The translations under genes were made by a program, and so were the position numbers. A stretch of DNA of 64,000 bases. Origin: Pseudodesulfovibrio sp. zrk46 (GTDB lineage Bacteria; Desulfobacterota; Desulfovibrionia; Desulfovibrionales; Desulfovibrionaceae). Of the stretch, positions 1 to 64,000 are shown one piece after another. Each line of letters opens with the position of its first letter. Within the stretch, counting starts at the first letter, position 1. The stretch lies in the NCBI RefSeq assembly GCF_012516435.1, contig NZ_CP051216.1, positions 3,037,669-3,101,668 of the forward strand. Reading direction: 5' to 3'. The notes under the pieces were generated by a model. It saw only the letters and a program-made list of their open reading frames with translations. It was not told the DNA's origin and searched no databases.

Positions 1-1
1 T

Positions 2-697
2 GATGGTCTGGGGATCTATGAGAACTTGCATGACTTCGCAAGCGGGCGAGAACTGAGTGATTACCTCTCTCAACAGTCCGTGAAGTTCTATGGGACTCCC
101 CTGCGGGCCTTCCTTCAACAACTCGTGGCGGCTCCCGATGTGTGTCGCAAATCCGTGAGTGACAGGATCAATCGGTTCCGTGAACAGTATTGTCCGGTCG
201 ATGCTTCCGGGCAGGTGCAGCGAGTCTGTGCACGATTCGGTCTGTCAGCCGCCGCAGGAGAGATTGCTTCGGAACTCGGTATTCTGCCGTGGCCGGGACA
301 GACGTCCGACAAAGCCATGTCCCAACTGTTTAGCGACTGGATTGCGTGGCGCGGTGGCATCGGCAATGTGGAAGAGGACAAAGCCCTGGAACGAGTCCGT
401 GAATATATAGAAATGTACGGTGAAACGCGTTTTGGTGAACTACATGATAAGTTTCAACCATACAATGCGGTCGGGTATCGCTATCTCGACAACTTCGAAG
501 TGCGGTATTTCATGAAGGTTCCGGCGTTTCGCAAGGAACTCTGCAAGGGTATATCAATAAAGAATCTACTGAAGCTCTTGAATGAGAAAGACTGCCTAGC
601 CCATAATAGCAAAGGAGAGATCAAAGAATTCAAAAGCGTGAGGGGGACCACGGTTCGTGGCTACACTCTGATAGCTGAAGGTCTGAGTGCACTCTAG
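2..697 (+). CDS. DUF927-domain protein, C-terminal part (5' end outside window)
   Basis: The frame is open from base 2, so the gene begins before the window; the TTG at 26 is not a real start. The visible first residues read DGLGIYENLHDFASGRELSD, the segment that follows the ATPase core of DUF927 proteins, and are followed by the YGTPLRAFL stretch typical of the same family. DUF927 proteins are large helicase- or primase-like ATPases carried on prophages and integrative elements. The last ~60 residues look like a winged-helix tail. The recombination module downstream supports a mobile-element origin. The family call rests on remembered sequence features; the catalytic part is not visible here. 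Confidence 0.65.
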   Translation, partial: DGLGIYENLHDFASGRELSDYLSQQSVKFYGTPLRAFLQQLVAAPDVCRKSVSDRINRFREQYCPVDASGQVQRVCARFGLSAAAGEIASELGILPWPGQTSDKAMSQLFSDWIAWRGGIGNVEEDKALERVREYIEMYGETRFGELHDKFQPYNAVGYRYLDNFEVRYFMKVPAFRKELCKGISIKNLLKLLNEKDCLAHNSKGEIKEFKSVRGTTVRGYTLIAEGLSAL

Positions 698-899
698 CCT
701 GTCTATATAATAGTGCGTTCTGTGTATTGTGTGCGGCAGCGTTTGAGTGAAGTCCTAGTATGATGTCAATAGAGAACGATCGCACATTCTGCACGTATTG
801 CACATGCTTACAGCGTATGTGCTGTTCAAGTGAAATCAGACATATATCATTAAATTGAACAACCTGGCTTTTTAGCTGGAGTTCTTGAAATAACCAAAG

Positions 900-933
900 C
901 CCCAGGCCGCTACATGCGGCCTGGGGTGTTTTC
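900..933 (+). terminator. Intrinsic terminator or attenuator upstream of the ERF gene
   Basis: A perfect 11-bp GC-rich stem (900-910 with 916-926, 5-nt loop) is followed by TGTTTTC. It ends about 17 nt before the ERF gene start and its GGGAGG ribosome site (940-945). It may end transcription from the DUF927 gene about 200 nt upstream or attenuate entry into the ERF operon. The 200 nt between 698 and 899 hold no gene that I can see. Confidence 0.7.
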
Positions 934-950
934 ATTGTTGGGAGGAAAAT

Positions 951-1631
951 ATGGAAACACAGATGAATTCTTCCGAGATTACTGAGTTGGCAGAGGCGAT
1001 GATTCAGGTGCAGCAGATGCTTTCTCCGGCGTTGAGGGATGCAGAAAACACGTTCACTAACAGTCGGTATGCAACACTGCATTCCGTCATGAATGCATGC
1101 CGGGATGCCCTGCTTGAGCATGGCATTTGGTTGACCCAGTATCCGGTGTCGGTGGAAGCGAACCAGTTAGGGCTGGTAACCAAGCTTGTCCACGCTGAGA
1201 CTGGACAATGGCAGGCATCCCTCTTGACGATGCCGCTGCCCAAGAGTGACCCGCAGGGCTATGGTTCTGCCATGACCTACGCCCGTCGTTACGGGATGGC
1301 TGCTTTGGTTGGGATTGTGACCGAGAGCGATGATGATGGCGAATTGGCTTCCTTTCAGGGAGAACCGCACAATCCCGGATTTTCCCCCCGGAATTATGGG
1401 AGGAATTCGAATGCTTCGCAGCCCCAATTGACTCCCAAGAGTGGTGATACTGGCATGACAAATTTGCCCCGTCTCGACGGTGTGCAGTACCGAAAGGGCG
1501 CAGCCAATGACGGCAAGCAGTGTGTGTTAGCTACAGGCGATACTCATTCCAAGAAAGAGCTTTTGCGTAAGGCCGGGTTCCGCTGGGATGGCATTCGCAA
1601 GGTCTGGTGGAGGTATACAGATGCAGCATGA
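951..1631 (+). CDS. ERF-family single-strand DNA annealing protein
   Basis: A 226-residue protein. Its first ~130 residues fit the ERF superfamily of phage recombination proteins: an N-terminal helix, NSRYATLHSVMNACRDAL, and the hallmark GSAMTYARRYGMAALVGI followed by an acidic run. ERF proteins anneal complementary single strands during recombination. A low-complexity linker (~135-165) leads to a ~50-residue C-terminal module rich in Trp and Lys (GFRWDGIRKVWWRY), probably an accessory nucleic-acid-binding domain. The ATG follows GGGAGG. The stop overlaps the start of the nuclease gene, so the two are translationally coupled, as in Exo/Bet-type recombination pairs. Confidence 0.85.
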   Translation: METQMNSSEITELAEAMIQVQQMLSPALRDAENTFTNSRYATLHSVMNACRDALLEHGIWLTQYPVSVEANQLGLVTKLVHAETGQWQASLLTMPLPKSDPQGYGSAMTYARRYGMAALVGIVTESDDDGELASFQGEPHNPGFSPRNYGRNSNASQPQLTPKSGDTGMTNLPRLDGVQYRKGAANDGKQCVLATGDTHSKKELLRKAGFRWDGIRKVWWRYTDAA

Positions 1632-2838
1632 TGACACCAAATCGCAGGGATTGTTGCGGCTTCTTACCCAGGGACTCCTGACTCATGCCGAGCAGAAAAC
1701 AGCTAACGAGCTTGGGGATAGGAGTCAGTACATTGGCATGTCCGACATTGGCAAAGGGATGGAATGCATGCGGGCAGCCGTGGCCAACAAGCTTGGTTTA
1801 GCCATCTTTCCCGCCATATCTGCCGTAGGCGAGCTTGCTCCCAAAGATCTTGCCCATACCCTTGGACGACAGATCATCCTGCAACGAGGTCATTGGCAGG
1901 AGCATGGTATTGAACTGGCTCTAGCGACCACTGGCGTAAAACTTATACCGCAGCTTGAGATAGCCATTGAGCACAACAGTGTGCCTATCAAGGCACATCT
2001 GGACTTTACTCTGGTCTGGGGCGGAAAACGACCAGCCGTGCGGATTCTGGAACTCAAGAGCAACGAGCGAATTCCCGATTCGCTGTATGCCTCATATGAA
2101 ACACAGCTCTATGGGCAGGTGGGCTTGCTCAAATCCTGCTGGACCGAGCCGTGCTTTTCCGTCCCGGAAACGGCGGCGCAATCGGTCACGTTTCCGCAAG
2201 CTATGCAGTCCATATTTGGTGTGGCATTCCCCGATTCTCCGGATAACGTGGATATCGAGGCGTGGGTGCTTTCCATCTCTTTGTCCGAGGTTAGGCCATT
2301 CGGTCCTTATCTGCCGGAAGAGGGCATGCTTGAGGTGTGCTTGCAGACGGTGGTTGCCATCTGGCGAACAGCTGAGGATGTGCGTACTGGCAGTCTGGAG
2401 TTGAATGACCTTGATTACTGTCGAGGGTTTCATCCCCTTTGTGATTGGTGTGACGTCAATGCGGACTGTCCAAAGTTTCAGGACGTGAATCTCCCTTTTG
2501 ATTCAGCCTGTGGCCTGGAGTTGGAAGAGCTTGCTTTGCTTAAAGAGCGAAAGGCCGCTCTGGAGAAGCGTATCGTAGAGTCAGAAGAACGCATCCGGCA
2601 AACATATCGCCTTGTTGGTGGGCAGAATTGGCTCTCGGCTGGAGATCGTCGTTTCCGTGTTGCAAACATTGCAGGTCGCAAGACTTTGGATCGCTCCCAG
2701 GTTCTGGACACTTTAACCTCATTGATTGGTGATGAACTTAAAGCGCAAAAAGCGTTGGAGCAGTGCGAAAAGTTAGGCAAGCCACATGAACGGCTGTATG
2801 TCAGCAAGATCAACAAACCGCTGAAATCGGCAGCATAG
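1621..2838 (+). CDS. Cas4/RecB-like PD-(D/E)XK nuclease with Fe-S cluster cysteines
   Basis: A 405-residue protein started at the ATG at 1621, preceded by GTGGAGG; the longer frame from 1588 lacks support. Nuclease core: a GHWQEHGIE helix, HLDF with Asp128, ELK with Glu144 and Lys146, and the downstream QLYGQV glutamine motif. One N-terminal cysteine (Cys49) and three C-terminal ones (Cys274, Cys277, Cys283) reproduce the spacing that holds a 4Fe-4S cluster in Cas4 and AddB. No CRISPR array or other cas gene is nearby. Coupled to the ERF annealing gene, it probably resects ends for strand annealing. A C-terminal coiled coil (~305-345) is an extra. Function is inferred from family motifs and position. 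Confidence 0.8.
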   Translation: MQHDDTKSQGLLRLLTQGLLTHAEQKTANELGDRSQYIGMSDIGKGMECMRAAVANKLGLAIFPAISAVGELAPKDLAHTLGRQIILQRGHWQEHGIELALATTGVKLIPQLEIAIEHNSVPIKAHLDFTLVWGGKRPAVRILELKSNERIPDSLYASYETQLYGQVGLLKSCWTEPCFSVPETAAQSVTFPQAMQSIFGVAFPDSPDNVDIEAWVLSISLSEVRPFGPYLPEEGMLEVCLQTVVAIWRTAEDVRTGSLELNDLDYCRGFHPLCDWCDVNADCPKFQDVNLPFDSACGLELEELALLKERKAALEKRIVESEERIRQTYRLVGGQNWLSAGDRRFRVANIAGRKTLDRSQVLDTLTSLIGDELKAQKALEQCEKLGKPHERLYVSKINKPLKSAA

Positions 2839-2863
2839 TATTTAGAAATACGAAAAGCAGAAA

Positions 2864-2893
2864 GGCGCATCTCCTCACGGGGGTGCGTCTTTT
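2864..2893 (+). terminator. Hairpin with T-tract ahead of the AAA+ gene
   Basis: An 11-bp stem with some G-T pairs (2864-2874 with 2879-2889, TCAC loop) runs straight into TTTT. It lies between the nuclease stop and the AAA+ gene ribosome site, so it separates two transcripts or attenuates read-through. It also makes the in-frame ATG at 2883 an unlikely start. Confidence 0.65.
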
Positions 2894-2915
2894 CTATTTC
2901 CTAAAGGAGAAAATC

Positions 2916-3905
2916 ATGAGTGAATCCCTCAAAGAATTAGAAACATTGCAACCTGTAGACCTCGACGCCGGTGAAACCTTCAGTGGCAAAACGTCCAAAC
3001 GCACAGTGCGCGGCTTTGCGTCCGCGTCTTCGTTCACCCCAGATCTGAAGCCGGAATACGTGTTTCACGACTCCAGCCATGATGCAGTCGTGTGGTTTAT
3101 GGACTCATCCGATCCGCTGTACGTCTTTGGCCCCGCAGGGAGTGGAAAGACAAGTCTCATCAAACAGCTTGCTGCCAAGCTCAATTACCCTGTGTTCGAC
3201 ATCACCGGTCATGGGCGGCTGGATTTTCCAGATATGGTGGGCCATCTGACCGTGGAGGATTCGAACATGTCTTTCCTGTATGGGCCGCTTGCATTGGCCA
3301 TGAAATTCGGTGGTCTCTTCCTGCTCAATGAGATCGACCTGCTTGATCCGGCAACGGTTGCTGGCTTGAACGGCATTCTGGATGGAGATCCGCTCTGCAT
3401 TCCGGAGAACGGTGGGGAGATCATCAAACCTCATCCTTTGTTCCGATTTGCGGCCACGGCCAATACCAACGGCGGCAATGATGAAACGGGGCTCTACCAA
3501 GGTACTCTTCGCCAGAATCTCGCATTCATGGACCGCTTCTGGCTGTGCGAAATCGGCTATCCCAAGCCCAAGGCAGAACGCGAATTGCTGCATCGAAAGG
3601 CTCCCGGCTTGCCCAAAGAAGTGCGCACGAAGATGGTCGAATTTGCCAACGAAGTGCGGAAGCTCTTTATGGGCGAAGCGGACGGCAACTTCCGCGACAC
3701 CATTGAGGTGACGTTCTCAACTCGTACCCTGATTCGCTGGGCAGATCTCACAGTCCGATTCCAACCGTTAGCCCGACAGGGCATCCAACCCGTGACATAT
3801 GCGCTCGATCGCGCTCTTGCTTATCGCGCCACGCCGGAGACCCGGACGGTGCTGCATGAGCTTGCTCAACGCATGTTCCCGCAACAAGAGGAGAATGAAA
3901 AATGA
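2916..3905 (+). CDS. MoxR/CobS-like AAA+ ATPase
   Basis: A 329-residue AAA+ ATPase of the MoxR/CbbQ/CobS branch. Walker A is GPAGSGKTS at 72-80; Walker B lies in LFLLNEIDLL (~130); sensor 1 is in RFAATANTN. The family remodels protein or metal-enzyme partners together with a vWA protein that is nearly always next door, as is true here (4873-6435). The ATG at 2916 has an AAGGAG site. CobS-like genes of this kind are carried by SXT/R391-type integrative elements beside bet/exo-type genes, matching this context. Real cobalt chelation for cobalamin is unlikely because no cob gene is present. The substrate is unknown. Confidence 0.85.
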   Translation: MSESLKELETLQPVDLDAGETFSGKTSKRTVRGFASASSFTPDLKPEYVFHDSSHDAVVWFMDSSDPLYVFGPAGSGKTSLIKQLAAKLNYPVFDITGHGRLDFPDMVGHLTVEDSNMSFLYGPLALAMKFGGLFLLNEIDLLDPATVAGLNGILDGDPLCIPENGGEIIKPHPLFRFAATANTNGGNDETGLYQGTLRQNLAFMDRFWLCEIGYPKPKAERELLHRKAPGLPKEVRTKMVEFANEVRKLFMGEADGNFRDTIEVTFSTRTLIRWADLTVRFQPLARQGIQPVTYALDRALAYRATPETRTVLHELAQRMFPQQEENEK

Positions 3906-4867
3906 TGAATATCGACATAACTGTTCTCGACAACCTGATCGCTCTGAATCTCGACGTGAAGATTTGGACTGCGCGTAAGAAGCTACTGCCTGTAGACTTT
4001 GGTGGTGCAGAACTGCCGCCCGAAGAACTGGCATCACTGGGTAGCAAGAAAATTTGCGATCCCAAAGAACTGCGGATTTTTGGGACTCTCAAGGCTCGCG
4101 CCGTGAACCTGCTGGATAGGACTGGCGTCCGCTTCCTCGGCGGCTGGGGTATCCCGGAAGACAAGGCTGATGAGATCGTAACTGAGTTGACCGACATTCG
4201 GGCTGACTTCCTGAATGCAAAAGCACAGTTTCTCAACCGATACGATGAAGCCATCAAAGACTGGATCGTTCAGCATCCCGGCTGGGAAAGCCTGATTGGT
4301 TCTTCTTCGGTAAGTGCGGATTACGTCCGCAGTCGGTTGGACTTCAAATGGCAATTCTTCAAGCTCGTTCCACCCAATGACAACGTTGTTGGGCATGGAC
4401 TGCAAAATGAGGTGAGCGAACTGGGCGGAACCTTGTTTGACGAGGTGGCTAAGGCCGCTAGCGACACATGGAAACGCTGCTTTGAAGGCAAAGACAAGGT
4501 GACGCACAAGGCACTTTCGCCTCTGCGTTCCATCCATAGCAAACTCGCTGGGCTGACCTTTGTTGAGCCTCGCGTGGTGCCGGTAGTAGATTTGCTGGAT
4601 ACGGCTTTCAATCGTGTCCCCAAACGCGGGTACATCCATGGGAGCGCGCTGGTTATGCTACAAGGCGTAGTCTCTCTGCTCCGAGATCCGGTAACGCTTG
4701 TTACTCATGGGCAGAAGATTTTGGATGGGCAGGACTCATCCGAAATCCTGGCCGGATTGGTTGCTGACACGATTCAGCCTGTGTCGGAAGAATTGCCTCC
4801 CTCCGAAGCTGAGTTTATCCCTGAACAAGCTCACCAGCACCAAATCGACAGCCACGGGCTTTGGTGA
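3902..4867 (+). CDS. DUF3150 family protein between the AAA+ and vWA genes
   Basis: A 321-residue soluble protein. It starts within the stop of the ATPase gene and runs to the vWA gene, so the three are expressed together. The N-terminal part (ITVLDNLIALNLDVKIWTAR and the following Lys/Leu-rich helices) resembles DUF3150, a family seen in integrative elements between cobS-like and cobT-like genes. The rest is mostly helical and charged. I see no enzyme motif, signal peptide or membrane segment. It is probably the adaptor or substrate partner of the ATPase-vWA pair; that is inference from order only. Confidence 0.65.
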   Translation: MMNIDITVLDNLIALNLDVKIWTARKKLLPVDFGGAELPPEELASLGSKKICDPKELRIFGTLKARAVNLLDRTGVRFLGGWGIPEDKADEIVTELTDIRADFLNAKAQFLNRYDEAIKDWIVQHPGWESLIGSSSVSADYVRSRLDFKWQFFKLVPPNDNVVGHGLQNEVSELGGTLFDEVAKAASDTWKRCFEGKDKVTHKALSPLRSIHSKLAGLTFVEPRVVPVVDLLDTAFNRVPKRGYIHGSALVMLQGVVSLLRDPVTLVTHGQKILDGQDSSEILAGLVADTIQPVSEELPPSEAEFIPEQAHQHQIDSHGLW

Positions 4868-4872
4868 TCGTC

Positions 4873-6435
4873 ATGAAGAATCAACTCATCATGCGATCTC
4901 TGCCCATGGTGGCTTCGGTGTTAGGGCGTAAATACGGCGTGAAAGTCGCCATTGGCGGAAGGGGTGCCTATACGGATGGAAGCACTATTCATCTGCCCGC
5001 ACTCCCTTTGGAATCCAGCGAGACGCTCATTGGCCTGGCCCGTGGCTATATCGACCACGAGGCTGCCCACATTCGTGAAACGCGCTTCGATTGGTTGTGC
5101 CTGGCGAACCTGACTCCGCTGGAAATGCACGTGTGGAATACGTTTGAAGATTGGCGGGTTGAGCACCGGCTGGCCCGTTTGTTCCCTGGTTGCCGCCAAA
5201 ACTTCAATTGGCTGATCAAGGATCTCTTCGGGAACCCATCCGAAAAGACAGCCGATCCAGCCATGGCTATTCTGAATTGGCTCTTGCTGTCTGTCCGCGC
5301 TTGGGATGTCCCTTCGCTCAACGGACAACGGGATGCAGTCGGAAGCTTTGTTGAGGCTCACTATCCCGGCCTGACTACACACTTGAATTCTGTTTTGAAG
5401 AAGGTCAACGCCTATTGCGATTCGACTCAGGATTGTATCCTGTATGCTCGCGAGGTCGTTTCAATCCTTAAGGATAAAGCGGCTATTTTGCCCCCGCAAA
5501 ATGAGGCTTCGAGTGAGGGAAAAGCTACGAAAAAGGGCACCCCAGGCCGTCTCCCTTCAGAGGCGTTAAAACGCTTGATTAATACAGATGAAGCAGATCT
5601 ACCTGACAATATGGGGGAAGCTCTGGCTGATAACCTGATCAGGGAAACCCCCAAAGACCTGAGCGAGGCACTCCATGTCGCTCAACTCGGCACCAAGTCA
5701 GCGAAGCCTATAGCGCCCGAAGATGCAAGAGCGGCTAAACGGGCATCGACTGCCCTCCGAACGCAACTTCAAGGGCTGCTTCAATCGTCCGTGCTTACAC
5801 GAACGAAGGTTGGCAGGCATGGTCGGCTAGACGCACGGCAACTGCATCGGCTCTCGGTGGCAGACGCACGCGTGTTCAAACGGAATGGGGAACGTGTTGG
5901 TATCAACACCGCTGTTCACATCCTACTGGACTCCTCCGGCTCCATGAGACGACGTATCCAGTTGACAACACAGGTGTGCCATGCAGTCGCCACGGCCCTG
6001 GATGCAATCGACGGAATCAACGTGGGAGTAACAGCCTTTCCGGCAGGCAAACCGGCTGAAGGCCACGACAGGACTGAACATCCCACGGTCTGCCCTATCC
6101 TGAAGCACGGAGACAGAGGGCACGATGGCTTTGCCGTAAGCGCCACCGGCGGCACCCCGCTCGGTGGAGCCTTCTGGTGGGTGCTGCAACAAATGCTGCC
6201 GCTAACCGAGTCGCGCAAGATCGTCTTGATTCTGACGGACGGCGATCCCGACTCATTCAACGTGGCACTCGATGCCATTGAGGGAGGCAGGCGCTTCGGC
6301 GTCGAAGTCTACGGCCTGGGCATCCTGTCCGAGTCTATCAAAAAGCTACTCCCCGATCACAGCCGCACTATCAACGAGTTGTCTGAACTGGCTCCCGCCA
6401 TGTTCGCTATGCTCCGTGGTGCGCTGCTCAAATAA
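4873..6435 (+). CDS. CobT-like protein: HExxH metallopeptidase-like domain plus vWA domain
   Basis: A 520-residue protein. The N-terminal part carries HEAAH at residues 62-66, an HExxH zinc-peptidase signature, followed ~25 residues on by EDWRVE, a plausible third ligand. The middle (~190-310) is charged and linker-like. The C-terminal third is a vWA domain with an intact MIDAS motif DSSGS (353-357), a TGGTPLGGA loop and LILTDGDPDS. This is the layout of putative metallopeptidase/vWA (DUF2201/CobT-like) proteins that pair with MoxR ATPases. The ATG at 4873 is chosen over TTG 4861 and GTG 4864, but the ribosome site is weak. Whether the HExxH is catalytic is unknown. Confidence 0.75.
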   Translation: MKNQLIMRSLPMVASVLGRKYGVKVAIGGRGAYTDGSTIHLPALPLESSETLIGLARGYIDHEAAHIRETRFDWLCLANLTPLEMHVWNTFEDWRVEHRLARLFPGCRQNFNWLIKDLFGNPSEKTADPAMAILNWLLLSVRAWDVPSLNGQRDAVGSFVEAHYPGLTTHLNSVLKKVNAYCDSTQDCILYAREVVSILKDKAAILPPQNEASSEGKATKKGTPGRLPSEALKRLINTDEADLPDNMGEALADNLIRETPKDLSEALHVAQLGTKSAKPIAPEDARAAKRASTALRTQLQGLLQSSVLTRTKVGRHGRLDARQLHRLSVADARVFKRNGERVGINTAVHILLDSSGSMRRRIQLTTQVCHAVATALDAIDGINVGVTAFPAGKPAEGHDRTEHPTVCPILKHGDRGHDGFAVSATGGTPLGGAFWWVLQQMLPLTESRKIVLILTDGDPDSFNVALDAIEGGRRFGVEVYGLGILSESIKKLLPDHSRTINELSELAPAMFAMLRGALLK

Positions 6436-6459
6436 CCACAATCAAATCCCGAGGAAAAT

Positions 6460-6795
6460 ATGAGTGAAGAGACTCCTATCTGCCCGAACTGCGAAAGCTC
6501 GGCGCACGTCGTTTTGGTCAACACTACCCAAAAAGTTGGAACCGCAGTCGGAGGCGTCGCCGGTGGAGCTGCTGGCTACTATGGTGCTTCCGCTGGAGCG
6601 ACAGCTGGAGCAACCATAGGCTCGGTAGTCCCGGTCGTTGGAACGGGCCTAGGCCTCCTTGCCGGAGGATTGGCCGGAGCCCTCGCAGGCTTCTTCGCTG
6701 GTTCCGCCGTAGGCAACCAAGTTGGTGAACAGATTGACCGGCACATTATTAGAGGATGGCGCTGCAATCGATGCAGTACTGAATTCGAAACCTAA
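6460..6795 (+). CDS. Small zinc-ribbon protein with glycine-zipper membrane segment
   Basis: A 111-residue protein. CPNC at 8-11 and CNRC near the C terminus could form one split zinc ribbon. Between them lies a ~75-residue run of Gly and Ala with GxxxG repeats, a glycine-zipper type that inserts in or oligomerises at membranes. The start has a GAGGAAAAT site and follows the vWA gene by 24 nt. Glycine-zipper proteins can form pores or anchor assemblies; here it could tether the ATPase/vWA machine to the membrane, or act as a small toxin-like effector. Function not known. Confidence 0.6.
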   Translation: MSEETPICPNCESSAHVVLVNTTQKVGTAVGGVAGGAAGYYGASAGATAGATIGSVVPVVGTGLGLLAGGLAGALAGFFAGSAVGNQVGEQIDRHIIRGWRCNRCSTEFET

Positions 6796-6810
6796 ACCAC
6801 GGAGTAAGTT

Positions 6811-6975
6811 ATGCGTGAGTTCTGGACTTTCATCGGCGGCGTGGCTGTCGGGATCTTGGTTGTAACTGGTGTCTTTGTCACAGAAGAGGGATACAAGTCG
6901 TGTTACGCCGAGCATAGCGATGACGAGTTGGATGAACTGGTGGATGAGATCGATGAGGAAACGGACGACAATTGA
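6811..6975 (+). CDS. 54-residue membrane peptide with acidic tail
   Basis: ATG at 6811 with GGAG seven bases upstream. The peptide starts MREFWTFIGGVAVGILVVTG, one hydrophobic segment, and then turns strongly acidic: about half of the last 20 residues are Asp or Glu. It follows the zinc-ribbon gene by 15 nt and is the last gene before the terminator at 7008. I do not recognise it. Its ribosome site, position and clear one-pass topology suggest a real gene. Confidence 0.55.
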   Translation: MREFWTFIGGVAVGILVVTGVFVTEEGYKSCYAEHSDDELDELVDEIDEETDDN

Positions 6976-7007
6976 GATCTGATTGTTGGTACTTCGTATA
7001 AGACAAA

Positions 7008-7038
7008 GAGCCGTTGGCGAAGTTGACGGCTCATTTTT
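7008..7038 (+). terminator. Intrinsic terminator ending the mobile-element module
   Basis: A perfect 7-bp stem GAGCCGT/ACGGCTC (7008-7014 with 7026-7032) is followed by ATTTTT, 32 nt after the acidic peptide gene. It closes the + strand module. Confidence 0.7.
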
Positions 7039-7657
7039 ACACTAGTCTAGGTGGATTGAGTTATGAATTGAAAATGGCGTCTGGTAATTTTGGAAAAAAG
7101 TAAAAGTGAAAGTTAAGTGTTTGAATTAATTGTAGAAATGTAAATACTGCTAGACTCTGAGAAGGATCAAAATGTTATCCAATTGAGGGTGTATTATTAT
7201 ATTTTTGAGGTGAGTCCAGAAAAAACAGACGTAGAGTTGTTTCTAGTTAGTTGTTTTCTTGCGTTGAATTTATTATATTTAAAATTTTTTAGAATGTCCT
7301 GGAAGTGTTTTGTGGGAGGTTGTAGATGATTAAGGTTCTTATATGTCTGGAGAGTTGCTGTTTATCGCTATACTAATCAGAGGTCCAGTCGGGGGGGCAT
7401 ATGTCTCAGAAACTTCTCGGTGAGGGTCTCAGGGGGGCTCGGTAATGTGTGCGACTACTACGATATAGACCCCAACAAATATCGTACAGTTATTCTTGGC
7501 GAGGGTCTTTTAGCCATTTGAGCATTAATCTTTATGACGATCTGGTTAGCTCTATTGGCAAAGGAGATGATTATTTGAAAATCATATTCTATTAGTAATG
7601 GTGGATGGGTGTTAGGTACGAAGGTTTACCAATAAATTTTCCAAGTGACGTTTTGAA
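7039..7657. other. AT-rich non-coding or eroded stretch
   Basis: No intact gene. Around 7325-7600 short readable pieces in shifting frames, broken by stops, could be debris of a glycosyltransferase-like gene; the similarity is too weak to call. No terminal repeats or transposase are visible. Base composition is clearly lower in GC than the module to the left. Confidence 0.35.
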
Positions 7658-8704
7658 TTAATGATGATTTCGCCTACGAGTTTTGGGAGAATCGTGGCAA
7701 AGCAATGTTAGTAGTTTTATAATATTAAAACCTTTACCGATTGAGAATGGGAAGAATTTATTAATAATTTTTACGGGAACTATTAATATTAATGCCGTCA
7801 ATATTGTTATAATTATACCTACAATGCATCGAGATATGTTTGATGATGTGTAGTAAACAAAGTGTGAACTAGTAACGTAATACAGTTTCTGTAAGACACT
7901 GTAGACCTTCCCATGAAGACAAAAATATAACAGAGAGTTAGAACCGATGAACACCAGAAAAGATTTAAGAATAGTTAATTGCTTTGAGATAGAAATGCAT
8001 ATCAAAAGTCCTAGAAGGGTGATTGCAAGCCCGCCAATTATGTAATGCGTTGGGACAAAACTGATCTTTTCATTTGTAAAGTAATAGTACAGAAAGGTTC
8101 CAAGTATGTATATTGGTATCGATATACTTAGAAATGTTACAGAATTTATGAATTTGAAATGGCTTTCATGTTGTTTAAATATATACCCAAGTGTCATAAA
8201 AAACATGGTAGGAAAGATAAGGTTGATATACCATGGAATTTGCCCCACAAATAGGAATTTATTAACTATAAAAAAAATAAATGAAAGTGGAAGTAGAAAT
8301 ATGTTTGGTATGTATTTAATAAAAATATAAAATGGTATAGATGCTACAAAAAGGCATGCTAAAAACCAAAGGTTATCGTTCTCACCACGTATTGATTTAA
8401 ACATATCTATTAATTCTGCAGCGAGTGGTGCATGGTTGTTCAAAGATACTATTTGGGAAAGAAGTATATTAAATAGACCATAAATTAACCAAGGAATCAT
8501 TAATGTCCTAAATCGTTGTTCTAGTGTTTCAACAAAACTGCGTTTAGTACTAAATAAGTATCCAGAAATAAAAAAAAAGGTTGTGAGAAAAATTGGGGAG
8601 AAGTAGATCATCAGAAAATCATTAGTAAAATCTATGTGAGAATAAATGATCATTAAAAACGCTATTCCTCTCGCGATATCTATCCATTCAATTCTTTTTT
8701 GCAT
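7658..8704 (-). CDS. Acyltransferase 3 family membrane O-acyltransferase
   Basis: A 348-residue multi-pass membrane protein. The N terminus RIEWIDIARGIAFLMIIYSH is the conserved first segment of acyltransferase family 3 with its catalytic His, followed by ~10 hydrophobic helices. Such enzymes transfer acetyl or other acyl groups from the cytoplasm to surface sugars. It is very AT-rich compared with the genes on both sides, alone on the minus strand and bordered by non-coding DNA, which suggests separate acquisition. The ATG has a GAGAG site. It probably decorates the polysaccharide made by the locus to the right; the acceptor is unknown. Confidence 0.8.
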   Translation of the reverse strand: MQKRIEWIDIARGIAFLMIIYSHIDFTNDFLMIYFSPIFLTTFFFISGYLFSTKRSFVETLEQRFRTLMIPWLIYGLFNILLSQIVSLNNHAPLAAELIDMFKSIRGENDNLWFLACLFVASIPFYIFIKYIPNIFLLPLSFIFFIVNKFLFVGQIPWYINLIFPTMFFMTLGYIFKQHESHFKFINSVTFLSISIPIYILGTFLYYYFTNEKISFVPTHYIIGGLAITLLGLLICISISKQLTILKSFLVFIGSNSLLYFCLHGKVYSVLQKLYYVTSSHFVYYTSSNISRCIVGIIITILTALILIVPVKIINKFFPFSIGKGFNIIKLLTLLCHDSPKTRRRNHH

Positions 8705-9355
8705 TTATAATACTCTCTAAGCTTATTTTGAACGGTTTCCCCGCCGACTATGTCTTGCCTCTTCATTTCGTCTATGCAAAAAAAAGCCAGTTGATCTGGT
8801 CATGTACGATGGACTCCTTCAAGGGGCTCTAGAACTTGTCCCCAGATAAAACCATTGGTTTCACGGAAGATGTAAAAAATCATTCTGAGCAGCAGGACTC
8901 GGGGCTACATTTGCTTAAGCCTCCCTAGGGATAGACAGTTTTTACCTTCGTTCTATATCCTCAGGATTCTCAAGGTCGGCACAAGTGACATTTACGTCCA
9001 GCAAGAAACTGCTCAATCCTATCCAATCGAGTATTGGATAAACCCTGTCTTCCAAGTTCCTAATTATCCGTATGGCTTATAGGCAACTAACACCTTGCTA
9101 GGTTGATGGTCAATCGATCGGCGAATAGCTTTCAGAGTCATTAATCGCGGACGCGCTTGAAGCGTTTCTAGAAATAGGTCTCATATCTACCAAAGCTACA
9201 AAGTTAAGTCCGGAAAAAACGGATTGGGTTTTGCACGAAAGTGACTTGTTAACTTTGGTATTAGAGTAGCTTGCCTATGCATCCGATATATCAGTGTTTT
9301 TTGTTGTTGGCACAAATGTTCCAATATGATTTTAAAAAGATGTGGAGCAATAGCT
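8705..9355. other. Probable gene-decay region
   Basis: No intact gene. Between about 8890 and 9270 there are open, protein-like stretches in more than one forward frame, interrupted by stops. The last reads ...LSPEKTDWVLHESDLLTL and stops near 9270. This looks like a decayed coding sequence, but I cannot name the family. No insertion sequence ends are seen. Confidence 0.3.
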
Positions 9356-10540
9356 GTGAAGAAATCTATGGTTGCATATATAGTATTGGCTTTTTTTGTC
9401 GCCTGCTCAACCCAAGTTGCGCGAGCAGCAACCCAAGTCGGGGCATTTTTAGAGCCTGGTCTTTATAGAGATGTTTGGCAGCAAGGTTCTTATGCATATC
9501 TTGCCAGCGGGTGGGCAGATCTTCGGACGATTAATGTTTCTAATTACTCAAATATGTATCAAACAGATTGGTGGTTAGATCGAGATGTAAATGCTGATGA
9601 GTCATATTCAATTTATGCCAACAATGATTATCTCTATATGGCCGAACGAACTAATGGGATTCGAGTATTTAGTTTGGCGGATAAGTCTAAGCCAGAATTG
9701 ATTTCAAGCTTCAATCCTTATGCTGACGATCCTTATTACCGATCATCCAACTTGATGATGAGTGGTCACACCTTGTTTGTTGGAGATTTTATGGGTGGTT
9801 TGACCAGTGTTGATGTTTCAAATCCCTACCAACCTGTTGAGCTTGATCGAATTGGGTTCAAAAAAGAGACAGGGCGACAGATAGAGGCGCAAGGGATTGC
9901 GATTCAGGGGAATTATGCATACGTAGCTAACCCTCCAGGTGGCTTTTCGGTAGTTAACATATCTGATCCTTCAAATATGTTTGCTGAAGCGTACGTTCCG
10001 CAAAATAAAGAAAGCCCATTAGGTGTTTGGGATATTGGTGTTAAAGATAATTATGCCTACGTTTTGACACAAGGCGTGGGTGTCGATGTTTATAATATCG
10101 AGACACCTGGTCAACCCACTCATGTCTCCACTGTTGCTCTCCCCAACGGGATAGATCTTGATGGTGTTAGACTTAGAACAGACATGCCCCCTCTGGATAT
10201 TGAATTTTTTGGTGATGTTGCCTTCGTCAGTAATGGGGTTGATGGAGTGTTTGCGATTGATATCTCTGATCCTAGTTTACTTTCTCAGGAGTCAATATTA
10301 GATATTTTTGATCCAATGGTTCTTATTGAAGAGCAGGATCCTAAGCCTTTTTCTTATTCATGGGGGTTAAGTTTGGATTCTGAAAACGCCATTTTACTTG
10401 TGGCAGACGGGTATAACGGAATTGCAGCTTTTGATGTCTCTGAGTTCCAAGTGGCAGCGACTCCTCTCCCTAGTTCGGTTGTTATGTTAGCATCTGGAGT
10501 TGTCCCTTTTCTGTTGCTGCAGTTTAGGCGTCGTTCATGA
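9356..10540 (+). CDS. Secreted LVIVD-repeat propeller protein with PEP-CTERM-like sorting tail
   Basis: Start set at GTG 9356 because GGAG (9344-9347) is correctly spaced and the product then begins with a clean signal peptide (KKSMVAYIVLAFFVA, cleaved near ARA-A). The mature part has repeated units of the type YAYLASGWADLRTINVSN and YAYVANPPGGFSVVNISDP, which match LVIVD repeats that build a beta-propeller. The C terminus is TPLPSSVV, a hydrophobic helix and RRR, a variant of the PEP-CTERM exosortase signal. PEP-CTERM proteins are typically encoded with exopolysaccharide genes, as here. It is likely a surface or matrix protein; no exosortase is in the window. Confidence 0.75.
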   Translation: MKKSMVAYIVLAFFVACSTQVARAATQVGAFLEPGLYRDVWQQGSYAYLASGWADLRTINVSNYSNMYQTDWWLDRDVNADESYSIYANNDYLYMAERTNGIRVFSLADKSKPELISSFNPYADDPYYRSSNLMMSGHTLFVGDFMGGLTSVDVSNPYQPVELDRIGFKKETGRQIEAQGIAIQGNYAYVANPPGGFSVVNISDPSNMFAEAYVPQNKESPLGVWDIGVKDNYAYVLTQGVGVDVYNIETPGQPTHVSTVALPNGIDLDGVRLRTDMPPLDIEFFGDVAFVSNGVDGVFAIDISDPSLLSQESILDIFDPMVLIEEQDPKPFSYSWGLSLDSENAILLVADGYNGIAAFDVSEFQVAATPLPSSVVMLASGVVPFLLLQFRRRS

Positions 10541-10558
10541 TATCTCTGATTTCTTTGT

Positions 10559-10600
10559 GGAGCCATGTTAGAGACCCTCTCTAACATGGCTCCGACTTTT
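10559..10600 (+). terminator. Strong intrinsic terminator after the LVIVD gene
   Basis: A perfect 15-bp stem (10559-10573 with 10579-10593) with a 5-nt loop is followed by GACTTTT, 18 nt after the stop. It isolates the propeller gene from the polysaccharide genes. Confidence 0.85.
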
Positions 10601-10960
10601 GATATCTCAATAAAAAATCGTCTATGTGTAATAAAGCGCCGAGTTCTGTTGTTCTCCCGGCCTTTGGCTTTAAATAGACAGTTTGTTGTTTTTTTTGCTC
10701 CTAAAATATTGAGACTTTTTTCTAAGAAGCCAACTCTCCGACAGCTATTCGGCTTGAGAATGCATCGGGATTAATCCCGTGGGGCTTATGTCCTTGAGTG
10801 GTTCTTCGTACGGTTTGTATAGAAAGTCATTTGGTGAATGGTTGTCATGATGTTTTACCCGTGTGAGTTTGCGGTTGTGCAGAGTTTGAGCACAGGTCTG
10901 ATTGGATATGATGTTGTTGATATGCTGATGAGCTTATCTGTTTGAAGTGTTGGGGGGAGA
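10601..10960. other. Intergenic region upstream of the polysaccharide genes
   Basis: About 360 nt without a credible gene. It must hold the promoter for the operon starting at 10961, but I find no confident sigma-70 or sigma-54 match. GGGGGGAG directly before 10961 is the ribosome site. Confidence 0.4.
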
Positions 10961-12241
10961 ATGAATCATTTTAATCTTTTTACGATGAGTTGTCTTATTC
11001 TATTAGGCGTCGTGATTTGTTTTGTGCCGGAAGGCCGCGCTAACCCAATTCAACCGGCGTGGAAGTTTCAGCCAAGGAATTTGGATGTTTTTATAAAGCA
11101 GTCCAAAATGATTAAAGCTGTGGATCAGGCAGAAGTGGTAATTCGCAATGTTAGGTTTGAGAAAGCGATTATACCTGAGGCAGCCAACAAGTATTCAGGA
11201 AATTTTATATACATCAAGAATTGCAAAAATGTTGTTTTAGATGGTGTGATTGCACAGTCGGGAGCAGGGGGCAATTCTGCATATCAAAGTATTTTGATTG
11301 AAGATTGTGAGAATGTTACAATTACTAATTGCTTTTTTTCCGGAAAGGTCAAGCGCGCACATCTCCGCATTGAGGGGTGCAGAAATGTTGAAGTGAGCAA
11401 TGTTGAAGTGAGCGGCGTCTCTCTCGAGGGAAGTGTTGTTGGTAGTGGGATTGGCGTTTGGATCAATAACGGTAGTCCCAAGTCTGAATTTGATCCGAAG
11501 CGAGGCATGTATAGCGTGGCTCCTCTAGACTTGGAGACTTTTACCCTCAGGGATAGTTATTTTCACGATGCCAATTTGAAAAGTGACAATTTTTTGAACA
11601 TTGATGCCGTATTGATTCACTCTGGGAGTAACGGTTCTGTGGAGAATTGTTATTTCGAGAACTGGAATGGTGGCGATTCTGCATTGGATATATCGCATAG
11701 GCGAAAAGATAATAAATATGCAAATAAAAAGATATTCGTGAAAGATTGTAAATTTGTGAATTGTAAATATGTCAAGGTAAATGGGCATAGTCGGTCAAGT
11801 AATAAGATTGTATTTTCTAGAAATGTGTTTGTTAACACCCCACTCCAATTTTATCATAATGGGTATGAAGTGGTTTTTGCGAATGATATTTTTGCCTATA
11901 AGAATGAGAAAGGACGAGGATTCTTCGTGCAGTTGCTTGGCATGAGTGGTGGAAAGGTCTTATTCAGATCATGTTTGATGTATGCGAACGCTTTGCACAG
12001 CTTTGTTGCTCAGAGCGGAAAATATCAAAGTGAAGATTATAAAGGATTGTTCTCTGAAGAGAGTTTGTTTGTCATAGAAAGCAACGTGAGAGCAGTCAGT
12101 TCTAAAAATGGGGAAAACATTTCTTCCATGAATGACATTGGAAATGGTTTTATTTTTAGCCGTAACATTGATGAAGGTGTGAAGTCTTTGGTTGTAGACG
12201 GCTTGATTGGTAGGAAGGCGATTGAGGAATTGCTGCGATGA
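10961..12241 (+). CDS. Secreted right-handed beta-helix protein
   Basis: A 426-residue protein with a signal peptide (hydrophobic 9-22, likely cut after GRA at ~27). From ~60 on it has repeated short strands ending in Asn or Asp, such as GNFIYIKNCKNVVLDGV and SILIEDCENVTITNC, the ladder pattern of pectate-lyase-type parallel beta-helices. A tandem duplicate NVEVSNVEVS lies near residue 145. In polysaccharide loci such proteins act as lyases, hydrolases or epimerases on the polymer in the periplasm or outside the cell. I cannot point to catalytic residues, so it could equally be a binding protein. It sits 84 nt before the flippase gene. Confidence 0.7.
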   Translation: MNHFNLFTMSCLILLGVVICFVPEGRANPIQPAWKFQPRNLDVFIKQSKMIKAVDQAEVVIRNVRFEKAIIPEAANKYSGNFIYIKNCKNVVLDGVIAQSGAGGNSAYQSILIEDCENVTITNCFFSGKVKRAHLRIEGCRNVEVSNVEVSGVSLEGSVVGSGIGVWINNGSPKSEFDPKRGMYSVAPLDLETFTLRDSYFHDANLKSDNFLNIDAVLIHSGSNGSVENCYFENWNGGDSALDISHRRKDNKYANKKIFVKDCKFVNCKYVKVNGHSRSSNKIVFSRNVFVNTPLQFYHNGYEVVFANDIFAYKNEKGRGFFVQLLGMSGGKVLFRSCLMYANALHSFVAQSGKYQSEDYKGLFSEESLFVIESNVRAVSSKNGENISSMNDIGNGFIFSRNIDEGVKSLVVDGLIGRKAIEELLR

Positions 12242-12325
12242 AGATGATGGGCATGGTTCAGTAGTAAAAGGGGGGGCTGCTATTGCACTGTGGTGCACGG
12301 CGCTTGGCTATGTAAAGGGTTATTT

Positions 12326-13603
12326 ATGAGAATTAGAATGCCATCAGTGTTTTGGAGTTACGCTCATGTCCTTTTGGGGTCTGCTGCGGGCAGAGCCCTG
12401 TCATTTGTGAATATTGTAGTGTGCTCCAAGCTTCTCTCTGTGGTTGATTTCGGCTTTTATACGATCTGTTTGGCTGTGTTGAATGTGGCATGGCAGATTT
12501 CGCAGTGCTTTGACATTTCATATATCAAGTTTGCTAAAGTCGCAGGGGGCGAAGAGCAGAAGAGTGCTATTCTTGAATCGAATTTGCGTTTGAAAAAGTA
12601 CTATATAGCCTTTATTTTGGCTGTTAGCTATCCTGTCGCTTACTGCTATGGGCGATACTATCTTGAATCGTCGGGAATTATCGTAGCACTATCACTCAGC
12701 GCTTGCGCTGGAGCTTTTCTCGTTTATAGCAGGACGTTGGCTGCCGTATATCAAGAGAAAGAGCGATTTGGCCTTTATTCTATCATCGGTTTTGCTCACC
12801 CTTTTCTTGTCTTCATCAGTCTTGTGGGTTGCTATTTGTTTTGGACAGATATGTCTTTGCTGAGCATCATATCTATCTACTTGGCTGGCGCTGTCGTGTC
12901 TATGGCTGTAAGTGTTTATTATTTAAGGCGAAAAGTGGCCGTCAAAAGCGGGGGAGTTTCTGGTGGTTCTTTTCGCGAGGTTTTGGCTTTAAGCAAGTGG
13001 GTTTTAGGCGTCACCTTGGTTTACTATGTTTATCAGCGAGTCGATGTTCTACTGATAGGCCGTATAGTCGGCTTTGAGGAGTTGGGACAATACTCGGTTG
13101 CAGCTCAAATTGCCCTTGTATTTTCTTTGTTTACAGGATCAGTTAGCGGCATCTTTTTGCCTAAATCCATGCTTGCTGTACAATCGATACAGGCATTCCG
13201 TAAATATCTGGAAGAGGCTTTTGCGCCGATCATGTTGATATTGACTGGCTTGATATGCTTTTATTTCTTATGCCCATATGTTGTCGAAATTGGTTTTGGA
13301 GTTTCTTATACTTCCAGCATTTCTGCGATAAAAATTCTCACTATAGGTTGGTGTTTTCAGGTCGTTTATTTGCCATTTCAGTACTTGTTCTATGCTTTGA
13401 ATCAACCTCGATTACGGTTTTTACTGGAAATAATGAAACTTGGTACCGCAGTGGGCCTTTTACAGGTGCTGACGCCTAGATACGGTATTGACGGTGCAGC
13501 CAGCTCTATTTCCATAGCATTTTTCTTGAATTTCATAATAGCAAGTTTTGTTTCTATTTATTCAATTATTCAGCACGCGAAAGTCGTCCAGGAGGAAAGA
13601 TGA
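12326..13603 (+). CDS. Wzx-type polysaccharide flippase
   Basis: A 425-residue integral membrane protein with about 12-14 helices. The N-terminal pattern (SAAGRALSFVNIVVCSKLL, VVDFGFYTICLAVLNVAWQI) is typical of the Wzx/MATE-like polysaccharide exporters that flip lipid-linked repeat units to the periplasm. ATG 12326 is preferred over 12290 because AAAGGG lies seven bases before it. Its last bases overlap the pyruvyltransferase start, so the two are coupled. Together with the Wzy-like gene at 16580 it defines a Wzx/Wzy route. Confidence 0.85.
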   Translation: MRIRMPSVFWSYAHVLLGSAAGRALSFVNIVVCSKLLSVVDFGFYTICLAVLNVAWQISQCFDISYIKFAKVAGGEEQKSAILESNLRLKKYYIAFILAVSYPVAYCYGRYYLESSGIIVALSLSACAGAFLVYSRTLAAVYQEKERFGLYSIIGFAHPFLVFISLVGCYLFWTDMSLLSIISIYLAGAVVSMAVSVYYLRRKVAVKSGGVSGGSFREVLALSKWVLGVTLVYYVYQRVDVLLIGRIVGFEELGQYSVAAQIALVFSLFTGSVSGIFLPKSMLAVQSIQAFRKYLEEAFAPIMLILTGLICFYFLCPYVVEIGFGVSYTSSISAIKILTIGWCFQVVYLPFQYLFYALNQPRLRFLLEIMKLGTAVGLLQVLTPRYGIDGAASSISIAFFLNFIIASFVSIYSIIQHAKVVQEER

Positions 13604-14889
13604 AAGTTTTAATTCCAGAGAATATCCCTGCACATAATAAAGGTGAAGAGGCTATTCTACGTGGTATTTTAAGCACATTTGGTGATATCGAAGTGGAGAA
13701 GCTCTATTTATATTCGACATCTCCCGATTATGACCAAAAAATATATGGAAGCCCTGTTGAGGTGGTGACAGATACGCTTATCCCATATGCGCGTACTACG
13801 AAGTGGGTAAAGATAAAACATCTGTTGGGGCAGCTTCCGAAACACTTACTATACATGATATTGCGGAAGATTAATAAAAACCTTCCATCAAAGATTTTCA
13901 AAAGCAAGCTTTTTAAGGCGTATGACGATGTCGATTGCGTCATTTGTGCTCACGACAATGCGTACGCCATTATGCACAATGCGTTGATTCTGTTTTGTAA
14001 TTTTATCAACGTGCCTGTCATTGTATATGGAACTAGTCTGAAGTCATTTGTGTACCAACGCCCCTTAGCAAAAGCTGCCTTCAAAATGGGATTAGAGCGA
14101 GTCAACTTGGCTACGACCCGTGAAGCATTAAGCTACAGTATCGTGCGGGACAAACTGGAAATCAAGAATGCAAATATCCATCTCACCGCGGATAAGGCTT
14201 TCCTGGTTTCTCCAGATGATGCCAGCGTTGGTCGTGCCGTATTGGAGAAGCATGGTTTAGACGTTGACAAGGATGTGATTGTGGGGGCGACACTTGTCAA
14301 TAAGACTGATGTCTTTCATGGTTGTTTAAAGTCCATATCCGACGAGTCTGAAAAAATGGCTGCCCGTGTGAGTATTTACGCTCAGTATTTTGATCATATC
14401 GTTGAGAAGTGTGGTGCAAAGATAGCGTTTTTCCCTCATTCGATAGGTCCCAAGGAATTTCACGATGATCGTGTGATGGCCAAGAGGGTATTGGAGGCGT
14501 GCAAACATAAAGATCAAATGGTTTCTATTGAGGATGATTTAAATGTTAGCACACTTAAATCTATGCAATTGCATTGTGCTTTTTTTACAGGCGAAAGGAC
14601 CCATTCGTGCATCGGAGCAGCTTCCGTCTTAACCCCATTTCTTTCTTTGACCTATGAGGATGACCATAGAACTTGGGGTATACTGGGGGAGATGGTTGGC
14701 GCAAAAGAATGGATCTACAATATCAGCAAGATGGAGAGAGAGACCCTGAATTCAGCGTTCGATAATGCATGGGAAAGCAAGAAGAGAATCGTTGAGCATT
14801 TGGAAGAGAGGATTCCGCAGGTCGTAGATAATTCCATGATGAATGGGCGGCATTTGAAAAAACTTCTTTCGGAATACGGTTTGGGTTAA
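13600..14889 (+). CDS. Polysaccharide pyruvyl transferase family protein
   Basis: A 429-residue soluble protein. The start (PENIPAHNKGEEAILRGIL) and the C-terminal TGERTHSCIGAASVLTPFLS followed by YEDDHRTWGIL match the polysaccharide pyruvyl transferase domain (CsaB/WcaK-like, GT-B-like fold). These enzymes put a ketal-linked pyruvate from PEP on a sugar, giving the polymer a negative charge. It overlaps the flippase gene by 4 nt and precedes a GT4 gene by 3 nt. The acceptor sugar is unknown. Confidence 0.8.
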   Translation: MKVLIPENIPAHNKGEEAILRGILSTFGDIEVEKLYLYSTSPDYDQKIYGSPVEVVTDTLIPYARTTKWVKIKHLLGQLPKHLLYMILRKINKNLPSKIFKSKLFKAYDDVDCVICAHDNAYAIMHNALILFCNFINVPVIVYGTSLKSFVYQRPLAKAAFKMGLERVNLATTREALSYSIVRDKLEIKNANIHLTADKAFLVSPDDASVGRAVLEKHGLDVDKDVIVGATLVNKTDVFHGCLKSISDESEKMAARVSIYAQYFDHIVEKCGAKIAFFPHSIGPKEFHDDRVMAKRVLEACKHKDQMVSIEDDLNVSTLKSMQLHCAFFTGERTHSCIGAASVLTPFLSLTYEDDHRTWGILGEMVGAKEWIYNISKMERETLNSAFDNAWESKKRIVEHLEERIPQVVDNSMMNGRHLKKLLSEYGLG

Positions 14890-14892
14890 ACG

Positions 14893-16134
14893 ATGAGAAT
14901 TGCATTGTGCAACCACCGCTACTTCATCAGTGGTGGCCCCGAAAAGTACCTTTTCAAATTCAAGGCTCTGGCTGAAGAGCGCGGTAATACCGTGATGCCG
15001 ATTTCGGTGCATAGCCCAGAGAATGAGAAGTGTGAATATGAGGATTATTTTTTCACATCCGCTTCAAAGAGCGGAGATGCTTACTTTAATCCAGATGATA
15101 AATCCATCGCGACGTTAGCCAAGTCCATTACAAGGCATTTCTATTCGTATGAGGTGTACAATAAGACACGGCGTTTTGTTGAAGAGCAAAAGCCTGATGT
15201 CGCGTATGTGCTTCATTATCTTAATAAGATATCCCCAGCAATTATAGACTCCTTTATTAATAACGATGTCCCCTGCGTGGTGAGGGTTTCGGATTTCGGT
15301 TCAATATGTCCGCAAGCTCATCTGTATGCACATGGAAAAATATGCGAGGAGTGTATAGAACGTGGTTACCATAGATGCATCGCGAATAGGTGTGTCAAAG
15401 GGTCCTTGGCGGCAAGCTCGGTAAAAGTCTTTGCGTACTACTTTAACCTGTTGCTTCGGCATCGGCATCGGATTTCTGCTTTCATTTTTCCGTCTTTGTT
15501 CACTATGGAGAAATATATTAGATGCGGTTTCCCTGCCGAAAAGTGTTACCATGTGCCGACAATGGTTGAAAGTCTGGCAGATGAGCCTGCGATCTCGAAT
15601 TCGCCAGACTGCATTCTTTATGTCGGTCGGTTTGTGCAAGAGAAGGGAGTACATCACTTACTTGAAGCATATGCAGGCTGCAAAAGTGGAACGCTCCCCC
15701 TTTGTCTAGTGGGGTATATGGGGAAAACGAACTATGAAGTCAGTTTGAAGCGTGACTATGGATCAATTGCGACATTCAAGGATTTTACTTCAGGTGAAGA
15801 ATTGAATGAAATGTATGCAAACGCTTCGTTCGTGGTAGTGCCGTCAGTTTGGTATGATAACCAGCCCAATGTGTTGCTTGAGGCTGCATTGCGGTCGAAA
15901 ATGGTTGTTGTGCCGAGGCATGGTTGTTTTACAGATTTGGTTGAGGATGGTGTGACAGGGCTTTTTTACAATCCTGACGATGTTGTAGATTTGTCTAAAA
16001 AAATTTTTTGGGCAAGCAACAACGCTGATGCTGTAAGGGCTATGGGGGTAAATGCTTCGAAAAGAGTGCGTGAACTCCATTCGAGTGAGTCACATTTTTA
16101 TCGTGTGATGGACATATTCAACAGTGTGAGATGA
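14893..16134 (+). CDS. GT4-family glycosyltransferase
   Basis: A 413-residue GT-B enzyme. The N terminus (CNHRYFISGGPEKYLFKFKALAEERG) is the acceptor-side Rossmann domain. The nucleotide-sugar half has ILYVGRFVQEKGVHHLLEAY and an E-x7-E region at SVWYDNQPNVLLEAALRSK. An inserted Cys-rich segment (CPQAHLYAHGKICEECIERG) resembles the DYWxxCP-type insert seen in some cytoplasmic GT4 enzymes. It transfers one sugar of the repeat unit on undecaprenyl diphosphate. Donor and linkage cannot be read from sequence. Confidence 0.85.
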   Translation: MRIALCNHRYFISGGPEKYLFKFKALAEERGNTVMPISVHSPENEKCEYEDYFFTSASKSGDAYFNPDDKSIATLAKSITRHFYSYEVYNKTRRFVEEQKPDVAYVLHYLNKISPAIIDSFINNDVPCVVRVSDFGSICPQAHLYAHGKICEECIERGYHRCIANRCVKGSLAASSVKVFAYYFNLLLRHRHRISAFIFPSLFTMEKYIRCGFPAEKCYHVPTMVESLADEPAISNSPDCILYVGRFVQEKGVHHLLEAYAGCKSGTLPLCLVGYMGKTNYEVSLKRDYGSIATFKDFTSGEELNEMYANASFVVVPSVWYDNQPNVLLEAALRSKMVVVPRHGCFTDLVEDGVTGLFYNPDDVVDLSKKIFWASNNADAVRAMGVNASKRVRELHSSESHFYRVMDIFNSVR

Positions 16135-16593
16135 GTGTTGCTGTTATTTCTGCATAAAATACAACATTTATTGTATACATACAAAGTCCCATTGATCCCT
16201 AAATTGATCAAAGGGGGGATTTTTTTGATTTTTGGATGCGTCTTGCCTCCTCAGGTTGTGATCGGATCTGGGACGCGGTTGTGGCATCATGGCTTGGGTA
16301 TTATTTTGCATCCAGGAGTGATTATTGGAAAGAATTGCAATATTTATAATCATGTTCTTTTGGGAGGTGGGCATGATGGCCCCGATGGCCCACCTGTAAA
16401 AATAATAGTAGAAGATAATGTAAATATTGGATCAGGAGCTCGAATTCTTTGTAAAAATTCTCCTTTGGTGCTGAGAGAGGGGACAACTGTAGCTGCAAAT
16501 GCTGTGGTTATGTTTGACACCGTCAAAGGAGAGGTGGTTGCAGGGGTCCCTGCTACTCATGTTAAGGTAAAGAGTCGATATGCAGATGGATAA
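16135..16593 (+). CDS. Serine acetyltransferase-like hexapeptide O-acetyltransferase
   Basis: A 152-residue protein with a left-handed beta-helix built of hexapeptide repeats (VVIGSGTRLWH, VIIGKNCNIYNHVLLGG, VNIGSGARIL), catalytic-type His in LGGGHDG, and an AGVPATHVK end as in serine acetyltransferase and NeuD/WcaF-type sugar acetyltransferases. It is shorter than real CysE, lacking the N-terminal helical domain, so it probably acetylates a sugar of the polymer. GTG at 16135 comes right after the GT4 stop; the ATG at 16131 is out of frame. It overlaps the polymerase gene by 14 nt. Confidence 0.8.
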   Translation: MLLLFLHKIQHLLYTYKVPLIPKLIKGGIFLIFGCVLPPQVVIGSGTRLWHHGLGIILHPGVIIGKNCNIYNHVLLGGGHDGPDGPPVKIIVEDNVNIGSGARILCKNSPLVLREGTTVAANAVVMFDTVKGEVVAGVPATHVKVKSRYADG

Positions 16594-17797
16594 TAGGGCC
16601 GTATTTATATTTCTATCTGTACTTTTTGTACGTATCGCATTTGAAGGACCTTTGTATTCCCTTTATGGATGGGGAATCTCTCGTTATTTATCAATTTTTT
16701 TTAGTGCTTTTGTTTTTTTGTTTAGTGTCTACCAGCAGATTAAGTCTGACGGAAAACTATTTGTGTTTCCAATTGGCTTTTTTGTTTTGTTTTTGTTCTT
16801 TTCTACTCTGTCTGTGTACGGATCAATAGACTATATGTCTTTCTTGTTAATGCTTTTAAAGGTTACAACAACAATTTTGTTGTACATTCTTGGATTTAAC
16901 ATAGTTAAGTCTTACAATGGTTCTTTTAATCTTCTTAAGTTGTTTTCGACATTTTCCATCCCTATTGTTGTATTTGGATATTATCAGTACTTTACCGGAT
17001 CTGCAAATCTGTTTTCTAATTATTGGGGGCAGAGCTATTTTAGAATGCTTTCGACATTCTTCCATCCGAATCAATATGCATATTTCTTGGCAATATTGTT
17101 TATTGTCGTATCTATATTGATACTTAAGAAGCATCGTGTTTTTTTTAATTTTGTTTATTTGGGGTTAGTGGGGGGGGCGGTGGTTCTAACCTATTCTCGC
17201 TCTGTTTTATTTGCATTAGCGTTTGCAGTCTTGGTTTGGTCTACATTCCACAAGCCTTTGAGGAAGTATGCGATATTGATGGTAGCCCTTGTCGGACTGG
17301 CCTTAGGTTCTGTCATTGTTGAAGGGATGGACGATATCATCAACAAAAGACCTGGACAGGTTAATAGCGTTGATTTCAGGGTTTCTGTGACTAAAGAACT
17401 CACTGATACTGTTCTAAATGAAAGGCCTTTGCTAGGTTTTGGCTTGGGTAGTTCGGCAGAAGTTGTCAGGACCAAAACCAGATGGGGAGATTTACCTCCG
17501 CATAACGACTACATCCGTATACTAGTAGAAACAGGTTTAGTTGGTTTGTTTTTTTATACCATATATGTGTTGCGTGTTGTTCTAGCTTTTTTGCGTGATC
17601 GAAGGAAATTGTCTGTTGATATGTTCCTTTTGACTTTCTATATCGTTTTTATTTTTCAATGCGTTGTTATGGTTTCCACCAACCATTTGGGGAATATTTC
17701 GACGATGGGCGTAGGTTATTTTATAATGGGCGTTCTGTATAAAACATCTCTTCTGGATTGTAAGCAAAAGGAGCAACTGAATGAATATGCCACCTGA
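16580..17797 (+). CDS. Wzy-type O-antigen/EPS polymerase (O-antigen ligase-like)
   Basis: A 405-residue membrane protein with ~11 helices. A large periplasmic loop contains RPLLGFGLGSS and LPPHNDYIRILVETGLVG, the H-N-x-x-x-x signature shared by WaaL ligases and Wzy polymerases. An upstream LTYSRSVLFALAFA segment is also typical. Position between flippase and glycosyltransferase genes favours polymerase over ligase. The start may be 16580 or the second ATG at 16586. Very AT-rich and T-rich codon use, like many Wzy genes. Confidence 0.8.
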   Translation: MQMDNRAVFIFLSVLFVRIAFEGPLYSLYGWGISRYLSIFFSAFVFLFSVYQQIKSDGKLFVFPIGFFVLFLFFSTLSVYGSIDYMSFLLMLLKVTTTILLYILGFNIVKSYNGSFNLLKLFSTFSIPIVVFGYYQYFTGSANLFSNYWGQSYFRMLSTFFHPNQYAYFLAILFIVVSILILKKHRVFFNFVYLGLVGGAVVLTYSRSVLFALAFAVLVWSTFHKPLRKYAILMVALVGLALGSVIVEGMDDIINKRPGQVNSVDFRVSVTKELTDTVLNERPLLGFGLGSSAEVVRTKTRWGDLPPHNDYIRILVETGLVGLFFYTIYVLRVVLAFLRDRRKLSVDMFLLTFYIVFIFQCVVMVSTNHLGNISTMGVGYFIMGVLYKTSLLDCKQKEQLNEYAT

Positions 17798-18773
17798 AGC
17801 ATTGTTGGCTGTAACATATAAATGTAACGCGAAATGTCACATGTGTAATACATGGCAATATCCAACAAAAAATAGTGAAGAGGTGTCGCCTACCGATCTC
17901 GAAAAGTTGCCTGGAGGTTTTAGATTTGCAAATGTTACAGGCGGTGAACCTTTTTTGCGGTCTGATATTGAGGATATAATTGAGGTCGTTCTTACAAAGA
18001 CAGATCGTTTGGTTGTTAGCACTAATGGTTATTACACAGACAAAATTCTTGCTGCAGCAGATCGGTTTTTTCCTAGAATGGGCGTTCGTATCAGTATTGA
18101 AGGGCTGCCTACTGCGAATGACGAACTTCGGGGGCTAAAGGATGGGTTCGATCATGGGCTCCGTTCATTGTTGGGGCTGAGGCAGATGGGGCTTGAAGAC
18201 ATCGGTTTTGGAACTACAGTTTCCGATAGGAATGCGAAAGATATGGTTGAACTATACGAACTCGCTGAAGCTATGGGATTGGAGTTTGCGACTGCGGCGA
18301 TGCACAATACTTATTACTTTCATAAATTCGACAATTCTTTTGAAGATATCGAAATGATATCAGACCAGTTCAAAGTCGTCGCCAAGCGATTGTTGAAAAC
18401 CAATCGTCCCAAGAATTGGTTCAGGGCATATTTTAACTATGGTCTGGCAAACTATGTTCGTGGTAATGCCCGTCTTCTTCCTTGTGAAGTTGGATCGGAC
18501 TTGTTCTTTATGGATCCGTTTGGCGAGATTCGTCCTTGCAACGGGATGGAAGAAAGCATGGGGAACATCAGGAATAAGAGTTTTGAGGAGATTTGGAATA
18601 GCCCTGAAGCTCGATCGGTTAGGGATAAGGTCAGCAAATGTGATAAGCAATGTTGGATGGTGGGGAGTGCGGCTCCTGCGATGAAAAAGGATCTTGCAAC
18701 TCCTGCAAAGTGGGTAGTGAAAAACAAGATCAAAACCCTTCTGGGGAAAGAAATTGACTGGTGCTTTAAATAG
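17781..18773 (+). CDS. Radical SAM/SPASM enzyme in the polysaccharide operon
   Basis: A 330-residue protein. The radical SAM cluster motif CxxxCxxC is at Cys15, Cys19 and Cys22 (TYKCNAKCHMC), followed by the SAM-binding TGGEPFLRSD. A C-terminal SPASM-like auxiliary cluster region holds cysteines in LLPCEVGSDLFFMDPFGE, RPCNGM, and SKCDKQCW. Such enzymes modify peptides, sugars or lipid heads by hydrogen abstraction. The gene overlaps the polymerase gene and is followed within 2 nt by a GT4 gene, so it is expressed with the polysaccharide machinery. It may epimerise, dehydrate or methylate a sugar; the substrate is unknown and no precursor-peptide gene is seen nearby. Confidence 0.85.
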   Translation: MNMPPEALLAVTYKCNAKCHMCNTWQYPTKNSEEVSPTDLEKLPGGFRFANVTGGEPFLRSDIEDIIEVVLTKTDRLVVSTNGYYTDKILAAADRFFPRMGVRISIEGLPTANDELRGLKDGFDHGLRSLLGLRQMGLEDIGFGTTVSDRNAKDMVELYELAEAMGLEFATAAMHNTYYFHKFDNSFEDIEMISDQFKVVAKRLLKTNRPKNWFRAYFNYGLANYVRGNARLLPCEVGSDLFFMDPFGEIRPCNGMEESMGNIRNKSFEEIWNSPEARSVRDKVSKCDKQCWMVGSAAPAMKKDLATPAKWVVKNKIKTLLGKEIDWCFK

Positions 18774-18774
18774 T

Positions 18775-19896
18775 ATGCGTATCGCAGTCCTTGGCCTCCG
18801 CAGCATCGGAGGGGAGTGCTCAGGCGGTATTGAGCGTCATGTGCAGGAATTATCCACTCGGATGGTGGAACGAGGGCATGACGTAACTGTCTTTTGCCGA
18901 TCAAAGTACAATGACCTTGGTAGTGACTTCGTCGGCATTCATTTGAAGAATCGTCCAGCCGTTTATAGCAAACACCTTGAAGCGATAACCCACACCGTCG
19001 CCACGATGCCATCGGTGCTTTTCGGGTATGATATCGTCCACATCCACGCTACAGGGCCTTCCTTGCTGTCGTGGATACCTCGGTTGGCCGGTATGGCTAC
19101 GATCGTGACGGTGCATGGTCTTGACCACCTCAGAGCCAAATGGGGCGGTATGGCGAGCTTGGTGCTTAAGGCAGGAGCGTGGACTTCAGCCCATTGTCCA
19201 TCGAAAACTATTGTGGTGTCTAATGTGTTGAGAGAGCACTACCTATCAAAATACGGGCGGCAAGCTGTGTATATTCCAAATGGTATTGCTGAACCGACAT
19301 CAAGACCGCTGGAACGGTTGAAAAGGTTTGGACTGGAGTCCGGTCGTTATATTTTGTCACTGGGACGATTGGTTCCAGAAAAGGGAATTCATTATCTTAT
19401 TAAGGCGTTCCGAAGTCTTGATACTGATTTGCGCCTTGCCATTGTCGGTGAAGATAGTTTGAGCGGCGGGTATCTTGCTAGGTTGAAAGAGCTTGCGGGG
19501 AATGATGAAAGGATTGTTTTTACTGGCCCGCTTTTCGATATGGATAAAGATGAAGCCTTTTCCAATGCCAAGTTGTTTTGTATCCCTTCAGATTTGGAAG
19601 GTATGCCTATCGCCATGCTTGAAGCCATGAGCTATGGTTGTCCGACTCTGTCGAGTGACATCCAGGAGTGCCTAGAGGTGTATTCTGGACAGGAAGGGCA
19701 GATTGGCTATGCTTTCCGACAGGGGGATGCCTCTGACCTGTCGGGTAAATTGAATATATTGATAAGCTCTGGAAACCTTGGCCACATAGGGAAATCCGGG
19801 CGCGACTTCGTTTTATCAGAATACAATTGGGATGATATCACCTCGAAGACTTTAGATGTATATAGCCAAGCGTGCCGAATCAACCAATCTAAATAG
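18775..19896 (+). CDS. GT4-family glycosyltransferase
   Basis: A 373-residue enzyme with N-terminal MRIAVLGLRSIGGECSGGIE and a C-terminal donor domain (ILSLGRLVPEKGIHYLIKAF, then CIPSDLEGMPIAMLEAMSYG with the E-x7-E motif). ATG 18775 is used because MRIAVLG is the usual family start; the TTG at 18754 has a better-spaced GGGGAAAG site and cannot be excluded. It starts 2 nt after the radical SAM stop. It adds another sugar to the repeat unit. Confidence 0.85.
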   Translation: MRIAVLGLRSIGGECSGGIERHVQELSTRMVERGHDVTVFCRSKYNDLGSDFVGIHLKNRPAVYSKHLEAITHTVATMPSVLFGYDIVHIHATGPSLLSWIPRLAGMATIVTVHGLDHLRAKWGGMASLVLKAGAWTSAHCPSKTIVVSNVLREHYLSKYGRQAVYIPNGIAEPTSRPLERLKRFGLESGRYILSLGRLVPEKGIHYLIKAFRSLDTDLRLAIVGEDSLSGGYLARLKELAGNDERIVFTGPLFDMDKDEAFSNAKLFCIPSDLEGMPIAMLEAMSYGCPTLSSDIQECLEVYSGQEGQIGYAFRQGDASDLSGKLNILISSGNLGHIGKSGRDFVLSEYNWDDITSKTLDVYSQACRINQSK

Positions 19897-19912
19897 TGGA
19901 GAGTTGAAGTCA

Positions 19913-20881
19913 ATGAGTGGGAGGGTCTCAGAAGTAGATGCCGCCAAAGGGGTGGCGATTATTTTGGTCGTGATAGGTCATATTGTCTCGGGACACCCCC
20001 CGTCTGGGCATGAATGGTATACTATTCTCAAGAACCATATATATATGTTTCACATGTCTGTGTTTATGTTTCTCTGTGGAATTACTTTCCATTATTCGTT
20101 GGGTGACGATTTTTGCTCTCGTTCAATAGCCTTTTTTTATAGAAAGAAGTGCATCCGGTTACTTCCCCCATATTTCTTTTTTCTTTTTGTTATTTTCTTG
20201 GGAAAAGTTATGGCGTCGCACTACATACATGTTGATAACGTTCCATCAGGTATGCTGGATTTGCTGTGGATATTGCTATATCCGATTGGTTCTTATTCCG
20301 ATTATCTGTGGTTTATCTATGTTCTATTCTTGTATTATTTGTCGATCCCCTTTGCAGTAAAATTCGGTTTGAGTCCCTATATGATATTGTTTATTGGGGT
20401 TGTCTTTCAACTTTTTGATTTTGATTTGAAAATTTTCGCTCTTGATTACTATTTTAGATTCTTCTTCTTTTTTGTCTTTGGGTGGATTTTAGCAAAAGAC
20501 ATTAATACGTTTATTGATATATTTGATCGAAACAAGTTGTATGTATACTCGTTGGTTGCTGTCGCGGTGTATTTGGGTGATATGGAGCATTCATTCTTTG
20601 TTTCTACCCTAGCTCTATTTCCATGCCTACTTGTTGGGCGGCTTCATTTTCAATGGCGTGTGTACGTGGAGTACATAGGCAAAAATTCCTTTCCTATTTA
20701 TTTGATGAATACAATATCGATCGGGCTTGCAAAGGCTTTTCTCTTTCAGCTCGTTCCATGGCATGGGGGGTGGTTTTTTATGTATTTCGCCATTCTCACC
20801 GTTGTTGGTGTAGTATTGCCAATAATTGTGCGTAATTTGGCCGTGCGAATCATGCCTTCTGTGCGGTTTGTTTTTGGATGA
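19913..20881 (+). CDS. Acyltransferase 3 family membrane O-acyltransferase
   Basis: A 322-residue protein with ~10 membrane segments. The N terminus (VSEVDAAKGVAIILVVIGHI) carries the family His, and FHMSVFMFLCGITF is the second conserved helix. ATG 19913 follows GGAGAG. It is unlike the first acyltransferase at 7658 in detail. It likely adds an acetyl or succinyl group to the polymer before or after export. Confidence 0.8.
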   Translation: MSGRVSEVDAAKGVAIILVVIGHIVSGHPPSGHEWYTILKNHIYMFHMSVFMFLCGITFHYSLGDDFCSRSIAFFYRKKCIRLLPPYFFFLFVIFLGKVMASHYIHVDNVPSGMLDLLWILLYPIGSYSDYLWFIYVLFLYYLSIPFAVKFGLSPYMILFIGVVFQLFDFDLKIFALDYYFRFFFFFVFGWILAKDINTFIDIFDRNKLYVYSLVAVAVYLGDMEHSFFVSTLALFPCLLVGRLHFQWRVYVEYIGKNSFPIYLMNTISIGLAKAFLFQLVPWHGGWFFMYFAILTVVGVVLPIIVRNLAVRIMPSVRFVFG

Positions 20882-20891
20882 GCATAACTGA

Positions 20892-20926
20892 AACTATCAT
20901 CTTTACTTTTTTGCATGGTGATAGTT
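20892..20926 (+). terminator. Possible hairpin terminator before the UDP-glucose dehydrogenase gene
   Basis: A stem of 8-10 bp (AACTATCA 20892-20899 with TGATAGTT 20919-20926) with a 17-19 nt T-rich loop. It has no clean T-run after it, so it may be a weak terminator, or a regulatory repeat, ahead of the gene at 20968. Confidence 0.35.
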
Positions 20927-20967
20927 GTTAATTTGTATCACACTGAAGATTATATGGAGGTGGTACC

Positions 20968-22302
20968 ATGAACGTATGCATCGTTGGTACCGGTTATGTC
21001 GGTTTGGTCTCTGCTGCCTGTTTCGCAGAAATGGGAAACACAATTTATTGTGTGGACGTCAATCCAATGATCGTGGAAGCTTTAGCGAGTGGTAAAGTCC
21101 ATATTTATGAGCCCGGTTTGGAAGATCTGGTTATACGGAACTCAAAACAGGGACGTTTGAACTTCACAACGAAATTAGGCGAAGGGTTGGATCAATGCGA
21201 AGTTGTTTTTATTACTGTGGGTACCCCTTGTGAAGAAGACGGTTCTTGCGATCTTAGTTATGTTGATGCTGTGGCCCGCGATATTGGTCAAAAGATGAAG
21301 ACACCTCTAATTGTGGTGGATAAATCCACTGTGCCCGTCGGCACTGCGGATCGGGTACGCTCACTCATTGCAGAAGAACTGAATAATCGTGGTGAGTCAA
21401 TTCAGTTTGATGTAGTCTCGAATCCTGAATTTCTTAAAGAGGGCGATGCTGTTAGTGATTTCATGAAGCCTGACCGCGTAGTCGTAGGTACTGAAGACGA
21501 TAATTCCGCTAAAGTGCTTAAGACTCTCTACTCACCGTTTGCCCGTAGTCGTGAGAAGCTGATTGTCATGGGGGTTCGTTCTGCCGAAATGACTAAATAT
21601 GCAGCTAACTGCATGCTCGCTACAAAGATATCTTTCATCAATGAGATCGCAAATATTTGCGAGCGAGTAGGAGCAGATGTTACTGAGGTGCGTAAAGGGA
21701 TCGGTGCCGACTCCCGTATCGGGTATAGCTTTATTTATCCTGGTGCTGGGTATGGTGGGTCATGTTTCCCCAAGGACGTGAAAGCGCTTATCAATACTGC
21801 CAGCGAGTATGATTTCGACGCCCAGCTTATTCGTTCTGTCGATGAAGTAAACAATCGCCAAAAGAGTGTGTTGGCTGATAAAATAATCGGTTACTTTGAA
21901 GATAAGGGGGGCGTTGAAGGTAAGACGCTGGCCTTGTGGGGGATCGCGTTTAAAGCCAACACCGATGACATTCGTGAAGCGTCTTCAATTGCCGTTATCA
22001 AAGAATTGACTGCTCGTGGAATGGTTGTCCAAGCCTTTGATCCTATTGCTCATGAACGGGCTGGTGAAGAACTTGCTGATAATCCAAATGTGCGCATTAT
22101 GGCGTCTGAGTATGAAGCTCTAAAGGGCGCTGACGTTATGGCTGTTATTACTGAATGGAATCAGTTCCGTAACCCTGACTTTGACCGAATTCAGACGTTG
22201 CTTGCTGAGCCTGCGATTTTTGATGGACGTAATTTGTATTCGCCTAACGACATGAAAGAGAGAGGCTTTACTTATTACTCCATTGGTCGGCAGGTTGTGT
22301 AG
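20968..22302 (+). CDS. ugd: UDP-glucose 6-dehydrogenase
   Basis: A 444-residue enzyme, normal length for the family. It has an N-terminal NAD-binding GTGYVGL, the central KSTVPVGTADRVR, and the catalytic thiol Cys266 in GGSCFPKDVKAL. It makes UDP-glucuronate from UDP-glucose with two NAD+, supplying acidic sugar for the polymer encoded upstream. The ATG has a GGAGGTGG site. It has its own spacer and terminator, so it may be transcribed separately. GDP-mannose dehydrogenase is the main alternative; the overall sequence favours UDP-glucose. Confidence 0.9.
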   Translation: MNVCIVGTGYVGLVSAACFAEMGNTIYCVDVNPMIVEALASGKVHIYEPGLEDLVIRNSKQGRLNFTTKLGEGLDQCEVVFITVGTPCEEDGSCDLSYVDAVARDIGQKMKTPLIVVDKSTVPVGTADRVRSLIAEELNNRGESIQFDVVSNPEFLKEGDAVSDFMKPDRVVVGTEDDNSAKVLKTLYSPFARSREKLIVMGVRSAEMTKYAANCMLATKISFINEIANICERVGADVTEVRKGIGADSRIGYSFIYPGAGYGGSCFPKDVKALINTASEYDFDAQLIRSVDEVNNRQKSVLADKIIGYFEDKGGVEGKTLALWGIAFKANTDDIREASSIAVIKELTARGMVVQAFDPIAHERAGEELADNPNVRIMASEYEALKGADVMAVITEWNQFRNPDFDRIQTLLAEPAIFDGRNLYSPNDMKERGFTYYSIGRQVV

Positions 22303-22323
22303 GCTGGCTCAGATAGAATTGAT

Positions 22324-22355
22324 AAGGCCGCCTGGTAGATCTCCAGGTGGCCTTT
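22324..22355 (+). terminator. Intrinsic terminator after ugd
   Basis: A 12-bp stem with one G-T pair (AGGCCGCCTGG side at 22324-22335, CCAGGTGGCC side from 22343) followed by TTTT, about 20 nt after the stop. Confidence 0.85.
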
Positions 22356-22465
22356 TGTGTGCTTATTCGTATAGATTGAATTTATGGATTGTATAGATCT
22401 TGTCATTTTTGGGCGTGTGCACGTTAGTTTGAAAAGGTTGTACAGGAGTTGTACAAACTGCATAA

Positions 22466-22505
22466 AAAGCAAAAAGGACTTTTGAGATATTCTCAAAAGT
22501 CCTTT
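22466..22505 (-). terminator. Intrinsic terminator of tRNA-Leu
   Basis: A perfect 15-bp stem (22473-22487 with 22491-22505, 3-nt loop). Read on the minus strand it is followed by TTTTTGCTTTTT. It lies seven bases beyond the tRNA CCA end. Confidence 0.85.
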
Positions 22506-22511
22506 GATTTC

Positions 22512-22598
22512 TGGTACCTGGGACGAGATTTGAACTCGTACGCCCCGAAGAGCAAGGGATTTTAAGTCCCTGGTGTCTACCAATTCCACCACCCAGGC
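22512..22598 (-). tRNA. tRNA-Leu (anticodon UAA)
   Basis: Minus-strand cloverleaf of 87 nt including an encoded CCA. The acceptor stem GCCUGGG pairs with CCCAGGU (one G-U), the anticodon stem is AGGGA/UCCCU around loop CUUAAAA giving anticodon UAA, there is a long variable arm (class II, as expected for Leu), and a GUUCAAAUC T-loop. It sits between the polysaccharide locus and the TRAP operon. Confidence 0.95.
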
Positions 22599-22609
22599 AA
22601 GGTGGAGGT

Positions 22610-22638
22610 TAATATCGCGTCCTGTTGTGAAGAGTCAA
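22610..22638 (-). promoter_or_regulatory. Probable sigma-70 promoter of tRNA-Leu
   Basis: On the minus strand a -35 TTGACT (22633-22638) and a -10-like ATATTA (22610-22615) are 17 bp apart. Transcription would begin a few bases before the tRNA 5' end at 22598. Confidence 0.5.
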
Positions 22639-22705
22639 GTAACTAATATGTTGAAATTCTTCTCTTCGGTAAATCGTGGGTCAGCTATGATTGGTGGTAG
22701 CAAGC

Positions 22706-24133
22706 TCAATCAGATAGAGTCCGCAAAAAAGGTTTCTCGGATAGGTCGGTCGTTTGAATTTTGTTGAATCCCTTTGCTCGAAGCTGCTGTTGCCCTTTGT
22801 CTGTGGTTAAAACCGTTGTCCCATGTCCATGAATGACCCCGTCTTGCATAATTATGCGGCCTTTCCCCAGTGTCATTTTGGGCTGCAGAGTATTCAAGCA
22901 AAGGATGCTTATATCCGCATCAGCTCCTTCTGCTAGGTGTCCCTTGTTAGAAAGTCCTAACATCTGGGCCGGGGCGGTCGATACTTTGTGGATATATTCT
23001 TGGATGTTGAATACCTCGGCACGAACTAGAGCCAAACCTTTTTCTACTTGATCGTTACGCGGAATTCCTCCGCCATCGGTGCTGATAGCGTTTATGATGA
23101 ATGCTCCATTTTTGCCTTTGGCAGAGGCTAGTCGAATGCGGGTAGCAGGAGGGTTTATAGCAAAGCTTACAGCAACTGATTGTTTGAGTTGATGTCGCTC
23201 TTCCCAAAATTCTAAACCGGATTGCGCGTCGAGTTGGATGATGGTTCCGCCAATGGGGGCATTCACTTGGCACCAGCCGTCCTTAATTGCATCGCGCATC
23301 CCCTGAGTTGATTGTTCATACCCTCTGATCGCAAGAGCGGCTTGGGTGCCAGTGCTCTCAGGTTTTCCTCCTGTGCAGCGTCCACTCAGCCCGTTTATAC
23401 GGGCAAGATAAGACTCTGACTGGATGTTAGGGTTCTGTTCCAAGATGCGTAATGCTTCTTCGGCTTCTTCTTCTGCTGGAAGGATGTTTCCTCTGCAATA
23501 GCTGTTTATATGAGCTAGGTGTAGTCGTTTTCCAGAGGCGAGCTCGGCGGCTTCCTTGAGTCCGTCTAGATTGCTGCCAGTAGCTAGTGTGCCCGCATGA
23601 AAGGCCATATAGGCTCCATGCTCATGAGCCGTTGTAAATACTGTTTCTGTGCCCTCTGGAGTAAGGGGGAAGTGTCCTCCCAGAACCTTGAAACCTATGC
23701 CGCCTGCATTGAGTGTATTATCAAGCAGTTTTTCGATTTCATCCCTTTGGGGATTGGTGTTACGGATGGTTTCACCTGGCTTAACTGTTTGTAAGAAAGC
23801 CATGTTTAGGCCGCACCCATAGTCATGGGCGATTGAGAGAGTGTCATCAATAGGGCCGCCTAGATCGACTGCCGTTACGACTCCGGCCTTTGCTAACATG
23901 CGATGAGCTAATGGACCGCCGTAAGCTGAAGAGGCGTGCATATGACAGTCGATGATGCCAGGGGCAACAATTAGTCCTTCTGCGTCGATGATTTCAAGGG
24001 CGTTGGCTGTGATTGTTTTGCCAATCTCGGCGATGAAACCATCTTGGTCTACAGCGATGTCGTATATTCCTTTTCGATCATTCGCGGGGTCGACGAGAAA
24101 TCCATTTTTAATGATGAATGCATACTGTTTCAT
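22706..24133 (-). CDS. Amidohydrolase/dihydroorotase-like metal-dependent hydrolase
   Basis: A 475-residue protein started at ATG 24133 (AGGA site). The metal-binding HMH is in GIIDCHMHASSAYGG, a Lys in GGIGFKVLGGH is a candidate for the carbamylated bridging ligand, later His in GAYMAFHAGT and LHLAHINSYCRG, and the catalytic-type Asp in ISTDGGG. The C terminus has the usual VDISILCLNT small domain. This fits the D-aminoacylase/adenine deaminase/dihydroorotase branch of amidohydrolases. It starts 8 nt after the GAPDH-like gene and is the last gene of the operon. Substrate unknown; an N-acylated or cyclic amino acid would fit its neighbours. Confidence 0.75.
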   Translation of the reverse strand: MKQYAFIIKNGFLVDPANDRKGIYDIAVDQDGFIAEIGKTITANALEIIDAEGLIVAPGIIDCHMHASSAYGGPLAHRMLAKAGVVTAVDLGGPIDDTLSIAHDYGCGLNMAFLQTVKPGETIRNTNPQRDEIEKLLDNTLNAGGIGFKVLGGHFPLTPEGTETVFTTAHEHGAYMAFHAGTLATGSNLDGLKEAAELASGKRLHLAHINSYCRGNILPAEEEAEEALRILEQNPNIQSESYLARINGLSGRCTGGKPESTGTQAALAIRGYEQSTQGMRDAIKDGWCQVNAPIGGTIIQLDAQSGLEFWEERHQLKQSVAVSFAINPPATRIRLASAKGKNGAFIINAISTDGGGIPRNDQVEKGLALVRAEVFNIQEYIHKVSTAPAQMLGLSNKGHLAEGADADISILCLNTLQPKMTLGKGRIIMQDGVIHGHGTTVLTTDKGQQQLRAKGFNKIQTTDLSEKPFLRTLSD

Positions 24134-24141
24134 GAGGCATC

Positions 24142-25128
24142 CTATGATTTCATATGGAAAGATAGAGTGTGCAATAGGCGGAGGAGTTGGTTGCAAAAAC
24201 TTGCTTCGTTATCATACCAGGCGACGAGTCTTAGCTGCGTTTCATCGGTGATTAACGTTAGCTCTTCATCTACGATAGAGCCAAACGTTGTCCCGGTGTA
24301 ATCCGATGAAACAAGTGGATTCTTGCAATACCCTAAACAATCGTCTGCTCCCTTGATTAATATTGCTCTGAGTTCATCCGTTGTGGTTGGTTTTTTTAAT
24401 TCGCAGACAAGATCAATTAGAGCAGAATTCGCTGTCGGAACACGATAGGATATTCCATGCAGTTTTCCTTTTAATGAAGGTATCACACGAGCGACTGTCT
24501 TATGGGCGCCGACAGGGGTGGGAACAATATTCATGGCACAGGCGCGTGCCCGTCTGAGATCTTTGTGGCTTCCATCCAGTATGCGTTGACGCAGGGTGTA
24601 TGGGTGAATTGTTGTCATGCTTCCATGAATGATACCGAAGTCGTGCTCAATGTGTTGTATGGGAAGGGCTAGGCAATTCGTTGTACATGAAGCATTGGAA
24701 ATGATTGCATGATGATCTTTAATTGAATTGTGATTGACCCCCATAACGACGGTGATGTCAGCATCGTCTGCAGGTGCAGCAATGACCACTTTGGTTGCGC
24801 CTCTTTGGAGGTGGTGCTCGGTATATTCTCTTGTTGTGAATATACCGGTAGATTCTACTACGACATCCACGTTAAGGGCTTTCCAATCCCATTCCGATGG
24901 TTGTTGTCGTATGTATCGCACTTGGGAATCATTCAGTAGAAATCTGTCGGAATCATATGAGGTGACAGCCTGAAAAGGCCCGTGAACTGAGTCGTATCTA
25001 AGTAAATGAGTCGCCTCGTCAATTGACATGATGTCGTTGACAGCGACCAGTTGTATGGATTTGTCTTTGGCGAGAAGACGAGCCAGATAGCGCCCGACTC
25101 TCCCAAAACCATTGATTGCTATGCGCAT
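24142..25128 (-). CDS. Glyceraldehyde-3-phosphate dehydrogenase-like enzyme
   Basis: A 328-residue enzyme. NAD-binding INGFGRVGR at the N terminus, catalytic Cys in SNASCTTNCLAL, and catalytic His in TTIHPYT. The segment DLRRARACAMNIVP is nearer to erythrose-4-phosphate dehydrogenase (Epd) than to standard GAPDH (which has WRGGRGA), and VPTANSALIDLV replaces the usual VPTPNVSVVDL. It is embedded in a catabolic operon between a GntR regulator and an amidohydrolase, not with glycolytic genes, so a specialised aldehyde substrate is possible. The ATG at 25128 is set by the MRIAINGFGR start; the ribosome site is weak. Confidence 0.75.
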   Translation of the reverse strand: MRIAINGFGRVGRYLARLLAKDKSIQLVAVNDIMSIDEATHLLRYDSVHGPFQAVTSYDSDRFLLNDSQVRYIRQQPSEWDWKALNVDVVVESTGIFTTREYTEHHLQRGATKVVIAAPADDADITVVMGVNHNSIKDHHAIISNASCTTNCLALPIQHIEHDFGIIHGSMTTIHPYTLRQRILDGSHKDLRRARACAMNIVPTPVGAHKTVARVIPSLKGKLHGISYRVPTANSALIDLVCELKKPTTTDELRAILIKGADDCLGYCKNPLVSSDYTGTTFGSIVDEELTLITDETQLRLVAWYDNEASFCNQLLRLLHTLSFHMKS

Positions 25129-25254
25129 TGGGATCGGTTTTTTCTTGATAGGTCCCCACAAAAGAAGGCTGGCTTGAGTGGGAGATACGCAAGTATCTTC
25201 AGAATGCTCTTCTATGAGGACGGAGGGTGTTTGAAGATCTAATCTAAGGCTAGT

Positions 25255-25923
25255 TTAGTCATGGTGTACATCGACGCCATATTTGGACATGCGTTCACCA
25301 GAGTCTATGTAATGCTTTCGAATAGCCTTTTCGACTTTAGTAGGCTTCTGAGTTTTCAAAGCTTCCAATATCATGAGGTGACGTTCATGCACCTGTGGCG
25401 GCGCATAAAGATTGATCCAGTATTTGTATAGCAGGAACTTGGAGATCCCCTGACATGAGCGGCGGCACAATTCAATCAGAAGCTCATTGTCAATACGGGA
25501 AAAGAGAACGTTGTGGAATGCATTATCAAGTTCGGCTAGTGAATCGATGGCTTCGCCGGATTCGGCAACCTGACGCATGCCCTCTACGATTTGTTCAAGT
25601 TTGTGGATATCCTCTTCGGAGTAGAGCGGGAGTGCTTCCGTAACCGCTGCTGCTTCAAGTACGCCACCAGTAAAGTAGCTGTCTTTGATTTGCTTTGCCG
25701 TGAGGGCTGCGACATGCTTACCCTTTTGCGGTTCTGAAGTTATAAGGCCTTCACGGGCGAGAATTTGCATGGCTTCACGGATTGGAGCGCGGCTGATTCC
25801 GAGTTTTTCGGACAAAACCACTTCCTTCACCTGATCACCGGGCGAGAGTTTACCCTCAAGGATGGATTGCTTGACGTATTCAGCGACCTGTTCGCTGTAG
25901 GTGAGCTTCTTGATGCCGCTCAT
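25255..25923 (-). CDS. GntR-family (FCD type) transcriptional regulator
   Basis: A 222-residue regulator. The N-terminal winged helix reads SEQVAEYVKQSILEGKLSPG and SEKLGISRAPIREAMQILAREGLI. The C-terminal FCD ligand domain shows Asp and His metal-site residues in LDNAFHNVLF and HERHLMILEAL. ATG 25923 has a well-placed GGAGAATCT; the longer frame from 25986 is not needed. FCD regulators bind organic acids or amino acids and usually control their own operon. Here it lies inside the ridA-amidohydrolase operon and probably controls it through the palindrome at 31765-31778. Confidence 0.85.
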   Translation of the reverse strand: MSGIKKLTYSEQVAEYVKQSILEGKLSPGDQVKEVVLSEKLGISRAPIREAMQILAREGLITSEPQKGKHVAALTAKQIKDSYFTGGVLEAAAVTEALPLYSEEDIHKLEQIVEGMRQVAESGEAIDSLAELDNAFHNVLFSRIDNELLIELCRRSCQGISKFLLYKYWINLYAPPQVHERHLMILEALKTQKPTKVEKAIRKHYIDSGERMSKYGVDVHHD

Positions 25924-26051
25924 AGATTCTCCGATGCTGAAAGGGTCTCGAGTTTCGGTGATAAGTGTTCCGGTCAATGGTGTCATATGAATACAGTTAT
26001 ATCTAATGGTTGTCGAGGATGATCCGCTTTATGAAATACACATAAGCTTGG

Positions 26052-27287
26052 TTAAGCTTTAAAGAGGAAAGCGTGTTCTGATTCGTCAAAGGCGTAACGA
26101 TCTTCAAGTTGAGCCATGGCCTTATCTGCATTGGATGCCAGTTCTGGCAGTGCATTGGATATGACGTTTAAGTAGCAGGAGGCATCTTCAGGCATGAAAG
26201 AGGGGATCTTCCATTCTTTAATGTAAGATTGCGTTACGGCCATGGAGAGTACTGCGCTGGTGCCGGGCATTATCCCTCCACCGCCTACGCGGTCGTGCAT
26301 ATGGGAACTCATGAAGGTTACCCCCCCCGCATCTTGGCTAACGATGAGGGCTAGTTCGGCGATGAGCTTTACTTTTTCTGCAGAAGTCTTTGACTTTGAA
26401 AACTGTTCGCCGATGTTCATGATGCGTTTGCCGAGATCTTGCTCCGCCGCTTTTAGCTCTCCCGTGTGGCGGGGGTATGCAGCATCGGAGTTGAGAGATG
26501 GCAGACCTGTGTTTTCTACTCCAGAAAGCAGAGCTTGGTAGACATATTGGTTGTCCGTTTCGGAATTAATACGAACCCACATGTTGTGTTCCTTGAGGTC
26601 CTTGCACAGTGCAGGGACGTATGCCTTGCTCTCCAACACGATGGTGGGCAGTCGATCCATTCCAAGGGTATTCATGGTGTGCCCTTTGTCGCCAAGAGCA
26701 ATGTTGCCTTCCAAATCTTCGTCCGGACCGACACCGCCTTCGTTGGCATTGGCAAGAGCTAGAACGGAAACAGGGACATCATTGATCAACAAACGTGCAC
26801 CAATGCAGCCACCAATCTTACTTGGCATGTCTTCGTTTCCACGAACGATATCTTCGGGGTATTTTTGGTGAAATGTATCCATTACAGCCAGGCAACACGC
26901 AGCTTGAAGGGCTACTGGGGCTTCGAGTACGCCCTGGCCGTAAACGCGACCGAAAACACGAAAGGCGGTAGATTGACTGTAAGCAGCATCAAGACCGATT
27001 GCTGAGGCCATGAATGCTGCCTCGTGCGGAGTGAAACCTCGTCGTGCTGTGGCACTGCCGGTCCCGCCTCCCTTGGTGGTTACGGTTACTTTGCCAGTGG
27101 AGGTGTCGACTGAAGCTGCAGCGATGGTGGTGTCAGCAGGGTATGCCTTTTTCAAAATTTCTATGGCAACCGCGAATCCGGCGGAATCATCCTGAACGAA
27201 ACCGCAGTGGCTGTGTACGTGCCCCACACCTGCATGGCCGGAAATACCGATGATACTTTTCCCGTTGGGATTTGCTTGAATATTCAT
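26052..27287 (-). CDS. Unrecognised conserved protein in the TRAP/PLP-enzyme operon
   Basis: A 411-residue soluble protein. ATG 27287 has GGAGAATTTC ahead of it; the frame upstream of that overlaps dctM and is not needed. I do not recognise the family. Visible features are an N-terminal GISGHAGVGHVHSHCGF with clustered His and Cys, a Gly-rich GGGTGSATARRG, NANEGGVGPDEDLEGN, and near residue 325 SSHMHDRVGGGGIMPG. The invariant-looking Gly loops and His pairs suggest a metal or phosphate site and an enzymatic role. No signal peptide or membrane segment. It directly follows dctM, so it likely acts on the imported substrate, for example as racemase, isomerase or lyase; that is inference. Confidence 0.55.
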   Translation of the reverse strand: MNIQANPNGKSIIGISGHAGVGHVHSHCGFVQDDSAGFAVAIEILKKAYPADTTIAAASVDTSTGKVTVTTKGGGTGSATARRGFTPHEAAFMASAIGLDAAYSQSTAFRVFGRVYGQGVLEAPVALQAACCLAVMDTFHQKYPEDIVRGNEDMPSKIGGCIGARLLINDVPVSVLALANANEGGVGPDEDLEGNIALGDKGHTMNTLGMDRLPTIVLESKAYVPALCKDLKEHNMWVRINSETDNQYVYQALLSGVENTGLPSLNSDAAYPRHTGELKAAEQDLGKRIMNIGEQFSKSKTSAEKVKLIAELALIVSQDAGGVTFMSSHMHDRVGGGGIMPGTSAVLSMAVTQSYIKEWKIPSFMPEDASCYLNVISNALPELASNADKAMAQLEDRYAFDESEHAFLFKA

Positions 27288-27342
27288 GAAATTCTCCGGA
27301 CCGCCCGCTGCCGGAGGTTTGCAGCGGGCGGCCTCAGTCTGA

Positions 27343-28623
27343 TTAGATCCCCGGGAGCCAGAGGGCCATGGGCGGGAAGAAGACGATGACAAGCAGCGCC
27401 AGAATCATGGTGAACAGGAACGGAAGGACAGCTGCACTGAGCTTTTCAATGCTGATGCCGCCGATGCTGCAACCCACGAATAGATTCACGCCGACCGGAG
27501 GAGTCAGGAACCCCATGGATGCGCACACGATCATGACGATACCGAAGTGGATCGGGTTCATGCCGAGCACCTTGACCACGGGCAGGAGGAGAGGAGTCAG
27601 GATGAGGATGTTAGCAAGAGCGTCCATGAAGGTGCCCATGATCAAGAGGAAGACCAAGATAATGGGAATGAGGACATACTTGTTGTCGGAGATGCCCACG
27701 AGGAAGTTCACGAGCATGTCAGGTACATTGTAGAAGAGCAGGATCTGACCAAGGGCGGTAGCCGTGGCAACCACCAGGAAGATGGAAGCGGTGGTCAGGG
27801 CTGTGCCCTTGAATATTTCGGTCACCTTTTGCCAGGACAGGGTGCGCAGGACCAAGCCTTCGGCGACAAAGGCGTACAGGACTGCGATAACGCCTGCCTC
27901 GGTGGGGGTGGTGAGACCTCCGTAGATGCCGCCGAGAACGATGAGCGGAACCATTAAGGCGACGATAGAGTCCTTGAGGGCGATCATGATTTCCTTGAAG
28001 GAGGCGCGTTCACCGGTGCCGGTGTAGCCGTATTTCTTGGAAAGAACATAGCTGCATGCCATCAGGCACAGGCCCACGAACACACCGGGAATGACGCCTG
28101 CGATGAACAGGTCGCCGACTGATACGCCCGCGGTGGTACCATAAATGATCAGCGGGACGCTGGGCGGGATCATGACGCCCAAGCAACCGGCAGCGGTGTT
28201 GACGGCAGTGGCGAAGGAGCCGGAGTACCCTTCTTTTTTCATGGAGGGGACCATGATGCCGCCGACTGCGGCCACGGTGGCCGGAGCAGAACCAGACAGG
28301 GCACCGTAAAACATGGAGGTCAGGACCGAGATGTGGGCCATGCCGCCGGTGATGTGGCCGACGAGGCTTTTGGACACGGTCAGCAGGCGTTGCGCCATGC
28401 TGCCTTTCTGCATGATCTCACCCGCCATGATGAAGAACGGGACAGCCATGAGAGGGAAGACATCCAGGGACGTGACCATTTTCTGAATCAGGAACTCGAA
28501 GGGCAGCATGTCGCCAGCCCAGACGCCGACAATGACGCTCAACCCGATGGCGATGCCGATGGGCACGCTCAGGAAGAGAAACGAGGCGAGCGAAAGGAAG
28601 GTAAGGACTATTGCGGTATCCAT
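27343..28623 (-). CDS. dctM: TRAP transporter large membrane subunit DctM
   Basis: A 426-residue protein with ~12 membrane segments. Conserved DctM features are PLMAVPFFIMAGEIM near residue 55, GALSGSAPATVAAVGGIM, AAGCLGVMIPPSVPLIIYGT, and a C-terminal GFLTPPVGVNLFVG. It forms the sodium-driven channel of a TRAP uptake system with the Q and P proteins. It starts 12 nt after dctQ with an AGAGG site. Confidence 0.95.
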   Translation of the reverse strand: MDTAIVLTFLSLASFLFLSVPIGIAIGLSVIVGVWAGDMLPFEFLIQKMVTSLDVFPLMAVPFFIMAGEIMQKGSMAQRLLTVSKSLVGHITGGMAHISVLTSMFYGALSGSAPATVAAVGGIMVPSMKKEGYSGSFATAVNTAAGCLGVMIPPSVPLIIYGTTAGVSVGDLFIAGVIPGVFVGLCLMACSYVLSKKYGYTGTGERASFKEIMIALKDSIVALMVPLIVLGGIYGGLTTPTEAGVIAVLYAFVAEGLVLRTLSWQKVTEIFKGTALTTASIFLVVATATALGQILLFYNVPDMLVNFLVGISDNKYVLIPIILVFLLIMGTFMDALANILILTPLLLPVVKVLGMNPIHFGIVMIVCASMGFLTPPVGVNLFVGCSIGGISIEKLSAAVLPFLFTMILALLVIVFFPPMALWLPGI

Positions 28624-28635
28624 TTATATGTACCT

Positions 28636-29127
28636 CTAATTGCAAGACGGGGTTTCGAAGTCTACTTCGCCCCGCAGAATGGAAAGAATACGCTGAACAG
28701 TGCGGATGGCCATGAGGCCCATGCCGACGGGGACACTGAGGAATACCCAGTACATCTGGATTTCAAGGGCAGGTGTCTTCTGACCGGTGCCAGCCAGGAA
28801 GTCAGCCATCTGGAAGCCCCAGAGGGTGGTGCAGGCACAGAAACCTACGGTGCAGATGTAGGCCGCGATGGTGACGTATTTGGCGACAGTGGGGCCGAAT
28901 ACGGTGCGACAGATGGTTACTTCCAGGTGCCTGTCTTTCTGAGTTGCGTAGCTGCAGCCCACATAGACAGACCAGATGAAGAGGTAGCGTGCCAGTTCTT
29001 CGGACCAGTCCAGAGAACTCTGCAGGACGTATCGCATGAAGACCTGAACGGCGATGATCACGGCCATGCCTGCGAGACAGGAGGACGAGATAATCCCTTC
29101 GACTTTATCGAGAAAATTTTTACTCAT
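28636..29127 (-). CDS. dctQ: TRAP transporter small membrane subunit DctQ
   Basis: A 163-residue protein with four membrane segments and the family signature QVFMRYVLQSSLDWSEELAR then YLFIWSVYVGCSYA. ATG 29127 (MSKNFLDKVEG) is preferred to the longer frame from 29184, which starts within a Pro/Arg-rich stretch; the ribosome site is weak. It pairs with DctM. Confidence 0.9.
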   Translation of the reverse strand: MSKNFLDKVEGIISSSCLAGMAVIIAVQVFMRYVLQSSLDWSEELARYLFIWSVYVGCSYATQKDRHLEVTICRTVFGPTVAKYVTIAAYICTVGFCACTTLWGFQMADFLAGTGQKTPALEIQMYWVFLSVPVGMGLMAIRTVQRILSILRGEVDFETPSCN

Positions 29128-29193
29128 GGCGCTCACGTTGTGGTTGGAAGGAGGCCGCCGGGGGAGAGGAGTCCCGGCGGCCAACTCATATGT

Positions 29194-30189
29194 TTACTTG
29201 CCAGCGGCGATGGTTGCCTTGGCGCGTTCGATCAGGTCCTTGCCGATGCGCTTTTCGAACTGGGAGTAGACACCCTTGGTGGCTTCTGCCCAACGAGCAC
29301 GCTCTTCGGGGGTGAGAGTGTACACGGTCACGCCCTTGTCAGCGAGCTTGGCCATGATTTCCTTCTCGCCGTCACGGATGAGCTTGCGCTCGTACAGCTT
29401 AGCTTCTTCGAAGGCCTCAAGAACGATGACCTTGTCGGTGTCGTTCAGGGAATCCAGGAAACGCTTAGACATCATGACGAGGTGCGGAGAGTACAGGGAG
29501 TTAACAATGGTCAGGTTGTTGTTAACTTCAGGGAAGTTGTTGTGCCATGCGAGGTTCAGGTCGATGTCGATACCATCAACAGTCTTCTGCTGCAGGGCTG
29601 TGTAAACTTCACCCCAGGAGATGGGAGTGGGGTTCATACCCAGAGCCTTCAGGGTGGCGATGTGAGCTTTGGAAGGGGTGGAGCGGATCTTCAGGCCCTT
29701 GGCGTCGGCCAGGGTCTTGACGGTGCGCTGGTTGTTCCAGAGGTTACGGAAACCGATTTCGATGTAGCCGAGGCCGATGATACCGGTCTTTTCCAGTGCC
29801 TTAGCAGCGGTCATGCCGATAGGGCCGTCGGTGATCAGGTCTGCGGATTCGTAGGTGGGGAACAGGAAGGGCAGGTCAAAGATCAGAAAGTCATCGGAAA
29901 AAGGAGCCAGGTTCGGTGTGGAAGCGGAACCCATCTGCAGCATATTGAACTGCAGGCCCTGCACAACGGCATCGAAGTTGCCAAATTTTGAGCTGTCGTA
30001 AATATCTACACGGAACTTGCCGTCGGTACGAGTCTCAACGAGTTCCTTGAATTTTTCAAAAGCCTGTCCCATGGGGTGCTGAGGGACGTTGGGGTGGGCG
30101 AGCTTGATGACGGTCGGACCAGCGATCGCGGTGGTGGACATGATCACAACTGCGACAAGAGCGATCAGAAGTTGAGTGAAACGAGACAT
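29194..30189 (-). CDS. dctP: TRAP transporter substrate-binding protein DctP
   Basis: A 331-residue periplasmic protein with a signal peptide (hydrophobic 6-22, AIA-GP cleavage). The substrate-carboxylate Arg is in GLKIRSTPSKAH, and LGYIEIGFRNLWNNQRTV and GVDGIDID-like segments are typical DctP. A strong AAAGGAGGAG site gives high expression of the binding protein, as usual. The ligand is a carboxylate; the neighbouring PLP enzyme suggests an amino acid or sulfonated amino acid. Confidence 0.9.
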   Translation of the reverse strand: MSRFTQLLIALVAVVIMSTTAIAGPTVIKLAHPNVPQHPMGQAFEKFKELVETRTDGKFRVDIYDSSKFGNFDAVVQGLQFNMLQMGSASTPNLAPFSDDFLIFDLPFLFPTYESADLITDGPIGMTAAKALEKTGIIGLGYIEIGFRNLWNNQRTVKTLADAKGLKIRSTPSKAHIATLKALGMNPTPISWGEVYTALQQKTVDGIDIDLNLAWHNNFPEVNNNLTIVNSLYSPHLVMMSKRFLDSLNDTDKVIVLEAFEEAKLYERKLIRDGEKEIMAKLADKGVTVYTLTPEERARWAEATKGVYSQFEKRIGKDLIERAKATIAAGK

Positions 30190-30273
30190 GGATTTTTCTC
30201 CTCCTTTGAGGAAGCAGTTCTTATTGGGACTGCTTCACATTACATAACCATTTTGCCTTGAGCCATTATTGAA

Positions 30274-30302
30274 AGGCCCGTACCAGCAAATGGCACGGGC
30301 CT
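30274..30302 (-). terminator. Hairpin between the PLP enzyme gene and dctP
   Basis: An 8-bp GC-rich stem (AGGCCCGT 30274-30281 with ACGGGCCT 30295-30302). On the minus strand only TTTC follows. It probably sets a lower or higher dose of dctP against ridA and the PLP enzyme by partial termination or by protecting processed mRNA ends. Confidence 0.5.
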
Positions 30303-30310
30303 ATGATTGA

Positions 30311-31312
30311 TTAGCCGCGGAAGGTATCCAGGTACGCGTAAAGAGCGGGGGAGCCGCCGGTATGCAGGAACAGAACGTTCGAACCTTCGGGGAAGTGTCC
30401 CTTGCGGACGAGGTCTACGAGACCGGCCATTGCCTTACCGGAGTATACGGGATCGAGCAGGATGCCTTCGGTGGAAGCGAGCAACTTAACTGCTTCAACC
30501 ATGGAGTCGGTCGGCAGGGAGTAACCGGGGCCAACATAGCCATCGAAGCATTCAACAGCTTCAGCGGGGATGCTGCCTTTTACGCCAACGCGCTCAGCTG
30601 TTTCAACAGCAAGCTTGTGAACGATTTCTTCCTGAACTTCCTTGGTACGGGAAACGTTCACGCCGGAAACTGGGATGTTGGCGTTGCAGCCAACCATGCC
30701 GACAACGATACCAGCGTGGGTTCCAGCGGATCCGGAAGGAACGACCATGTGGTCGATGTTCAGGCCCATTTCGAAGAGCTGCTGGAGGGTTTCTTCGGCG
30801 CAGGAAACGTAACCGGTGGCACCGATGGTGTTGGAGGCGCCGCCGGGAATGATGTAGGGTTTCTTGCCTTCAGCTTCAAGCTTTTCAGCCAGCTTTTTCA
30901 TTTCGCCCATCATGTCGGAACCTCCAGGGACCACATCGATGGACTTAACGCCCATGAGCTGGAACAGGAAGTTGTTGCCAGAACCTTCGGGCTTGTAGCT
31001 TCCTTTCACGCGCTCTTCCAGAACCAGGTGGCAATCCATGCCTTCTTTAACGGCCCAGGAGAGTGTCAGGCGGCAGTGGTTAGACTGGACGGCTCCGCAG
31101 GTGATGATGGTGTCGGCACCCTGCTCCAGAGCATCGGCGATGCAAAAGTCGAGCTTGCGGGTCTTGTTGCCACCAGCGCAACCGGGGAGCAGGTCATCAC
31201 GTTTAATGAAGATGTTTACCTTTCCACCAAGAGCCTTGGAGAAAGCCGGAGCTGCTTCAATAGCAGTGGGGGTTTTGACGTAGCCGCGACGGGGAAATTT
31301 AGCGAGATTCAT
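30311..31312 (-). CDS. D-cysteine desulfhydrase / L-cysteate sulfo-lyase family PLP enzyme
   Basis: A 333-residue fold-type II PLP enzyme. The PLP Lys is in GGNKTRKLDF, the substrate-carboxylate loop in CGAVQSNHCRLT, the phosphate-binding loop in SGSAGTHAG, and the C terminus FLHTGGSPALYAY. DcyD enzymes split D-cysteine into pyruvate, sulfide and ammonia; the close relative CuyA splits L-cysteate into pyruvate, sulfite and ammonia. Either would suit a sulfate reducer, since sulfite or sulfide and pyruvate are both useful. The TRAP transporter slightly favours an organic sulfonate such as cysteate. Deaminase activity on ACC-like compounds is a third option. The ATG has a GAGGAG site. Confidence 0.8.
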   Translation of the reverse strand: MNLAKFPRRGYVKTPTAIEAAPAFSKALGGKVNIFIKRDDLLPGCAGGNKTRKLDFCIADALEQGADTIITCGAVQSNHCRLTLSWAVKEGMDCHLVLEERVKGSYKPEGSGNNFLFQLMGVKSIDVVPGGSDMMGEMKKLAEKLEAEGKKPYIIPGGASNTIGATGYVSCAEETLQQLFEMGLNIDHMVVPSGSAGTHAGIVVGMVGCNANIPVSGVNVSRTKEVQEEIVHKLAVETAERVGVKGSIPAEAVECFDGYVGPGYSLPTDSMVEAVKLLASTEGILLDPVYSGKAMAGLVDLVRKGHFPEGSNVLFLHTGGSPALYAYLDTFRG

Positions 31313-31330
31313 ACAACTCTCCTCAGAAAG

Positions 31331-31714
31331 TTATTTAAGGTTGATGATGCATTCCACTTCGATGTCCGAGCCTAAGGGCAGGGCTGCCACCTGAAAGGCG
31401 CTACGGGCAGGGAAGGGCTTATTGAAGTATTCACCGTACACTTCGTTAACTGCAGCAAAATCGGCGATGTCAGCGAGGTAAACGGTAGTCTTGACGGCAT
31501 TGTCGAGGGATGTGCCTGCTTCTTCAGCAACAGCAGTCAGGTTTTTGAATACCTGGTGCGCACGATCTGCGACACTGCCTTCCACCATTTTGCCAGTGGC
31601 GGGATCAATAGGCAGAGCGCCGGAGGTGAAGAGTAGGTCGCCGGTTACCACGCCCTGAGAGTAGGGCCCGATGGCTGCTGGGGCTTTGGGAGTTTCGATG
31701 ATTTGCTTGGTCAT
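31331..31714 (-). CDS. ridA: RidA family 2-iminobutanoate/2-iminopropanoate deaminase
   Basis: A 127-residue RidA/YjgF protein. APAAIGPYSQGV and the substrate Arg in PARSAFQVAALPLGSDIEVE are diagnostic. RidA hydrolyses the reactive enamine/imine made when PLP lyases release 2-aminoacrylate. It is the first gene of the operon and lies 18 nt before the PLP lyase gene, a pairing that makes direct biochemical sense. The site is GGAGACC. Confidence 0.95.
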   Translation of the reverse strand: MTKQIIETPKAPAAIGPYSQGVVTGDLLFTSGALPIDPATGKMVEGSVADRAHQVFKNLTAVAEEAGTSLDNAVKTTVYLADIADFAAVNEVYGEYFNKPFPARSAFQVAALPLGSDIEVECIINLK

Positions 31715-32214
31715 CTGTTTTGGTCTCCAGTTTGGATGTCGGTTTTGTTGAAATGCCGAATGTCAAATGTCGACATTTAAAAACATGAGTATCGTCTACC
31801 GATGAAAAATGAAGCTGTCAACTGAATTGTGCGAGATTTCACAAAAGAGCGGAGGCGGTGAGCTTTAACTGCCCAAAATGATTTGTATACTTGCGGGTCG
31901 ATTTTTCGTGTCGTCAGGTTGAAGTCGTTTTGGGGTAGTCGTTACGACAAAACTATATGGCTTGCTTCTTGCTTCTGCTCCGCTCGTGATGGCGTAGTAT
32001 GCAGGTTTGACCATGTTTATTCGATATTGCGTACAGAGAGTTTGTGTCATGGCATGGTTCATAAATGCACAAGATATGCTGTTACAATTACCTTCTTAAG
32101 TTTTCATTTCAATTATGAAATGTGTGGGAGATGTGGGAATATAGGTTCGCAAATATTAAATATAATCAGTGTATTGAAAGTGTGTTCTCTGGTCTTTAAT
32201 CAGGTAGGTTCGCC
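31715..32214. other. Divergent intergenic region between ridA and the phosphonate/glycan operon
   Basis: 500 nt with no gene. It must hold promoters for both directions. The one clear element is the perfect palindrome at 31765-31778. The right half (31950-32200) is AT-rich and probably belongs to the rightward operon. Confidence 0.5.
31765..31778. promoter_or_regulatory. Palindromic candidate operator for the GntR regulator
   Basis: A perfect 14-bp palindrome, AAATGTCGACATTT, 51 bp upstream of the ridA start. FCD-type GntR proteins bind short AT-flanked palindromes. The direct half-site AATGTC also occurs just before it (31759-31764). I see no second full copy at the gntR gene itself. Confidence 0.5.
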
Positions 32215-35007
32215 ATGGGTTATGTTAAAAAAAGAAGAAACATTATCTGGCTATGTGTCGATGGTCTGCGTGCTGACAGTTTGCAGTCGGCTGGCAATAA
32301 TAAAGTAGAGAGACACTTTATTGACGATGTGGCCAGTCGGGGAGCATTTTTCCCCAATTGTATAGCTGCAGCACAGTCTACGATATCCTCCTCAGCTTCT
32401 TTTTTTACTTCCATGACTCCTGAGATGTGTCGTCAGCCGACTCAGACTGCCAATTGTATTCCTCAGTTTCATCCAGATGCCGTAACTATTGCTGATATTC
32501 TCAAAGCACATGGATACAGCACCTTTCGGTGGAACGACATGGACACTTACTCATGCCACGCAAAGACTGGTTTTGATCATTATGAAGCTGGATACTTTGG
32601 CTTGAGATCAACGCCGAATCTGAGCTTTGACGCAGAGAAGCGTGATGATTTTTTGCAGAAGTTCAAAGAGTGCTCCGAAAGCAAGTTCATCTATATGCAT
32701 TTACTCCATCTTCACGAGTATGGGGGAGAATCTGCGAGGGTTTGGACAGGGCAAAAATACTTGCATCATGTCAGGGAAGTTGCGGACGAGGTTGCTGGAA
32801 TCGTCGATAAGCTTGGCGTTTGCGATGATGACATACTCATGATCCATTCAGACCATGGTGTTACTCTTAATCAGGATTTTGTTGAGTTTGAAGAACGTCA
32901 CGGAGGTACGTTCGCTGAAGGGCGTATTCGTGTCTTCAGTGTGTTCAAGTGCGATGGCATCGAGCCTTCGGTTTACCCTGGTGTGGTTGGTAATATTGAT
33001 TTGGCTCCGACATTGCTTGAGATGGTTGGGATTGACCAGATGAAGGGCCTCGGTAAGAGCCTATTGCCAGTTATTACTGATGGAGCCGAGCGAGGGGGGC
33101 CAATTTTGGCCTGCTGGACGAGTAAGCCAACACACCCTCTTCATGTTATAGGAGGAGAATGTCCCTCTTTTCTCGACAGCGTTTGTCTGCGTGATGATGA
33201 TTGGAAATACACTGTATTTCGAAATGGCGAGAAGACCTTAATAGACCTACGTCCAGGCGCGGAAGATCTGGTAGATGTTAAGTCTGAGCATCCCGATCTT
33301 GTTGAGAAGTATGAAAAGCTCTACAAAGAAATGTACTTGGACCTCCCTGAGACGCCTCATGAACTCTATCAGCAGACAGGGCAGACCTTTTTTAGATCAG
33401 ACATTGTTCCTGAGACATCATTCCTTATGCCGGTACACACGGCTTCTGTGAATTTACGTAAGTCTATTCTGTCATTGATTGATCAGCTCGGATATTTTGA
33501 GATTTTGGTTCTCGATGGAGATGAAAGTGGTGGCGTTGCAGAACTCATGGAAGAGTATTCTGATGATCACCGTATTCGTCATATTCCTGTTTATGGAATT
33601 GAACTGGGTAAGATGCTGAATGATGGTTTGGCTAAAAGTCGCGGTAAGTACATCGCGACTGTTTCCGCTGAATATCGATATACTGAGCATTACCTCTACA
33701 TATTGCTGAATGCTTTGAAGTCTTCGACCTCATCTGATTTTTGCTATGCCGATGCGTATCAGTTTTATAAGGACCCGAGGAAAACAGACTACAATTATAT
33801 CGGTCCTTATCATTTCTATTTCAGAAATGCGAAAAATCAGGGTGGTGTCGGAAGTCATCGATATTTGGGCTTACGTTCTCATTCATCAATGATAGGGGCG
33901 GGATATGTTGGAGATGTTGCACTTTTTACCAGAGAGTTAATTGAAGCTGTTGGTGGTTTTGATGAGTCTGGAGATTCGATTAAGTCAACTTGGGCGAAAA
34001 TGGGAAGGCATACCGACTGTGTGAATATTCCAGTGCCTTTGCTCCTGTCTGATGGCTTGTTATCGCGACCAACGTTTGGTCTGCCAAGTCCTGCCTCGCA
34101 TCACAAAAAAATATCCGTTGTTTTGTGTGGTGATGATCCTTCATTGTTCTGGCCTACTTTGGAGTCCCTGCAGAATCAAAGTGAAACGAACTTTGAAGTT
34201 GTCATGGCTGCGACTCAGAAACAGTTAGCTACAGTCTCTAGCTTAGCAGAGCGCTTCTTTACAATGGAGATGCAACTTTGCGTTGTCGATGAAACTGCAA
34301 GCTTGGATTATAAGTGTAATGTGCTGACTTCGAAGGCTAAAGGGAAATTCCTTACATGGTGCCAAGCTGGTACTTTGTTGCCTAGTTCATATCTTGAAGA
34401 GCTTGTCGCTGCCATAGATGCTAATCCTGAATCGTCTTTTGTCAATGCAAGTCGAATGCTGACAGGAGATGGTAACAAGAAGCAAATCATTACTGCTCAC
34501 GATGTACTTCTTAAAGACGTTTGGATGAGTCCTCAGTCGATTTGGGGAATCTTGTATCGCCGAAGGCTTCACGACGAAATAGGTCTGTTTGACGCAAAAG
34601 TTGGTTCTGCAGGAATGTGGGACATGGTCATGCGTATCGTTGAAACAGGCCGAGGGGTTCCTGTTCCAAATGCAATTTTGATGCAGTCTTCTTTGCATAT
34701 GGATGTTTCGATCGAACAAAGTGATTCAATGAGTCTTTACAAAGAGGCCGTAAATAGGATGGGAGGCCTGATAGATTTAGGGATGATTAATAACGACCTG
34801 TTCTCTGAATCGAGGGAAGAGGATTACTTGGAGCCAGTTCTCGCTCGTTTTGTTGAGCTACTGAAGGTCGCCCCCTTCCTTATGGAATTGAATGTACCGG
34901 TGATTTTCAATGGCGTGCAGCTAGATATTAAATCTGAAAGACAAACAGCACCACCATCTACCAATAGGGCTTCGCCGGGCCATGAAACTGCAAAATCTAG
35001 TAATTGA
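32215..35007 (+). CDS. Sulfatase-like / GT2-like / GT2-like fusion protein
   Basis: A 930-residue soluble protein. Residues ~8-330 are an alkaline-phosphatase-superfamily sulfatase domain: metal Asp16 in CVDGLRAD, and Asp213-His214 in HSDHG. The usual Cys/Ser-x-Pro-x-Arg is replaced by a Ser/Thr-rich QSTISSSASFFTS (54-66), so the nucleophile would be Thr or Ser, not formylglycine, as in phosphoethanolamine or phosphoglycerol transferases. Residues ~395-600 and ~625-850 look like two family 2 glycosyltransferase domains (SFLMPVHTASVNLRKSILSL; ISVVLCGDDPSLFWPTLESL with GGFDES and GLFDAK motifs). The gene lies 113 nt before the phosphonate genes, suggesting transfer of a phosphonate head group to a sugar chain. 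That role is inferred. Confidence 0.7.
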   Translation: MGYVKKRRNIIWLCVDGLRADSLQSAGNNKVERHFIDDVASRGAFFPNCIAAAQSTISSSASFFTSMTPEMCRQPTQTANCIPQFHPDAVTIADILKAHGYSTFRWNDMDTYSCHAKTGFDHYEAGYFGLRSTPNLSFDAEKRDDFLQKFKECSESKFIYMHLLHLHEYGGESARVWTGQKYLHHVREVADEVAGIVDKLGVCDDDILMIHSDHGVTLNQDFVEFEERHGGTFAEGRIRVFSVFKCDGIEPSVYPGVVGNIDLAPTLLEMVGIDQMKGLGKSLLPVITDGAERGGPILACWTSKPTHPLHVIGGECPSFLDSVCLRDDDWKYTVFRNGEKTLIDLRPGAEDLVDVKSEHPDLVEKYEKLYKEMYLDLPETPHELYQQTGQTFFRSDIVPETSFLMPVHTASVNLRKSILSLIDQLGYFEILVLDGDESGGVAELMEEYSDDHRIRHIPVYGIELGKMLNDGLAKSRGKYIATVSAEYRYTEHYLYILLNALKSSTSSDFCYADAYQFYKDPRKTDYNYIGPYHFYFRNAKNQGGVGSHRYLGLRSHSSMIGAGYVGDVALFTRELIEAVGGFDESGDSIKSTWAKMGRHTDCVNIPVPLLLSDGLLSRPTFGLPSPASHHKKISVVLCGDDPSLFWPTLESLQNQSETNFEVVMAATQKQLATVSSLAERFFTMEMQLCVVDETASLDYKCNVLTSKAKGKFLTWCQAGTLLPSSYLEELVAAIDANPESSFVNASRMLTGDGNKKQIITAHDVLLKDVWMSPQSIWGILYRRRLHDEIGLFDAKVGSAGMWDMVMRIVETGRGVPVPNAILMQSSLHMDVSIEQSDSMSLYKEAVNRMGGLIDLGMINNDLFSESREEDYLEPVLARFVELLKVAPFLMELNVPVIFNGVQLDIKSERQTAPPSTNRASPGHETAKSSN

Positions 35008-35120
35008 TTTGTGTTGGAATGGTGTGAGTGTTGTTGTGTCGCAATAGGAATGACTGTGTTTTTGATTGTTGACCAAGGAAACATTAACGAGGTCGATATC
35101 TCAAGGGAAGGCTAGTAGAT

Positions 35121-36449
35121 ATGTATATGAAATCAGAGAAAAGTCACGTCGAGAAAACTGTTTACGTTGGTATGAGCGCTGATCTTATTCATCCTGGGCA
35201 TATGAACATTCTTCAAATTGCAGCAGAACATGGACTTGTCACAGTGGGACTGCTGACTGATAAGGCCATTTCATCATATAAGCGTCTACCCTTCATGAAT
35301 TTCGAACAGCGCAAAGCGGTTGTTGAGAATATCAAAGGTGTGGAGAGAGTTGTTGCTCAAGAAACTCTTGATTATACTGATAATTTGCGTCGATTTAAGC
35401 CTGATATCGTTGTGCATGGTGATGATTGGAAAACAGGTGTTCAAGCCAAGATTCGTCAGGAAGTAATTGATGTTATTTCTGAATGGGGGGGCGAATTGGT
35501 TGAGCCTTCATATACTAAAGGGATTTCATCTACTCATATCCACGCCAGCTTGAAAGAAATCGGAACTACTCCGGATATCCGTCGTCAGCGGTTGCGCAGA
35601 TTGCTTGCCGTTAAGCCTTTGTTGAGAGTTCTTGAAGCGCATAACGGGTTAAGTGCTTTGGTCGTTGAAAATGCTGAAGTAAAAAATGACTCTGGAGCAC
35701 GAACTTTCGACGCTATCTGGGAGAGCAGTCTTACGGATTCTACTAGTAAGGGGAAACCAGATATTGAGGCTGTTGATATTACCTCCCGACTCAATACGGT
35801 GAATGAGATTTTTGAGGTCACCACTAAGCCTATGATTTTTGATGCTGATACAGGTGGCAAGTTGGAGCATTTCGCATTTACTGTTCGTTCTTTAGAGCGT
35901 CTTGGAGTCTCCGCTGTCATTATTGAGGACAAAAAAGGATTGAAGAAGAATTCTTTGTTTGGGACCGAGATTAAGCAGCATCAGGATTCCATAGAGAATT
36001 TTAGTGCCAAGATTAACGCTGGAAAGCAGGCTCAAGTCACTGAAGACTTCATGATCATAGCTCGTATTGAAAGTTTGATCATGGGTAAAGATGTCGATGA
36101 CGCCTTCATAAGGGCCGAGGCCTATATTGAAGCTGGAGCTGACGGAATCATGATTCATGCCAAGGACAAGCAGCCTTTTGATATCATCGAGTTCTGTCGT
36201 CGTTTTCGCGAGAAGGGGTACACCCACCCGCTGGTGGTGGTTCCTACAAGTTACAATGCTATCACCGAAGCTGAACTTGCTGAGATTGGGGTGAACATCG
36301 TAATTTACGGTAATCATTTGCTTAGGGCTGCCTATCCTGCCATGCGCAAAGCCGCTGAATCAATACTTGAGCATGATAGGAGTCTGGAATGCGATGATTT
36401 GTGTATGGGCATCAAAGAAACGTTGGATCTCATTCCTGGCACTAGGTGA
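35121..36449 (+). CDS. pepM: Cytidylyltransferase-phosphoenolpyruvate mutase fusion
   Basis: A 442-residue fusion. Residues ~12-145 are a CTP-type nucleotidyltransferase with the HxGH motif HPGH at 24-27 and a late KGISSTHIH. Residues ~165-442 are PEP mutase, with DADTGG and the diagnostic EDKxxxxxNS motif [10 protein letters not shown] at 269-278, which separates PepM from isocitrate lyase relatives. PepM converts PEP to phosphonopyruvate, the entry step of almost all phosphonates. N-terminal nucleotidyltransferase domains on PepM are known and are thought to make CMP-phosphonates for attachment to macromolecules. The next two genes carry on the pathway. Confidence 0.92.
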
Positions 36450-36454
36450 TAACG

Positions 36455-37576
36455 ATGAAGCCAGATCTCTTTTTAAAAGTTCTAAATGAAAATGGGATTG
36501 GAGCCTTCTATGGGGTTCCGGATTCTACCCTGAAACATTTTTGTGCACATTTGACTGGCCAAGTATCTCAAAAGAAGCATTTGATTTGTGCCAATGAAGG
36601 GGCGGCTATTGGGATGGCCATAGGTTACCACCTTGCTACTGGCGAGATCCCAGTAGTTTATATGCAAAATTCGGGGCTTGGGAATAGTGTTAATCCGCTA
36701 CTTTCACTTGGGGATCCAGATGTCTATAGCATCCCAACTCTTTTGATTATTGGTTGGAGAGGGGAACCTGGTAAAAAGGATGAGCCGCAACACAAAAAGC
36801 AAGGACGGGTTACCCTTGAACTTTTAGAGAGTATGGAAATTCCGTTCTCAATATTGGATAACAATGATGCATATGTGAGTGAGGTCGTTGCTACTGCAAC
36901 AGGTTGGATGAAGGAGAACAATGCCCCTTACGCTCTTGTCATCAAAAAAGGAACCTTCGATAGTGTTGCTTCGTTGCACTTTGATGAAAAGGCGTATGCA
37001 ATGACTCGCGAAACAGCCATCGATCAAATTCTTGAAGCAGTTGAGGATGATAGCATAGTAGTTTCCACTACTGGAATGGCTTCTAGAGAAGTGTTTGAAT
37101 TACGTGAAAAGAAAGGTGAAGCTCATCATAAGGATTTCTTGACGGTTGGAGGCATGGGGCATTGTAGTCAGATTGCTATGGGCATTGCTATGCAAAAGCC
37201 TGACAGACAAGTAATATGTATTGATGGAGATGGTGCCGCTATTATGCATATGGGCTCTATGGCATCTATTGGTGCTGCGAGACTTTCCAACTTAACTCAT
37301 ATCGTAATGAACAATGGCGTCCATGACTCGGTTGGTGGACAACCTAATGCGTCACGTAATGTCACCCTCACTGGAATTGCGACAGCCTGTGGTTATTCTT
37401 CAGTTGGACCAGTCGATACTCCTCAAGCACTGAAGTCTGCCATTCAGGATGCAGGGAGTGCACAGTGTTCTTGTTTCCTCGAAGTCTTTGTACGTCGTGG
37501 ACATAGACCGGAACTCGGTAGGCCGACTCAAACCCCGATCGAAAACAAGAAGGCTTTTATGGAGTACGTCAGATGA
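36455..37576 (+). CDS. ppd: Phosphonopyruvate decarboxylase
   Basis: A 373-residue thiamine diphosphate enzyme. The catalytic Glu is in CANEGAAIGMAIGYHLATG; the ThDP/Mg motif is CIDGDGAAIMHMGSM followed by NNGVHDSVGG. It decarboxylates phosphonopyruvate to phosphonoacetaldehyde, which pulls the unfavourable PepM reaction forward. ATG 36455 is used (AGGTGAT upstream), five bases past the pepM stop. The length is normal for Ppd. Sulfopyruvate decarboxylase is the closest alternative, excluded by the PepM neighbour. Confidence 0.92.
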   Translation: MKPDLFLKVLNENGIGAFYGVPDSTLKHFCAHLTGQVSQKKHLICANEGAAIGMAIGYHLATGEIPVVYMQNSGLGNSVNPLLSLGDPDVYSIPTLLIIGWRGEPGKKDEPQHKKQGRVTLELLESMEIPFSILDNNDAYVSEVVATATGWMKENNAPYALVIKKGTFDSVASLHFDEKAYAMTRETAIDQILEAVEDDSIVVSTTGMASREVFELREKKGEAHHKDFLTVGGMGHCSQIAMGIAMQKPDRQVICIDGDGAAIMHMGSMASIGAARLSNLTHIVMNNGVHDSVGGQPNASRNVTLTGIATACGYSSVGPVDTPQALKSAIQDAGSAQCSCFLEVFVRRGHRPELGRPTQTPIENKKAFMEYVR

Positions 37577-38712
37577 ATCTAGAATTCGTCGGATCCGGTG
37601 CTCTCTCTAAAGCTGTTGATGCGATAGAAGGCATTGACCCTAAGCGCATTTTTCTGGTTACAGGGCAAAGATCCTTCGATGTTTCGGAAGCAAAACAATT
37701 ACTAGGGTCATTTTTGACATCTCGTGATTTTAATCGTTTTTGCGAGTTTTCAACTAATCCCAAAGTGGAAGATGTCATTTCCGGTGTTGAGGCATTCAAG
37801 CAAGGTGAGTATGATTTTATACTTGCCATTGGTGGCGGTAGTGTAATTGATATGGGAAAGCTAATTAATGCTTTTGCCCATACTCAAGGCATCCCAGAAA
37901 TGCTGATCAATGGGGAAGTTGTATTAGAGAATTCCGGTGTGCCTTTGGCAGCTTTCCCCACAACTGCTGGTTCAGGGAGTGAAGTAACACCTTTTGCGGT
38001 AATTTATATCGGGGGAAAGAAATATTCTTTATCAAATGATTATTTAAAACCCGAGGTCGTTGCCGTTGATCCTTTGCTAAGCTCTCGAATGCCGCCATAC
38101 TTAACTGCTTCAAGTGGGTTTGATGCTTTAGCTCAAGCTGTGGAATCCTATTGGGCCGTGGGGGCTACTGGAAAAAGCAGAAGTTATGCTGCGAAAGCCA
38201 TTTCTCTTATCCTTCCCGTATTAGAAAAAGTCGTTGTTCAACCAACAATGTTAGAGCGGGCAGCCATGGCGGAAGGGGCCTACTGGGCCGGCAAGGCAAT
38301 TGGTATTTCTAAAACTACCATAGCTCACGCATTATCTTATTATATTACTACACACTACAATATTCCTCATGGTCATGCTGTAGCTTTGACCCTAGGGAAA
38401 TTTTTTACTGCCAACACAGGTGATTTAGGTGGAAAAGTCACTGTTCCTGGTGGAAAGGCTCATCTAGATGATACTTTCGGGCAGTTAGCACGTCTATTGG
38501 GCCAGCCTGACCCTACATCCTGTGAAGAGTATTGGTTTGACCTTATGGAAGTTTGTGGGCTTGAAAGTGATTTTGGAAAAATTGGGATTCGTACTGCTGA
38601 AGATGTCGAGTGTGTTGTTGAGAGTGTGAACGTGGAGCGTATGAACAATAATCCTGTTAAATTCAGCAAAAATGAGCTGTTAAGATTACTTTTTGATTTG
38701 CATATTAATTGA
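37573..38712 (+). CDS. Iron-containing alcohol dehydrogenase, probable phosphonoacetaldehyde reductase
   Basis: A 379-residue group III Fe-ADH. NAD(P) site GGGSVIDMGK near residue 90; metal ligands in SGFDALAQAVESY and in HALSYYITTHYNIPHGHAVAL. Overlaps ppd by 4 nt. With PepM and Ppd it completes the route PEP to phosphonopyruvate to phosphonoacetaldehyde to 2-hydroxyethylphosphonate, as PhpC-type enzymes do. No aminotransferase is present in the operon, so 2-aminoethylphosphonate is not the expected product. Confidence 0.85.
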   Translation: MNLEFVGSGALSKAVDAIEGIDPKRIFLVTGQRSFDVSEAKQLLGSFLTSRDFNRFCEFSTNPKVEDVISGVEAFKQGEYDFILAIGGGSVIDMGKLINAFAHTQGIPEMLINGEVVLENSGVPLAAFPTTAGSGSEVTPFAVIYIGGKKYSLSNDYLKPEVVAVDPLLSSRMPPYLTASSGFDALAQAVESYWAVGATGKSRSYAAKAISLILPVLEKVVVQPTMLERAAMAEGAYWAGKAIGISKTTIAHALSYYITTHYNIPHGHAVALTLGKFFTANTGDLGGKVTVPGGKAHLDDTFGQLARLLGQPDPTSCEEYWFDLMEVCGLESDFGKIGIRTAEDVECVVESVNVERMNNNPVKFSKNELLRLLFDLHIN

Positions 38713-38767
38713 TCACACTAAATGGTGTCGCCGATAGGGCTATCTAGTTCCGTCATATTGTTTCTAA

Positions 38768-38797
38768 GGCCTGCAACAGTTGTTGTAGGTCTTTTTG
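38768..38797 (+). terminator. Intrinsic terminator of the phosphonate operon
   Basis: A stem of 8-10 bp (38768-38777 with 38782-38791, 4-nt loop) followed by TTTTTG, about 55 nt after the last stop. Confidence 0.85.
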
Positions 38798-39199
38798 TTT
38801 TCTCCTGTGTTTCATTTTGACCCCTATAGTAAATTTGAGTGTGTCGTTATGACGCTTTTGCTGTAAGATATTGATATTTAATTACAATATTGTTTATTGA
38901 TGTTGGTTCCATAAATCATAGGAAGAGAGATTATATTTTATTGGGTCATGTGGGTATTTAGCTCTTCTCCATAAATAGCTGTAATAATTTCATAAAATTG
39001 TTGGCCTAATGTTTGCTTCAAAAGCGGTCAACTTAGTGAAATCTGTTACCTGAAAGTTAACGGGTTTGATTCAAAAAATGAATAAAATGGGTGACAATAA
39101 TCTAGCATTATGCCTAGATGGGCACAATTCTATGAAAGATTATCCTAACTTGGAACTCACGCAGAAAGTCGTCAGACTTAGAATGGAGCTATTTATTCA
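38798..39199. other. Intergenic region with the promoter of the aldehyde oxidoreductase locus
   Basis: About 400 nt without a gene. The clear element is the sigma-54 site at 39002-39017. The leader from there to the first gene would be about 170 nt. I looked for a molybdenum-cofactor riboswitch fold and did not find one I would defend. GTCGTTATGAC near 38843 is a short inverted repeat of unknown meaning. Confidence 0.45.
39002..39017 (+). promoter_or_regulatory. Sigma-54 (-24/-12) promoter of the Mop locus
   Basis: TGGCCTAATGTTTGCT matches the TGGCAC-N5-TTGCW consensus, with GG and GC exactly 10 bp apart. Only the two last bases of the -24 element deviate. It faces the molybdopterin-binding protein gene at 39200. 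Confidence 0.65.
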
Positions 39200-40216
39200 A
39201 TGAAAACGGTCCCTGTAGAAGAAGCTGTCGGCATGGTCCTTTGCCACGACATGACGAGAATCGTTCCCGGCGAAAGCAAAGGGCCAGCCTTTAAAAAAGG
39301 CCATGTCATCGCCGAAGAAGATATCCCTACCTTGTTGGAAATCGGAAAAGAGCATGTCTACGTGCTCCATATGGAAAAAGGAACCATCCATGAGAATGAA
39401 GCGGCAGAGCGCATTGCTAAAGCCGCTGCAGGACCAGGCATTACTCTTTCTGGAGTAAGTGAAGGGCGCATAAATTTCGAAGCATCTACCGGACTGTTGG
39501 ACATCAATATTGAGGCGTTAAATCGCATCAATTCAATTGAAGAGGTGGTGCTTGCCACCATGCATACAGGACAGCAGGTCACTGAACCACATCCAGTCGC
39601 TGGAACTCGTGTAGTCCCACTTGTTATTGATGAACATAAAATCGAACAAGTTGAACGAATTTGTAGTGAGTATGACTATGTCGTTGGCATTAAACCGTTC
39701 CAACATTTTGATGTGGGATTGGTGACAACAGGCAGTGAGGTCTATCACGGCCGCATCAAGGACAAATTCGGCCCTGTTATACGCAAAAAATTCTCAAAGC
39801 TCGGTTCAACTGTCATGGACCAGCGTCTTTCTTCTGATGATCCTTCCATGACCCGCGATGCCATTCTCGCCTTTATTGCTGAGGGTGCAGAGATGGTCGT
39901 GGTCACTGGTGGAATGTCCGTTGATCCAGATGATCAGACTCCAACTGCAATCCGCGCCACAGGGGCCAAAGTCGTGACCTATGGTTCTCCTACTTTCCCG
40001 GGCGTCATGTTTATGGTGGCAGATTTGAACGGCGTTCCCATTCTCGGATTGCCTGGCTGTGTCATGTATTACCGAGCATCCATTTTTGACTTGATAGTCC
40101 CCCGTTTATTGGCAGGGGACGAGATTACCCGTGAAGACATTGTGGCCATGGGGCATGGCGGTTTTTGTGCTGCTTGCGATGTCTGTCGCTATCCCATTTG
40201 TCCCTTCGGAAAATAG
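39200..40216 (+). CDS. Molybdopterin-binding (MoeA-like) protein with C-terminal cysteines
   Basis: A 338-residue protein. The N-terminal part (VPVEEAVGMVLCHDMTRI, GPAFKKGHVI) is MoeA-like; the core has a MoCF_biosynth fold with VGLVTTGSEVYHGRIKD and TGGMSVDPDDQTP, which bind molybdopterin. The C terminus ends in FCAACDVCRYPICPFGK with four or five cysteines, a probable Fe-S or zinc site not found in ordinary MoeA. It heads the operon for Mop, so it likely helps insert or sense the molybdenum cofactor for that enzyme. The ribosome site GGAG is ~12 nt away. Confidence 0.85.
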   Translation: MKTVPVEEAVGMVLCHDMTRIVPGESKGPAFKKGHVIAEEDIPTLLEIGKEHVYVLHMEKGTIHENEAAERIAKAAAGPGITLSGVSEGRINFEASTGLLDINIEALNRINSIEEVVLATMHTGQQVTEPHPVAGTRVVPLVIDEHKIEQVERICSEYDYVVGIKPFQHFDVGLVTTGSEVYHGRIKDKFGPVIRKKFSKLGSTVMDQRLSSDDPSMTRDAILAFIAEGAEMVVVTGGMSVDPDDQTPTAIRATGAKVVTYGSPTFPGVMFMVADLNGVPILGLPGCVMYYRASIFDLIVPRLLAGDEITREDIVAMGHGGFCAACDVCRYPICPFGK

Positions 40217-40280
40217 TTCTTACCCGCGCCGTCCTGGTGGCGTGGAATTACGACAGTGAACACCAAGGAGGAATACTGTC

Positions 40281-42998
40281 ATGATCAAACTCAATCTCAT
40301 GGTGAACAACGCTCCCAAGCAGGTCATCTGCGAAAAGGATGACACGCTGTCAACCATCCTGCGTGAGAGCCTCGGACTCACTAGCGTCAAGGTCGGTTGC
40401 GGCACTGGTCAGTGCGGCAGTTGTTCCGTCATCGTCGACGGAAAACTCATTCGTTCCTGCTCTTACAAAATGAGTAGAATTAACGATGGGGCTACTATTC
40501 TTACTACTGAGGGAATCGGTACTCCAGACAATCTGCACCCCATCCAGGTATCCTGGATCGCCCATGGCGGCGCACAGTGCGGTTTCTGTACTCCTGGTTT
40601 TATCGTCTCTTCTTATGCTCTTCTCGAAGCGAATCCTTCCCCGACTCGTGAAGACATTCGAGATTGGTTCCAGAAGTATCGTAACGCTTGTCGTTGTACA
40701 GGTTACAAGCAACTGGTCGACTCCGTAATGGACGCTGCAGCTGTTATGCGTGGCGAGAAATCCATGGACGACCTTCTCTTCGAGATTCCTGAAGATGGTC
40801 GCATCTGGGGAACCAAATATCCTCGTCCCACTGGTGTTGCCAAGGTCACTGGTACTCTGGACTACGGTGCAGACCTCGGAATCAAGATGCCTGAAGGAAC
40901 ACTGAAGCTCGCTCTTGTTCAGGCGGAAGTGTCTCACGCTAAGATCTTGTCCATCGACACCGCTGAAGCTGAACAGATGCCTGGTGTTGAAAAGATCGTT
41001 ACCTACAGAGATGTGAAAGGTAAAAACCGCATCACTGGTTTGATTACCTTCCCAACCAACAAGGGTGACGGTTGGGATCGACCCATATTGTGTGATGAGA
41101 AAGTGTTCCAGTATGGCGACGCCATAGCTATCGTGTGTGCCGATACTGAAAAGAACGCCAAGGCTGCCGCGGCGAAGGTAAAAGTAGAACTTGAGCGTCT
41201 GCCCGAATACATGAGTGCCCAGGCTGCCATGGCTGACGATGCCATTGAAATTCATCCCGGTACTCCTAATGTTTACTACACCCAGAAAATCGCGAAGGGT
41301 GCTGAAACTGAGTCCATTTTCGATAGCGCTGATGTTGTCGTTGAGGGTGATTACTTCACCACCCGTCAGCCTCATATGCCCATCGAGCCGGATGTTGGTT
41401 TTGCTTACCTTGATGATGAAGGCAAGCTCTGCATCCACTCCAAATCCATCGGTCTGCACTTGCATTTGTATATGATCGCTCCTGGCTTGGGTGTGGAACC
41501 TGAAAACATGGTCATGGTCCAGAACCCGGCTGGTGGTACTTTCGGTTATAAGTTCTCCCCGACCATGGAAGCTTTGGTTGGTGCAGCCTGTCTCGCCACT
41601 GGCAAGCCTGTGTTCCTTTGTTACGATTACCATCAGCAGATGACATACACCGGTAAGCGTTCGCCCCAGAACACCTCCGTGCGTCTGGCTGCAGACAAAG
41701 ATGGTAAGCTGCTTGGCATGGAAACCGACTGGACCGTTGACCATGGTCCCTACTCAGAGTTCGGTGACTTGCTGACCCTGCGTGGTGCTCAGTTCATTGG
41801 TTCTGGCTACGATATCGCCAATATTCGTGGAGAAGGTCGCACAGTTTGCACCAACCATTGCTGGGGTGCTGCATTCCGCGGCTATGGTGGCCCTGAAGCG
41901 GAGTTCCCCTCTGAGTCTCTCATGGATGAATTGGCTGAGAAGCTTGGCATGGATCCTTTGGAGTTGCGCTACAAGAACGTCTACCGCAAAGGTTCCACCA
42001 CTCCCACTGGCTGTGATCCCGAGGTCTACTCACTGCCTGAAATGCTCGACACACTCCGTCCCAAGTATGAGGAAGCCAAGAAGAAAGCCGAGGCCAATTC
42101 TACTGCTGACGTGAAACGTGGCGTGGGTATCTCTCTTGGTGTGTATGGTTCCGGTCTTGACGGTCCGGATACCGCAGAAGCGGATGTACGCCTGAATGAA
42201 GACGGTACTGTTACAGTTCTGACCTGTTGGCATGACCATGGGCAGGGTGCAGATATGGGTACCTTGGGCTCCGCCCACGAAGCCTTGCGTCCTCTCGGTC
42301 TTGCTCCTGAGCAGATCAAGCTGGTCCTTAACGATACTCGTGTATGTCCTAATGGTGGCCCTGCAGGTGGCTCTCGTTCCCAGGTTGTCGTCGGTAATGC
42401 CATCAAAGTTGGCTGCGAAATGCTTATCAAGGCCATGACCAAGTCCGATGGTTCTTATCGTAGCTATCAGGAGATGGTTGATGAAAATATCGACCTGGTC
42501 CAGCATGGCAAGTGGACTGCTCCGGCTAACGATTGCGACGAAAATGGACAGGGTAAGCCCTTCGCTTGCTACATGTACGGCGTCTGTATGGCTGAAGTTG
42601 CCGTTGAGACTGCCACCGGTAAAACTACCGTGGAAAAGATCACCTTCATCGCTGATATCGGTAAGGTGAACAACTTCCTCGTAGTGGATGGACAGATGTA
42701 CGGCGGCATTGCACAGGCTATTGGTCTGGCTTTGTACGAGGATTATGAAGACATTCAGAAGCATTCCACCCTTAAGGGTGCAGGCTTCCCGTATATCAAA
42801 CAGATTCCGGATGACATGGAAGTGATCTATGTCGAGTCCGAGCGTCCTGATGGCCCGTTCGGCGCCTCTGGTGTTGGTGAAATTCCGCTTTGTATCCCGC
42901 ACCCGGCTATTATCAACGGTATCTACAATGCCTGTGGTGTGCGTGTTCGCGAACTTCCCGCACTTCCTGAAAAGGTGTTGGCTGGCCTCAAAGGTTAA
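40281..42998 (+). CDS. mop: Molybdenum aldehyde oxidoreductase Mop
   Basis: A 905-residue xanthine-oxidase-family enzyme, near the 907 residues of the D. gigas protein. [2Fe-2S] ligands Cys40, Cys45, Cys48, Cys60 and Cys100, Cys103 with the CRC pair (~137/139) align exactly with the crystal structure enzyme. The molybdopterin (MCD) domain follows, with GTFGYKFSPT, AFRGYGGPEAEF, and the catalytic Glu in GASGVGEIP near the C terminus. It oxidises aldehydes to carboxylic acids and passes electrons through its two clusters. It lacks a signal peptide, so it is cytoplasmic. The strong AAGGAGG site suggests high expression. Confidence 0.97.
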   Translation: MIKLNLMVNNAPKQVICEKDDTLSTILRESLGLTSVKVGCGTGQCGSCSVIVDGKLIRSCSYKMSRINDGATILTTEGIGTPDNLHPIQVSWIAHGGAQCGFCTPGFIVSSYALLEANPSPTREDIRDWFQKYRNACRCTGYKQLVDSVMDAAAVMRGEKSMDDLLFEIPEDGRIWGTKYPRPTGVAKVTGTLDYGADLGIKMPEGTLKLALVQAEVSHAKILSIDTAEAEQMPGVEKIVTYRDVKGKNRITGLITFPTNKGDGWDRPILCDEKVFQYGDAIAIVCADTEKNAKAAAAKVKVELERLPEYMSAQAAMADDAIEIHPGTPNVYYTQKIAKGAETESIFDSADVVVEGDYFTTRQPHMPIEPDVGFAYLDDEGKLCIHSKSIGLHLHLYMIAPGLGVEPENMVMVQNPAGGTFGYKFSPTMEALVGAACLATGKPVFLCYDYHQQMTYTGKRSPQNTSVRLAADKDGKLLGMETDWTVDHGPYSEFGDLLTLRGAQFIGSGYDIANIRGEGRTVCTNHCWGAAFRGYGGPEAEFPSESLMDELAEKLGMDPLELRYKNVYRKGSTTPTGCDPEVYSLPEMLDTLRPKYEEAKKKAEANSTADVKRGVGISLGVYGSGLDGPDTAEADVRLNEDGTVTVLTCWHDHGQGADMGTLGSAHEALRPLGLAPEQIKLVLNDTRVCPNGGPAGGSRSQVVVGNAIKVGCEMLIKAMTKSDGSYRSYQEMVDENIDLVQHGKWTAPANDCDENGQGKPFACYMYGVCMAEVAVETATGKTTVEKITFIADIGKVNNFLVVDGQMYGGIAQAIGLALYEDYEDIQKHSTLKGAGFPYIKQIPDDMEVIYVESERPDGPFGASGVGEIPLCIPHPAIINGIYNACGVRVRELPALPEKVLAGLKG

Positions 42999-43014
42999 GA
43001 ATAAACCTTCAATT

Positions 43015-43045
43015 GGAGCGGTCCGTTTATGCGGATCGCTCCTTT
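43015..43045 (+). terminator. Intrinsic terminator after mop
   Basis: An 11-bp stem with one G-T pair (43015-43025 with 43032-43042) and TTTC after it, 16 nt past the mop stop. It covers the ATG at 43029, which argues that this is not the start of the next gene. Likely partial termination, giving more mop than accessory mRNA. Confidence 0.7.
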
Positions 43046-43064
43046 CAAGTTTTTGGAAAAGAGT

Positions 43065-45314
43065 ATGGAACAAGCCGATCTGAGGCGTTTGGAAAGTCAG
43101 TGTGTGCAGGAGGAGACACCTCAGTGTGTTGCCGCCTGCCCTTTGCATGTGGATGCAAAACAGTTCTGCAAGCTCATGGCGCAGCGTAGAATAGACAAGG
43201 CATGGCAGGTGCTTGCCAAGACAATGCCTTTGCCTGGAGTTTTGGCTCGGATGTGCGGTGAACCGTGCAAGGCTGCCTGTGTTCGTCAAGACGTTGGTGG
43301 TCCTATCAATATGGGCACGATGGAACGGTATTGTGCAGAGAACGCCAAGCCAATTAATCCGCCCAAACCATTACCTGCTCGTAATAAATCTGTGGGCGTT
43401 GTTGGGGGCGGATTTACAGGCCTCTGTGCTGCTTGGGAATTGGCTCGGCGTGGCTTTGAGACGACTCTTTATTGTAGTCAGTTGGGTGAAGGTCTACCTC
43501 CCTTCCCGGAAGGAGTACTGGACCGAGAGCTTACTGGGCTTGAGACAATGGGTGTAAAAATTGAAACTGGGTTCGACGCCTCGGTTTCTTTTATCCGCAC
43601 TTTAATTGGTGATATGGATGCCGTGTTTGTGGATTCGGATGTGTTGCCTGAGAGTGTGCGCGATTTTGGTGCTCCTGACGAATTAACCCTTGGCACCCAA
43701 GAGCACGGCCTTTTTGTTAGTTTGCAAGGAGAGGACTCTGCAATCCTTCAAGCAGCAACCGGAAGACGCGCTGCAAATTCCATCGAACGTTTTACTCAAG
43801 GCGTATCCATGGTCACTGGGCGTGAATTGGAAGGTCCATATGAGACGCGTCTTTATACTAACCTAGACAATGTTCAGTCTTTGACTTCAGCTCTTCCGGA
43901 GAGAGATTGTTCGGAGTTGGATGTTCGCGATGAAGCCAAGCGCTGCTTGCAGTGTGAATGCATGGAGTGCGTGAAAAGTTGTGAATATTTGCGTCATTAC
44001 AAATTTTATCCGAAGGTATACGCGCGTCAGATTTACAACAACGAATCTATTGTAATGGGAACACGTCAAGCCAACACCATGATAAATTCGTGTATGCTGT
44101 GTGGTTTGTGCGAGACTGTATGCCCTGAAGATTTTTCGATGGCAGATGTTTGTTTGGAGGCGCGACGTACCATGGTGGAAGGAGATAAGATGCCTCCTTC
44201 GGCTCATGAGTTTGCCTTGCGTGATATGGCATTTGCCAATGGTGAAAAGTGCTCTTTGGCGAAGCACGCTCCTGGTACTGATACAAGTGACTACCTCTTT
44301 TTCCCTGGCTGCCAACTCACTGCGTCTGATCCTAGTGGGGTTGAGGCCGCTTACGCTGATTTGCGTAATCGTCTTGGTAATGTCGGATTGATGCTGCATT
44401 GCTGTGGTGCTCCAGCCGAGTGGTCTGGGCGTGTTGTGTTAGAACGTGACTCAATGAATGATCTTAAACAGATTTGGGAAAGCCTTGGAGCTCCCAAGAT
44501 TATAGCTGCGTGTCCTACCTGTCTTAAGAGCTTGCGAGCAGGACTGCCTAACGCAGAGATTACGTCTCATTGGTCTTTACTTCGTGTTCTCGGCATACGG
44601 GAAGATTCTGTATCCCCTAAAGGTCCGTTTGCTATCAATGATCCATGCGCTGCTCGGCATGATGTCGTTTTGCGTGAAGATATCCGTTCCATACTGGATA
44701 CGCTCGGTGCAGACACGGTGGAGCCGGAGCTTAGTGGAGAGACAACTCAATGCTGTGGTTATGGGGGCCTACTGTCAGAAGCTAATCCTGCGCTTGGAAT
44801 GCATGTGGCAGCAAAAAGAGCCGAGGCCCGGGAAGAAGATTACGTGACATATTGTGTCATGTGCCGAGACATGATGGCCAAGACCGGTAAGCGTGCATTG
44901 CATCTTTATGATTTGCTTTATTCCGAAGTAAATGATCCAGCAGCGCGACCATCTCCTGGGTATTCTGAGCGAAGGGAAAATCGAGTTCGGCTTAAGGAGC
45001 ATCTCTTGCGTAATCTGTGGCGGGAGGAGCCCAATTCAGTCGCAGAGCTGTTTGAGAGCATTGACGTTTCGTTCACAGATGAGGCTCTTCAGCGTATGGA
45101 ACAGCGCCGAATTCTTAAGAGCGACGTTCAGAAAACGTTGTTGGCTGTCCGCGAGTCCGGCAAGCGTTTCGTGCATGCCGAGACTGGGCATTATCTTACA
45201 TCACATCGGCCGGTAATCGTAACCTACTGGGTTGAGTATGAGGAACAGGGGAAGAGCTACCTGGTTCACAACGTGTGGTCGCACCGTATGCATATCAAAG
45301 GGGTAAAGTCATGA
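43065..45314 (+). CDS. Pyridine nucleotide-disulfide oxidoreductase with dicluster and CCG domains (DVU_1558-like)
   Basis: A 749-residue multidomain protein started at ATG 43065. N-terminal GltD-like region: Cys motif CVAACPLHVDAK and MCGEPCKAAC; then a dinucleotide fold VGVVGGGFTGLCAAWELARRG. The middle has 8 cysteines for two 4Fe-4S clusters (CLQCECMECVKSC and CMLCGLCETVCPEDF). The C-terminal half has HdrD/GlpC-like CCG motifs (LHCCGAPAEW, TQCCGYGG). The last ~120 residues are a separate small domain ending in a VTYWVEYEEQG strand. It probably carries electrons between Mop and NAD(P) or a thiol carrier. The same gene follows mop in Desulfovibrio vulgaris (from memory: DVU_1558). Confidence 0.8.
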   Translation: MEQADLRRLESQCVQEETPQCVAACPLHVDAKQFCKLMAQRRIDKAWQVLAKTMPLPGVLARMCGEPCKAACVRQDVGGPINMGTMERYCAENAKPINPPKPLPARNKSVGVVGGGFTGLCAAWELARRGFETTLYCSQLGEGLPPFPEGVLDRELTGLETMGVKIETGFDASVSFIRTLIGDMDAVFVDSDVLPESVRDFGAPDELTLGTQEHGLFVSLQGEDSAILQAATGRRAANSIERFTQGVSMVTGRELEGPYETRLYTNLDNVQSLTSALPERDCSELDVRDEAKRCLQCECMECVKSCEYLRHYKFYPKVYARQIYNNESIVMGTRQANTMINSCMLCGLCETVCPEDFSMADVCLEARRTMVEGDKMPPSAHEFALRDMAFANGEKCSLAKHAPGTDTSDYLFFPGCQLTASDPSGVEAAYADLRNRLGNVGLMLHCCGAPAEWSGRVVLERDSMNDLKQIWESLGAPKIIAACPTCLKSLRAGLPNAEITSHWSLLRVLGIREDSVSPKGPFAINDPCAARHDVVLREDIRSILDTLGADTVEPELSGETTQCCGYGGLLSEANPALGMHVAAKRAEAREEDYVTYCVMCRDMMAKTGKRALHLYDLLYSEVNDPAARPSPGYSERRENRVRLKEHLLRNLWREEPNSVAELFESIDVSFTDEALQRMEQRRILKSDVQKTLLAVRESGKRFVHAETGHYLTSHRPVIVTYWVEYEEQGKSYLVHNVWSHRMHIKGVKS

Positions 45315-45526
45315 GTGTGATCAAGGTTCCTGAAGCTGATTCTGCTGGATGGAGTTGCGCGAATTGTAATGTGGAATTGACCATGCAGCATGTGGAGTTG
45401 GAATACCTCGACTCTTTGTTCAATGTTGAGCTACCAGCCTGTCCCCAGTGTGGGATTGTACTAATCCCTGAGACATTGGCTTTGGGAAAAATGAATCAGG
45501 TGGAGCACCTGCTGGAGGATAAGTAG
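45311..45526 (+). CDS. Small CxxC/CxxC redox or zinc protein (DVU_1557-like)
   Basis: A 71-residue protein. CANC and CPQC motifs 35 residues apart can bind zinc or a rubredoxin-like iron. The start at 45311 overlaps the stop of the flavoprotein gene. The family is known as a conserved redox protein of the Desulfovibrio mop locus; the exact role is unknown. It may be a one-electron carrier between Mop and the flavoprotein. Confidence 0.75.
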   Translation: MSVIKVPEADSAGWSCANCNVELTMQHVELEYLDSLFNVELPACPQCGIVLIPETLALGKMNQVEHLLEDK

Positions 45527-45527
45527 G

Positions 45528-46178
45528 GTGCGTGAGACTATTCCCTTATGGGAGCGTCCCATTCTTCACGAAGTAGCAGGAGGTACATTGCACCCCGGTG
45601 GTTTTACTCTGACAGATCGAGCTGCCGAGTTCATTGGAGTGCTTCCCGGTTGGAATGTTCTTGATGTTGGTTGTGGTTTGGGGACCACAGTGTCTCGTTT
45701 GCGTTCTCGTTTTGGCGCCAGAGCTTTTGGAATAGAAGCTTCATTGAAACAGATTGAACGCGCACAGGGGTTGCCTGGTATTGCACAGGCTCAAGGTGAT
45801 GCATTGCCATTCGGAGATGGTGTCTTTTCTGCTGTCTTTTGCGAGTGTGTACTATCTCTTCTTCAGAATCCACATGAGGGCGTAGCGGAGTTCTTTCGCG
45901 TCCTTCAACCCGGCGGATATCTCGCTTTGTCTGACCTTTGCGCATCTGGATCTCCGATCTTGGAATTTAATTCTTGTGCTGCTCGAGCTATCCCCTTGGA
46001 TGAGATCCCAAAAGTAATAGAGGGATGTGGGTTCGTCATTATGAATATGGAAAACCATACTCGTTTGCTGACAGATCTTGCTGCAAGACTTTTGTTGGCA
46101 GGGGGTGACGGAGCCGATTGTGGCTGTGGACGCCAGGGATTGGGGTATTTCTTAATGATTGCTCGGAAAGAGGGGTAA
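45528..46178 (+). CDS. SAM-dependent methyltransferase (DVU_1556-like)
   Basis: A 216-residue class I methyltransferase. SAM motif I is VLDVGCGLGTTVSRL, with motif II-III in DALPFGDGVFSAVFCECVLS. GTG 45528 has GGAGG nine bases upstream and begins two bases after the previous stop. Near the C terminus GADCGCGRQG adds three cysteines that are not usual in such enzymes. It belongs to the conserved mop-linked set beside a C_GCAxxG_C_C protein and a radical SAM protein. Substrate unknown. Confidence 0.8.
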   Translation: MRETIPLWERPILHEVAGGTLHPGGFTLTDRAAEFIGVLPGWNVLDVGCGLGTTVSRLRSRFGARAFGIEASLKQIERAQGLPGIAQAQGDALPFGDGVFSAVFCECVLSLLQNPHEGVAEFFRVLQPGGYLALSDLCASGSPILEFNSCAARAIPLDEIPKVIEGCGFVIMNMENHTRLLTDLAARLLLAGGDGADCGCGRQGLGYFLMIARKEG

Positions 46179-46181
46179 GTC

Positions 46182-46637
46182 ATGTTAGATGATAGCGGCT
46201 TGAAAATGATTGAATTGGCCGGCATGGGGTACTGTTGCTCCCAGATAATGGTCTTAATGACTTTGGATGAAATTGGGCGCGAAAACCCCGATTTAGTTCG
46301 GTCAGCAGCTGGATTGTGTAATGGTTTAGGAGATTGTTCAGGGACGTGTGGTGTGTACACAGGAGCTGCTTTGAGTCTTGGAATGTATTCCGGAAAGGGG
46401 GCTGAAATGGAAGAGGCCGACGAGCGGTTGGCTCTTATGCTGGAATCGCTTCGTGATTGGTTTACCGAAGCTACCAGTCATTTTGGTGGGACAAGGTGTG
46501 GAGATATTCTAGATGGCCTTTGTGGGCAGCCCGACCCCGCTCGGTGTGGAGGCTTGATTTCAAGTGCCTATGCTCAGATTCGGCAGATTTTGGTAGATAA
46601 TGGTTTTGATCCGTCTGAGGGACGCAACGAATTATGA
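46182..46637 (+). CDS. C_GCAxxG_C_C family protein (DVU_1555-like)
   Basis: A 151-residue protein with CCSQIM near residue 19, then GDCSGTCGVYTGAALSLG, and late cysteines CGDILDGLCGQ and CGG. This spread of cysteines defines the C_GCAxxG_C_C family, proposed to bind metal or Fe-S clusters and often next to redox or radical SAM genes. ATG 46182 has a GAGGGG site, 3 nt after the methyltransferase stop. It may be the protein target or partner of the methyltransferase and radical SAM enzyme. Confidence 0.85.
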   Translation: MLDDSGLKMIELAGMGYCCSQIMVLMTLDEIGRENPDLVRSAAGLCNGLGDCSGTCGVYTGAALSLGMYSGKGAEMEEADERLALMLESLRDWFTEATSHFGGTRCGDILDGLCGQPDPARCGGLISSAYAQIRQILVDNGFDPSEGRNEL

Positions 46638-47965
46638 GTCGTATTCCTCGTAGTGTCTGCCCGGTATGTTTACGTCCTATTCCAGCATCTCATGAAACTG
46701 TGGGGGACGAAACGTTCATAGTGAAGGCGTGTCCGGACCACGGAGAATTTCGTACTGTGGTGTGGCGTGGCTCACCTGATTTTTCAGATTGGTCGAGGAC
46801 CAAAATCCCTTCTCTCCCCAGAAAGCCATTTACCCGTGCTGAGAAAGGATGCCCTATGGATTGTGGCTTATGTGATGGTCATCGTCAGCATACTTGCACG
46901 GCAGTATTGGAAATCACTCAACGTTGTAATCTTTCATGCCCTGTCTGTTTTGCCTCTTCGGGAAAGGGGACTCAAGCAGAACCTGATGTCGATAAAATTG
47001 ATTTTCTTCTAGATAGAGTTTTGGAATCTTCCGGTAGATGTAATTTGCAACTATCTGGTGGAGAGCCCACTGTTCGGGCTGATCTCGATCGTTTGATTCG
47101 CCTTGCCAAGAATAAAGGGTTTCCTTTTGTTCAACTCAACTCTAACGGGCTCCGGTTTGCTCATGAAGATGGATTTGCCGAAAAGATGGCTCAGGTTGGA
47201 TTGGATTCCGTATTTTTGCAGTTTGATGGGACAGAGAATGACATTTATCAGGAGTTACGTGGTCAGCCTTTATTGGATGATAAGCTTCGAGCTATCAGCA
47301 ACCTAATGAATGCCGGCATAGGCATTGTTCTTGTCCCAACTGTCGTTCCAGGAGTAAACGATAGTAATTTGGGAGCAATAATCCAGTTAGCTTCAAAATT
47401 TTCTCCGGGCGTCCGGGGTGTGCATTTCCAGCCGGTGAGCTATTTCGGACGTTATCCTGATTCGCCTCAAGATAATCAGCGTATTACTCTTCCTGAAATT
47501 ATGAGATTGCTAGAATGCCAGACCCATGGAGCAATGCGTGCATCCCACTTTACGCCGCCAGGATGTGAGCATTCCCACTGTTCATTTCATGCAAATTATG
47601 TTGTTTCGAACAATGGAAAACTGACTCGTTTGGGAACAGATGGGAAGTGTGGTTGCACACCGCGTCCAGCATCAGAAGGAGCAGACAAAGCTAAGGCTTT
47701 TGTTAAGCGTCAATGGACAGCTCCCATGACTGAGCTTTCCGAGTTTAAGGCTCAAGATGATCTTGATCGATTTATTTCCAGAGCGGCAAGCCATACGTTG
47801 GCGATTTCCGCAATGGCGTTTCAGGATTGTTGGACTTTGGATCTTGAACGCCTAAAAGGGTGCTGTATTCACGAAGTTGCACCGGATGGACGGCTTATTC
47901 CGTTTTGCGCATATAACCTTACATCTATGAGTGGCGAAGCTCTGTATCGGGGTAAAGCACAATGA
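46634..47965 (+). CDS. Radical SAM protein of the Tes/MJ0619-like group (DVU_1554-like)
   Basis: A 443-residue protein. Before the radical SAM motif there are extra cysteines: CPVCLRPIPA at the N terminus and CPMDCGLCDGH near residue 75. The radical SAM triad is in TQRCNLSCPVCFASSG, and the SAM loop in LSGGEPTVR. A C-terminal Cys/His set (CEHSHCSF, CCIHEVAPDGRLIPFC) suggests further clusters. The layout resembles MJ0619/Tes-type radical SAM enzymes, which couple or methylate unreactive carbons. In this locus the substrate may be a cofactor or a cysteine-rich protein. Overlaps neighbours on both sides, so it is translationally coupled. Confidence 0.8.
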   Translation: MSRIPRSVCPVCLRPIPASHETVGDETFIVKACPDHGEFRTVVWRGSPDFSDWSRTKIPSLPRKPFTRAEKGCPMDCGLCDGHRQHTCTAVLEITQRCNLSCPVCFASSGKGTQAEPDVDKIDFLLDRVLESSGRCNLQLSGGEPTVRADLDRLIRLAKNKGFPFVQLNSNGLRFAHEDGFAEKMAQVGLDSVFLQFDGTENDIYQELRGQPLLDDKLRAISNLMNAGIGIVLVPTVVPGVNDSNLGAIIQLASKFSPGVRGVHFQPVSYFGRYPDSPQDNQRITLPEIMRLLECQTHGAMRASHFTPPGCEHSHCSFHANYVVSNNGKLTRLGTDGKCGCTPRPASEGADKAKAFVKRQWTAPMTELSEFKAQDDLDRFISRAASHTLAISAMAFQDCWTLDLERLKGCCIHEVAPDGRLIPFCAYNLTSMSGEALYRGKAQ

Positions 47966-49269
47966 CGTTGTCGGTTCTCGATCAATGGCTTGCACGTCGT
48001 ATGGAGGGAGCGCCGTATGCACGACCAAGCCGCGAACAGTTAGAAGCTTGGCAGTTTAACCAACTTAGAAGAGTCGTTAGCCATGCGAAAAGCAATAGCC
48101 CCTTTTACAAACAACATTTGGCAGGAGTTGATATAGCTTCTATTGGCTCCTTGGTAGATTTTTCATCTTTGCCAATGATGACTGCTGATCATCTTCGTGA
48201 TTCTCCAGAGCAGATGCTGTGTGTCTCTCAGGATCATATTGAACGTGTCGTCACTTTATCCAGTTCAGGAACTACCGGCCCCCCAAAACGCATTTTTTAT
48301 ACTCCTGAGGATCTAGAGGCTACACGAGAGTTTTTTTCTTGGGGGATGTCCAATCTTGTGAGTGCGGGAGATACAACATTGTTGCTGATGCCTGCTGACC
48401 GACCAGGCGGTGTCGGGCAGTTGCTTACAGAATCTCTTCAGCGAGTTGGCGTCAGGGCTGTTGCACATGGAATATTGGAAGATGCAGAGCAGGCCTTGGA
48501 GCAATGTCTTGCAGAACGTGCGCAGTGCATTGTTGGCTCTGCTGCACATGTAAATCTGTTAGCCGCCGCCTGGGAGGCCAAACGAATCTCATCCCATAAA
48601 ATTCGCTCGGTGTTATTATGTTGGGATGCCGTCCCAGATGCTGTTGTTCGTAATTTGGAGCGGATTTTAGGCTGCCGTGTCTTTCGACATTGGGGTATGA
48701 TCGAAACCGGTCTAGGGGGGGCGGTTGAATGCGAACCTTATTCCGGAATGCATATACGCGAAACTGATGTGTATCTTGAAATTGTGTCTCCAGAGAATGG
48801 AGAGTCTGTCCAAGATGGACAATTCGGTGAGTTGGTAATTTCAACTCCCTTGAAGCTAGGTATGCCTCTTATCAGATACAAGACTGGTGACGTAGGGCGT
48901 ATCCTACCCGAACGATGCGATTGTGGTAGTCCTTTGAAGAGGCTTGATCCAATCGTGCATCGACTTGATGATGGGATACTGGTTAATGGAAATTGGCTGT
49001 TGTTACGTGATTTGAATGAGCGGCTTTATGCCTTGCCTGGCGTAGCAGATTTCAGTGTAGATTACTGTGATAACCGTATTCAGATAGTGGTTTGTGGCGA
49101 GCCCGCTTCATTGGCTCATGATGTCCGAAAGGACATGGAGTCAATGATTGGGATTGGACAGGCTATAGCGAATGGATCGATAGAATTGAATGTGTCTTGT
49201 CAGAATAGTGGAATCCCTGCCGTTGCCGGGCTGGGTAAGCGGCGTATTCGTCAGGGCTTGAGAGGATAG
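47962..49269 (+). CDS. AMP-dependent CoA-ligase-like protein (DVU_1553-like)
   Basis: A 435-residue adenylate-forming enzyme of the phenylacetate-CoA ligase type. The AMP/phosphate loop is TLSSSGTTGPPKRIFY; later motifs are WGMIETGLGG and IRYKTGDVGRI. A CDCG pair near residue 315 is typical of the PaaK group. Placed with an aldehyde oxidase, it could activate the carboxylic acid product, but it also belongs to a conserved maturation set and may adenylate a protein or cofactor precursor. Substrate unknown. Confidence 0.8.
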   Translation: MTLSVLDQWLARRMEGAPYARPSREQLEAWQFNQLRRVVSHAKSNSPFYKQHLAGVDIASIGSLVDFSSLPMMTADHLRDSPEQMLCVSQDHIERVVTLSSSGTTGPPKRIFYTPEDLEATREFFSWGMSNLVSAGDTTLLLMPADRPGGVGQLLTESLQRVGVRAVAHGILEDAEQALEQCLAERAQCIVGSAAHVNLLAAAWEAKRISSHKIRSVLLCWDAVPDAVVRNLERILGCRVFRHWGMIETGLGGAVECEPYSGMHIRETDVYLEIVSPENGESVQDGQFGELVISTPLKLGMPLIRYKTGDVGRILPERCDCGSPLKRLDPIVHRLDDGILVNGNWLLLRDLNERLYALPGVADFSVDYCDNRIQIVVCGEPASLAHDVRKDMESMIGIGQAIANGSIELNVSCQNSGIPAVAGLGKRRIRQGLRG

Positions 49270-49271
49270 AG

Positions 49272-50258
49272 ATGAAGGAATTTATACGTTCAGTATGTGA
49301 ACTGTTGGATCGTGGTGAATCTATTGTTTTGGCAACTGTTGTTCAAAGCAATGGATCTACGCCTCGATCTTCCGGGGCCAAAATGGCTGTGCGTTCTGAT
49401 GGTTCGATTGTCGGCACCGTTGGAGGTGGCTTGGCTGAAGCTATGGCTTGTAGAAAGTCGTTAGATCTTCTTGCAAAGGGCGATGGTGCCGCTTTGTCTT
49501 TCTATGTCGATATGACCCAGGAGCTTGCTGCGAATTCAGACATGATATGCGGTGGTGGCCTGACAATCTTGCTAGAAGTTCTTGCTCCAGGAGGCAAAGG
49601 TGAAAGCGCTTATTCTGAAGTAGATAATCTCATGCGCAAAGGGATTCGTTGCATGTTAAGAACTCGCTTCGAAGAACACAATGAAATGAGCGCCATTCGT
49701 CATACTGTTGTTGAGGCAGATCGTTCTGGCTGCATGGAGTTCCTTGAAGATGGGATTGTGATGGAGTTGTGTGAACCTTTTATTCCGCCTGCATCGTTAT
49801 TCATTTTTGGGGGAGGGCATGTTTCCTTGTCCACGGAGACGGTTGGGTCCCTTATAGGATTTCGAACTGTCATCTTGGATGACAGGGAAGACTTTGCTAA
49901 TAGGAAACGCTTCCCAAATGCAGACGAGGTCGTGGTGCTTTCTTCATTTGAGAATTGTTGTGACGGACTGCCTATTACGGATGATTCGTTTATTGTAATC
50001 GTTACGCGAGGACATTTACATGATCGTACAGTATTAGCTGATGCTCTTAGAACGGGTGCTGGATATATTGGGATGATTGGAAGTAAAAAGAAGCGCGATA
50101 AGATTTATGACTCTATTCTGGCGGACGGTTTTTCCCAAGCGGATATCGAACGTTGCCATTGTCCTATTGGTTTGACCATTGGGGCACAGACGCCTGAGGA
50201 AATTGCAGTTTCTATTGGAGCTGAACTTATTCAGATAAGAGCAGAGATGGGCGTATGA
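49272..50258 (+). CDS. XdhC-family aldehyde oxidoreductase maturation factor
   Basis: A 328-residue XdhC/CoxI protein. N-terminal TVVQSNGSTPRSSGAKMAV and GTVGGGLAEA form the cofactor-binding half; the C-terminal half is a Rossmann domain (ASLFIFGGGHVSLSTE, ILDDREDFANRKRFP, GYIGMIGSKKKRDKI). XdhC binds molybdenum cofactor, protects it during sulfuration and delivers it to xanthine-oxidase-type enzymes, here Mop. Its stop overlaps the NTP transferase start. Confidence 0.92.
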   Translation: MKEFIRSVCELLDRGESIVLATVVQSNGSTPRSSGAKMAVRSDGSIVGTVGGGLAEAMACRKSLDLLAKGDGAALSFYVDMTQELAANSDMICGGGLTILLEVLAPGGKGESAYSEVDNLMRKGIRCMLRTRFEEHNEMSAIRHTVVEADRSGCMEFLEDGIVMELCEPFIPPASLFIFGGGHVSLSTETVGSLIGFRTVILDDREDFANRKRFPNADEVVVLSSFENCCDGLPITDDSFIVIVTRGHLHDRTVLADALRTGAGYIGMIGSKKKRDKIYDSILADGFSQADIERCHCPIGLTIGAQTPEEIAVSIGAELIQIRAEMGV

Positions 50259-51379
50259 TCGAGAGAGCTGCAATTATTCTTTCTGCTGGCTTGTCTACTC
50301 GTATGGGTAAGTTCAAACCTCTTCTGCCATTAGGTGGGAGTAGTGTGTTGAGTCAGTGTATTGAACTGTTCCTTTCCTGTGGTGTCGAAAGGGTGATTGT
50401 AGTTACAGGTAAGCGTCGACATGACGTGGCTAAAGTGGCGAGTGCGGCTGGGGCGGAAACGATACATAATGCCGATTATGAGCAGGGAATGTTCAGTTCG
50501 GTTCTATCTGGGGTTTCTGCACTACCTTCAGGTGTGTCATCCTTTTTCGTATTGCCGGTGGATATCCCTCTCGTTCGTCGTGAAACTGTGCGTAATATAA
50601 TTACCAAGTACGAGGAGAATGAGCCGCTGGTTCTCTATCCAAGGTTTATGGAAGAACGAGGGCATCCTCCATTGATCAATGGTGATTTGTTGCAGGCAAT
50701 AAAGGGGCATGACGGTAGGGGAGGTTTGCGTGCTCTGCTGGAACGATTTGATGCGGATTCTTTGGATCTTGATGTTCCTGATTATGGCGTTGTTCATGAT
50801 ATTGATTTTCCAGAAGAATATGCGGTAGCCCAGTCTCTTTGGGCAAATGGATATCCATCAGAAGTAGAATCTAGTGTGCTTTGGCGAATGCAGCAGGGGC
50901 ATCCACATATCGAGAAACATTGTGTTGCTGTATCTCAAGTCGCAACGAGACTCTGTGAAGCTTTGAATGAAAGGTCCCAAACTGAGCCTCTAAATGTCGA
51001 TTTGGTTCGCGGTGCTGCTCTGACACACGATATAGGTAAGGGGACAAAAAGGCATGAAGCCGCAGGTGCTGAGTTATTACATTTTCACGGTTTTCATACT
51101 GCAGCCGACATTGTTCTTGAGCATTTTGATATGACGCTACCAGACAACGCTCCAATAACAGAAAAGGAAGTTGTTTTTCTAGCGGATAAGCTCGTGCGTT
51201 GTCAGTCCCCTGTTCCACTGGAGAATCGATATATGGAGAAAGTGGAAATGTACTCTCATGAACCGGGCGCAAGAGATGCTATTCTAGGCCGTTTGAAACG
51301 TGCTAAAGATATGATGGCTCGTTTTGATAGGGAAATGGGAGTGCCTGCAGAGCAGTTAGCTGTGGAGGCATTGGAATGA
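50255..51379 (+). CDS. MobA-like NTP transferase fused to an HD domain (DVU_1551-like)
   Basis: A 374-residue fusion. Residues 1-195 are a MobA/MocA-type nucleotidyltransferase (IILSAGLSTRMGKFKPLLPL, VLPVDIPLV, GHPPLINGD), likely making the cytosine dinucleotide form of the molybdenum cofactor used by Mop. Residues ~215-345 are an HD phosphohydrolase domain with LTHDIGKGTKRHEAAG. A cofactor cytidylyltransferase joined to an HD domain could control the nucleotide form by also removing it. Overlaps genes on both sides. Confidence 0.88.
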   Translation: MIERAAIILSAGLSTRMGKFKPLLPLGGSSVLSQCIELFLSCGVERVIVVTGKRRHDVAKVASAAGAETIHNADYEQGMFSSVLSGVSALPSGVSSFFVLPVDIPLVRRETVRNIITKYEENEPLVLYPRFMEERGHPPLINGDLLQAIKGHDGRGGLRALLERFDADSLDLDVPDYGVVHDIDFPEEYAVAQSLWANGYPSEVESSVLWRMQQGHPHIEKHCVAVSQVATRLCEALNERSQTEPLNVDLVRGAALTHDIGKGTKRHEAAGAELLHFHGFHTAADIVLEHFDMTLPDNAPITEKEVVFLADKLVRCQSPVPLENRYMEKVEMYSHEPGARDAILGRLKRAKDMMARFDREMGVPAEQLAVEALE

Positions 51380-51984
51380 TCGTACTGGCAAGACATGGAT
51401 GCACTATTGGGTATGGTGGGCGCTGCATTGGTCGGAAAGAGGTCCCTTTGTCGAAACGAGGTGGTGGTCAAGCAGATCAACTTTGCCATGACCTGAGCGG
51501 AATTCCATTTGAACGCTTATGTTGCAGCCCATCAAAACGTGCGCTTGATACAATGGCTCCTCTTGCATTGCATCTTTCCAAGAGAGTGGAAGTCTTGCCT
51601 GCATTAAATGAGATTAATATGGGATCCTGGGAAGGGGTGCTTTTTGATGATATCAAAGAGCAGCATCCTGAAGAATATTTGGAACGGGGAAAATGCTTTG
51701 GATCATTTAGAGCCCCGGGTGGCGAGTCTTTCAATGATGTGGCGGCTAGAGTAATGCCTGTTTTGGAAAGTCTTGCATCAGGTGAGACTCCAGTTCTCGT
51801 AATGACACATGCTGGGGTGATTCGCTCTGTACTCTGTCATGTAACCGGGCATCCTATGAATGACCTGTTTCAGTTCAGTCCAGAACATGCTCAATGTACT
51901 GTGTTGGATAACACTGATGACGGTTTTCAGATTGTGGCCGAAAATGTGAGTGCAGTTGAAGTTGCTACACTATTGATGACTTAG
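51376..51984 (+). CDS. Histidine phosphatase family protein
   Basis: A 202-residue phosphoglycerate-mutase-like phosphatase. The catalytic ARHG is at the N terminus (VLARHGCT), LCCSPSKRALDT holds a phosphate-pocket Arg, and MTHAGVIRSV the second catalytic His. Closest in pattern to CobC/alpha-ribazole phosphatase types. As the last gene of the mop operon it may dephosphorylate a cofactor intermediate or by-product. Its stop lies only 2 bp from the stop of nadB on the other strand. Confidence 0.85.
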   Translation: MIVLARHGCTIGYGGRCIGRKEVPLSKRGGGQADQLCHDLSGIPFERLCCSPSKRALDTMAPLALHLSKRVEVLPALNEINMGSWEGVLFDDIKEQHPEEYLERGKCFGSFRAPGGESFNDVAARVMPVLESLASGETPVLVMTHAGVIRSVLCHVTGHPMNDLFQFSPEHAQCTVLDNTDDGFQIVAENVSAVEVATLLMT

Positions 51985-51986
51985 TG

Positions 51987-53573
51987 CTAATCATCTTGGA
52001 GTGCGTGGCAACCAATAGATGTTTTGTTGGCCAGAGCTGCCATGGTGACAATATATGATGCGTAACAGCCGTGAAAAAGGTCTATAATTGGCTTTGAGAT
52101 AGGAGTTCTCTTGTAAAATTGGGTGATGTCACGGATGAGAACCCGTAGGTCTTCACCTGCTCGGGCCAGGCGCTGTGGTGTACGATTGATGCCAGCATAG
52201 TTCCACATCGTTGAACGAATACTCATCCAGTCTTGAGCGATGAGAGCCGGGTCTTCGTTCAATACCTGGCCCGAATGCAGCCAGTCAGGAATAGAATTTT
52301 GTAGCCGTTTGTTGGCTTTTGCATTTTGTGAGAGTTTGCGGGCGATGTAATCTCCAGAGCTACGTCCCCAGAGTACTCCTTCGAGTAGCGATGTACTGGC
52401 CAGACGATTGGCCCCATGTACGCCGGTACAACTGCATTCTCCTATTGCAAAGAGACGGTCCAGGCTGGAACGGCCATTGAGATCTGAGTATATTCCACCA
52501 CAATGATAGTGAGCAGCAGGTACTACTGGTATGGGAGTCTTGGTTATATCGATGTCAAGATCCATGCAGTGTTTGTGAATGGTAGGAAAGCGTTCGTGTA
52601 AATCGTGGTTGACTGTTCGACAGTCGAGAAATACGCACTCATCTTCATTGCGTTGCATGGTGTCTACAATTGCTTGAGACACGATGTCGCGTGGAGCCAA
52701 CTCCATTCTGGGGTCATACTGCTCCATAAACCGTTTGCCATTTCCATCAATGAGGAGTGCTCCTTCTCCCCGCATAGCCTCGGTAATGAGGAACCTGCGT
52801 TTTGATCGATGGTAAAGGGCTGTTGGGTGAAACTGCATGAATTCAGTATTCATGAGTCTGGCGCCTGCTCGGTGAGCCATCGTTATGCCGCTACCAACAG
52901 CGCATTCGGCGTTGGTGGAGTGAAGAAAGATCCGCCCCAGTCCTCCGGTCGCCAGTACTGTATAGTCAGCTAATATCGTTTCTACGTCACCAGTGTCATT
53001 ATTGTAGACATAGGCTCCAAGGCACTGATTTTTTCTGCTGTAGCGGAATGAAATTTTAGTTGTATGGTGATGGTTAGTTATAAGGTCTACTGCTGTCCTG
53101 CCTGAGCGAACATTTATGTTAGGGGTAGAAAGGACTGCCGTTTTAAGACCATTCATGATTTCGCGGCCTGTGAAGTCGCCACAGTAGAGAACTCGTGCAG
53201 TAGTATGTCCGCCTTCACGAGTCATATCAAAACTTGAATTATCCTTCTTTCGTGCAAAAGGAATACCCAAGCGATTGATGAGGATATGATTTACCGCATC
53301 TGGGCCCTTTCTCGCTAAATGATTTACAGCAGGAGAGTGATTATAGTTCCATCCGGCGTTACGAATGTCTTTTGACAGGGCTTCCGGAGAATCATTTTGC
53401 CCTTGGGTGACAATGCCTCCTTGTGCAAAGGCAGTGTTGCCATCGTTTAGCTCTTCTCCGGCGTTGAGCAGGATTACGTCGTAGCCTTGTTCTGCAATGG
53501 TTAAAGCACAGCTGGCTCCAGCTATTCCTGAGCCGATGACAAGTGCTTGTGTTGTGGTTCTCGTCTCGGACAT
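51987..53573 (-). CDS. nadB: L-aspartate oxidase
   Basis: A 528-residue flavoprotein of the succinate dehydrogenase/fumarate reductase family. FAD site LVIGSGIAGASCALTIAEQG, NTAFAQGGIVTQ, REGGHTTARVL, and HPTALYHRSKRRFLITEAMRGEG are characteristic, as is GVHGANRLASTSLLEG. It oxidises aspartate to iminoaspartate, the first step of NAD synthesis; in an anaerobe fumarate is the likely acceptor. nadA and nadC are not next to it in this window. Confidence 0.93.
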   Translation of the reverse strand: MSETRTTTQALVIGSGIAGASCALTIAEQGYDVILLNAGEELNDGNTAFAQGGIVTQGQNDSPEALSKDIRNAGWNYNHSPAVNHLARKGPDAVNHILINRLGIPFARKKDNSSFDMTREGGHTTARVLYCGDFTGREIMNGLKTAVLSTPNINVRSGRTAVDLITNHHHTTKISFRYSRKNQCLGAYVYNNDTGDVETILADYTVLATGGLGRIFLHSTNAECAVGSGITMAHRAGARLMNTEFMQFHPTALYHRSKRRFLITEAMRGEGALLIDGNGKRFMEQYDPRMELAPRDIVSQAIVDTMQRNEDECVFLDCRTVNHDLHERFPTIHKHCMDLDIDITKTPIPVVPAAHYHCGGIYSDLNGRSSLDRLFAIGECSCTGVHGANRLASTSLLEGVLWGRSSGDYIARKLSQNAKANKRLQNSIPDWLHSGQVLNEDPALIAQDWMSIRSTMWNYAGINRTPQRLARAGEDLRVLIRDITQFYKRTPISKPIIDLFHGCYASYIVTMAALANKTSIGCHALQDD

Positions 53574-53589
53574 TCTTGGCCTCGTATAC

Positions 53590-54435
53590 CTAGAGATGGA
53601 TTAGGCCGCATGAGCCTTCGTTGGAACGAACGACGCGGGATATAATCTGAATTTTCGTGTTGCTGCTCCAGACTTCAACGAGGTTGGTTTTTTCAAGCAG
53701 ATCGAGAGCCTTATCCAGTCGAGTATTGAAAAGGTGAGCTGTCCTAACTTTGGGGCAAGAGAGAGAATGAAGGCTATCGTGAGTAGCAGTTAAGCCACCT
53801 TTGTAGACTAGGGTCGCTCCATGAAGCCATTTGGCCAACCCATTATTTCGAAGAGATTTTCGGATTTGAAGGCAGTCGCTCATCTCATTAGTTCGGAAGG
53901 TTGTGACCACGTCGCCGTTTGTCTCGACAATAAGTCGTTCCGTGTGACTATCTACTAAGACACGGTCTATGAATCTGGTCATATAGCGGTATCCGCTTCC
54001 GATAATCTCGACGACTCCATTATGAAGCTTTCTGAGGCTATTACTTACTCGTTGGCGATTAAGGATAGTGTTGCGCATCCCTAAAGAGTGCAGCAGGTTC
54101 GCCGGCCCAAATTGAAATGGCAATGGGGTCCCATTCTTCACAGGTGAGTTCAAAGCACAGTATAGTAGCACATCCAAATCCCATTGATCGAAACGCTCGC
54201 CGGTGAAAAGGAGCTCTTTTTTACTACAAAGAGTAGGGATAGGCATAGCATGCACGAAGTCACCCCCTGCCATATATTCAGCACGGAAGAGTGCTGACAT
54301 GAGGTAAGTTGCGAGAGATTGCGTGTGAAAGCAGGTCTTGGGGATTTGCGGTGTAAACGGGGAACGATTGGAGTCATATGGATCGTATGGCAGCGTGAAA
54401 TCATTACGATTTTCCATGGACATGAACTGCAACAT
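53590..54435 (-). CDS. TrfA-like plasmid replication initiator, orphan on the chromosome
   Basis: A 281-residue protein. It shows the TrfA order: ALFRAEY, then LLFTGERFDQWDLDVLLYCAL (TrfA has YTGxRLDQxDLDV), a winged-helix stretch RQRVSNSLRKLHNGVVEI, and GLAKWLHGATLVYKGG with a downstream LHSLS (TrfA has LAQWLHGF...LH.LCG). TrfA binds iterons and loads replicative helicase on IncP plasmids. No iterons, partition or mobilisation genes are near. It sits between nadB and a ferritin-like gene. ATG 54435 has CGGAGG a little close; the ATG 15 bases later is the alternative. It may now act as a DNA-binding regulator. Confidence 0.7.
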   Translation of the reverse strand: MLQFMSMENRNDFTLPYDPYDSNRSPFTPQIPKTCFHTQSLATYLMSALFRAEYMAGGDFVHAMPIPTLCSKKELLFTGERFDQWDLDVLLYCALNSPVKNGTPLPFQFGPANLLHSLGMRNTILNRQRVSNSLRKLHNGVVEIIGSGYRYMTRFIDRVLVDSHTERLIVETNGDVVTTFRTNEMSDCLQIRKSLRNNGLAKWLHGATLVYKGGLTATHDSLHSLSCPKVRTAHLFNTRLDKALDLLEKTNLVEVWSSNTKIQIISRVVRSNEGSCGLIHL

Positions 54436-54526
54436 ATGGCCTCCGAGTTGGTGGTTGAATTGTGGCGGGCGGTGGTTTTAGAAGAATCCTTAGTTTGGCA
54501 TATGCTTTAAATTATTGAATGTATTA

Positions 54527-54578
54527 AGGAGAAGCGTCGAAAGAACAAAAAGATGGTTGTTTTTGACGCTTCTCCTTA
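54527..54578 (-). terminator. Long inverted repeat, terminator of the ferritin-like gene
   Basis: A perfect 13-bp repeat (54527-54539 with 54566-54578) with an inner partly paired A/T-rich loop, 33 nt after the stop of the gene at 54611. Some T residues follow in both directions, so it could work on either strand. Confidence 0.6.
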
Positions 54579-54610
54579 TCTTCTTAAGAATGTTGAAGGA
54601 TTAACTCAGG

Positions 54611-55090
54611 CTATAGGGCCTTCAACATGGTCTGAAGACGGCTAAGGTGGAGCCGTTCTTCATCAATGCACTTTTTGACTGCATCCCTATCAGATTGAGG
54701 AACAAGTTCCTTCATTTCAGTGAAGAAGAGCATGGTGTCCTTTTCGAATCCGATAGCCATCCTGATGGCTTCCTTTTCGTCCTTAAGAACAGCCATTTGT
54801 TTGTCTACGACGTCGTCTGTAAAGAGGGTATGTGATTCAATGATGCCCTGAATGTAAGTCATGTATTCGTGCTGAGTGGCCCAAGCAGGCAATTCGATAT
54901 CTCCGAGCTTGGTTTGAAGGGAGGCAAAAATCTCTTCATGCTTGGCTTCTTCGGCAGCAAGATACTCAAACAGTTCACGGCTCTTTTCACTTTGGGCAGA
55001 CTCTGCCAAACGCAGGTAGAATGCGCGTCCCTTTCTTTCTATTTCAACAGCAGATTTAGCAATTTCATTGGCGTGGAAGAAGAAAGCCAT
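54611..55090 (-). CDS. Ferritin-like / rubrerythrin-type diiron protein without rubredoxin domain
   Basis: A 159-residue four-helix protein. Iron-ligand pattern: Glu in EIERKGRAFY, EExxHE in AAEEAKHEEIF, Glu in GFEKDTMLFFTEM, and CIDEERLHLSRL. No CxxC rubredoxin tail, so it is an erythrin or sulerythrin-like form. It likely reduces peroxide or stores iron, useful to an oxygen-sensitive anaerobe and to the Fe-S-rich operon upstream. ATG 55090 has AAGGAG. It may be co-transcribed with flxA, 82 nt upstream. Confidence 0.85.
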   Translation of the reverse strand: MAFFFHANEIAKSAVEIERKGRAFYLRLAESAQSEKSRELFEYLAAEEAKHEEIFASLQTKLGDIELPAWATQHEYMTYIQGIIESHTLFTDDVVDKQMAVLKDEKEAIRMAIGFEKDTMLFFTEMKELVPQSDRDAVKKCIDEERLHLSRLQTMLKAL

Positions 55091-55172
55091 GATGTCTCCT
55101 TGTATGTAATTTGAAATGAGGCCTGCCAGGATCCCCAAGTGGGAGGACTATGGTTCCCGGTAGGATGTCTCA

Positions 55173-56027
55173 TTACAGCTCGTTAGGCAGATCCTTGAGT
55201 TCGGCATAGGTGAAAACCGGGCCATCAACACATACGTATTTTGTACCGATATTGCATCGGCCGCAGATGCCGACGCCACACTTCATCCGCTTTTCCAGCG
55301 TGGTGATGATTTGATCATCTTTGAAGCCCAGTTTGGCCAGCGCCTGGATAGTAAATTTGATCATGATTGGCGGGCCACAGGTAATGGCTACGCAGTTCTC
55401 GCTAGATGGATTCATGTCCAGCAGGACGTTGGGGATAAGCCCCACTGAGTGCTCCCAACCATCAGCTTCAGCATCGATAGTAAGGACTGTGTCCAAATCG
55501 TCGCGTTCCAGCCAGTCGGGCAGTTCATATTTGAAGGCCATGTCCTGGGGAGAACGAGCACCATAAAGCAGGGATATTTTGCCGTAGTCTTCGCGGTTGT
55601 CGAGCATGTAAAGGAGCAAGGTCCGTAAGGGAGCCATGCCTATGCCACCACCCACAAATACGATATCCTTGCCTTTGAGATCCTCGTAGGGAAACCAGTT
55701 CCCAAGAGGAGCGCGAATACCAATCTGATCACCAACAGACAGTTTGTGCAATTTCGCGGTTACTTCACCTGTCTTCATGACGCTGAACTGTAGATAGTCC
55801 ATACGGGTTGGGGATGAGTTAATGACAAAAGTAGACTCTCCAGTTCCAAAAACAGAAAGCTGTCCGACTTGTCCTGGATGAAAACTGAAGTTTTTCATTT
55901 CCTCTTTGCTGTTGAGAGTCACCCGGAAAGTCTTGATGTTGGGAGTTTCCTGAATCGTCTCAATAATTGTTCCGATGGTCGGCAGGTACGGGTTGACGGT
56001 ATTGGTATGTTTCGTTTCTTGAAGCAT
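55173..56027 (-). CDS. flxA: Flx complex NAD(H)-oxidising flavoprotein subunit FlxA
   Basis: A 284-residue ferredoxin-reductase-type protein. FAD-binding half with STFVINSSPTRMDYLQFSV; NAD half with DIVFVGGGIGMAPLRTLLLY and AITCGPPIMIKF; C-terminal [2Fe-2S] motif CGVGICGRCNIG. ATG 56027 (TGGAG site) replaces the longer frame. It oxidises NADH and passes electrons to FlxB/C/D and HdrABC. It lies three bases after flxB. Confidence 0.92.
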   Translation of the reverse strand: MLQETKHTNTVNPYLPTIGTIIETIQETPNIKTFRVTLNSKEEMKNFSFHPGQVGQLSVFGTGESTFVINSSPTRMDYLQFSVMKTGEVTAKLHKLSVGDQIGIRAPLGNWFPYEDLKGKDIVFVGGGIGMAPLRTLLLYMLDNREDYGKISLLYGARSPQDMAFKYELPDWLERDDLDTVLTIDAEADGWEHSVGLIPNVLLDMNPSSENCVAITCGPPIMIKFTIQALAKLGFKDDQIITTLEKRMKCGVGICGRCNIGTKYVCVDGPVFTYAELKDLPNEL

Positions 56028-56029
56028 AA

Positions 56030-57088
56030 TTATTTCTCCATCTCGACCACTTCTGCGGCCATGGCATTTACGATGACGCTTCGGATGTCCACAGAGACTG
56101 GACAACTCTTGATGCAGCGTCCACAACCGACGCAGGCAATGTTGCCGCCGTGCAGTGTGGGATAGTAGCTGAATTTGTGCCCGATACGGTTCTTAAGACG
56201 GTGAGCCTTGGTCGGGCGTGGATTGTGTCCGCTGGCTTCCATGGTGAACTGGCTAGACATGCAGTTATCCCATGTTCTCAGGCGAACGCCTTCCATACCA
56301 CAGGCCTCATCTGTGATGTTAAAGCAGTAGCAGGTTGGGCAAAGGTAGGTACAGGTGCCACAGCTGATGCATTTTGCAGACATGCTTTCCCAAAAGTCGG
56401 CATTGTCGAAGAGACCGAGAAGTTGCTCAGGGGCTTTGTCGAGTTGAGGGGCTTCAGGCATGTTGTCTTCAGCTTTGGATTTGACCTCAGCTGCTTCATT
56501 CACTCGATCTGCTCCGTCAGTGAGGATGGCGCTCAGCATGAGTACTTCGCCACGTTCAGTGATTGCTTCTACCAGCCAACCATCGGTCAGCGGGGTCATT
56601 TGAACGTCAGCGCCATCTGCTGAAGCGGGGCTGCCTCCAACCCAATTGCAAAAGCAGGTTGTGGCTGGTTTTTCACATACCAAGCTAATAAGCACAGTGT
56701 TTTCACGTCGTGCAAGATAGTTTTGGTCGGTGATGGAATCTTTGAGGTAGACTCGATCAAAGGTATTGAACCCCGCTGCATCACAGCTTCTACAGCCAAT
56801 GACGACAGCAGGGGAGTCATCCACTTTTTCCTTTATCTCAAGCTTGACTTTGCCCAAGTCTTCTTGGTCTTTGGTCTGCTTGTATGACATCAAGGGCTCA
56901 CACTGGGGAAATACCGCAGCTTTTGGGGATGCCGTTGCTCGGAGAGACAGTTCCGGGGTAACGCCAGATTCATATGGTCTGAAAACTATTGCTTGATTCT
57001 TCCGTTGAGGGACGAAAGTACGATAGGTTTCGGATAACTCTTCCAGCCATGAAACGAGACTGTTGGTTGCAAGGAATTTGGCTGCCAT
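56030..57088 (-). CDS. flxB: Flx complex iron-sulfur subunit FlxB
   Basis: A 352-residue protein like the beta subunit of sulfhydrogenases and anaerobic sulfite reductase A. Two C-terminal 4Fe-4S motifs, CISCGTCTYLCPTC and CVGCGRCIKSCPVSV; an N-terminal domain with GCRSCDAAGFNTFDRVY. It wires FlxA to FlxC/D. ATG 57088 shares a base with the flxC stop (TAATG), so translation is coupled. Confidence 0.9.
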   Translation of the reverse strand: MAAKFLATNSLVSWLEELSETYRTFVPQRKNQAIVFRPYESGVTPELSLRATASPKAAVFPQCEPLMSYKQTKDQEDLGKVKLEIKEKVDDSPAVVIGCRSCDAAGFNTFDRVYLKDSITDQNYLARRENTVLISLVCEKPATTCFCNWVGGSPASADGADVQMTPLTDGWLVEAITERGEVLMLSAILTDGADRVNEAAEVKSKAEDNMPEAPQLDKAPEQLLGLFDNADFWESMSAKCISCGTCTYLCPTCYCFNITDEACGMEGVRLRTWDNCMSSQFTMEASGHNPRPTKAHRLKNRIGHKFSYYPTLHGGNIACVGCGRCIKSCPVSVDIRSVIVNAMAAEVVEMEK

Positions 57089-58041
57089 TACCATCCCCTC
57101 TCGTTGATGTTTTCTTCTTCAACCTTGAAAGCCTGCAGCGGTGGAGTGGCGTCGATCAGGGTTCCTGCCTTATAGTCAAAGAGCTCGTCGATTTCCTTGT
57201 TGAGCTTGCGTTTCAGCAGCAGCAGCGGAATTCCTACAGGACAAGAACGCTCACATTCCCCACATTCAGTGCAGCGGCCAGCCAAATGCATGGCATGGAT
57301 CATTTGGAAGAACCATTTATTCTCGACAGTATCTTCTTGAGTAAGCCAATGCGGATCTCGACTTTGAGCTACGCAGTGGTCTTTGCAAACGCACATTGGA
57401 CATGCGTTGCGACAGGCGTAACAACGGACACATTTGTCCATTTCTCCCATCCAGAAGGCTCGACGTTCCTCTTCGGATTTTTGTTCAAACGCTATCACAT
57501 CATCGTAGTTGTCTTCTTTGGGCTCGTTTTTAGGCTCACCAATGAAAACGTTGGAGATGAGTGGAGTGTTGTACTGGCAGCGTCCACATTTGGATGCGGC
57601 TATATCCTCGAATTTGAGGTTGTATGTTTTACCATCAGCAGTAACTTTTACAGTCTCGGCGTTTGCCTCAACTGCTTCAACATAATCGAGGTCACCAACT
57701 GCGTTTTGGATTTTGCGGATAGACACGACACCGTCGCAAGGCATGGAGAAAATGGTCAGGTCATCCTGGTTGATCAGTTTTTCCTGCAATAATTCCACAA
57801 TAGAGCGACTATCGCACCCTTTGACCACTATGCCGACTTTTTTACCCTTGAGATTGGGTAAGTAGGTGGCAAGGTTGTGGACACAGAGAGGGCTCCAGAT
57901 GAGTTTGTCTATGTCTGCTTCTGAACGCATAAAGATGGGACTCGTCCGTAACGGATCAAAGCCTTGTTCCCAGCCAATGACCATGTCGAGATCAGGCAGA
58001 TGTTCCTTTATGGCCGATTTCAATTCTTCTAAATTAGGCAT
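57088..58041 (-). CDS. flxC: Flx complex iron-sulfur subunit FlxC
   Basis: A 317-residue protein. An N-terminal FrhB/CoxB-like region (GIVVKGCDSRSIVELLQEK, FSMPCDGVVS, SKCGRCQYNTP) is followed by two 4Fe-4S motifs CVRCYACRNACPMC and CTECGECERSCPVG. ATG 58041 (GGAGAATATA) is used. It carries electrons between FlxB and FlxD/HdrA. Confidence 0.9.
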   Translation of the reverse strand: MPNLEELKSAIKEHLPDLDMVIGWEQGFDPLRTSPIFMRSEADIDKLIWSPLCVHNLATYLPNLKGKKVGIVVKGCDSRSIVELLQEKLINQDDLTIFSMPCDGVVSIRKIQNAVGDLDYVEAVEANAETVKVTADGKTYNLKFEDIAASKCGRCQYNTPLISNVFIGEPKNEPKEDNYDDVIAFEQKSEEERRAFWMGEMDKCVRCYACRNACPMCVCKDHCVAQSRDPHWLTQEDTVENKWFFQMIHAMHLAGRCTECGECERSCPVGIPLLLLKRKLNKEIDELFDYKAGTLIDATPPLQAFKVEEENINERGW

Positions 58042-58063
58042 TATATTCTCCAATAAAATGGCA

Positions 58064-58516
58064 TCAAAGGATGGCTTCAGCCTGCTTGATAAGGGCCGGA
58101 TTCAGTACAGGAGCAGGGCCTAGCTCATGAATTCGTTCAGTAAATGAGGAGACAACAGTCTTCCATTTTTGACCTTCGGAAGCAGAGACCCAAGTGTACT
58201 CAAAGCGACGTTCATCAATGCCGAGAATGGGCAGGAATCTTTTGAGCACTTCAAGTCGGCGTCTAGCGTAGAAGTTGCCTTCGGAGTAGTGACAGTCTCT
58301 TGGGTGGCAACCTGAAACGAGTACTCCGTCTGCACCGTTGACCAAGCTCTTGAGAACGAACAGCGGGTCAATGCGGCCAGAGCAGGGCACACGGATGATG
58401 CGCAGGTCGGTTGGCTGCTGAAAGCGGCCTACTCCGGCGGTGTCAGCACCGCCATAAGAGCACCAGTTGCAAAGGAAACCTACTATTCGTAATTCTGTAC
58501 CGGTGACATCTGACAT
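58064..58516 (-). CDS. flxD: MvhD-like [2Fe-2S] subunit FlxD
   Basis: A 150-residue MvhD-family protein: FLCNWCSYGGADTAG, VPCSGRIDPLFVL, and SGCHPRDCHYSEGN with the cysteines of its cluster. In methanogens MvhD links hydrogenase to HdrA; here it links Flx to HdrA. ATG 58516 has GGAGG ten bases upstream and lies inside the end of hdrA, a 34-nt overlap. Confidence 0.93.
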   Translation of the reverse strand: MSDVTGTELRIVGFLCNWCSYGGADTAGVGRFQQPTDLRIIRVPCSGRIDPLFVLKSLVNGADGVLVSGCHPRDCHYSEGNFYARRRLEVLKRFLPILGIDERRFEYTWVSASEGQKWKTVVSSFTERIHELGPAPVLNPALIKQAEAIL

Positions 58517-60462
58517 ATAGCATTGACCTCCGCGAGGATCTGGTTGTCGGTGAAGTGTTGTAACTGAATGGCTCCCTGAGGACAGGTGGATGTGCAGATG
58601 CCGCATCCTTGGCAGATCGTTTCAATGACGTCAGCCTTAACCATGCCTCGGAAATCCATTTCATTAATGGCACCGAAGGGACAGGTTTGGATGCACTTGC
58701 CGCAGCCAACGCAGCGTTTGATGTCCACTGCGGAAACTTGTGGGTCGCTTTCCAACATGTCTTTGGAGAACAGGGACATTACCTTGGATGCAGCTGCGCT
58801 GCCTTGTCCAACAGATGAGGGAATATCCTTAGGGCCCTGACAAGCGCCAGCGAGATAGACGCCAGCTGTATTTGTTTCCACAGGGCGAAGTTTGGGATGG
58901 CTTTCCATATAGAAGCCATAGTTGTCGTATGAGATACGCAGCTTCTCTGCAAGTTGAGGAGCGCCTTTAGCGGCTTCTGCACCCACAGCTAAGACTACGA
59001 GATCGGCTTCGATTTCTACCTGGGCGCCCATGAGGGTGTCGGCACCTCGGACGATATACTTATCGCCTTTTGGGTAGATCATGGCGACACGACCTCGAAT
59101 ATATTTAGTATCGTATTCTTCCATGGCACGGCGGGTGAACTCATCGTAGAGCTTTCCTGGTGCACGAATGTCCATATAGAAAACATAGGACTGGGATTCG
59201 GGCATGTGGTCTTTCGTCAGGATGGCCTGTTTGGCAGTATACATGCAGCAGAACCCAGAACAGTATGGTCTCCCTACTGATTTGTCACGAGACCCGACAC
59301 ACTGGATAAAAACGACGTCCTTTGGTTCTTTGCCGTCAGAAGGACGCTTAATGTGTCCGCCGGTGGGGCCGGAGGCCGAGAGCAACCGCTCGTACTGCAT
59401 TGAGGTGATGACGTCTGGATAGCGGCCGCCCCCGTACTCTCCGTAACGAGTGAAATCGAAGAGGTCGTAGCCTGTGGCTGCAATGATGGCACCTACAGGC
59501 TCTTCAATTGTCTCGTTCTGCTGTTCGAATCTTATGGCACTAGTGGGGCATACCTTTTCACATACACCGCACTTGCCTTTCGTCAATTTCATGCAGAATT
59601 CCGGATCGATAACGGCCTTTTTGGGAATGGCCTGGGGGAAAGGAATATTGATAGCAGTAGTGGTTCCAATGCCTTCGTTGAAGTAGTCCGTTGACTTTTT
59701 ACTAGGACATTTTTCCATACAGAGGCCGCAACCTGTGCAAGCCTGATTGTCCACATAGGTTGCCTTCCGATTAATGGAAACGGTGAAGTTGCCTACGTAT
59801 CCCTTGATATCACTTATCTCTGCACTAGTGTGAAGAGTAATATTTGGATGTTGTGCCACATCCACCATTTTGGGTCCAAGAATGCAGCTTGAACAGTCTA
59901 CAGTTGGGAAGGTCTTGTCCAGCTTGGCCATTTTGCCGCCAATGGACGAAGTCTTTTCCACGAGAATGACTTCAAGGCCGCCGTCAGCACAGTCGAGTGC
60001 GGCTTGAATCCCAGCAACGCCGCCACCTACTACGAGGACACGTTTGTTGATAGAGAATGATTTGGGTGTGAGTTCCTGGTCGTGAGTGAGTTTGGCTGCT
60101 GCCATGGCGACCAGGTCAATGGCTTTTCGAGTGTTGGCCTCTACGTCTTTGCCGATCCACGAGACGTGTTCGCGGATGTTGGCCATTTCAAACATATAGC
60201 GATTGAGTCCCGCGCGCTCCACAGTCTTGCGGAAGGTGGCCTCATGCATGCGAGGTGTGCAGGATGCAACGACAACACCGTCAAGTTTATGTTCCTTGAT
60301 GGCATTAATAATGCCATCCTGTCCGGGTTCAGAACAAGCGTAGAGTGTGTCACTGGCAAAAGCCACATTGGGCAGGTTACGTGCCTGCTCTGCAACTGTG
60401 GCCACATCAACGGTTCCGGCAATATTACTGCCGCAATGGCAAACGAATACTCCAATTTTCAT
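58483..60462 (-). CDS. hdrA: Heterodisulfide reductase subunit A, HdrA
   Basis: A 659-residue flavoprotein. N-terminal cysteine-containing region (FVCHCGSNIAGTVD), FAD site VLVVGGGVAGIQAALDCADGG, four 4Fe-4S regions including CTGCGLCMEKCPSKK, CGVCEKVCPTSAI, CVGCGKCIQTCPFGA and CQGCGICTSTCPQGAI. HdrA is the flavin-based electron-bifurcating subunit that sends one electron to ferredoxin and one to the HdrB disulfide site. Length is normal. No selenocysteine is needed. Confidence 0.96.
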   Translation of the reverse strand: MKIGVFVCHCGSNIAGTVDVATVAEQARNLPNVAFASDTLYACSEPGQDGIINAIKEHKLDGVVVASCTPRMHEATFRKTVERAGLNRYMFEMANIREHVSWIGKDVEANTRKAIDLVAMAAAKLTHDQELTPKSFSINKRVLVVGGGVAGIQAALDCADGGLEVILVEKTSSIGGKMAKLDKTFPTVDCSSCILGPKMVDVAQHPNITLHTSAEISDIKGYVGNFTVSINRKATYVDNQACTGCGLCMEKCPSKKSTDYFNEGIGTTTAINIPFPQAIPKKAVIDPEFCMKLTKGKCGVCEKVCPTSAIRFEQQNETIEEPVGAIIAATGYDLFDFTRYGEYGGGRYPDVITSMQYERLLSASGPTGGHIKRPSDGKEPKDVVFIQCVGSRDKSVGRPYCSGFCCMYTAKQAILTKDHMPESQSYVFYMDIRAPGKLYDEFTRRAMEEYDTKYIRGRVAMIYPKGDKYIVRGADTLMGAQVEIEADLVVLAVGAEAAKGAPQLAEKLRISYDNYGFYMESHPKLRPVETNTAGVYLAGACQGPKDIPSSVGQGSAAASKVMSLFSKDMLESDPQVSAVDIKRCVGCGKCIQTCPFGAINEMDFRGMVKADVIETICQGCGICTSTCPQGAIQLQHFTDNQILAEVNAICQMSPVQNYE

Positions 60463-60491
60463 GATGACTGATGCTCCTTAGGTGGTCCCGT

Positions 60492-61391
60492 TTACGAGGC
60501 TTCAGCCCGCTGGGGCTCTCTGAGTGAATAAAAAACCTTGTTCGGGCTAACACACAACTTGTTCAGCATCAGATCCTCGTCATTCAGGCCAAGGGCCATC
60601 CCGAGAAGTTGTGTGTAGTAGAAGATAGGCATTTCGTGATGGCTTTTATTGGCGCGATTTACCTGGCTTTGTCTGAGGTCCAGGTTCATTTGGCATAAGG
60701 GGCATGCCGTGACCATAGATGTAGCGCCACAGTCTGCGGCCATATCCAGAAGCTTACCGGAGAGGGTGGTGACCATCTCTTTTTTGGCTACTCCATAAGA
60801 GGCTCCACAACACTCTACCTTGAGAGGAAAAGGCATTACTTCTGCCCCTGCAGCTTCCATCAGCACGTCCATGGCAATGGGATTCTCACAGTCGTCAAAA
60901 TTCATAATTTTAGGCGGTCTGTTCATGATGCAGCCGTAGTAAGGAGCGACCTTGATCCCCTTGAGGGGAATGGTTGTTTTGTTTTTGATCGCATCAGGGC
61001 CAACTTTCTCGAACAGAACCTGGAGAACGGACATGATCGGCAGGTCGTTGCGACAAGGGGTGTCGAGTAATTTATTTACCTTGTTTTTGAATCCCTCGTC
61101 TCGCATGCGGTAGCTTGCGGTCTTGAGGTTGGTAAGGCAACTGGGGCAGGGAGTAATGATTCCTTGCACATCCAAGCTCTCAGCTTGTGCGATGTTTCGT
61201 GCTGAGAGGGCTCCAGATAGAGTGTGGTCCACTGTGTGGGCCGGAGTAGAGCCACAACAGCTCCAGTCGGGAATGTCGATGAGTTTTATGCCCAGTGCTG
61301 CACAAAGAGCCCGGGTAGAGCGATCGTATTCCAATGAAGTTCCCAGGCCGGAACAGCCAGGGTAGTAAGCGTAGACCAGGGAAGAACTCAC
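60492..61391 (-). CDS. hdrB: Heterodisulfide reductase subunit B, HdrB
   Basis: A 299-residue protein with two CCG domains (DWSCCGSTPAH and VECCGASYGV, each with its upstream Cys), which hold the non-cubane 4Fe-4S disulfide-reducing sites. In sulfate reducers the natural disulfide is thought to be DsrC or a related carrier. It overlaps hdrC by 4 nt. Confidence 0.95.
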   Translation of the reverse strand: MSSSLVYAYYPGCSGLGTSLEYDRSTRALCAALGIKLIDIPDWSCCGSTPAHTVDHTLSGALSARNIAQAESLDVQGIITPCPSCLTNLKTASYRMRDEGFKNKVNKLLDTPCRNDLPIMSVLQVLFEKVGPDAIKNKTTIPLKGIKVAPYYGCIMNRPPKIMNFDDCENPIAMDVLMEAAGAEVMPFPLKVECCGASYGVAKKEMVTTLSGKLLDMAADCGATSMVTACPLCQMNLDLRQSQVNRANKSHHEMPIFYYTQLLGMALGLNDEDLMLNKLCVSPNKVFYSLREPQRAEAS

Positions 61392-61948
61392 GACTTGTAC
61401 TCCTGATTGTAACGTTCAAAAATTTTGGCGACTTCCTCTTTGCCGACGATGTCGTGAGGCTTGAGGCCCAGCTTGCCTTTGGGGATGACTTTCAATCCGA
61501 GATCCATATCGGTGAAAATACGGCCTGTTTTAGCCATGTATTCGCCCATAACTCCTACTTCGAAGACTCTTCCATGCCGTTTTACTGAATTGAGGAAAGA
61601 ATCCCAGAAAGTCTTGATTTGGGGCTCTGGCTCATAGCCTTCTTCACGCGCCATATGTCGTAGAACGTCCATGACGTGAGCAACGTCGATTTCGTTGGGG
61701 CAGCGAGTAGTGCAGGATTCACAGGTTGCGCAAAGCCAGATGGAGCTGCAGGAAAGGGCTTCTTCCTTAAGTCCTGCTTGGACATAGCGCATGATCTTAC
61801 TTACTGGGATGTCGTAAAAGGTTGTGTACGGACATCCCGCGGTACAGTTTCCGCATTGATAGCAGAGACTGATGTTCTGACCGCTCCTTTTCTGAACTTC
61901 ATTTATGAATTCAGTGTTTATGGAGCCGTTCAGTCGGAAGTTGTTCAT
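61388..61948 (-). CDS. hdrC: Heterodisulfide reductase subunit C, HdrC
   Basis: A 186-residue protein with two 4Fe-4S motifs, CYQCGNCTAGCPY and CATCESCTTRCPNEI, joining HdrA to HdrB. It is the first gene after the adh terminator-like hairpin. The AAGGATT site is moderate. Confidence 0.95.
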   Translation of the reverse strand: MNNFRLNGSINTEFINEVQKRSGQNISLCYQCGNCTAGCPYTTFYDIPVSKIMRYVQAGLKEEALSCSSIWLCATCESCTTRCPNEIDVAHVMDVLRHMAREEGYEPEPQIKTFWDSFLNSVKRHGRVFEVGVMGEYMAKTGRIFTDMDLGLKVIPKGKLGLKPHDIVGKEEVAKIFERYNQEYKS

Positions 61949-62063
61949 AATCCTTACCCGTTTGGTTATGCCGTGAGGTCCGGCGTTTTTCCGAGGTAGA
62001 ACCCATCAAGTATAGAATGTGGGGCCCCGAAATTTCACAGGCGAATCGAAAGTTGTCAATATG

Positions 62064-62101
62064 TCGCCCGGAGGAAATTTAATTTTTCCTCCTCCGGGCG
62101 A
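62064..62101 (-). terminator. Hairpin terminator between adh and hdrC
   Basis: A perfect 12-bp GC-rich stem (62064-62075 with 62090-62101), 14 nt after the adh stop. No T-run follows on the minus strand. It probably gives partial termination or mRNA protection, so that adh is made in excess over the hdr-flx complex. Confidence 0.6.
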
Positions 62102-62114
62102 GCTAACTGACCGA

Positions 62115-63296
62115 TTACATTGCAGCTTTGTAGATGGCGGCAACGTCGTTGTCGTTGGGACGTCGGGGATTGGTCAAACCGCAGGCATCTTTCTGTGCAT
62201 TGGCGGTCATTATGGAGATGTCCTGCTCCTTAACATCCTTGCCGTAGCGGTTGCCGAGTTCGACGAGGCCGGACGGAATACCTACATCGGAGGAGAGACG
62301 GCGGATAGCATCCAAGCTCTTTTCTGCAGCTTCAATGGGAGCGAGGCCTTCAACCGATTCACCCATGATTTCGGCCAGTTTGGCGAAACGATCAACCTTT
62401 GCGATGAGGTTGAACTTAGAGACGTGGGGCAGCAGGATGGCGTTACATTCGCCGTGAGGCAGATCATAGAAACCACCCAACTGGTGGGCCATAGCGTGAA
62501 CGTGACCCAGAGAAGCGTTGTTAAAAGCCATACCTGCGAGGTACTGTGCAAAACACATTTTTTCGCGAGCATCGAGGTCGCCACCGTTGGCAACTGCAGG
62601 ACGCAGATAGTTGAAGATAAGGTCGATGGCCTTTTCTGCGCATGCATCGGTCATGGGAGTGGCGATGGTGGATACATAGGCTTCGACTGCGTGAGTCAGG
62701 GCATCCATACCGGTGGCGGCGGTCAATGCCGGGGGCATGCCAACCATCAGCAGCGGGTCATCAAGAGCGATGCCAGGGGTGACGTGCCAGTCCACGATAG
62801 CCATCTTAACCTTACGGGAAAGATCGGTGATGATGCAGAAACGAGTCATTTCAGAAGCGGTTCCAGCAGTAGTATTCACTGCAACGTAAGGCGGCAGGGG
62901 ATTTTTGGATTTATCCACGCCTTCGTAGTCATGAATCTTGCCGCCGTTGGAAACGACGAGACCGATGCCCTTGCCGCAGTCGTGGGAAGATCCGCCACCC
63001 AAGGTGATCAGGCTGTCGCACTTGGCTTTCTTGTAAAGGTCAACGCCTTCATGGACATTTGCATCAGTCGGGTTGGGGATGGTCTTGTCGTACACTTCGT
63101 ATTTCATCTTGGCATCATCCAGCAGGTCAGTGATCTGCTTCAGAATACCGGCACCGACGATGCCCTGGTCAGTAACGATGAGAGGTTTTTTACCACCAAG
63201 ATCACGGATCTTTCCGGGGATTTCTTTAGAGGCGCCAATGCCAACGAGGGTAACGCTGGGAATGAAAAATCCGTAAACCTGTTCCTGTACAGCCAT
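62115..63296 (-). CDS. adh: Iron-containing alcohol dehydrogenase
   Basis: A 393-residue group III Fe-ADH. NAD site GGGSSHDCGKGIGL; metal ligands in GMDALTHAVEAYVS and HAMAHQLGGFYDLPHGECN. ATG 63296 has AGGAG; the longer frame from 63368 would read across the sigma-54 promoter leader. It interconverts ethanol and acetaldehyde with NAD. In Desulfovibrio vulgaris the equivalent gene lies beside hdr-flx and is needed for ethanol metabolism, so NADH from this enzyme would feed FlxA. Confidence 0.93.
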   Translation of the reverse strand: MAVQEQVYGFFIPSVTLVGIGASKEIPGKIRDLGGKKPLIVTDQGIVGAGILKQITDLLDDAKMKYEVYDKTIPNPTDANVHEGVDLYKKAKCDSLITLGGGSSHDCGKGIGLVVSNGGKIHDYEGVDKSKNPLPPYVAVNTTAGTASEMTRFCIITDLSRKVKMAIVDWHVTPGIALDDPLLMVGMPPALTAATGMDALTHAVEAYVSTIATPMTDACAEKAIDLIFNYLRPAVANGGDLDAREKMCFAQYLAGMAFNNASLGHVHAMAHQLGGFYDLPHGECNAILLPHVSKFNLIAKVDRFAKLAEIMGESVEGLAPIEAAEKSLDAIRRLSSDVGIPSGLVELGNRYGKDVKEQDISIMTANAQKDACGLTNPRRPNDNDVAAIYKAAM

Positions 63297-63370
63297 GATA
63301 CAACTCCTGATTAAGGTTGACACGTTACGGAGCGTCCGTAGGAAGCTCTCAGCTAGTTGGTCCCCCATTA

Positions 63371-63386
63371 AGCAAGCTGTGGGCCA
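63371..63386 (-). promoter_or_regulatory. Sigma-54 promoter of adh
   Basis: On the minus strand TGGCCCACAGCTTGCT fits TGGCAC-N5-TTGCW with one mismatch, GG and GC 10 bp apart. Transcription would start near 63360, giving a ~64-nt leader before the adh ATG. Confidence 0.75.
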
Positions 63387-63464
63387 ATTGATTATTGTGT
63401 GTTTTTACAGTGTGTTGTGTTTTTGTAGTTAATGCTGATGATGGATGCGTGGGCCAAAACGACT

Positions 63465-63494
63465 CACTCCCCTGTGCCAGAGCAAAGGGGAGTG
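63465..63494 (-). terminator. Hairpin after the sigma-54 activator gene
   Basis: A perfect 9-bp stem CACTCCCCT/AGGGGAGTG (63465-63473 with 63486-63494), 100 nt after the activator stop. On the minus strand GTCGTTTTGG follows after a short gap, so it is a moderate terminator that isolates adh from the regulator. Confidence 0.55.
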
Positions 63495-63540
63495 ATAAGA
63501 ATGTCTATGAACAGACTGTATTTACATCATTTTTTGAAGA

Positions 63541-63585
63541 TGTCAGAATGACACTCAATGAGATGAAGTTGAGTCAACTGTGTCA
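63541..63585. promoter_or_regulatory. Candidate upstream activator sites for the sigma-54 promoter
   Basis: An inverted repeat TGTCA-GAA-TGACA at 63541-63553 and a further TGTCA at 63581-63585, about 155-200 bp upstream of the adh promoter. This is the usual distance for sigma-54 enhancer sites, and the putative binding protein is encoded immediately beyond. Confidence 0.4.
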
Positions 63586-63593
63586 ATTGAGGG

Positions 63594-64000
63594 CTACTGG
63601 GGTAGGATCTCATACTTGTTGATTTTGCGATAAAGTGTCTTCCGGCCAATCCCAAGAGCTTCTGCCGCTTTTTGTTTGTTATTATCATAATATTTTAAAA
63701 TTCGAATGATATGACTACGTTCCATTGATTCCAGAGACATTGGAGGCGTGTCGCTGCAGATATTATTACAGTCAAGTATTTCTTTAGGAAGGGCATGCTC
63801 AGTGATGACGTTGTTGTCTGTCAGGATGAGTGCCCGTTCAAGTACATTTCGCAGCTCACGGATGTTACCCGGCCAGTCATAGCTCATGAGAAGATTCATG
63901 GCTTTGTCTGATACGGCTGTATGTTTGGAGTCTGGGTTTATGGTATCTAGAAAAAAATCCACCAGTAGGGGAATATCTTCCTTGCGTTTTTTTAGCCGTG
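63594..64000 (-). CDS. Sigma-54-dependent activator, C-terminal part (5' end outside window)
   Basis: The frame stays open to the window edge (RLKKRKEDIPLLVDFFLD), so the GTG at 63962 is internal. Visible are the end of the AAA+ domain (MSYDWPGNIRELRNVLERAL) and a C-terminal Fis-type helix-turn-helix (RILKYYDNNKQKAAEALGIG then RKTLYRKIN). This is an NtrC-family enhancer-binding protein. The sensory domain lies outside. It probably controls adh-hdr-flx in response to alcohol, aldehyde or redox state. Confidence 0.9.
   Translation of the reverse strand, partial: RLKKRKEDIPLLVDFFLDTINPDSKHTAVSDKAMNLLMSYDWPGNIRELRNVLERALILTDNNVITEHALPKEILDCNNICSDTPPMSLESMERSHIIRILKYYDNNKQKAAEALGIGRKTLYRKINKYEILPQ

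Follow-up and report, generated by a model that had tools for sequence, protein, structure and literature searches.

The steps of phosphonyl tailoring that follow formation of the C-P bond have been called enigmatic (PMC6697681). What is already known is the fusion of a PF01467 domain to the PEP mutase PepM, together with nucleotidyl activation (PMC6697681). Fom1 is such a fusion of a cytidylyltransferase (CyTase) domain with PepM (PMC6697681), and in the fosfomycin biosynthesis of Streptomyces it forms with Fom2 and FomC a set of three enzymes leading from PEP to CMP-2-hydroxyethylphosphonate (CMP-HEP; PMC8158854). LicD is a transferase tied to a CDP-activated donor, and PptA is tied to phosphatidylcholine-making pathways (PMC10434233). 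These statements, and those made below on the same papers, draw on part of each source. In the locus described here, the novelty lies in a protein that joins a sulfatase-fold domain to two GT2-like domains. It appears to be an attachment enzyme of a new kind, whose supply modules can be exchanged, and it probably attaches an activated phosphonate to a cell-surface sugar.

The window operon and its predicted CMP-HEP supply

The window is the whole stretch of 64,000 nucleotides analysed from the sulfate-reducing bacterium Pseudodesulfovibrio sp. zrk46. As a sequence-only reading of it had claimed, four genes lie together on the + strand, all at the positions listed here with the other features discussed below.

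32215..35007, + strand: sulfatase-fold/GT2-like/GT2-like fusion, 930 aa (Pfam, homologs)
32236..33033, + strand: sulfatase (alkaline phosphatase superfamily) domain of the fusion, residues 8-273 (PF00884, E 1e-21)
32380..32382, + strand: codon of Thr56, predicted nucleophile at the sulfatase Cys/Ser position (profile alignment)
32533..32535, + strand: residue 107 (Asn in the window protein), donor-linked position (column comparison, 12 fusions)
32704..32706, + strand: residue 164 (Leu in the window protein), donor-linked position (column comparison, 12 fusions)
33418..33837, + strand: first GT2-like domain, residues 402-541 (PF00535; SAE at the DxD position)
34114..34764, + strand: second GT2-like domain, about residues 634-850 (profile match/alignment to chondroitin synthase 2z87; QAGT at the DxDD position)
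35121..36449, + strand: CyTase-PepM fusion, Fom1-like, 442 aa (PF01467, PF13714, TIGR02320)
36446..37576, + strand: phosphonopyruvate decarboxylase Ppd (Fom2/AepY role), 376 aa, GTG start (TIGR03297)
37573..38712, + strand: iron-containing alcohol dehydrogenase (Fe-ADH; proposed FomC/PhpC role), 379 aa (PF00465)
38766..38793, + strand: terminator-like hairpin, 12-pair stem and T-rich tail (consensus match only)

The Ppd gene overlaps the CyTase-PepM gene by 4 bases, as does the Fe-ADH gene the Ppd gene. The hairpin carries little weight, as terminator-like sites are not in excess in the region (5 observed vs a mean of 5.9 in shuffles).

The CyTase-PepM protein combines the Pfam domains CTP_transf_like (PF01467) and PEP_mutase (PF13714), scores 405.8 bits with the NCBIfam PEP mutase model TIGR02320 (cut-off 319.55) and carries both EDKxxxxxNS, the PepM motif, and HPGH, a CyTase motif of the HxGH type. 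With this domain fusion and both motifs, it is a Fom1-type CyTase-PepM. Its residues 13-147 align without gaps to 5x3d (E 6.7e-60), which we take to be the structure of the Fom1 CyTase, and the domain is proposed to act as a CTP:HEP cytidylyltransferase. Ppd matches the NCBIfam model TIGR03297 at 491.5 bits (cut-off 312.5). The nearest NCBIfam model to Fe-ADH is PsrA, at a score under the cut-off (171.7 vs 423.7), and a role as phosphonoacetaldehyde reductase, that of FomC/PhpC, is proposed for this enzyme. The order PepM-Ppd-ADH is the same in four relatives (G140, G129, G149 and G597). Judging from family membership and the fosfomycin enzyme set, PepM, Ppd and Fe-ADH would convert PEP to 2-hydroxyethylphosphonate (HEP), which the CyTase domain would turn into CMP-HEP. 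The synthesis of HEP and its activation with CTP, both put forward in the sequence-only reading, gain support by inference from the Fom1/Fom2/FomC set (PMC8158854) and from the Fom1 CyTase match.

The sulfatase-fold fusion and its donor modules

By its PF00884 match and its conserved metal-site Asp and His residues, the N-terminal domain of the fusion belongs to the alkaline phosphatase superfamily and has a sulfatase fold; in the alignment columns, D16, T56, D213 and H214 are identical in 12/12 fusions. In type I sulfatases, the Cys or Ser of CxPxR becomes formylglycine. T56 aligns in a profile alignment with the Cys of CVPAR in PDB 9koq, and the position is Thr, neither Cys nor Ser, in all 12 proteins; judged by this residue, the fusion is not a type I sulfatase, and a true sulfatase function was rejected. 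No [CS]xPxR motif occurs in the window protein; CQPKR is present in 5/9 fusions tested, but about 60 residues past the nucleophile. The highest 19-residue Kyte-Doolittle mean of the window fusion is 1.48, so that no membrane helix is expected. The maximum is below 1.6 in 8/9 fusions tested and 1.82, near the C-terminus, in the ninth. An N-terminal hydrophobic segment is absent from the nine fusions tested (of 12), which fits a soluble nucleotide donor.

Twelve genomes are known to have the fusion, all from the window's family and the window's own among them. Each carries a single donor module of one of two kinds: CyTase-PepM in five, and in seven an amine module, formed by a LicC/PntC-like nucleotidyltransferase (NTase) fused to a CobD-like decarboxylase and by a methyltransferase (MT). 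From its domains, the amine module should yield CDP-(methyl)ethanolamine or CDP-choline. The best PDB matches of its NTase are 6pd1 (PntC-type) and 1jyk (LicC), and that of its CobD-like PLP half is 6oux; all the NCBIfam matches shown for amine-module proteins are under cut-off. Sugar-1-phosphate models (AglF, GlmU-like) lead those of the NTase half, also under cut-off, so that a role as a sugar enzyme, set aside on the 6pd1 and 1jyk matches, may yet apply. LicD (PF04991) has no match at E 0.01 in 12/12 fusion genomes, and is absent from the fusion too.

In a sample of 199 genomes of the family, the fusion is present in 10, PepM over cut-off in six and the full-length NTase-CobD in six. These counts leave out 80 of the 90 genomes matched in the fusion search (short GT2/sulfatase stretches, E above 1e-9), 27 of the 33 matched for PepM (under the PepM cut-off) and 61 of the 67 matched for NTase-CobD (match confined to the CobD-like half). 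Each of the 10 fusion genomes has one module and no more, and 187/189 of the others have neither, the exceptions (G162 and G111) having PepM only. The Fisher value of this table (3e-15) ignores relatedness and is given little weight; the genomes are related, so fusion and module counts are not independent. Among 53 genomes of two genera, the fusion occurs in 11 (2/36 and 9/17), and CyTase-PepM (five) and NTase-CobD (six) all lie inside these 11, never together, at E limits of 1e-60 and 1e-100 for the module searches. G597 came to light when the hypothesis already stood, and it fits the one-module rule.

A widespread fusion was rejected, as 1/395 genomes of the phylum, the window's own, contains it (E limit 1e-25). 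A scan of 84,980 species with two short patterns, which may miss relatives, returned four loci: two already counted (L109 and L110, which are G074 and G109), one new (L108) and one (L111, Verrucomicrobiia) dropped, since it is a sulfatase of the ordinary sort, carrying CTPSR and lacking GT2. Elsewhere in the phylum, ORFs were called by a simple longest-ORF script in 13 further loci with PepM (nine over the PepM cut-off, four below); they include no sulfatase-like gene of the fusion family, and the fusion is therefore not a general PepM partner. Nor is it restricted to phosphonate pathways, a possibility rejected on the seven amine-module genomes. The sequence-only reading had taken a fusion found mostly without pepM as evidence against itself, and 7/12 fusion genomes indeed have no PepM match over cut-off. 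In those seven, however, a different CTP-activation module adjoins the fusion, so that the transferase reading gains strength and extends to more than phosphonates.

The swap can be followed at the locus itself. UBA2564 (L108) and G117 have the order RmlC-CvpA-MazG-[NTaseCobD-MT]-fusion. In G140, G149, G129 and G597, RmlC-CvpA-MazG is followed by the fusion; the stretch retrieved shows no match to NTase or MT, and the trio PepM-Ppd-ADH lies elsewhere. That the trio is not beside the fusion in 4/5 PepM genomes counts against the explanation preferred below.

Two residues follow the module. Residue 107 is Asp in 7/7 amine-module fusions and in 0/5 PepM-module fusions, and residue 164 is Asp in 7/7 of the former and Leu or Tyr in 5/5 of the latter. 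Both are predicted to lie in active-site loops: the alignment sets residue 107 against the GK-loop Gly of 9koq and 6hr5, and residue 164 stands three residues ahead of H167, the aligned counterpart of the APH His in 6hr5. The seven amine-module fusions share 115 invariant columns, and at three of these (107, 145 and 164) every one of the five PepM fusions differs; among 378 partitions of that shape, only the real one yields more than one (hypergeometric p 0.0012, resting on two events). Column 164 had been spotted before this systematic scan. Position 145 changes from Ala to Asp or Asn, the opposite charge direction to 107 and 164, and no reading is given to columns 125 and 142, which do not vary within the PepM group but differ in the amine group. 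In a tree of 11 fusions (without G597), the PepM label requires at least two changes; the four g7 PepM genomes cluster together, and the PepMs linked to the fusion fall into a single clade (89/85). The donor module would accordingly appear to have switched at least two times independently among the fusions.

Proposed mechanism and rival explanations

It is likely, in our judgement, that the fusion is a transferase of sulfatase fold that works in the cytosol on phosphoalkyl or phosphonoalkyl groups activated with CMP, with the donor head group read by residues 107 and 164. Thr56 would attack the phosphonate phosphorus of CMP-HEP in the cytosol, releasing CMP, with a metal held by D16, D213 and H214, and the HEP group would pass to a hydroxyl on a surface-glycan precursor, which the GT2-like domains would bind. 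The protein may be one of a family of CMP-donor-dependent transferases of this kind, whose other members would take as donor CDP-ethanolamine or its N-methylated derivatives, as far as CDP-choline, supplied by the LicC/PntC-like NTase, the CobD-like phosphoserine decarboxylase and the methyltransferase. The sequence patterns suggest that acidic residues at 107 and 164 read the donor head group and were lost once the donor was neutral HEP. Transfer from a CMP or CDP donor to a glycan is proposed from the partner modules. The transferase role which the sequence-only reading gave to the sulfatase domain finds inferential support in the Thr at the nucleophile position, these modules, the lack of LicD matches and the donor-linked changes.

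Pfam GT2 (PF00535) covers one stretch of the window protein (residues 402-541) and, in each of the relatives L064 and L066, two; evidence of the second domain also comes from chondroitin and heparosan synthases, which it matches at profile level. An active GT2 glycosyltransferase is expected to have a DxD metal motif. In domain 1, the first Asp of the motif, placed by eye, is missing in 12/12 proteins, and in domain 2 both Asp are lost in the window protein, G046 and G109, so that neither domain of the window protein has the motif of an active GT2 enzyme. A fusion that both attaches HEP and polymerises the glycan would agree with the clear GT2 domains and with the nine g7 relatives that keep Asp at both ends of the domain-2 DxDD, but given these losses we regard it as rather improbable; the chain building suggested earlier is left without support and is a weak part of that idea. 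The same transferase chemistry directed to a protein (e.g. flagellin) or a lipid, instead of a polysaccharide, is unlikely, if less so. The few g7 neighbours scanned are mixed (MazG, META/DUF4377, CN_hydrolase, one without family and one GT1), with no clear polysaccharide cluster. Against such acceptors stand the sugar-nucleotide, epimerase/dehydratase, sulfotransferase and C-methyltransferase genes downstream of the G046 fusion, the GT1 adjoining in G149, the PMT_2-type gene in G109 and an RmlC-like gene, named by eye, near the fusion in six g7 genomes.

Two further rivals give the fusion no part in HEP transfer. Thr-nucleophile hydrolases exist in the alkaline phosphatase superfamily, and the sequence neighbours of the domain are sulfatases and, weakly, the phosphonate monoester hydrolase 4upk; it could thus be a phosphodiesterase or phosphonate monoester hydrolase-like enzyme that trims the glycan or recycles CMP-HEP, in a protein that merely accompanies the modules. 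Strict pairing with CTP-activation modules would, however, be futile under hydrolysis, the nucleophile position lacks the formylglycine-motif Cys/Ser, and the failure to find LicD in any of the 12 genomes leaves no other known transferase of that type, so that we think this highly improbable. Least credible of all, and barely so, is that CMP-HEP feeds a diffusible phosphonate natural product while the fusion makes an unrelated glycan. The trio is indeed the fosfomycin-pathway set, but no Fom3- or Fom4-like gene was recognised by eye among the ORFs beside it, and the fusion matches the donor modules completely across the 53 genomes. Returning to the transferase, we lean, somewhat less firmly than for the mechanism, towards a new class: soluble sulfatase-fold enzymes with GT2-like acceptor domains that decorate glycans from CMP-phosphonate or phosphoalkanol donors, with interchangeable modules and a compact two-Asp head-group switch that changed at least two times independently as the donor went from cationic amine to neutral HEP.

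Comparison with known systems

The window's CyTase-PepM, Ppd and Fe-ADH match the fosfomycin CMP-HEP set, although no Fom3 or Fom4 was recognised by eye in the ORFs beside them, and CMP-HEP would serve here as transfer donor and not as antibiotic intermediate. The 6pd1 protein, presumably from Treponema denticola, is likewise an NTase fused to a PLP enzyme and matches the N-terminal half of the amine module, whose PLP half is CobD-like and not class V, and whose seven genomes lack PepM. EptA has a Thr nucleophile, and EptA, PptA and LptA are membrane-anchored enzymes with lipid donors, those of the EptA/PptA type having N-terminal membrane helices and a periplasmic catalytic domain. These phosphoethanolamine/phosphocholine transferases share with the fusion the superfamily and similar head groups (PMC10434233) and, for the EptA/PptA type, the Thr nucleophile, by alignment only; the fusion differs in having no predicted membrane helix and in being paired with CTP-activation genes. 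With Lic-1/LicD, which passes CDP-choline to a glycan (PMC10434233), the proposed reaction shares a CDP-activated donor and a glycan acceptor, but the transferase family is unrelated and LicD was not found in the 12 fusion genomes. The PntC/Ppm pathways also use nucleotidyl activation, often PepM-fused, for cell-surface tailoring; their neighbours are LicD-like phosphotransferases or glycosyltransferases, whereas the window candidate is a sulfatase-fold fusion, and the word sulfatase has no occurrence in the main text of that account (PMC6697681). On the transferase reading, sulfate reducers should have surface glycans that bear HEP, and ones that bear choline or ethanolamine, a point that matters for the origin of polymer-bound phosphonates. 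Beside LicD, the fusion stands as a concrete candidate from an unrelated family, for which a nucleophile and two specificity residues are predicted and donor-swap pairs exist in nature.

The phosphonate operon and its predicted product

Four open reading frames occupy exactly the coordinates that an earlier sequence-only reading had assigned to them (window 32215-38712). The first (32215..35007, plus strand) encodes a 930-residue fusion in which domain searches detected one sulfatase and one GT2 domain; a second GT2-like domain is evident in relatives and from profile-level similarity to chondroitin and heparosan synthases. Behind it lie a protein joining a PF01467 cytidylyltransferase to PEP mutase (CyTase-PepM, by domain searches), a phosphonopyruvate decarboxylase (Ppd) whose score exceeds the curated cut-off, and an alcohol dehydrogenase (ADH) of the iron type that is nearest to PsrA but falls under the cut-off of the PsrA model. 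The cytidylyltransferase domain aligned without gaps over 135 residues (E 6.7e-60) with 5x3d, listed as a PEP phosphomutase, which we take to be the Fom1 cytidylyltransferase, and the motifs EDKxxxxxNS in PepM and HPGH in the cytidylyltransferase were both found. According to PMC8158854, Fom1, Fom2 and FomC of fosfomycin producers convert PEP to cytidylyl-2-hydroxyethylphosphonate, and an equivalent enzyme set is present in the window. No match to an aminoethylphosphonate (AEP) transaminase was obtained for any of the four proteins in domain and NCBIfam searches (for Ppd, among the best 25 of 48 matches). Taken together, these features make CMP-2-hydroxyethylphosphonate (CMP-HEP) the best-supported candidate product of the operon. 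Fusions of PF01467 to PepM are common, forming 23.6% of 1485 PepM proteins according to PMC6697681.

The genome is a single contig of 4.08 Mb, in which searches with PepM and with the fusion each returned one full and one weak partial match. The description of the host as a sulfate reducer is sound, because the named relatives carrying the fusion are Desulfovibrio and Solidesulfovibrio. The GC content of the operon is 0.44, versus 0.52 and 0.49 in the flanking stretches, which fits acquisition of the operon in one piece. Directly downstream (window 39200-51984), molybdenum hydroxylase/aldehyde oxidoreductase-like genes and MoeA-, XdhC- and MocA-like maturation genes were recognized by eye.

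Two alternative partner modules

The fusion is not restricted to phosphonate pathways. The sequence-only reading held that a fusion found mostly without pepM would speak against its proposal, and by count this is the case: the fusion is present in 10 of 199 family genomes (the copy in one relative, G109, being split into two frames), of which four carry PepM and the other six an amine module instead. PepM exceeded its cut-off in six of the 199. In the six fusion genomes without PepM, two genes stand immediately before the fusion, encoding a fusion of a nucleotidyltransferase to a class I-II PLP enzyme (about 620 residues) and a methyltransferase (about 240 residues); the former was found at full length in exactly these six genomes of the 199. 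The domain make-up of this protein comes from scans of three loci (L064, L066 and L072). Top PDB matches of its nucleotidyltransferase half were 6pd1 (PntC-type) and 1jyk (LicC, CTP:phosphocholine cytidylyltransferase). The PLP half matched CobD-type decarboxylases, with 6oux, a 'threonine phosphate decarboxylase-like enzyme' and presumably a phosphoserine decarboxylase making ethanolamine phosphate, as its top PDB match. Given these two halves and the methyltransferase, the module should supply CDP-ethanolamine or methylated forms up to CDP-choline; the nearest NCBIfam models of the nucleotidyltransferase half are sugar-1-phosphate enzymes, every match being under cut-off, which argues against certainty in this assignment. 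A locus from the same phylum (L130 of genome G215, 3011-10180) combines PepM with an AEP-transaminase homolog and a protein 38% identical to the module's methyltransferase over 227 residues, which suggests an N-methylated aminoethylphosphonate there and fits N-methylation of aminoethyl phosphate or phosphonate by the module enzyme.

A second sample comprised every available genome of two genera (n=36 and n=17), with the fusion in 2 and 9, respectively. CyTase-PepM was found in five and nucleotidyltransferase-CobD in six; these 11 coincide with the 11 that carry the fusion, none holds both modules, and all 42 fusion-less genomes hold neither. One of them, G597, was first seen after the one-module idea arose and conforms to it; another, G596, is by its coordinates UBA2564, already known at that time. 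With G109, the fusion genomes number 12, five with PepM and seven with the amine module.

PepM occurs without the fusion in two further family genomes, G162 and G111, the latter having an AepZ-type transaminase. In G162 a weak LicD match adjoins PepM (24 bits over 35 positions; 21 bits in another scan, under the 22.6 cut-off), and LicD was found in none of the 12 fusion genomes on searching each. The match lies in a TPR protein of the PepM cluster (L076, 22-5752), which also encodes a fusion of a radical SAM/SPASM protein with a second cytidylyltransferase-like domain. Three loci from other genomes of the phylum (L126, L127 and L129) carry CyTase-PepM, Ppd and an alcohol dehydrogenase-like sequence (32-33% identity) without the fusion.

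The gene order in UBA2564 and G117 is RmlC-CvpA-MazG-[nucleotidyltransferase-CobD, methyltransferase]-fusion (RmlC and CvpA named by eye, MazG by a Pfam match). In G140, G149, G129 and G597 the same flank leads to the fusion, with neither amine-module gene matched in the stretch retrieved; the PepM-Ppd-ADH trio of these four lies at another site of the genome. The flank was not seen in the stretches retrieved from other amine-module genomes. A tree built from 11 of the fusions requires at least two changes of the PepM label across well supported branches, and the CyTase-PepM proteins linked to the fusion group in a single, moderately supported clade (89/85). The simplest reading would be that two lineages already holding the fusion each acquired a PepM trio of the same kind.

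The sulfatase-like domain and donor-linked positions

In a profile alignment, Thr56 falls on the Cys of CVPAR in sulfatase 9koq, and Thr56, D16, D213 and H214 are identical in all 12 fusions; because Thr invariably occupies the Cys position, formylglycine chemistry would not be expected there. Phosphoethanolamine transferases of the alkaline phosphatase superfamily, to which the sulfatase domain belongs, use a Thr nucleophile. EptA and PptA are membrane-bound, lipid-donor enzymes, whereas an N-terminal hydrophobic segment was found in none of the nine fusions tested, an absence that fits a cytosolic nucleotide donor.

Among 115 columns invariant across the seven amine-module fusions, three (D107, A145 and D164) are altered in all five PepM-module fusions, and they are the only ones altered in all four PepM fusions of g7, the group contributing nine of the 12 known fusions. 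The window fusion differs at 13 of the 115, including all three (hypergeometric p 0.0012, for a test resting on two independent events only and with column 164 noticed ahead of the systematic scan). Of 378 same-shape partitions, 14 yield one such column, and the real partition alone yields more. In the alignment, D107 falls on the Gly of the GK loop of both 9koq and 6hr5. H167, placed on the His of APH in 6hr5, follows D164 by three residues; we take the GK and APH loops to be sulfatase active-site loops. Were the donor handled by the sulfatase domain, one would expect just this contrast: two acids beside the catalytic pocket where the head group is cationic, and their absence where it is neutral. 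Position 145 shifts in charge in the opposite direction to 107 and 164, and columns 125 and 142, which are PepM-invariant, were given no reading.

GT2 domains, acceptor and comparison with known systems

At the DxD position of the first GT2 domain (placed by eye) the window has SAE, and the first Asp is missing in all 12 proteins. The second domain, aligned to DSDD of 2z87, has Asp at both motif ends in the nine g7 proteins; both are lost in the window, G046 and G109. The GT2-like domains of the window are more likely to be acceptor-binding than chain-building, so the polymerase role earlier proposed for them is unsupported.

Among the genes downstream of the closest fusion homolog (L064 of G046, 101-6900) are a sugar nucleotidyltransferase, dehydratase/epimerases, a C-methyltransferase and a sulfotransferase, which suggest a branched, possibly sulfated sugar as acceptor. 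The fusion is adjoined by a GT1 in G149 and by a PMT_2-type glycosyltransferase in G109; the other g7 neighbours scanned, namely MazG, META/DUF4377, CN_hydrolase and one without a family, do not read clearly as sugar genes. A surface glycan is our best guess for the acceptor. In the window, the closest polysaccharide genes seen by eye are about 10 kb away. A polysaccharide-type cluster at 9326-22302, read by eye from translations, comprises a flippase-like protein, glycosyltransferases, a Wzy-like polymerase, acyltransferases, a radical SAM protein and a UDP-glucose dehydrogenase, and is a possible source of an acceptor for HEP.

A search of an open-access library returned no description of a sulfatase-fold CMP-donor transferase or of the fusion. 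The pathway up to CMP-HEP is already known, but there appears to be no earlier account of the transferase with its interchangeable modules. The novelty lies only in how superfamily and donor logic are combined, each being known by itself.
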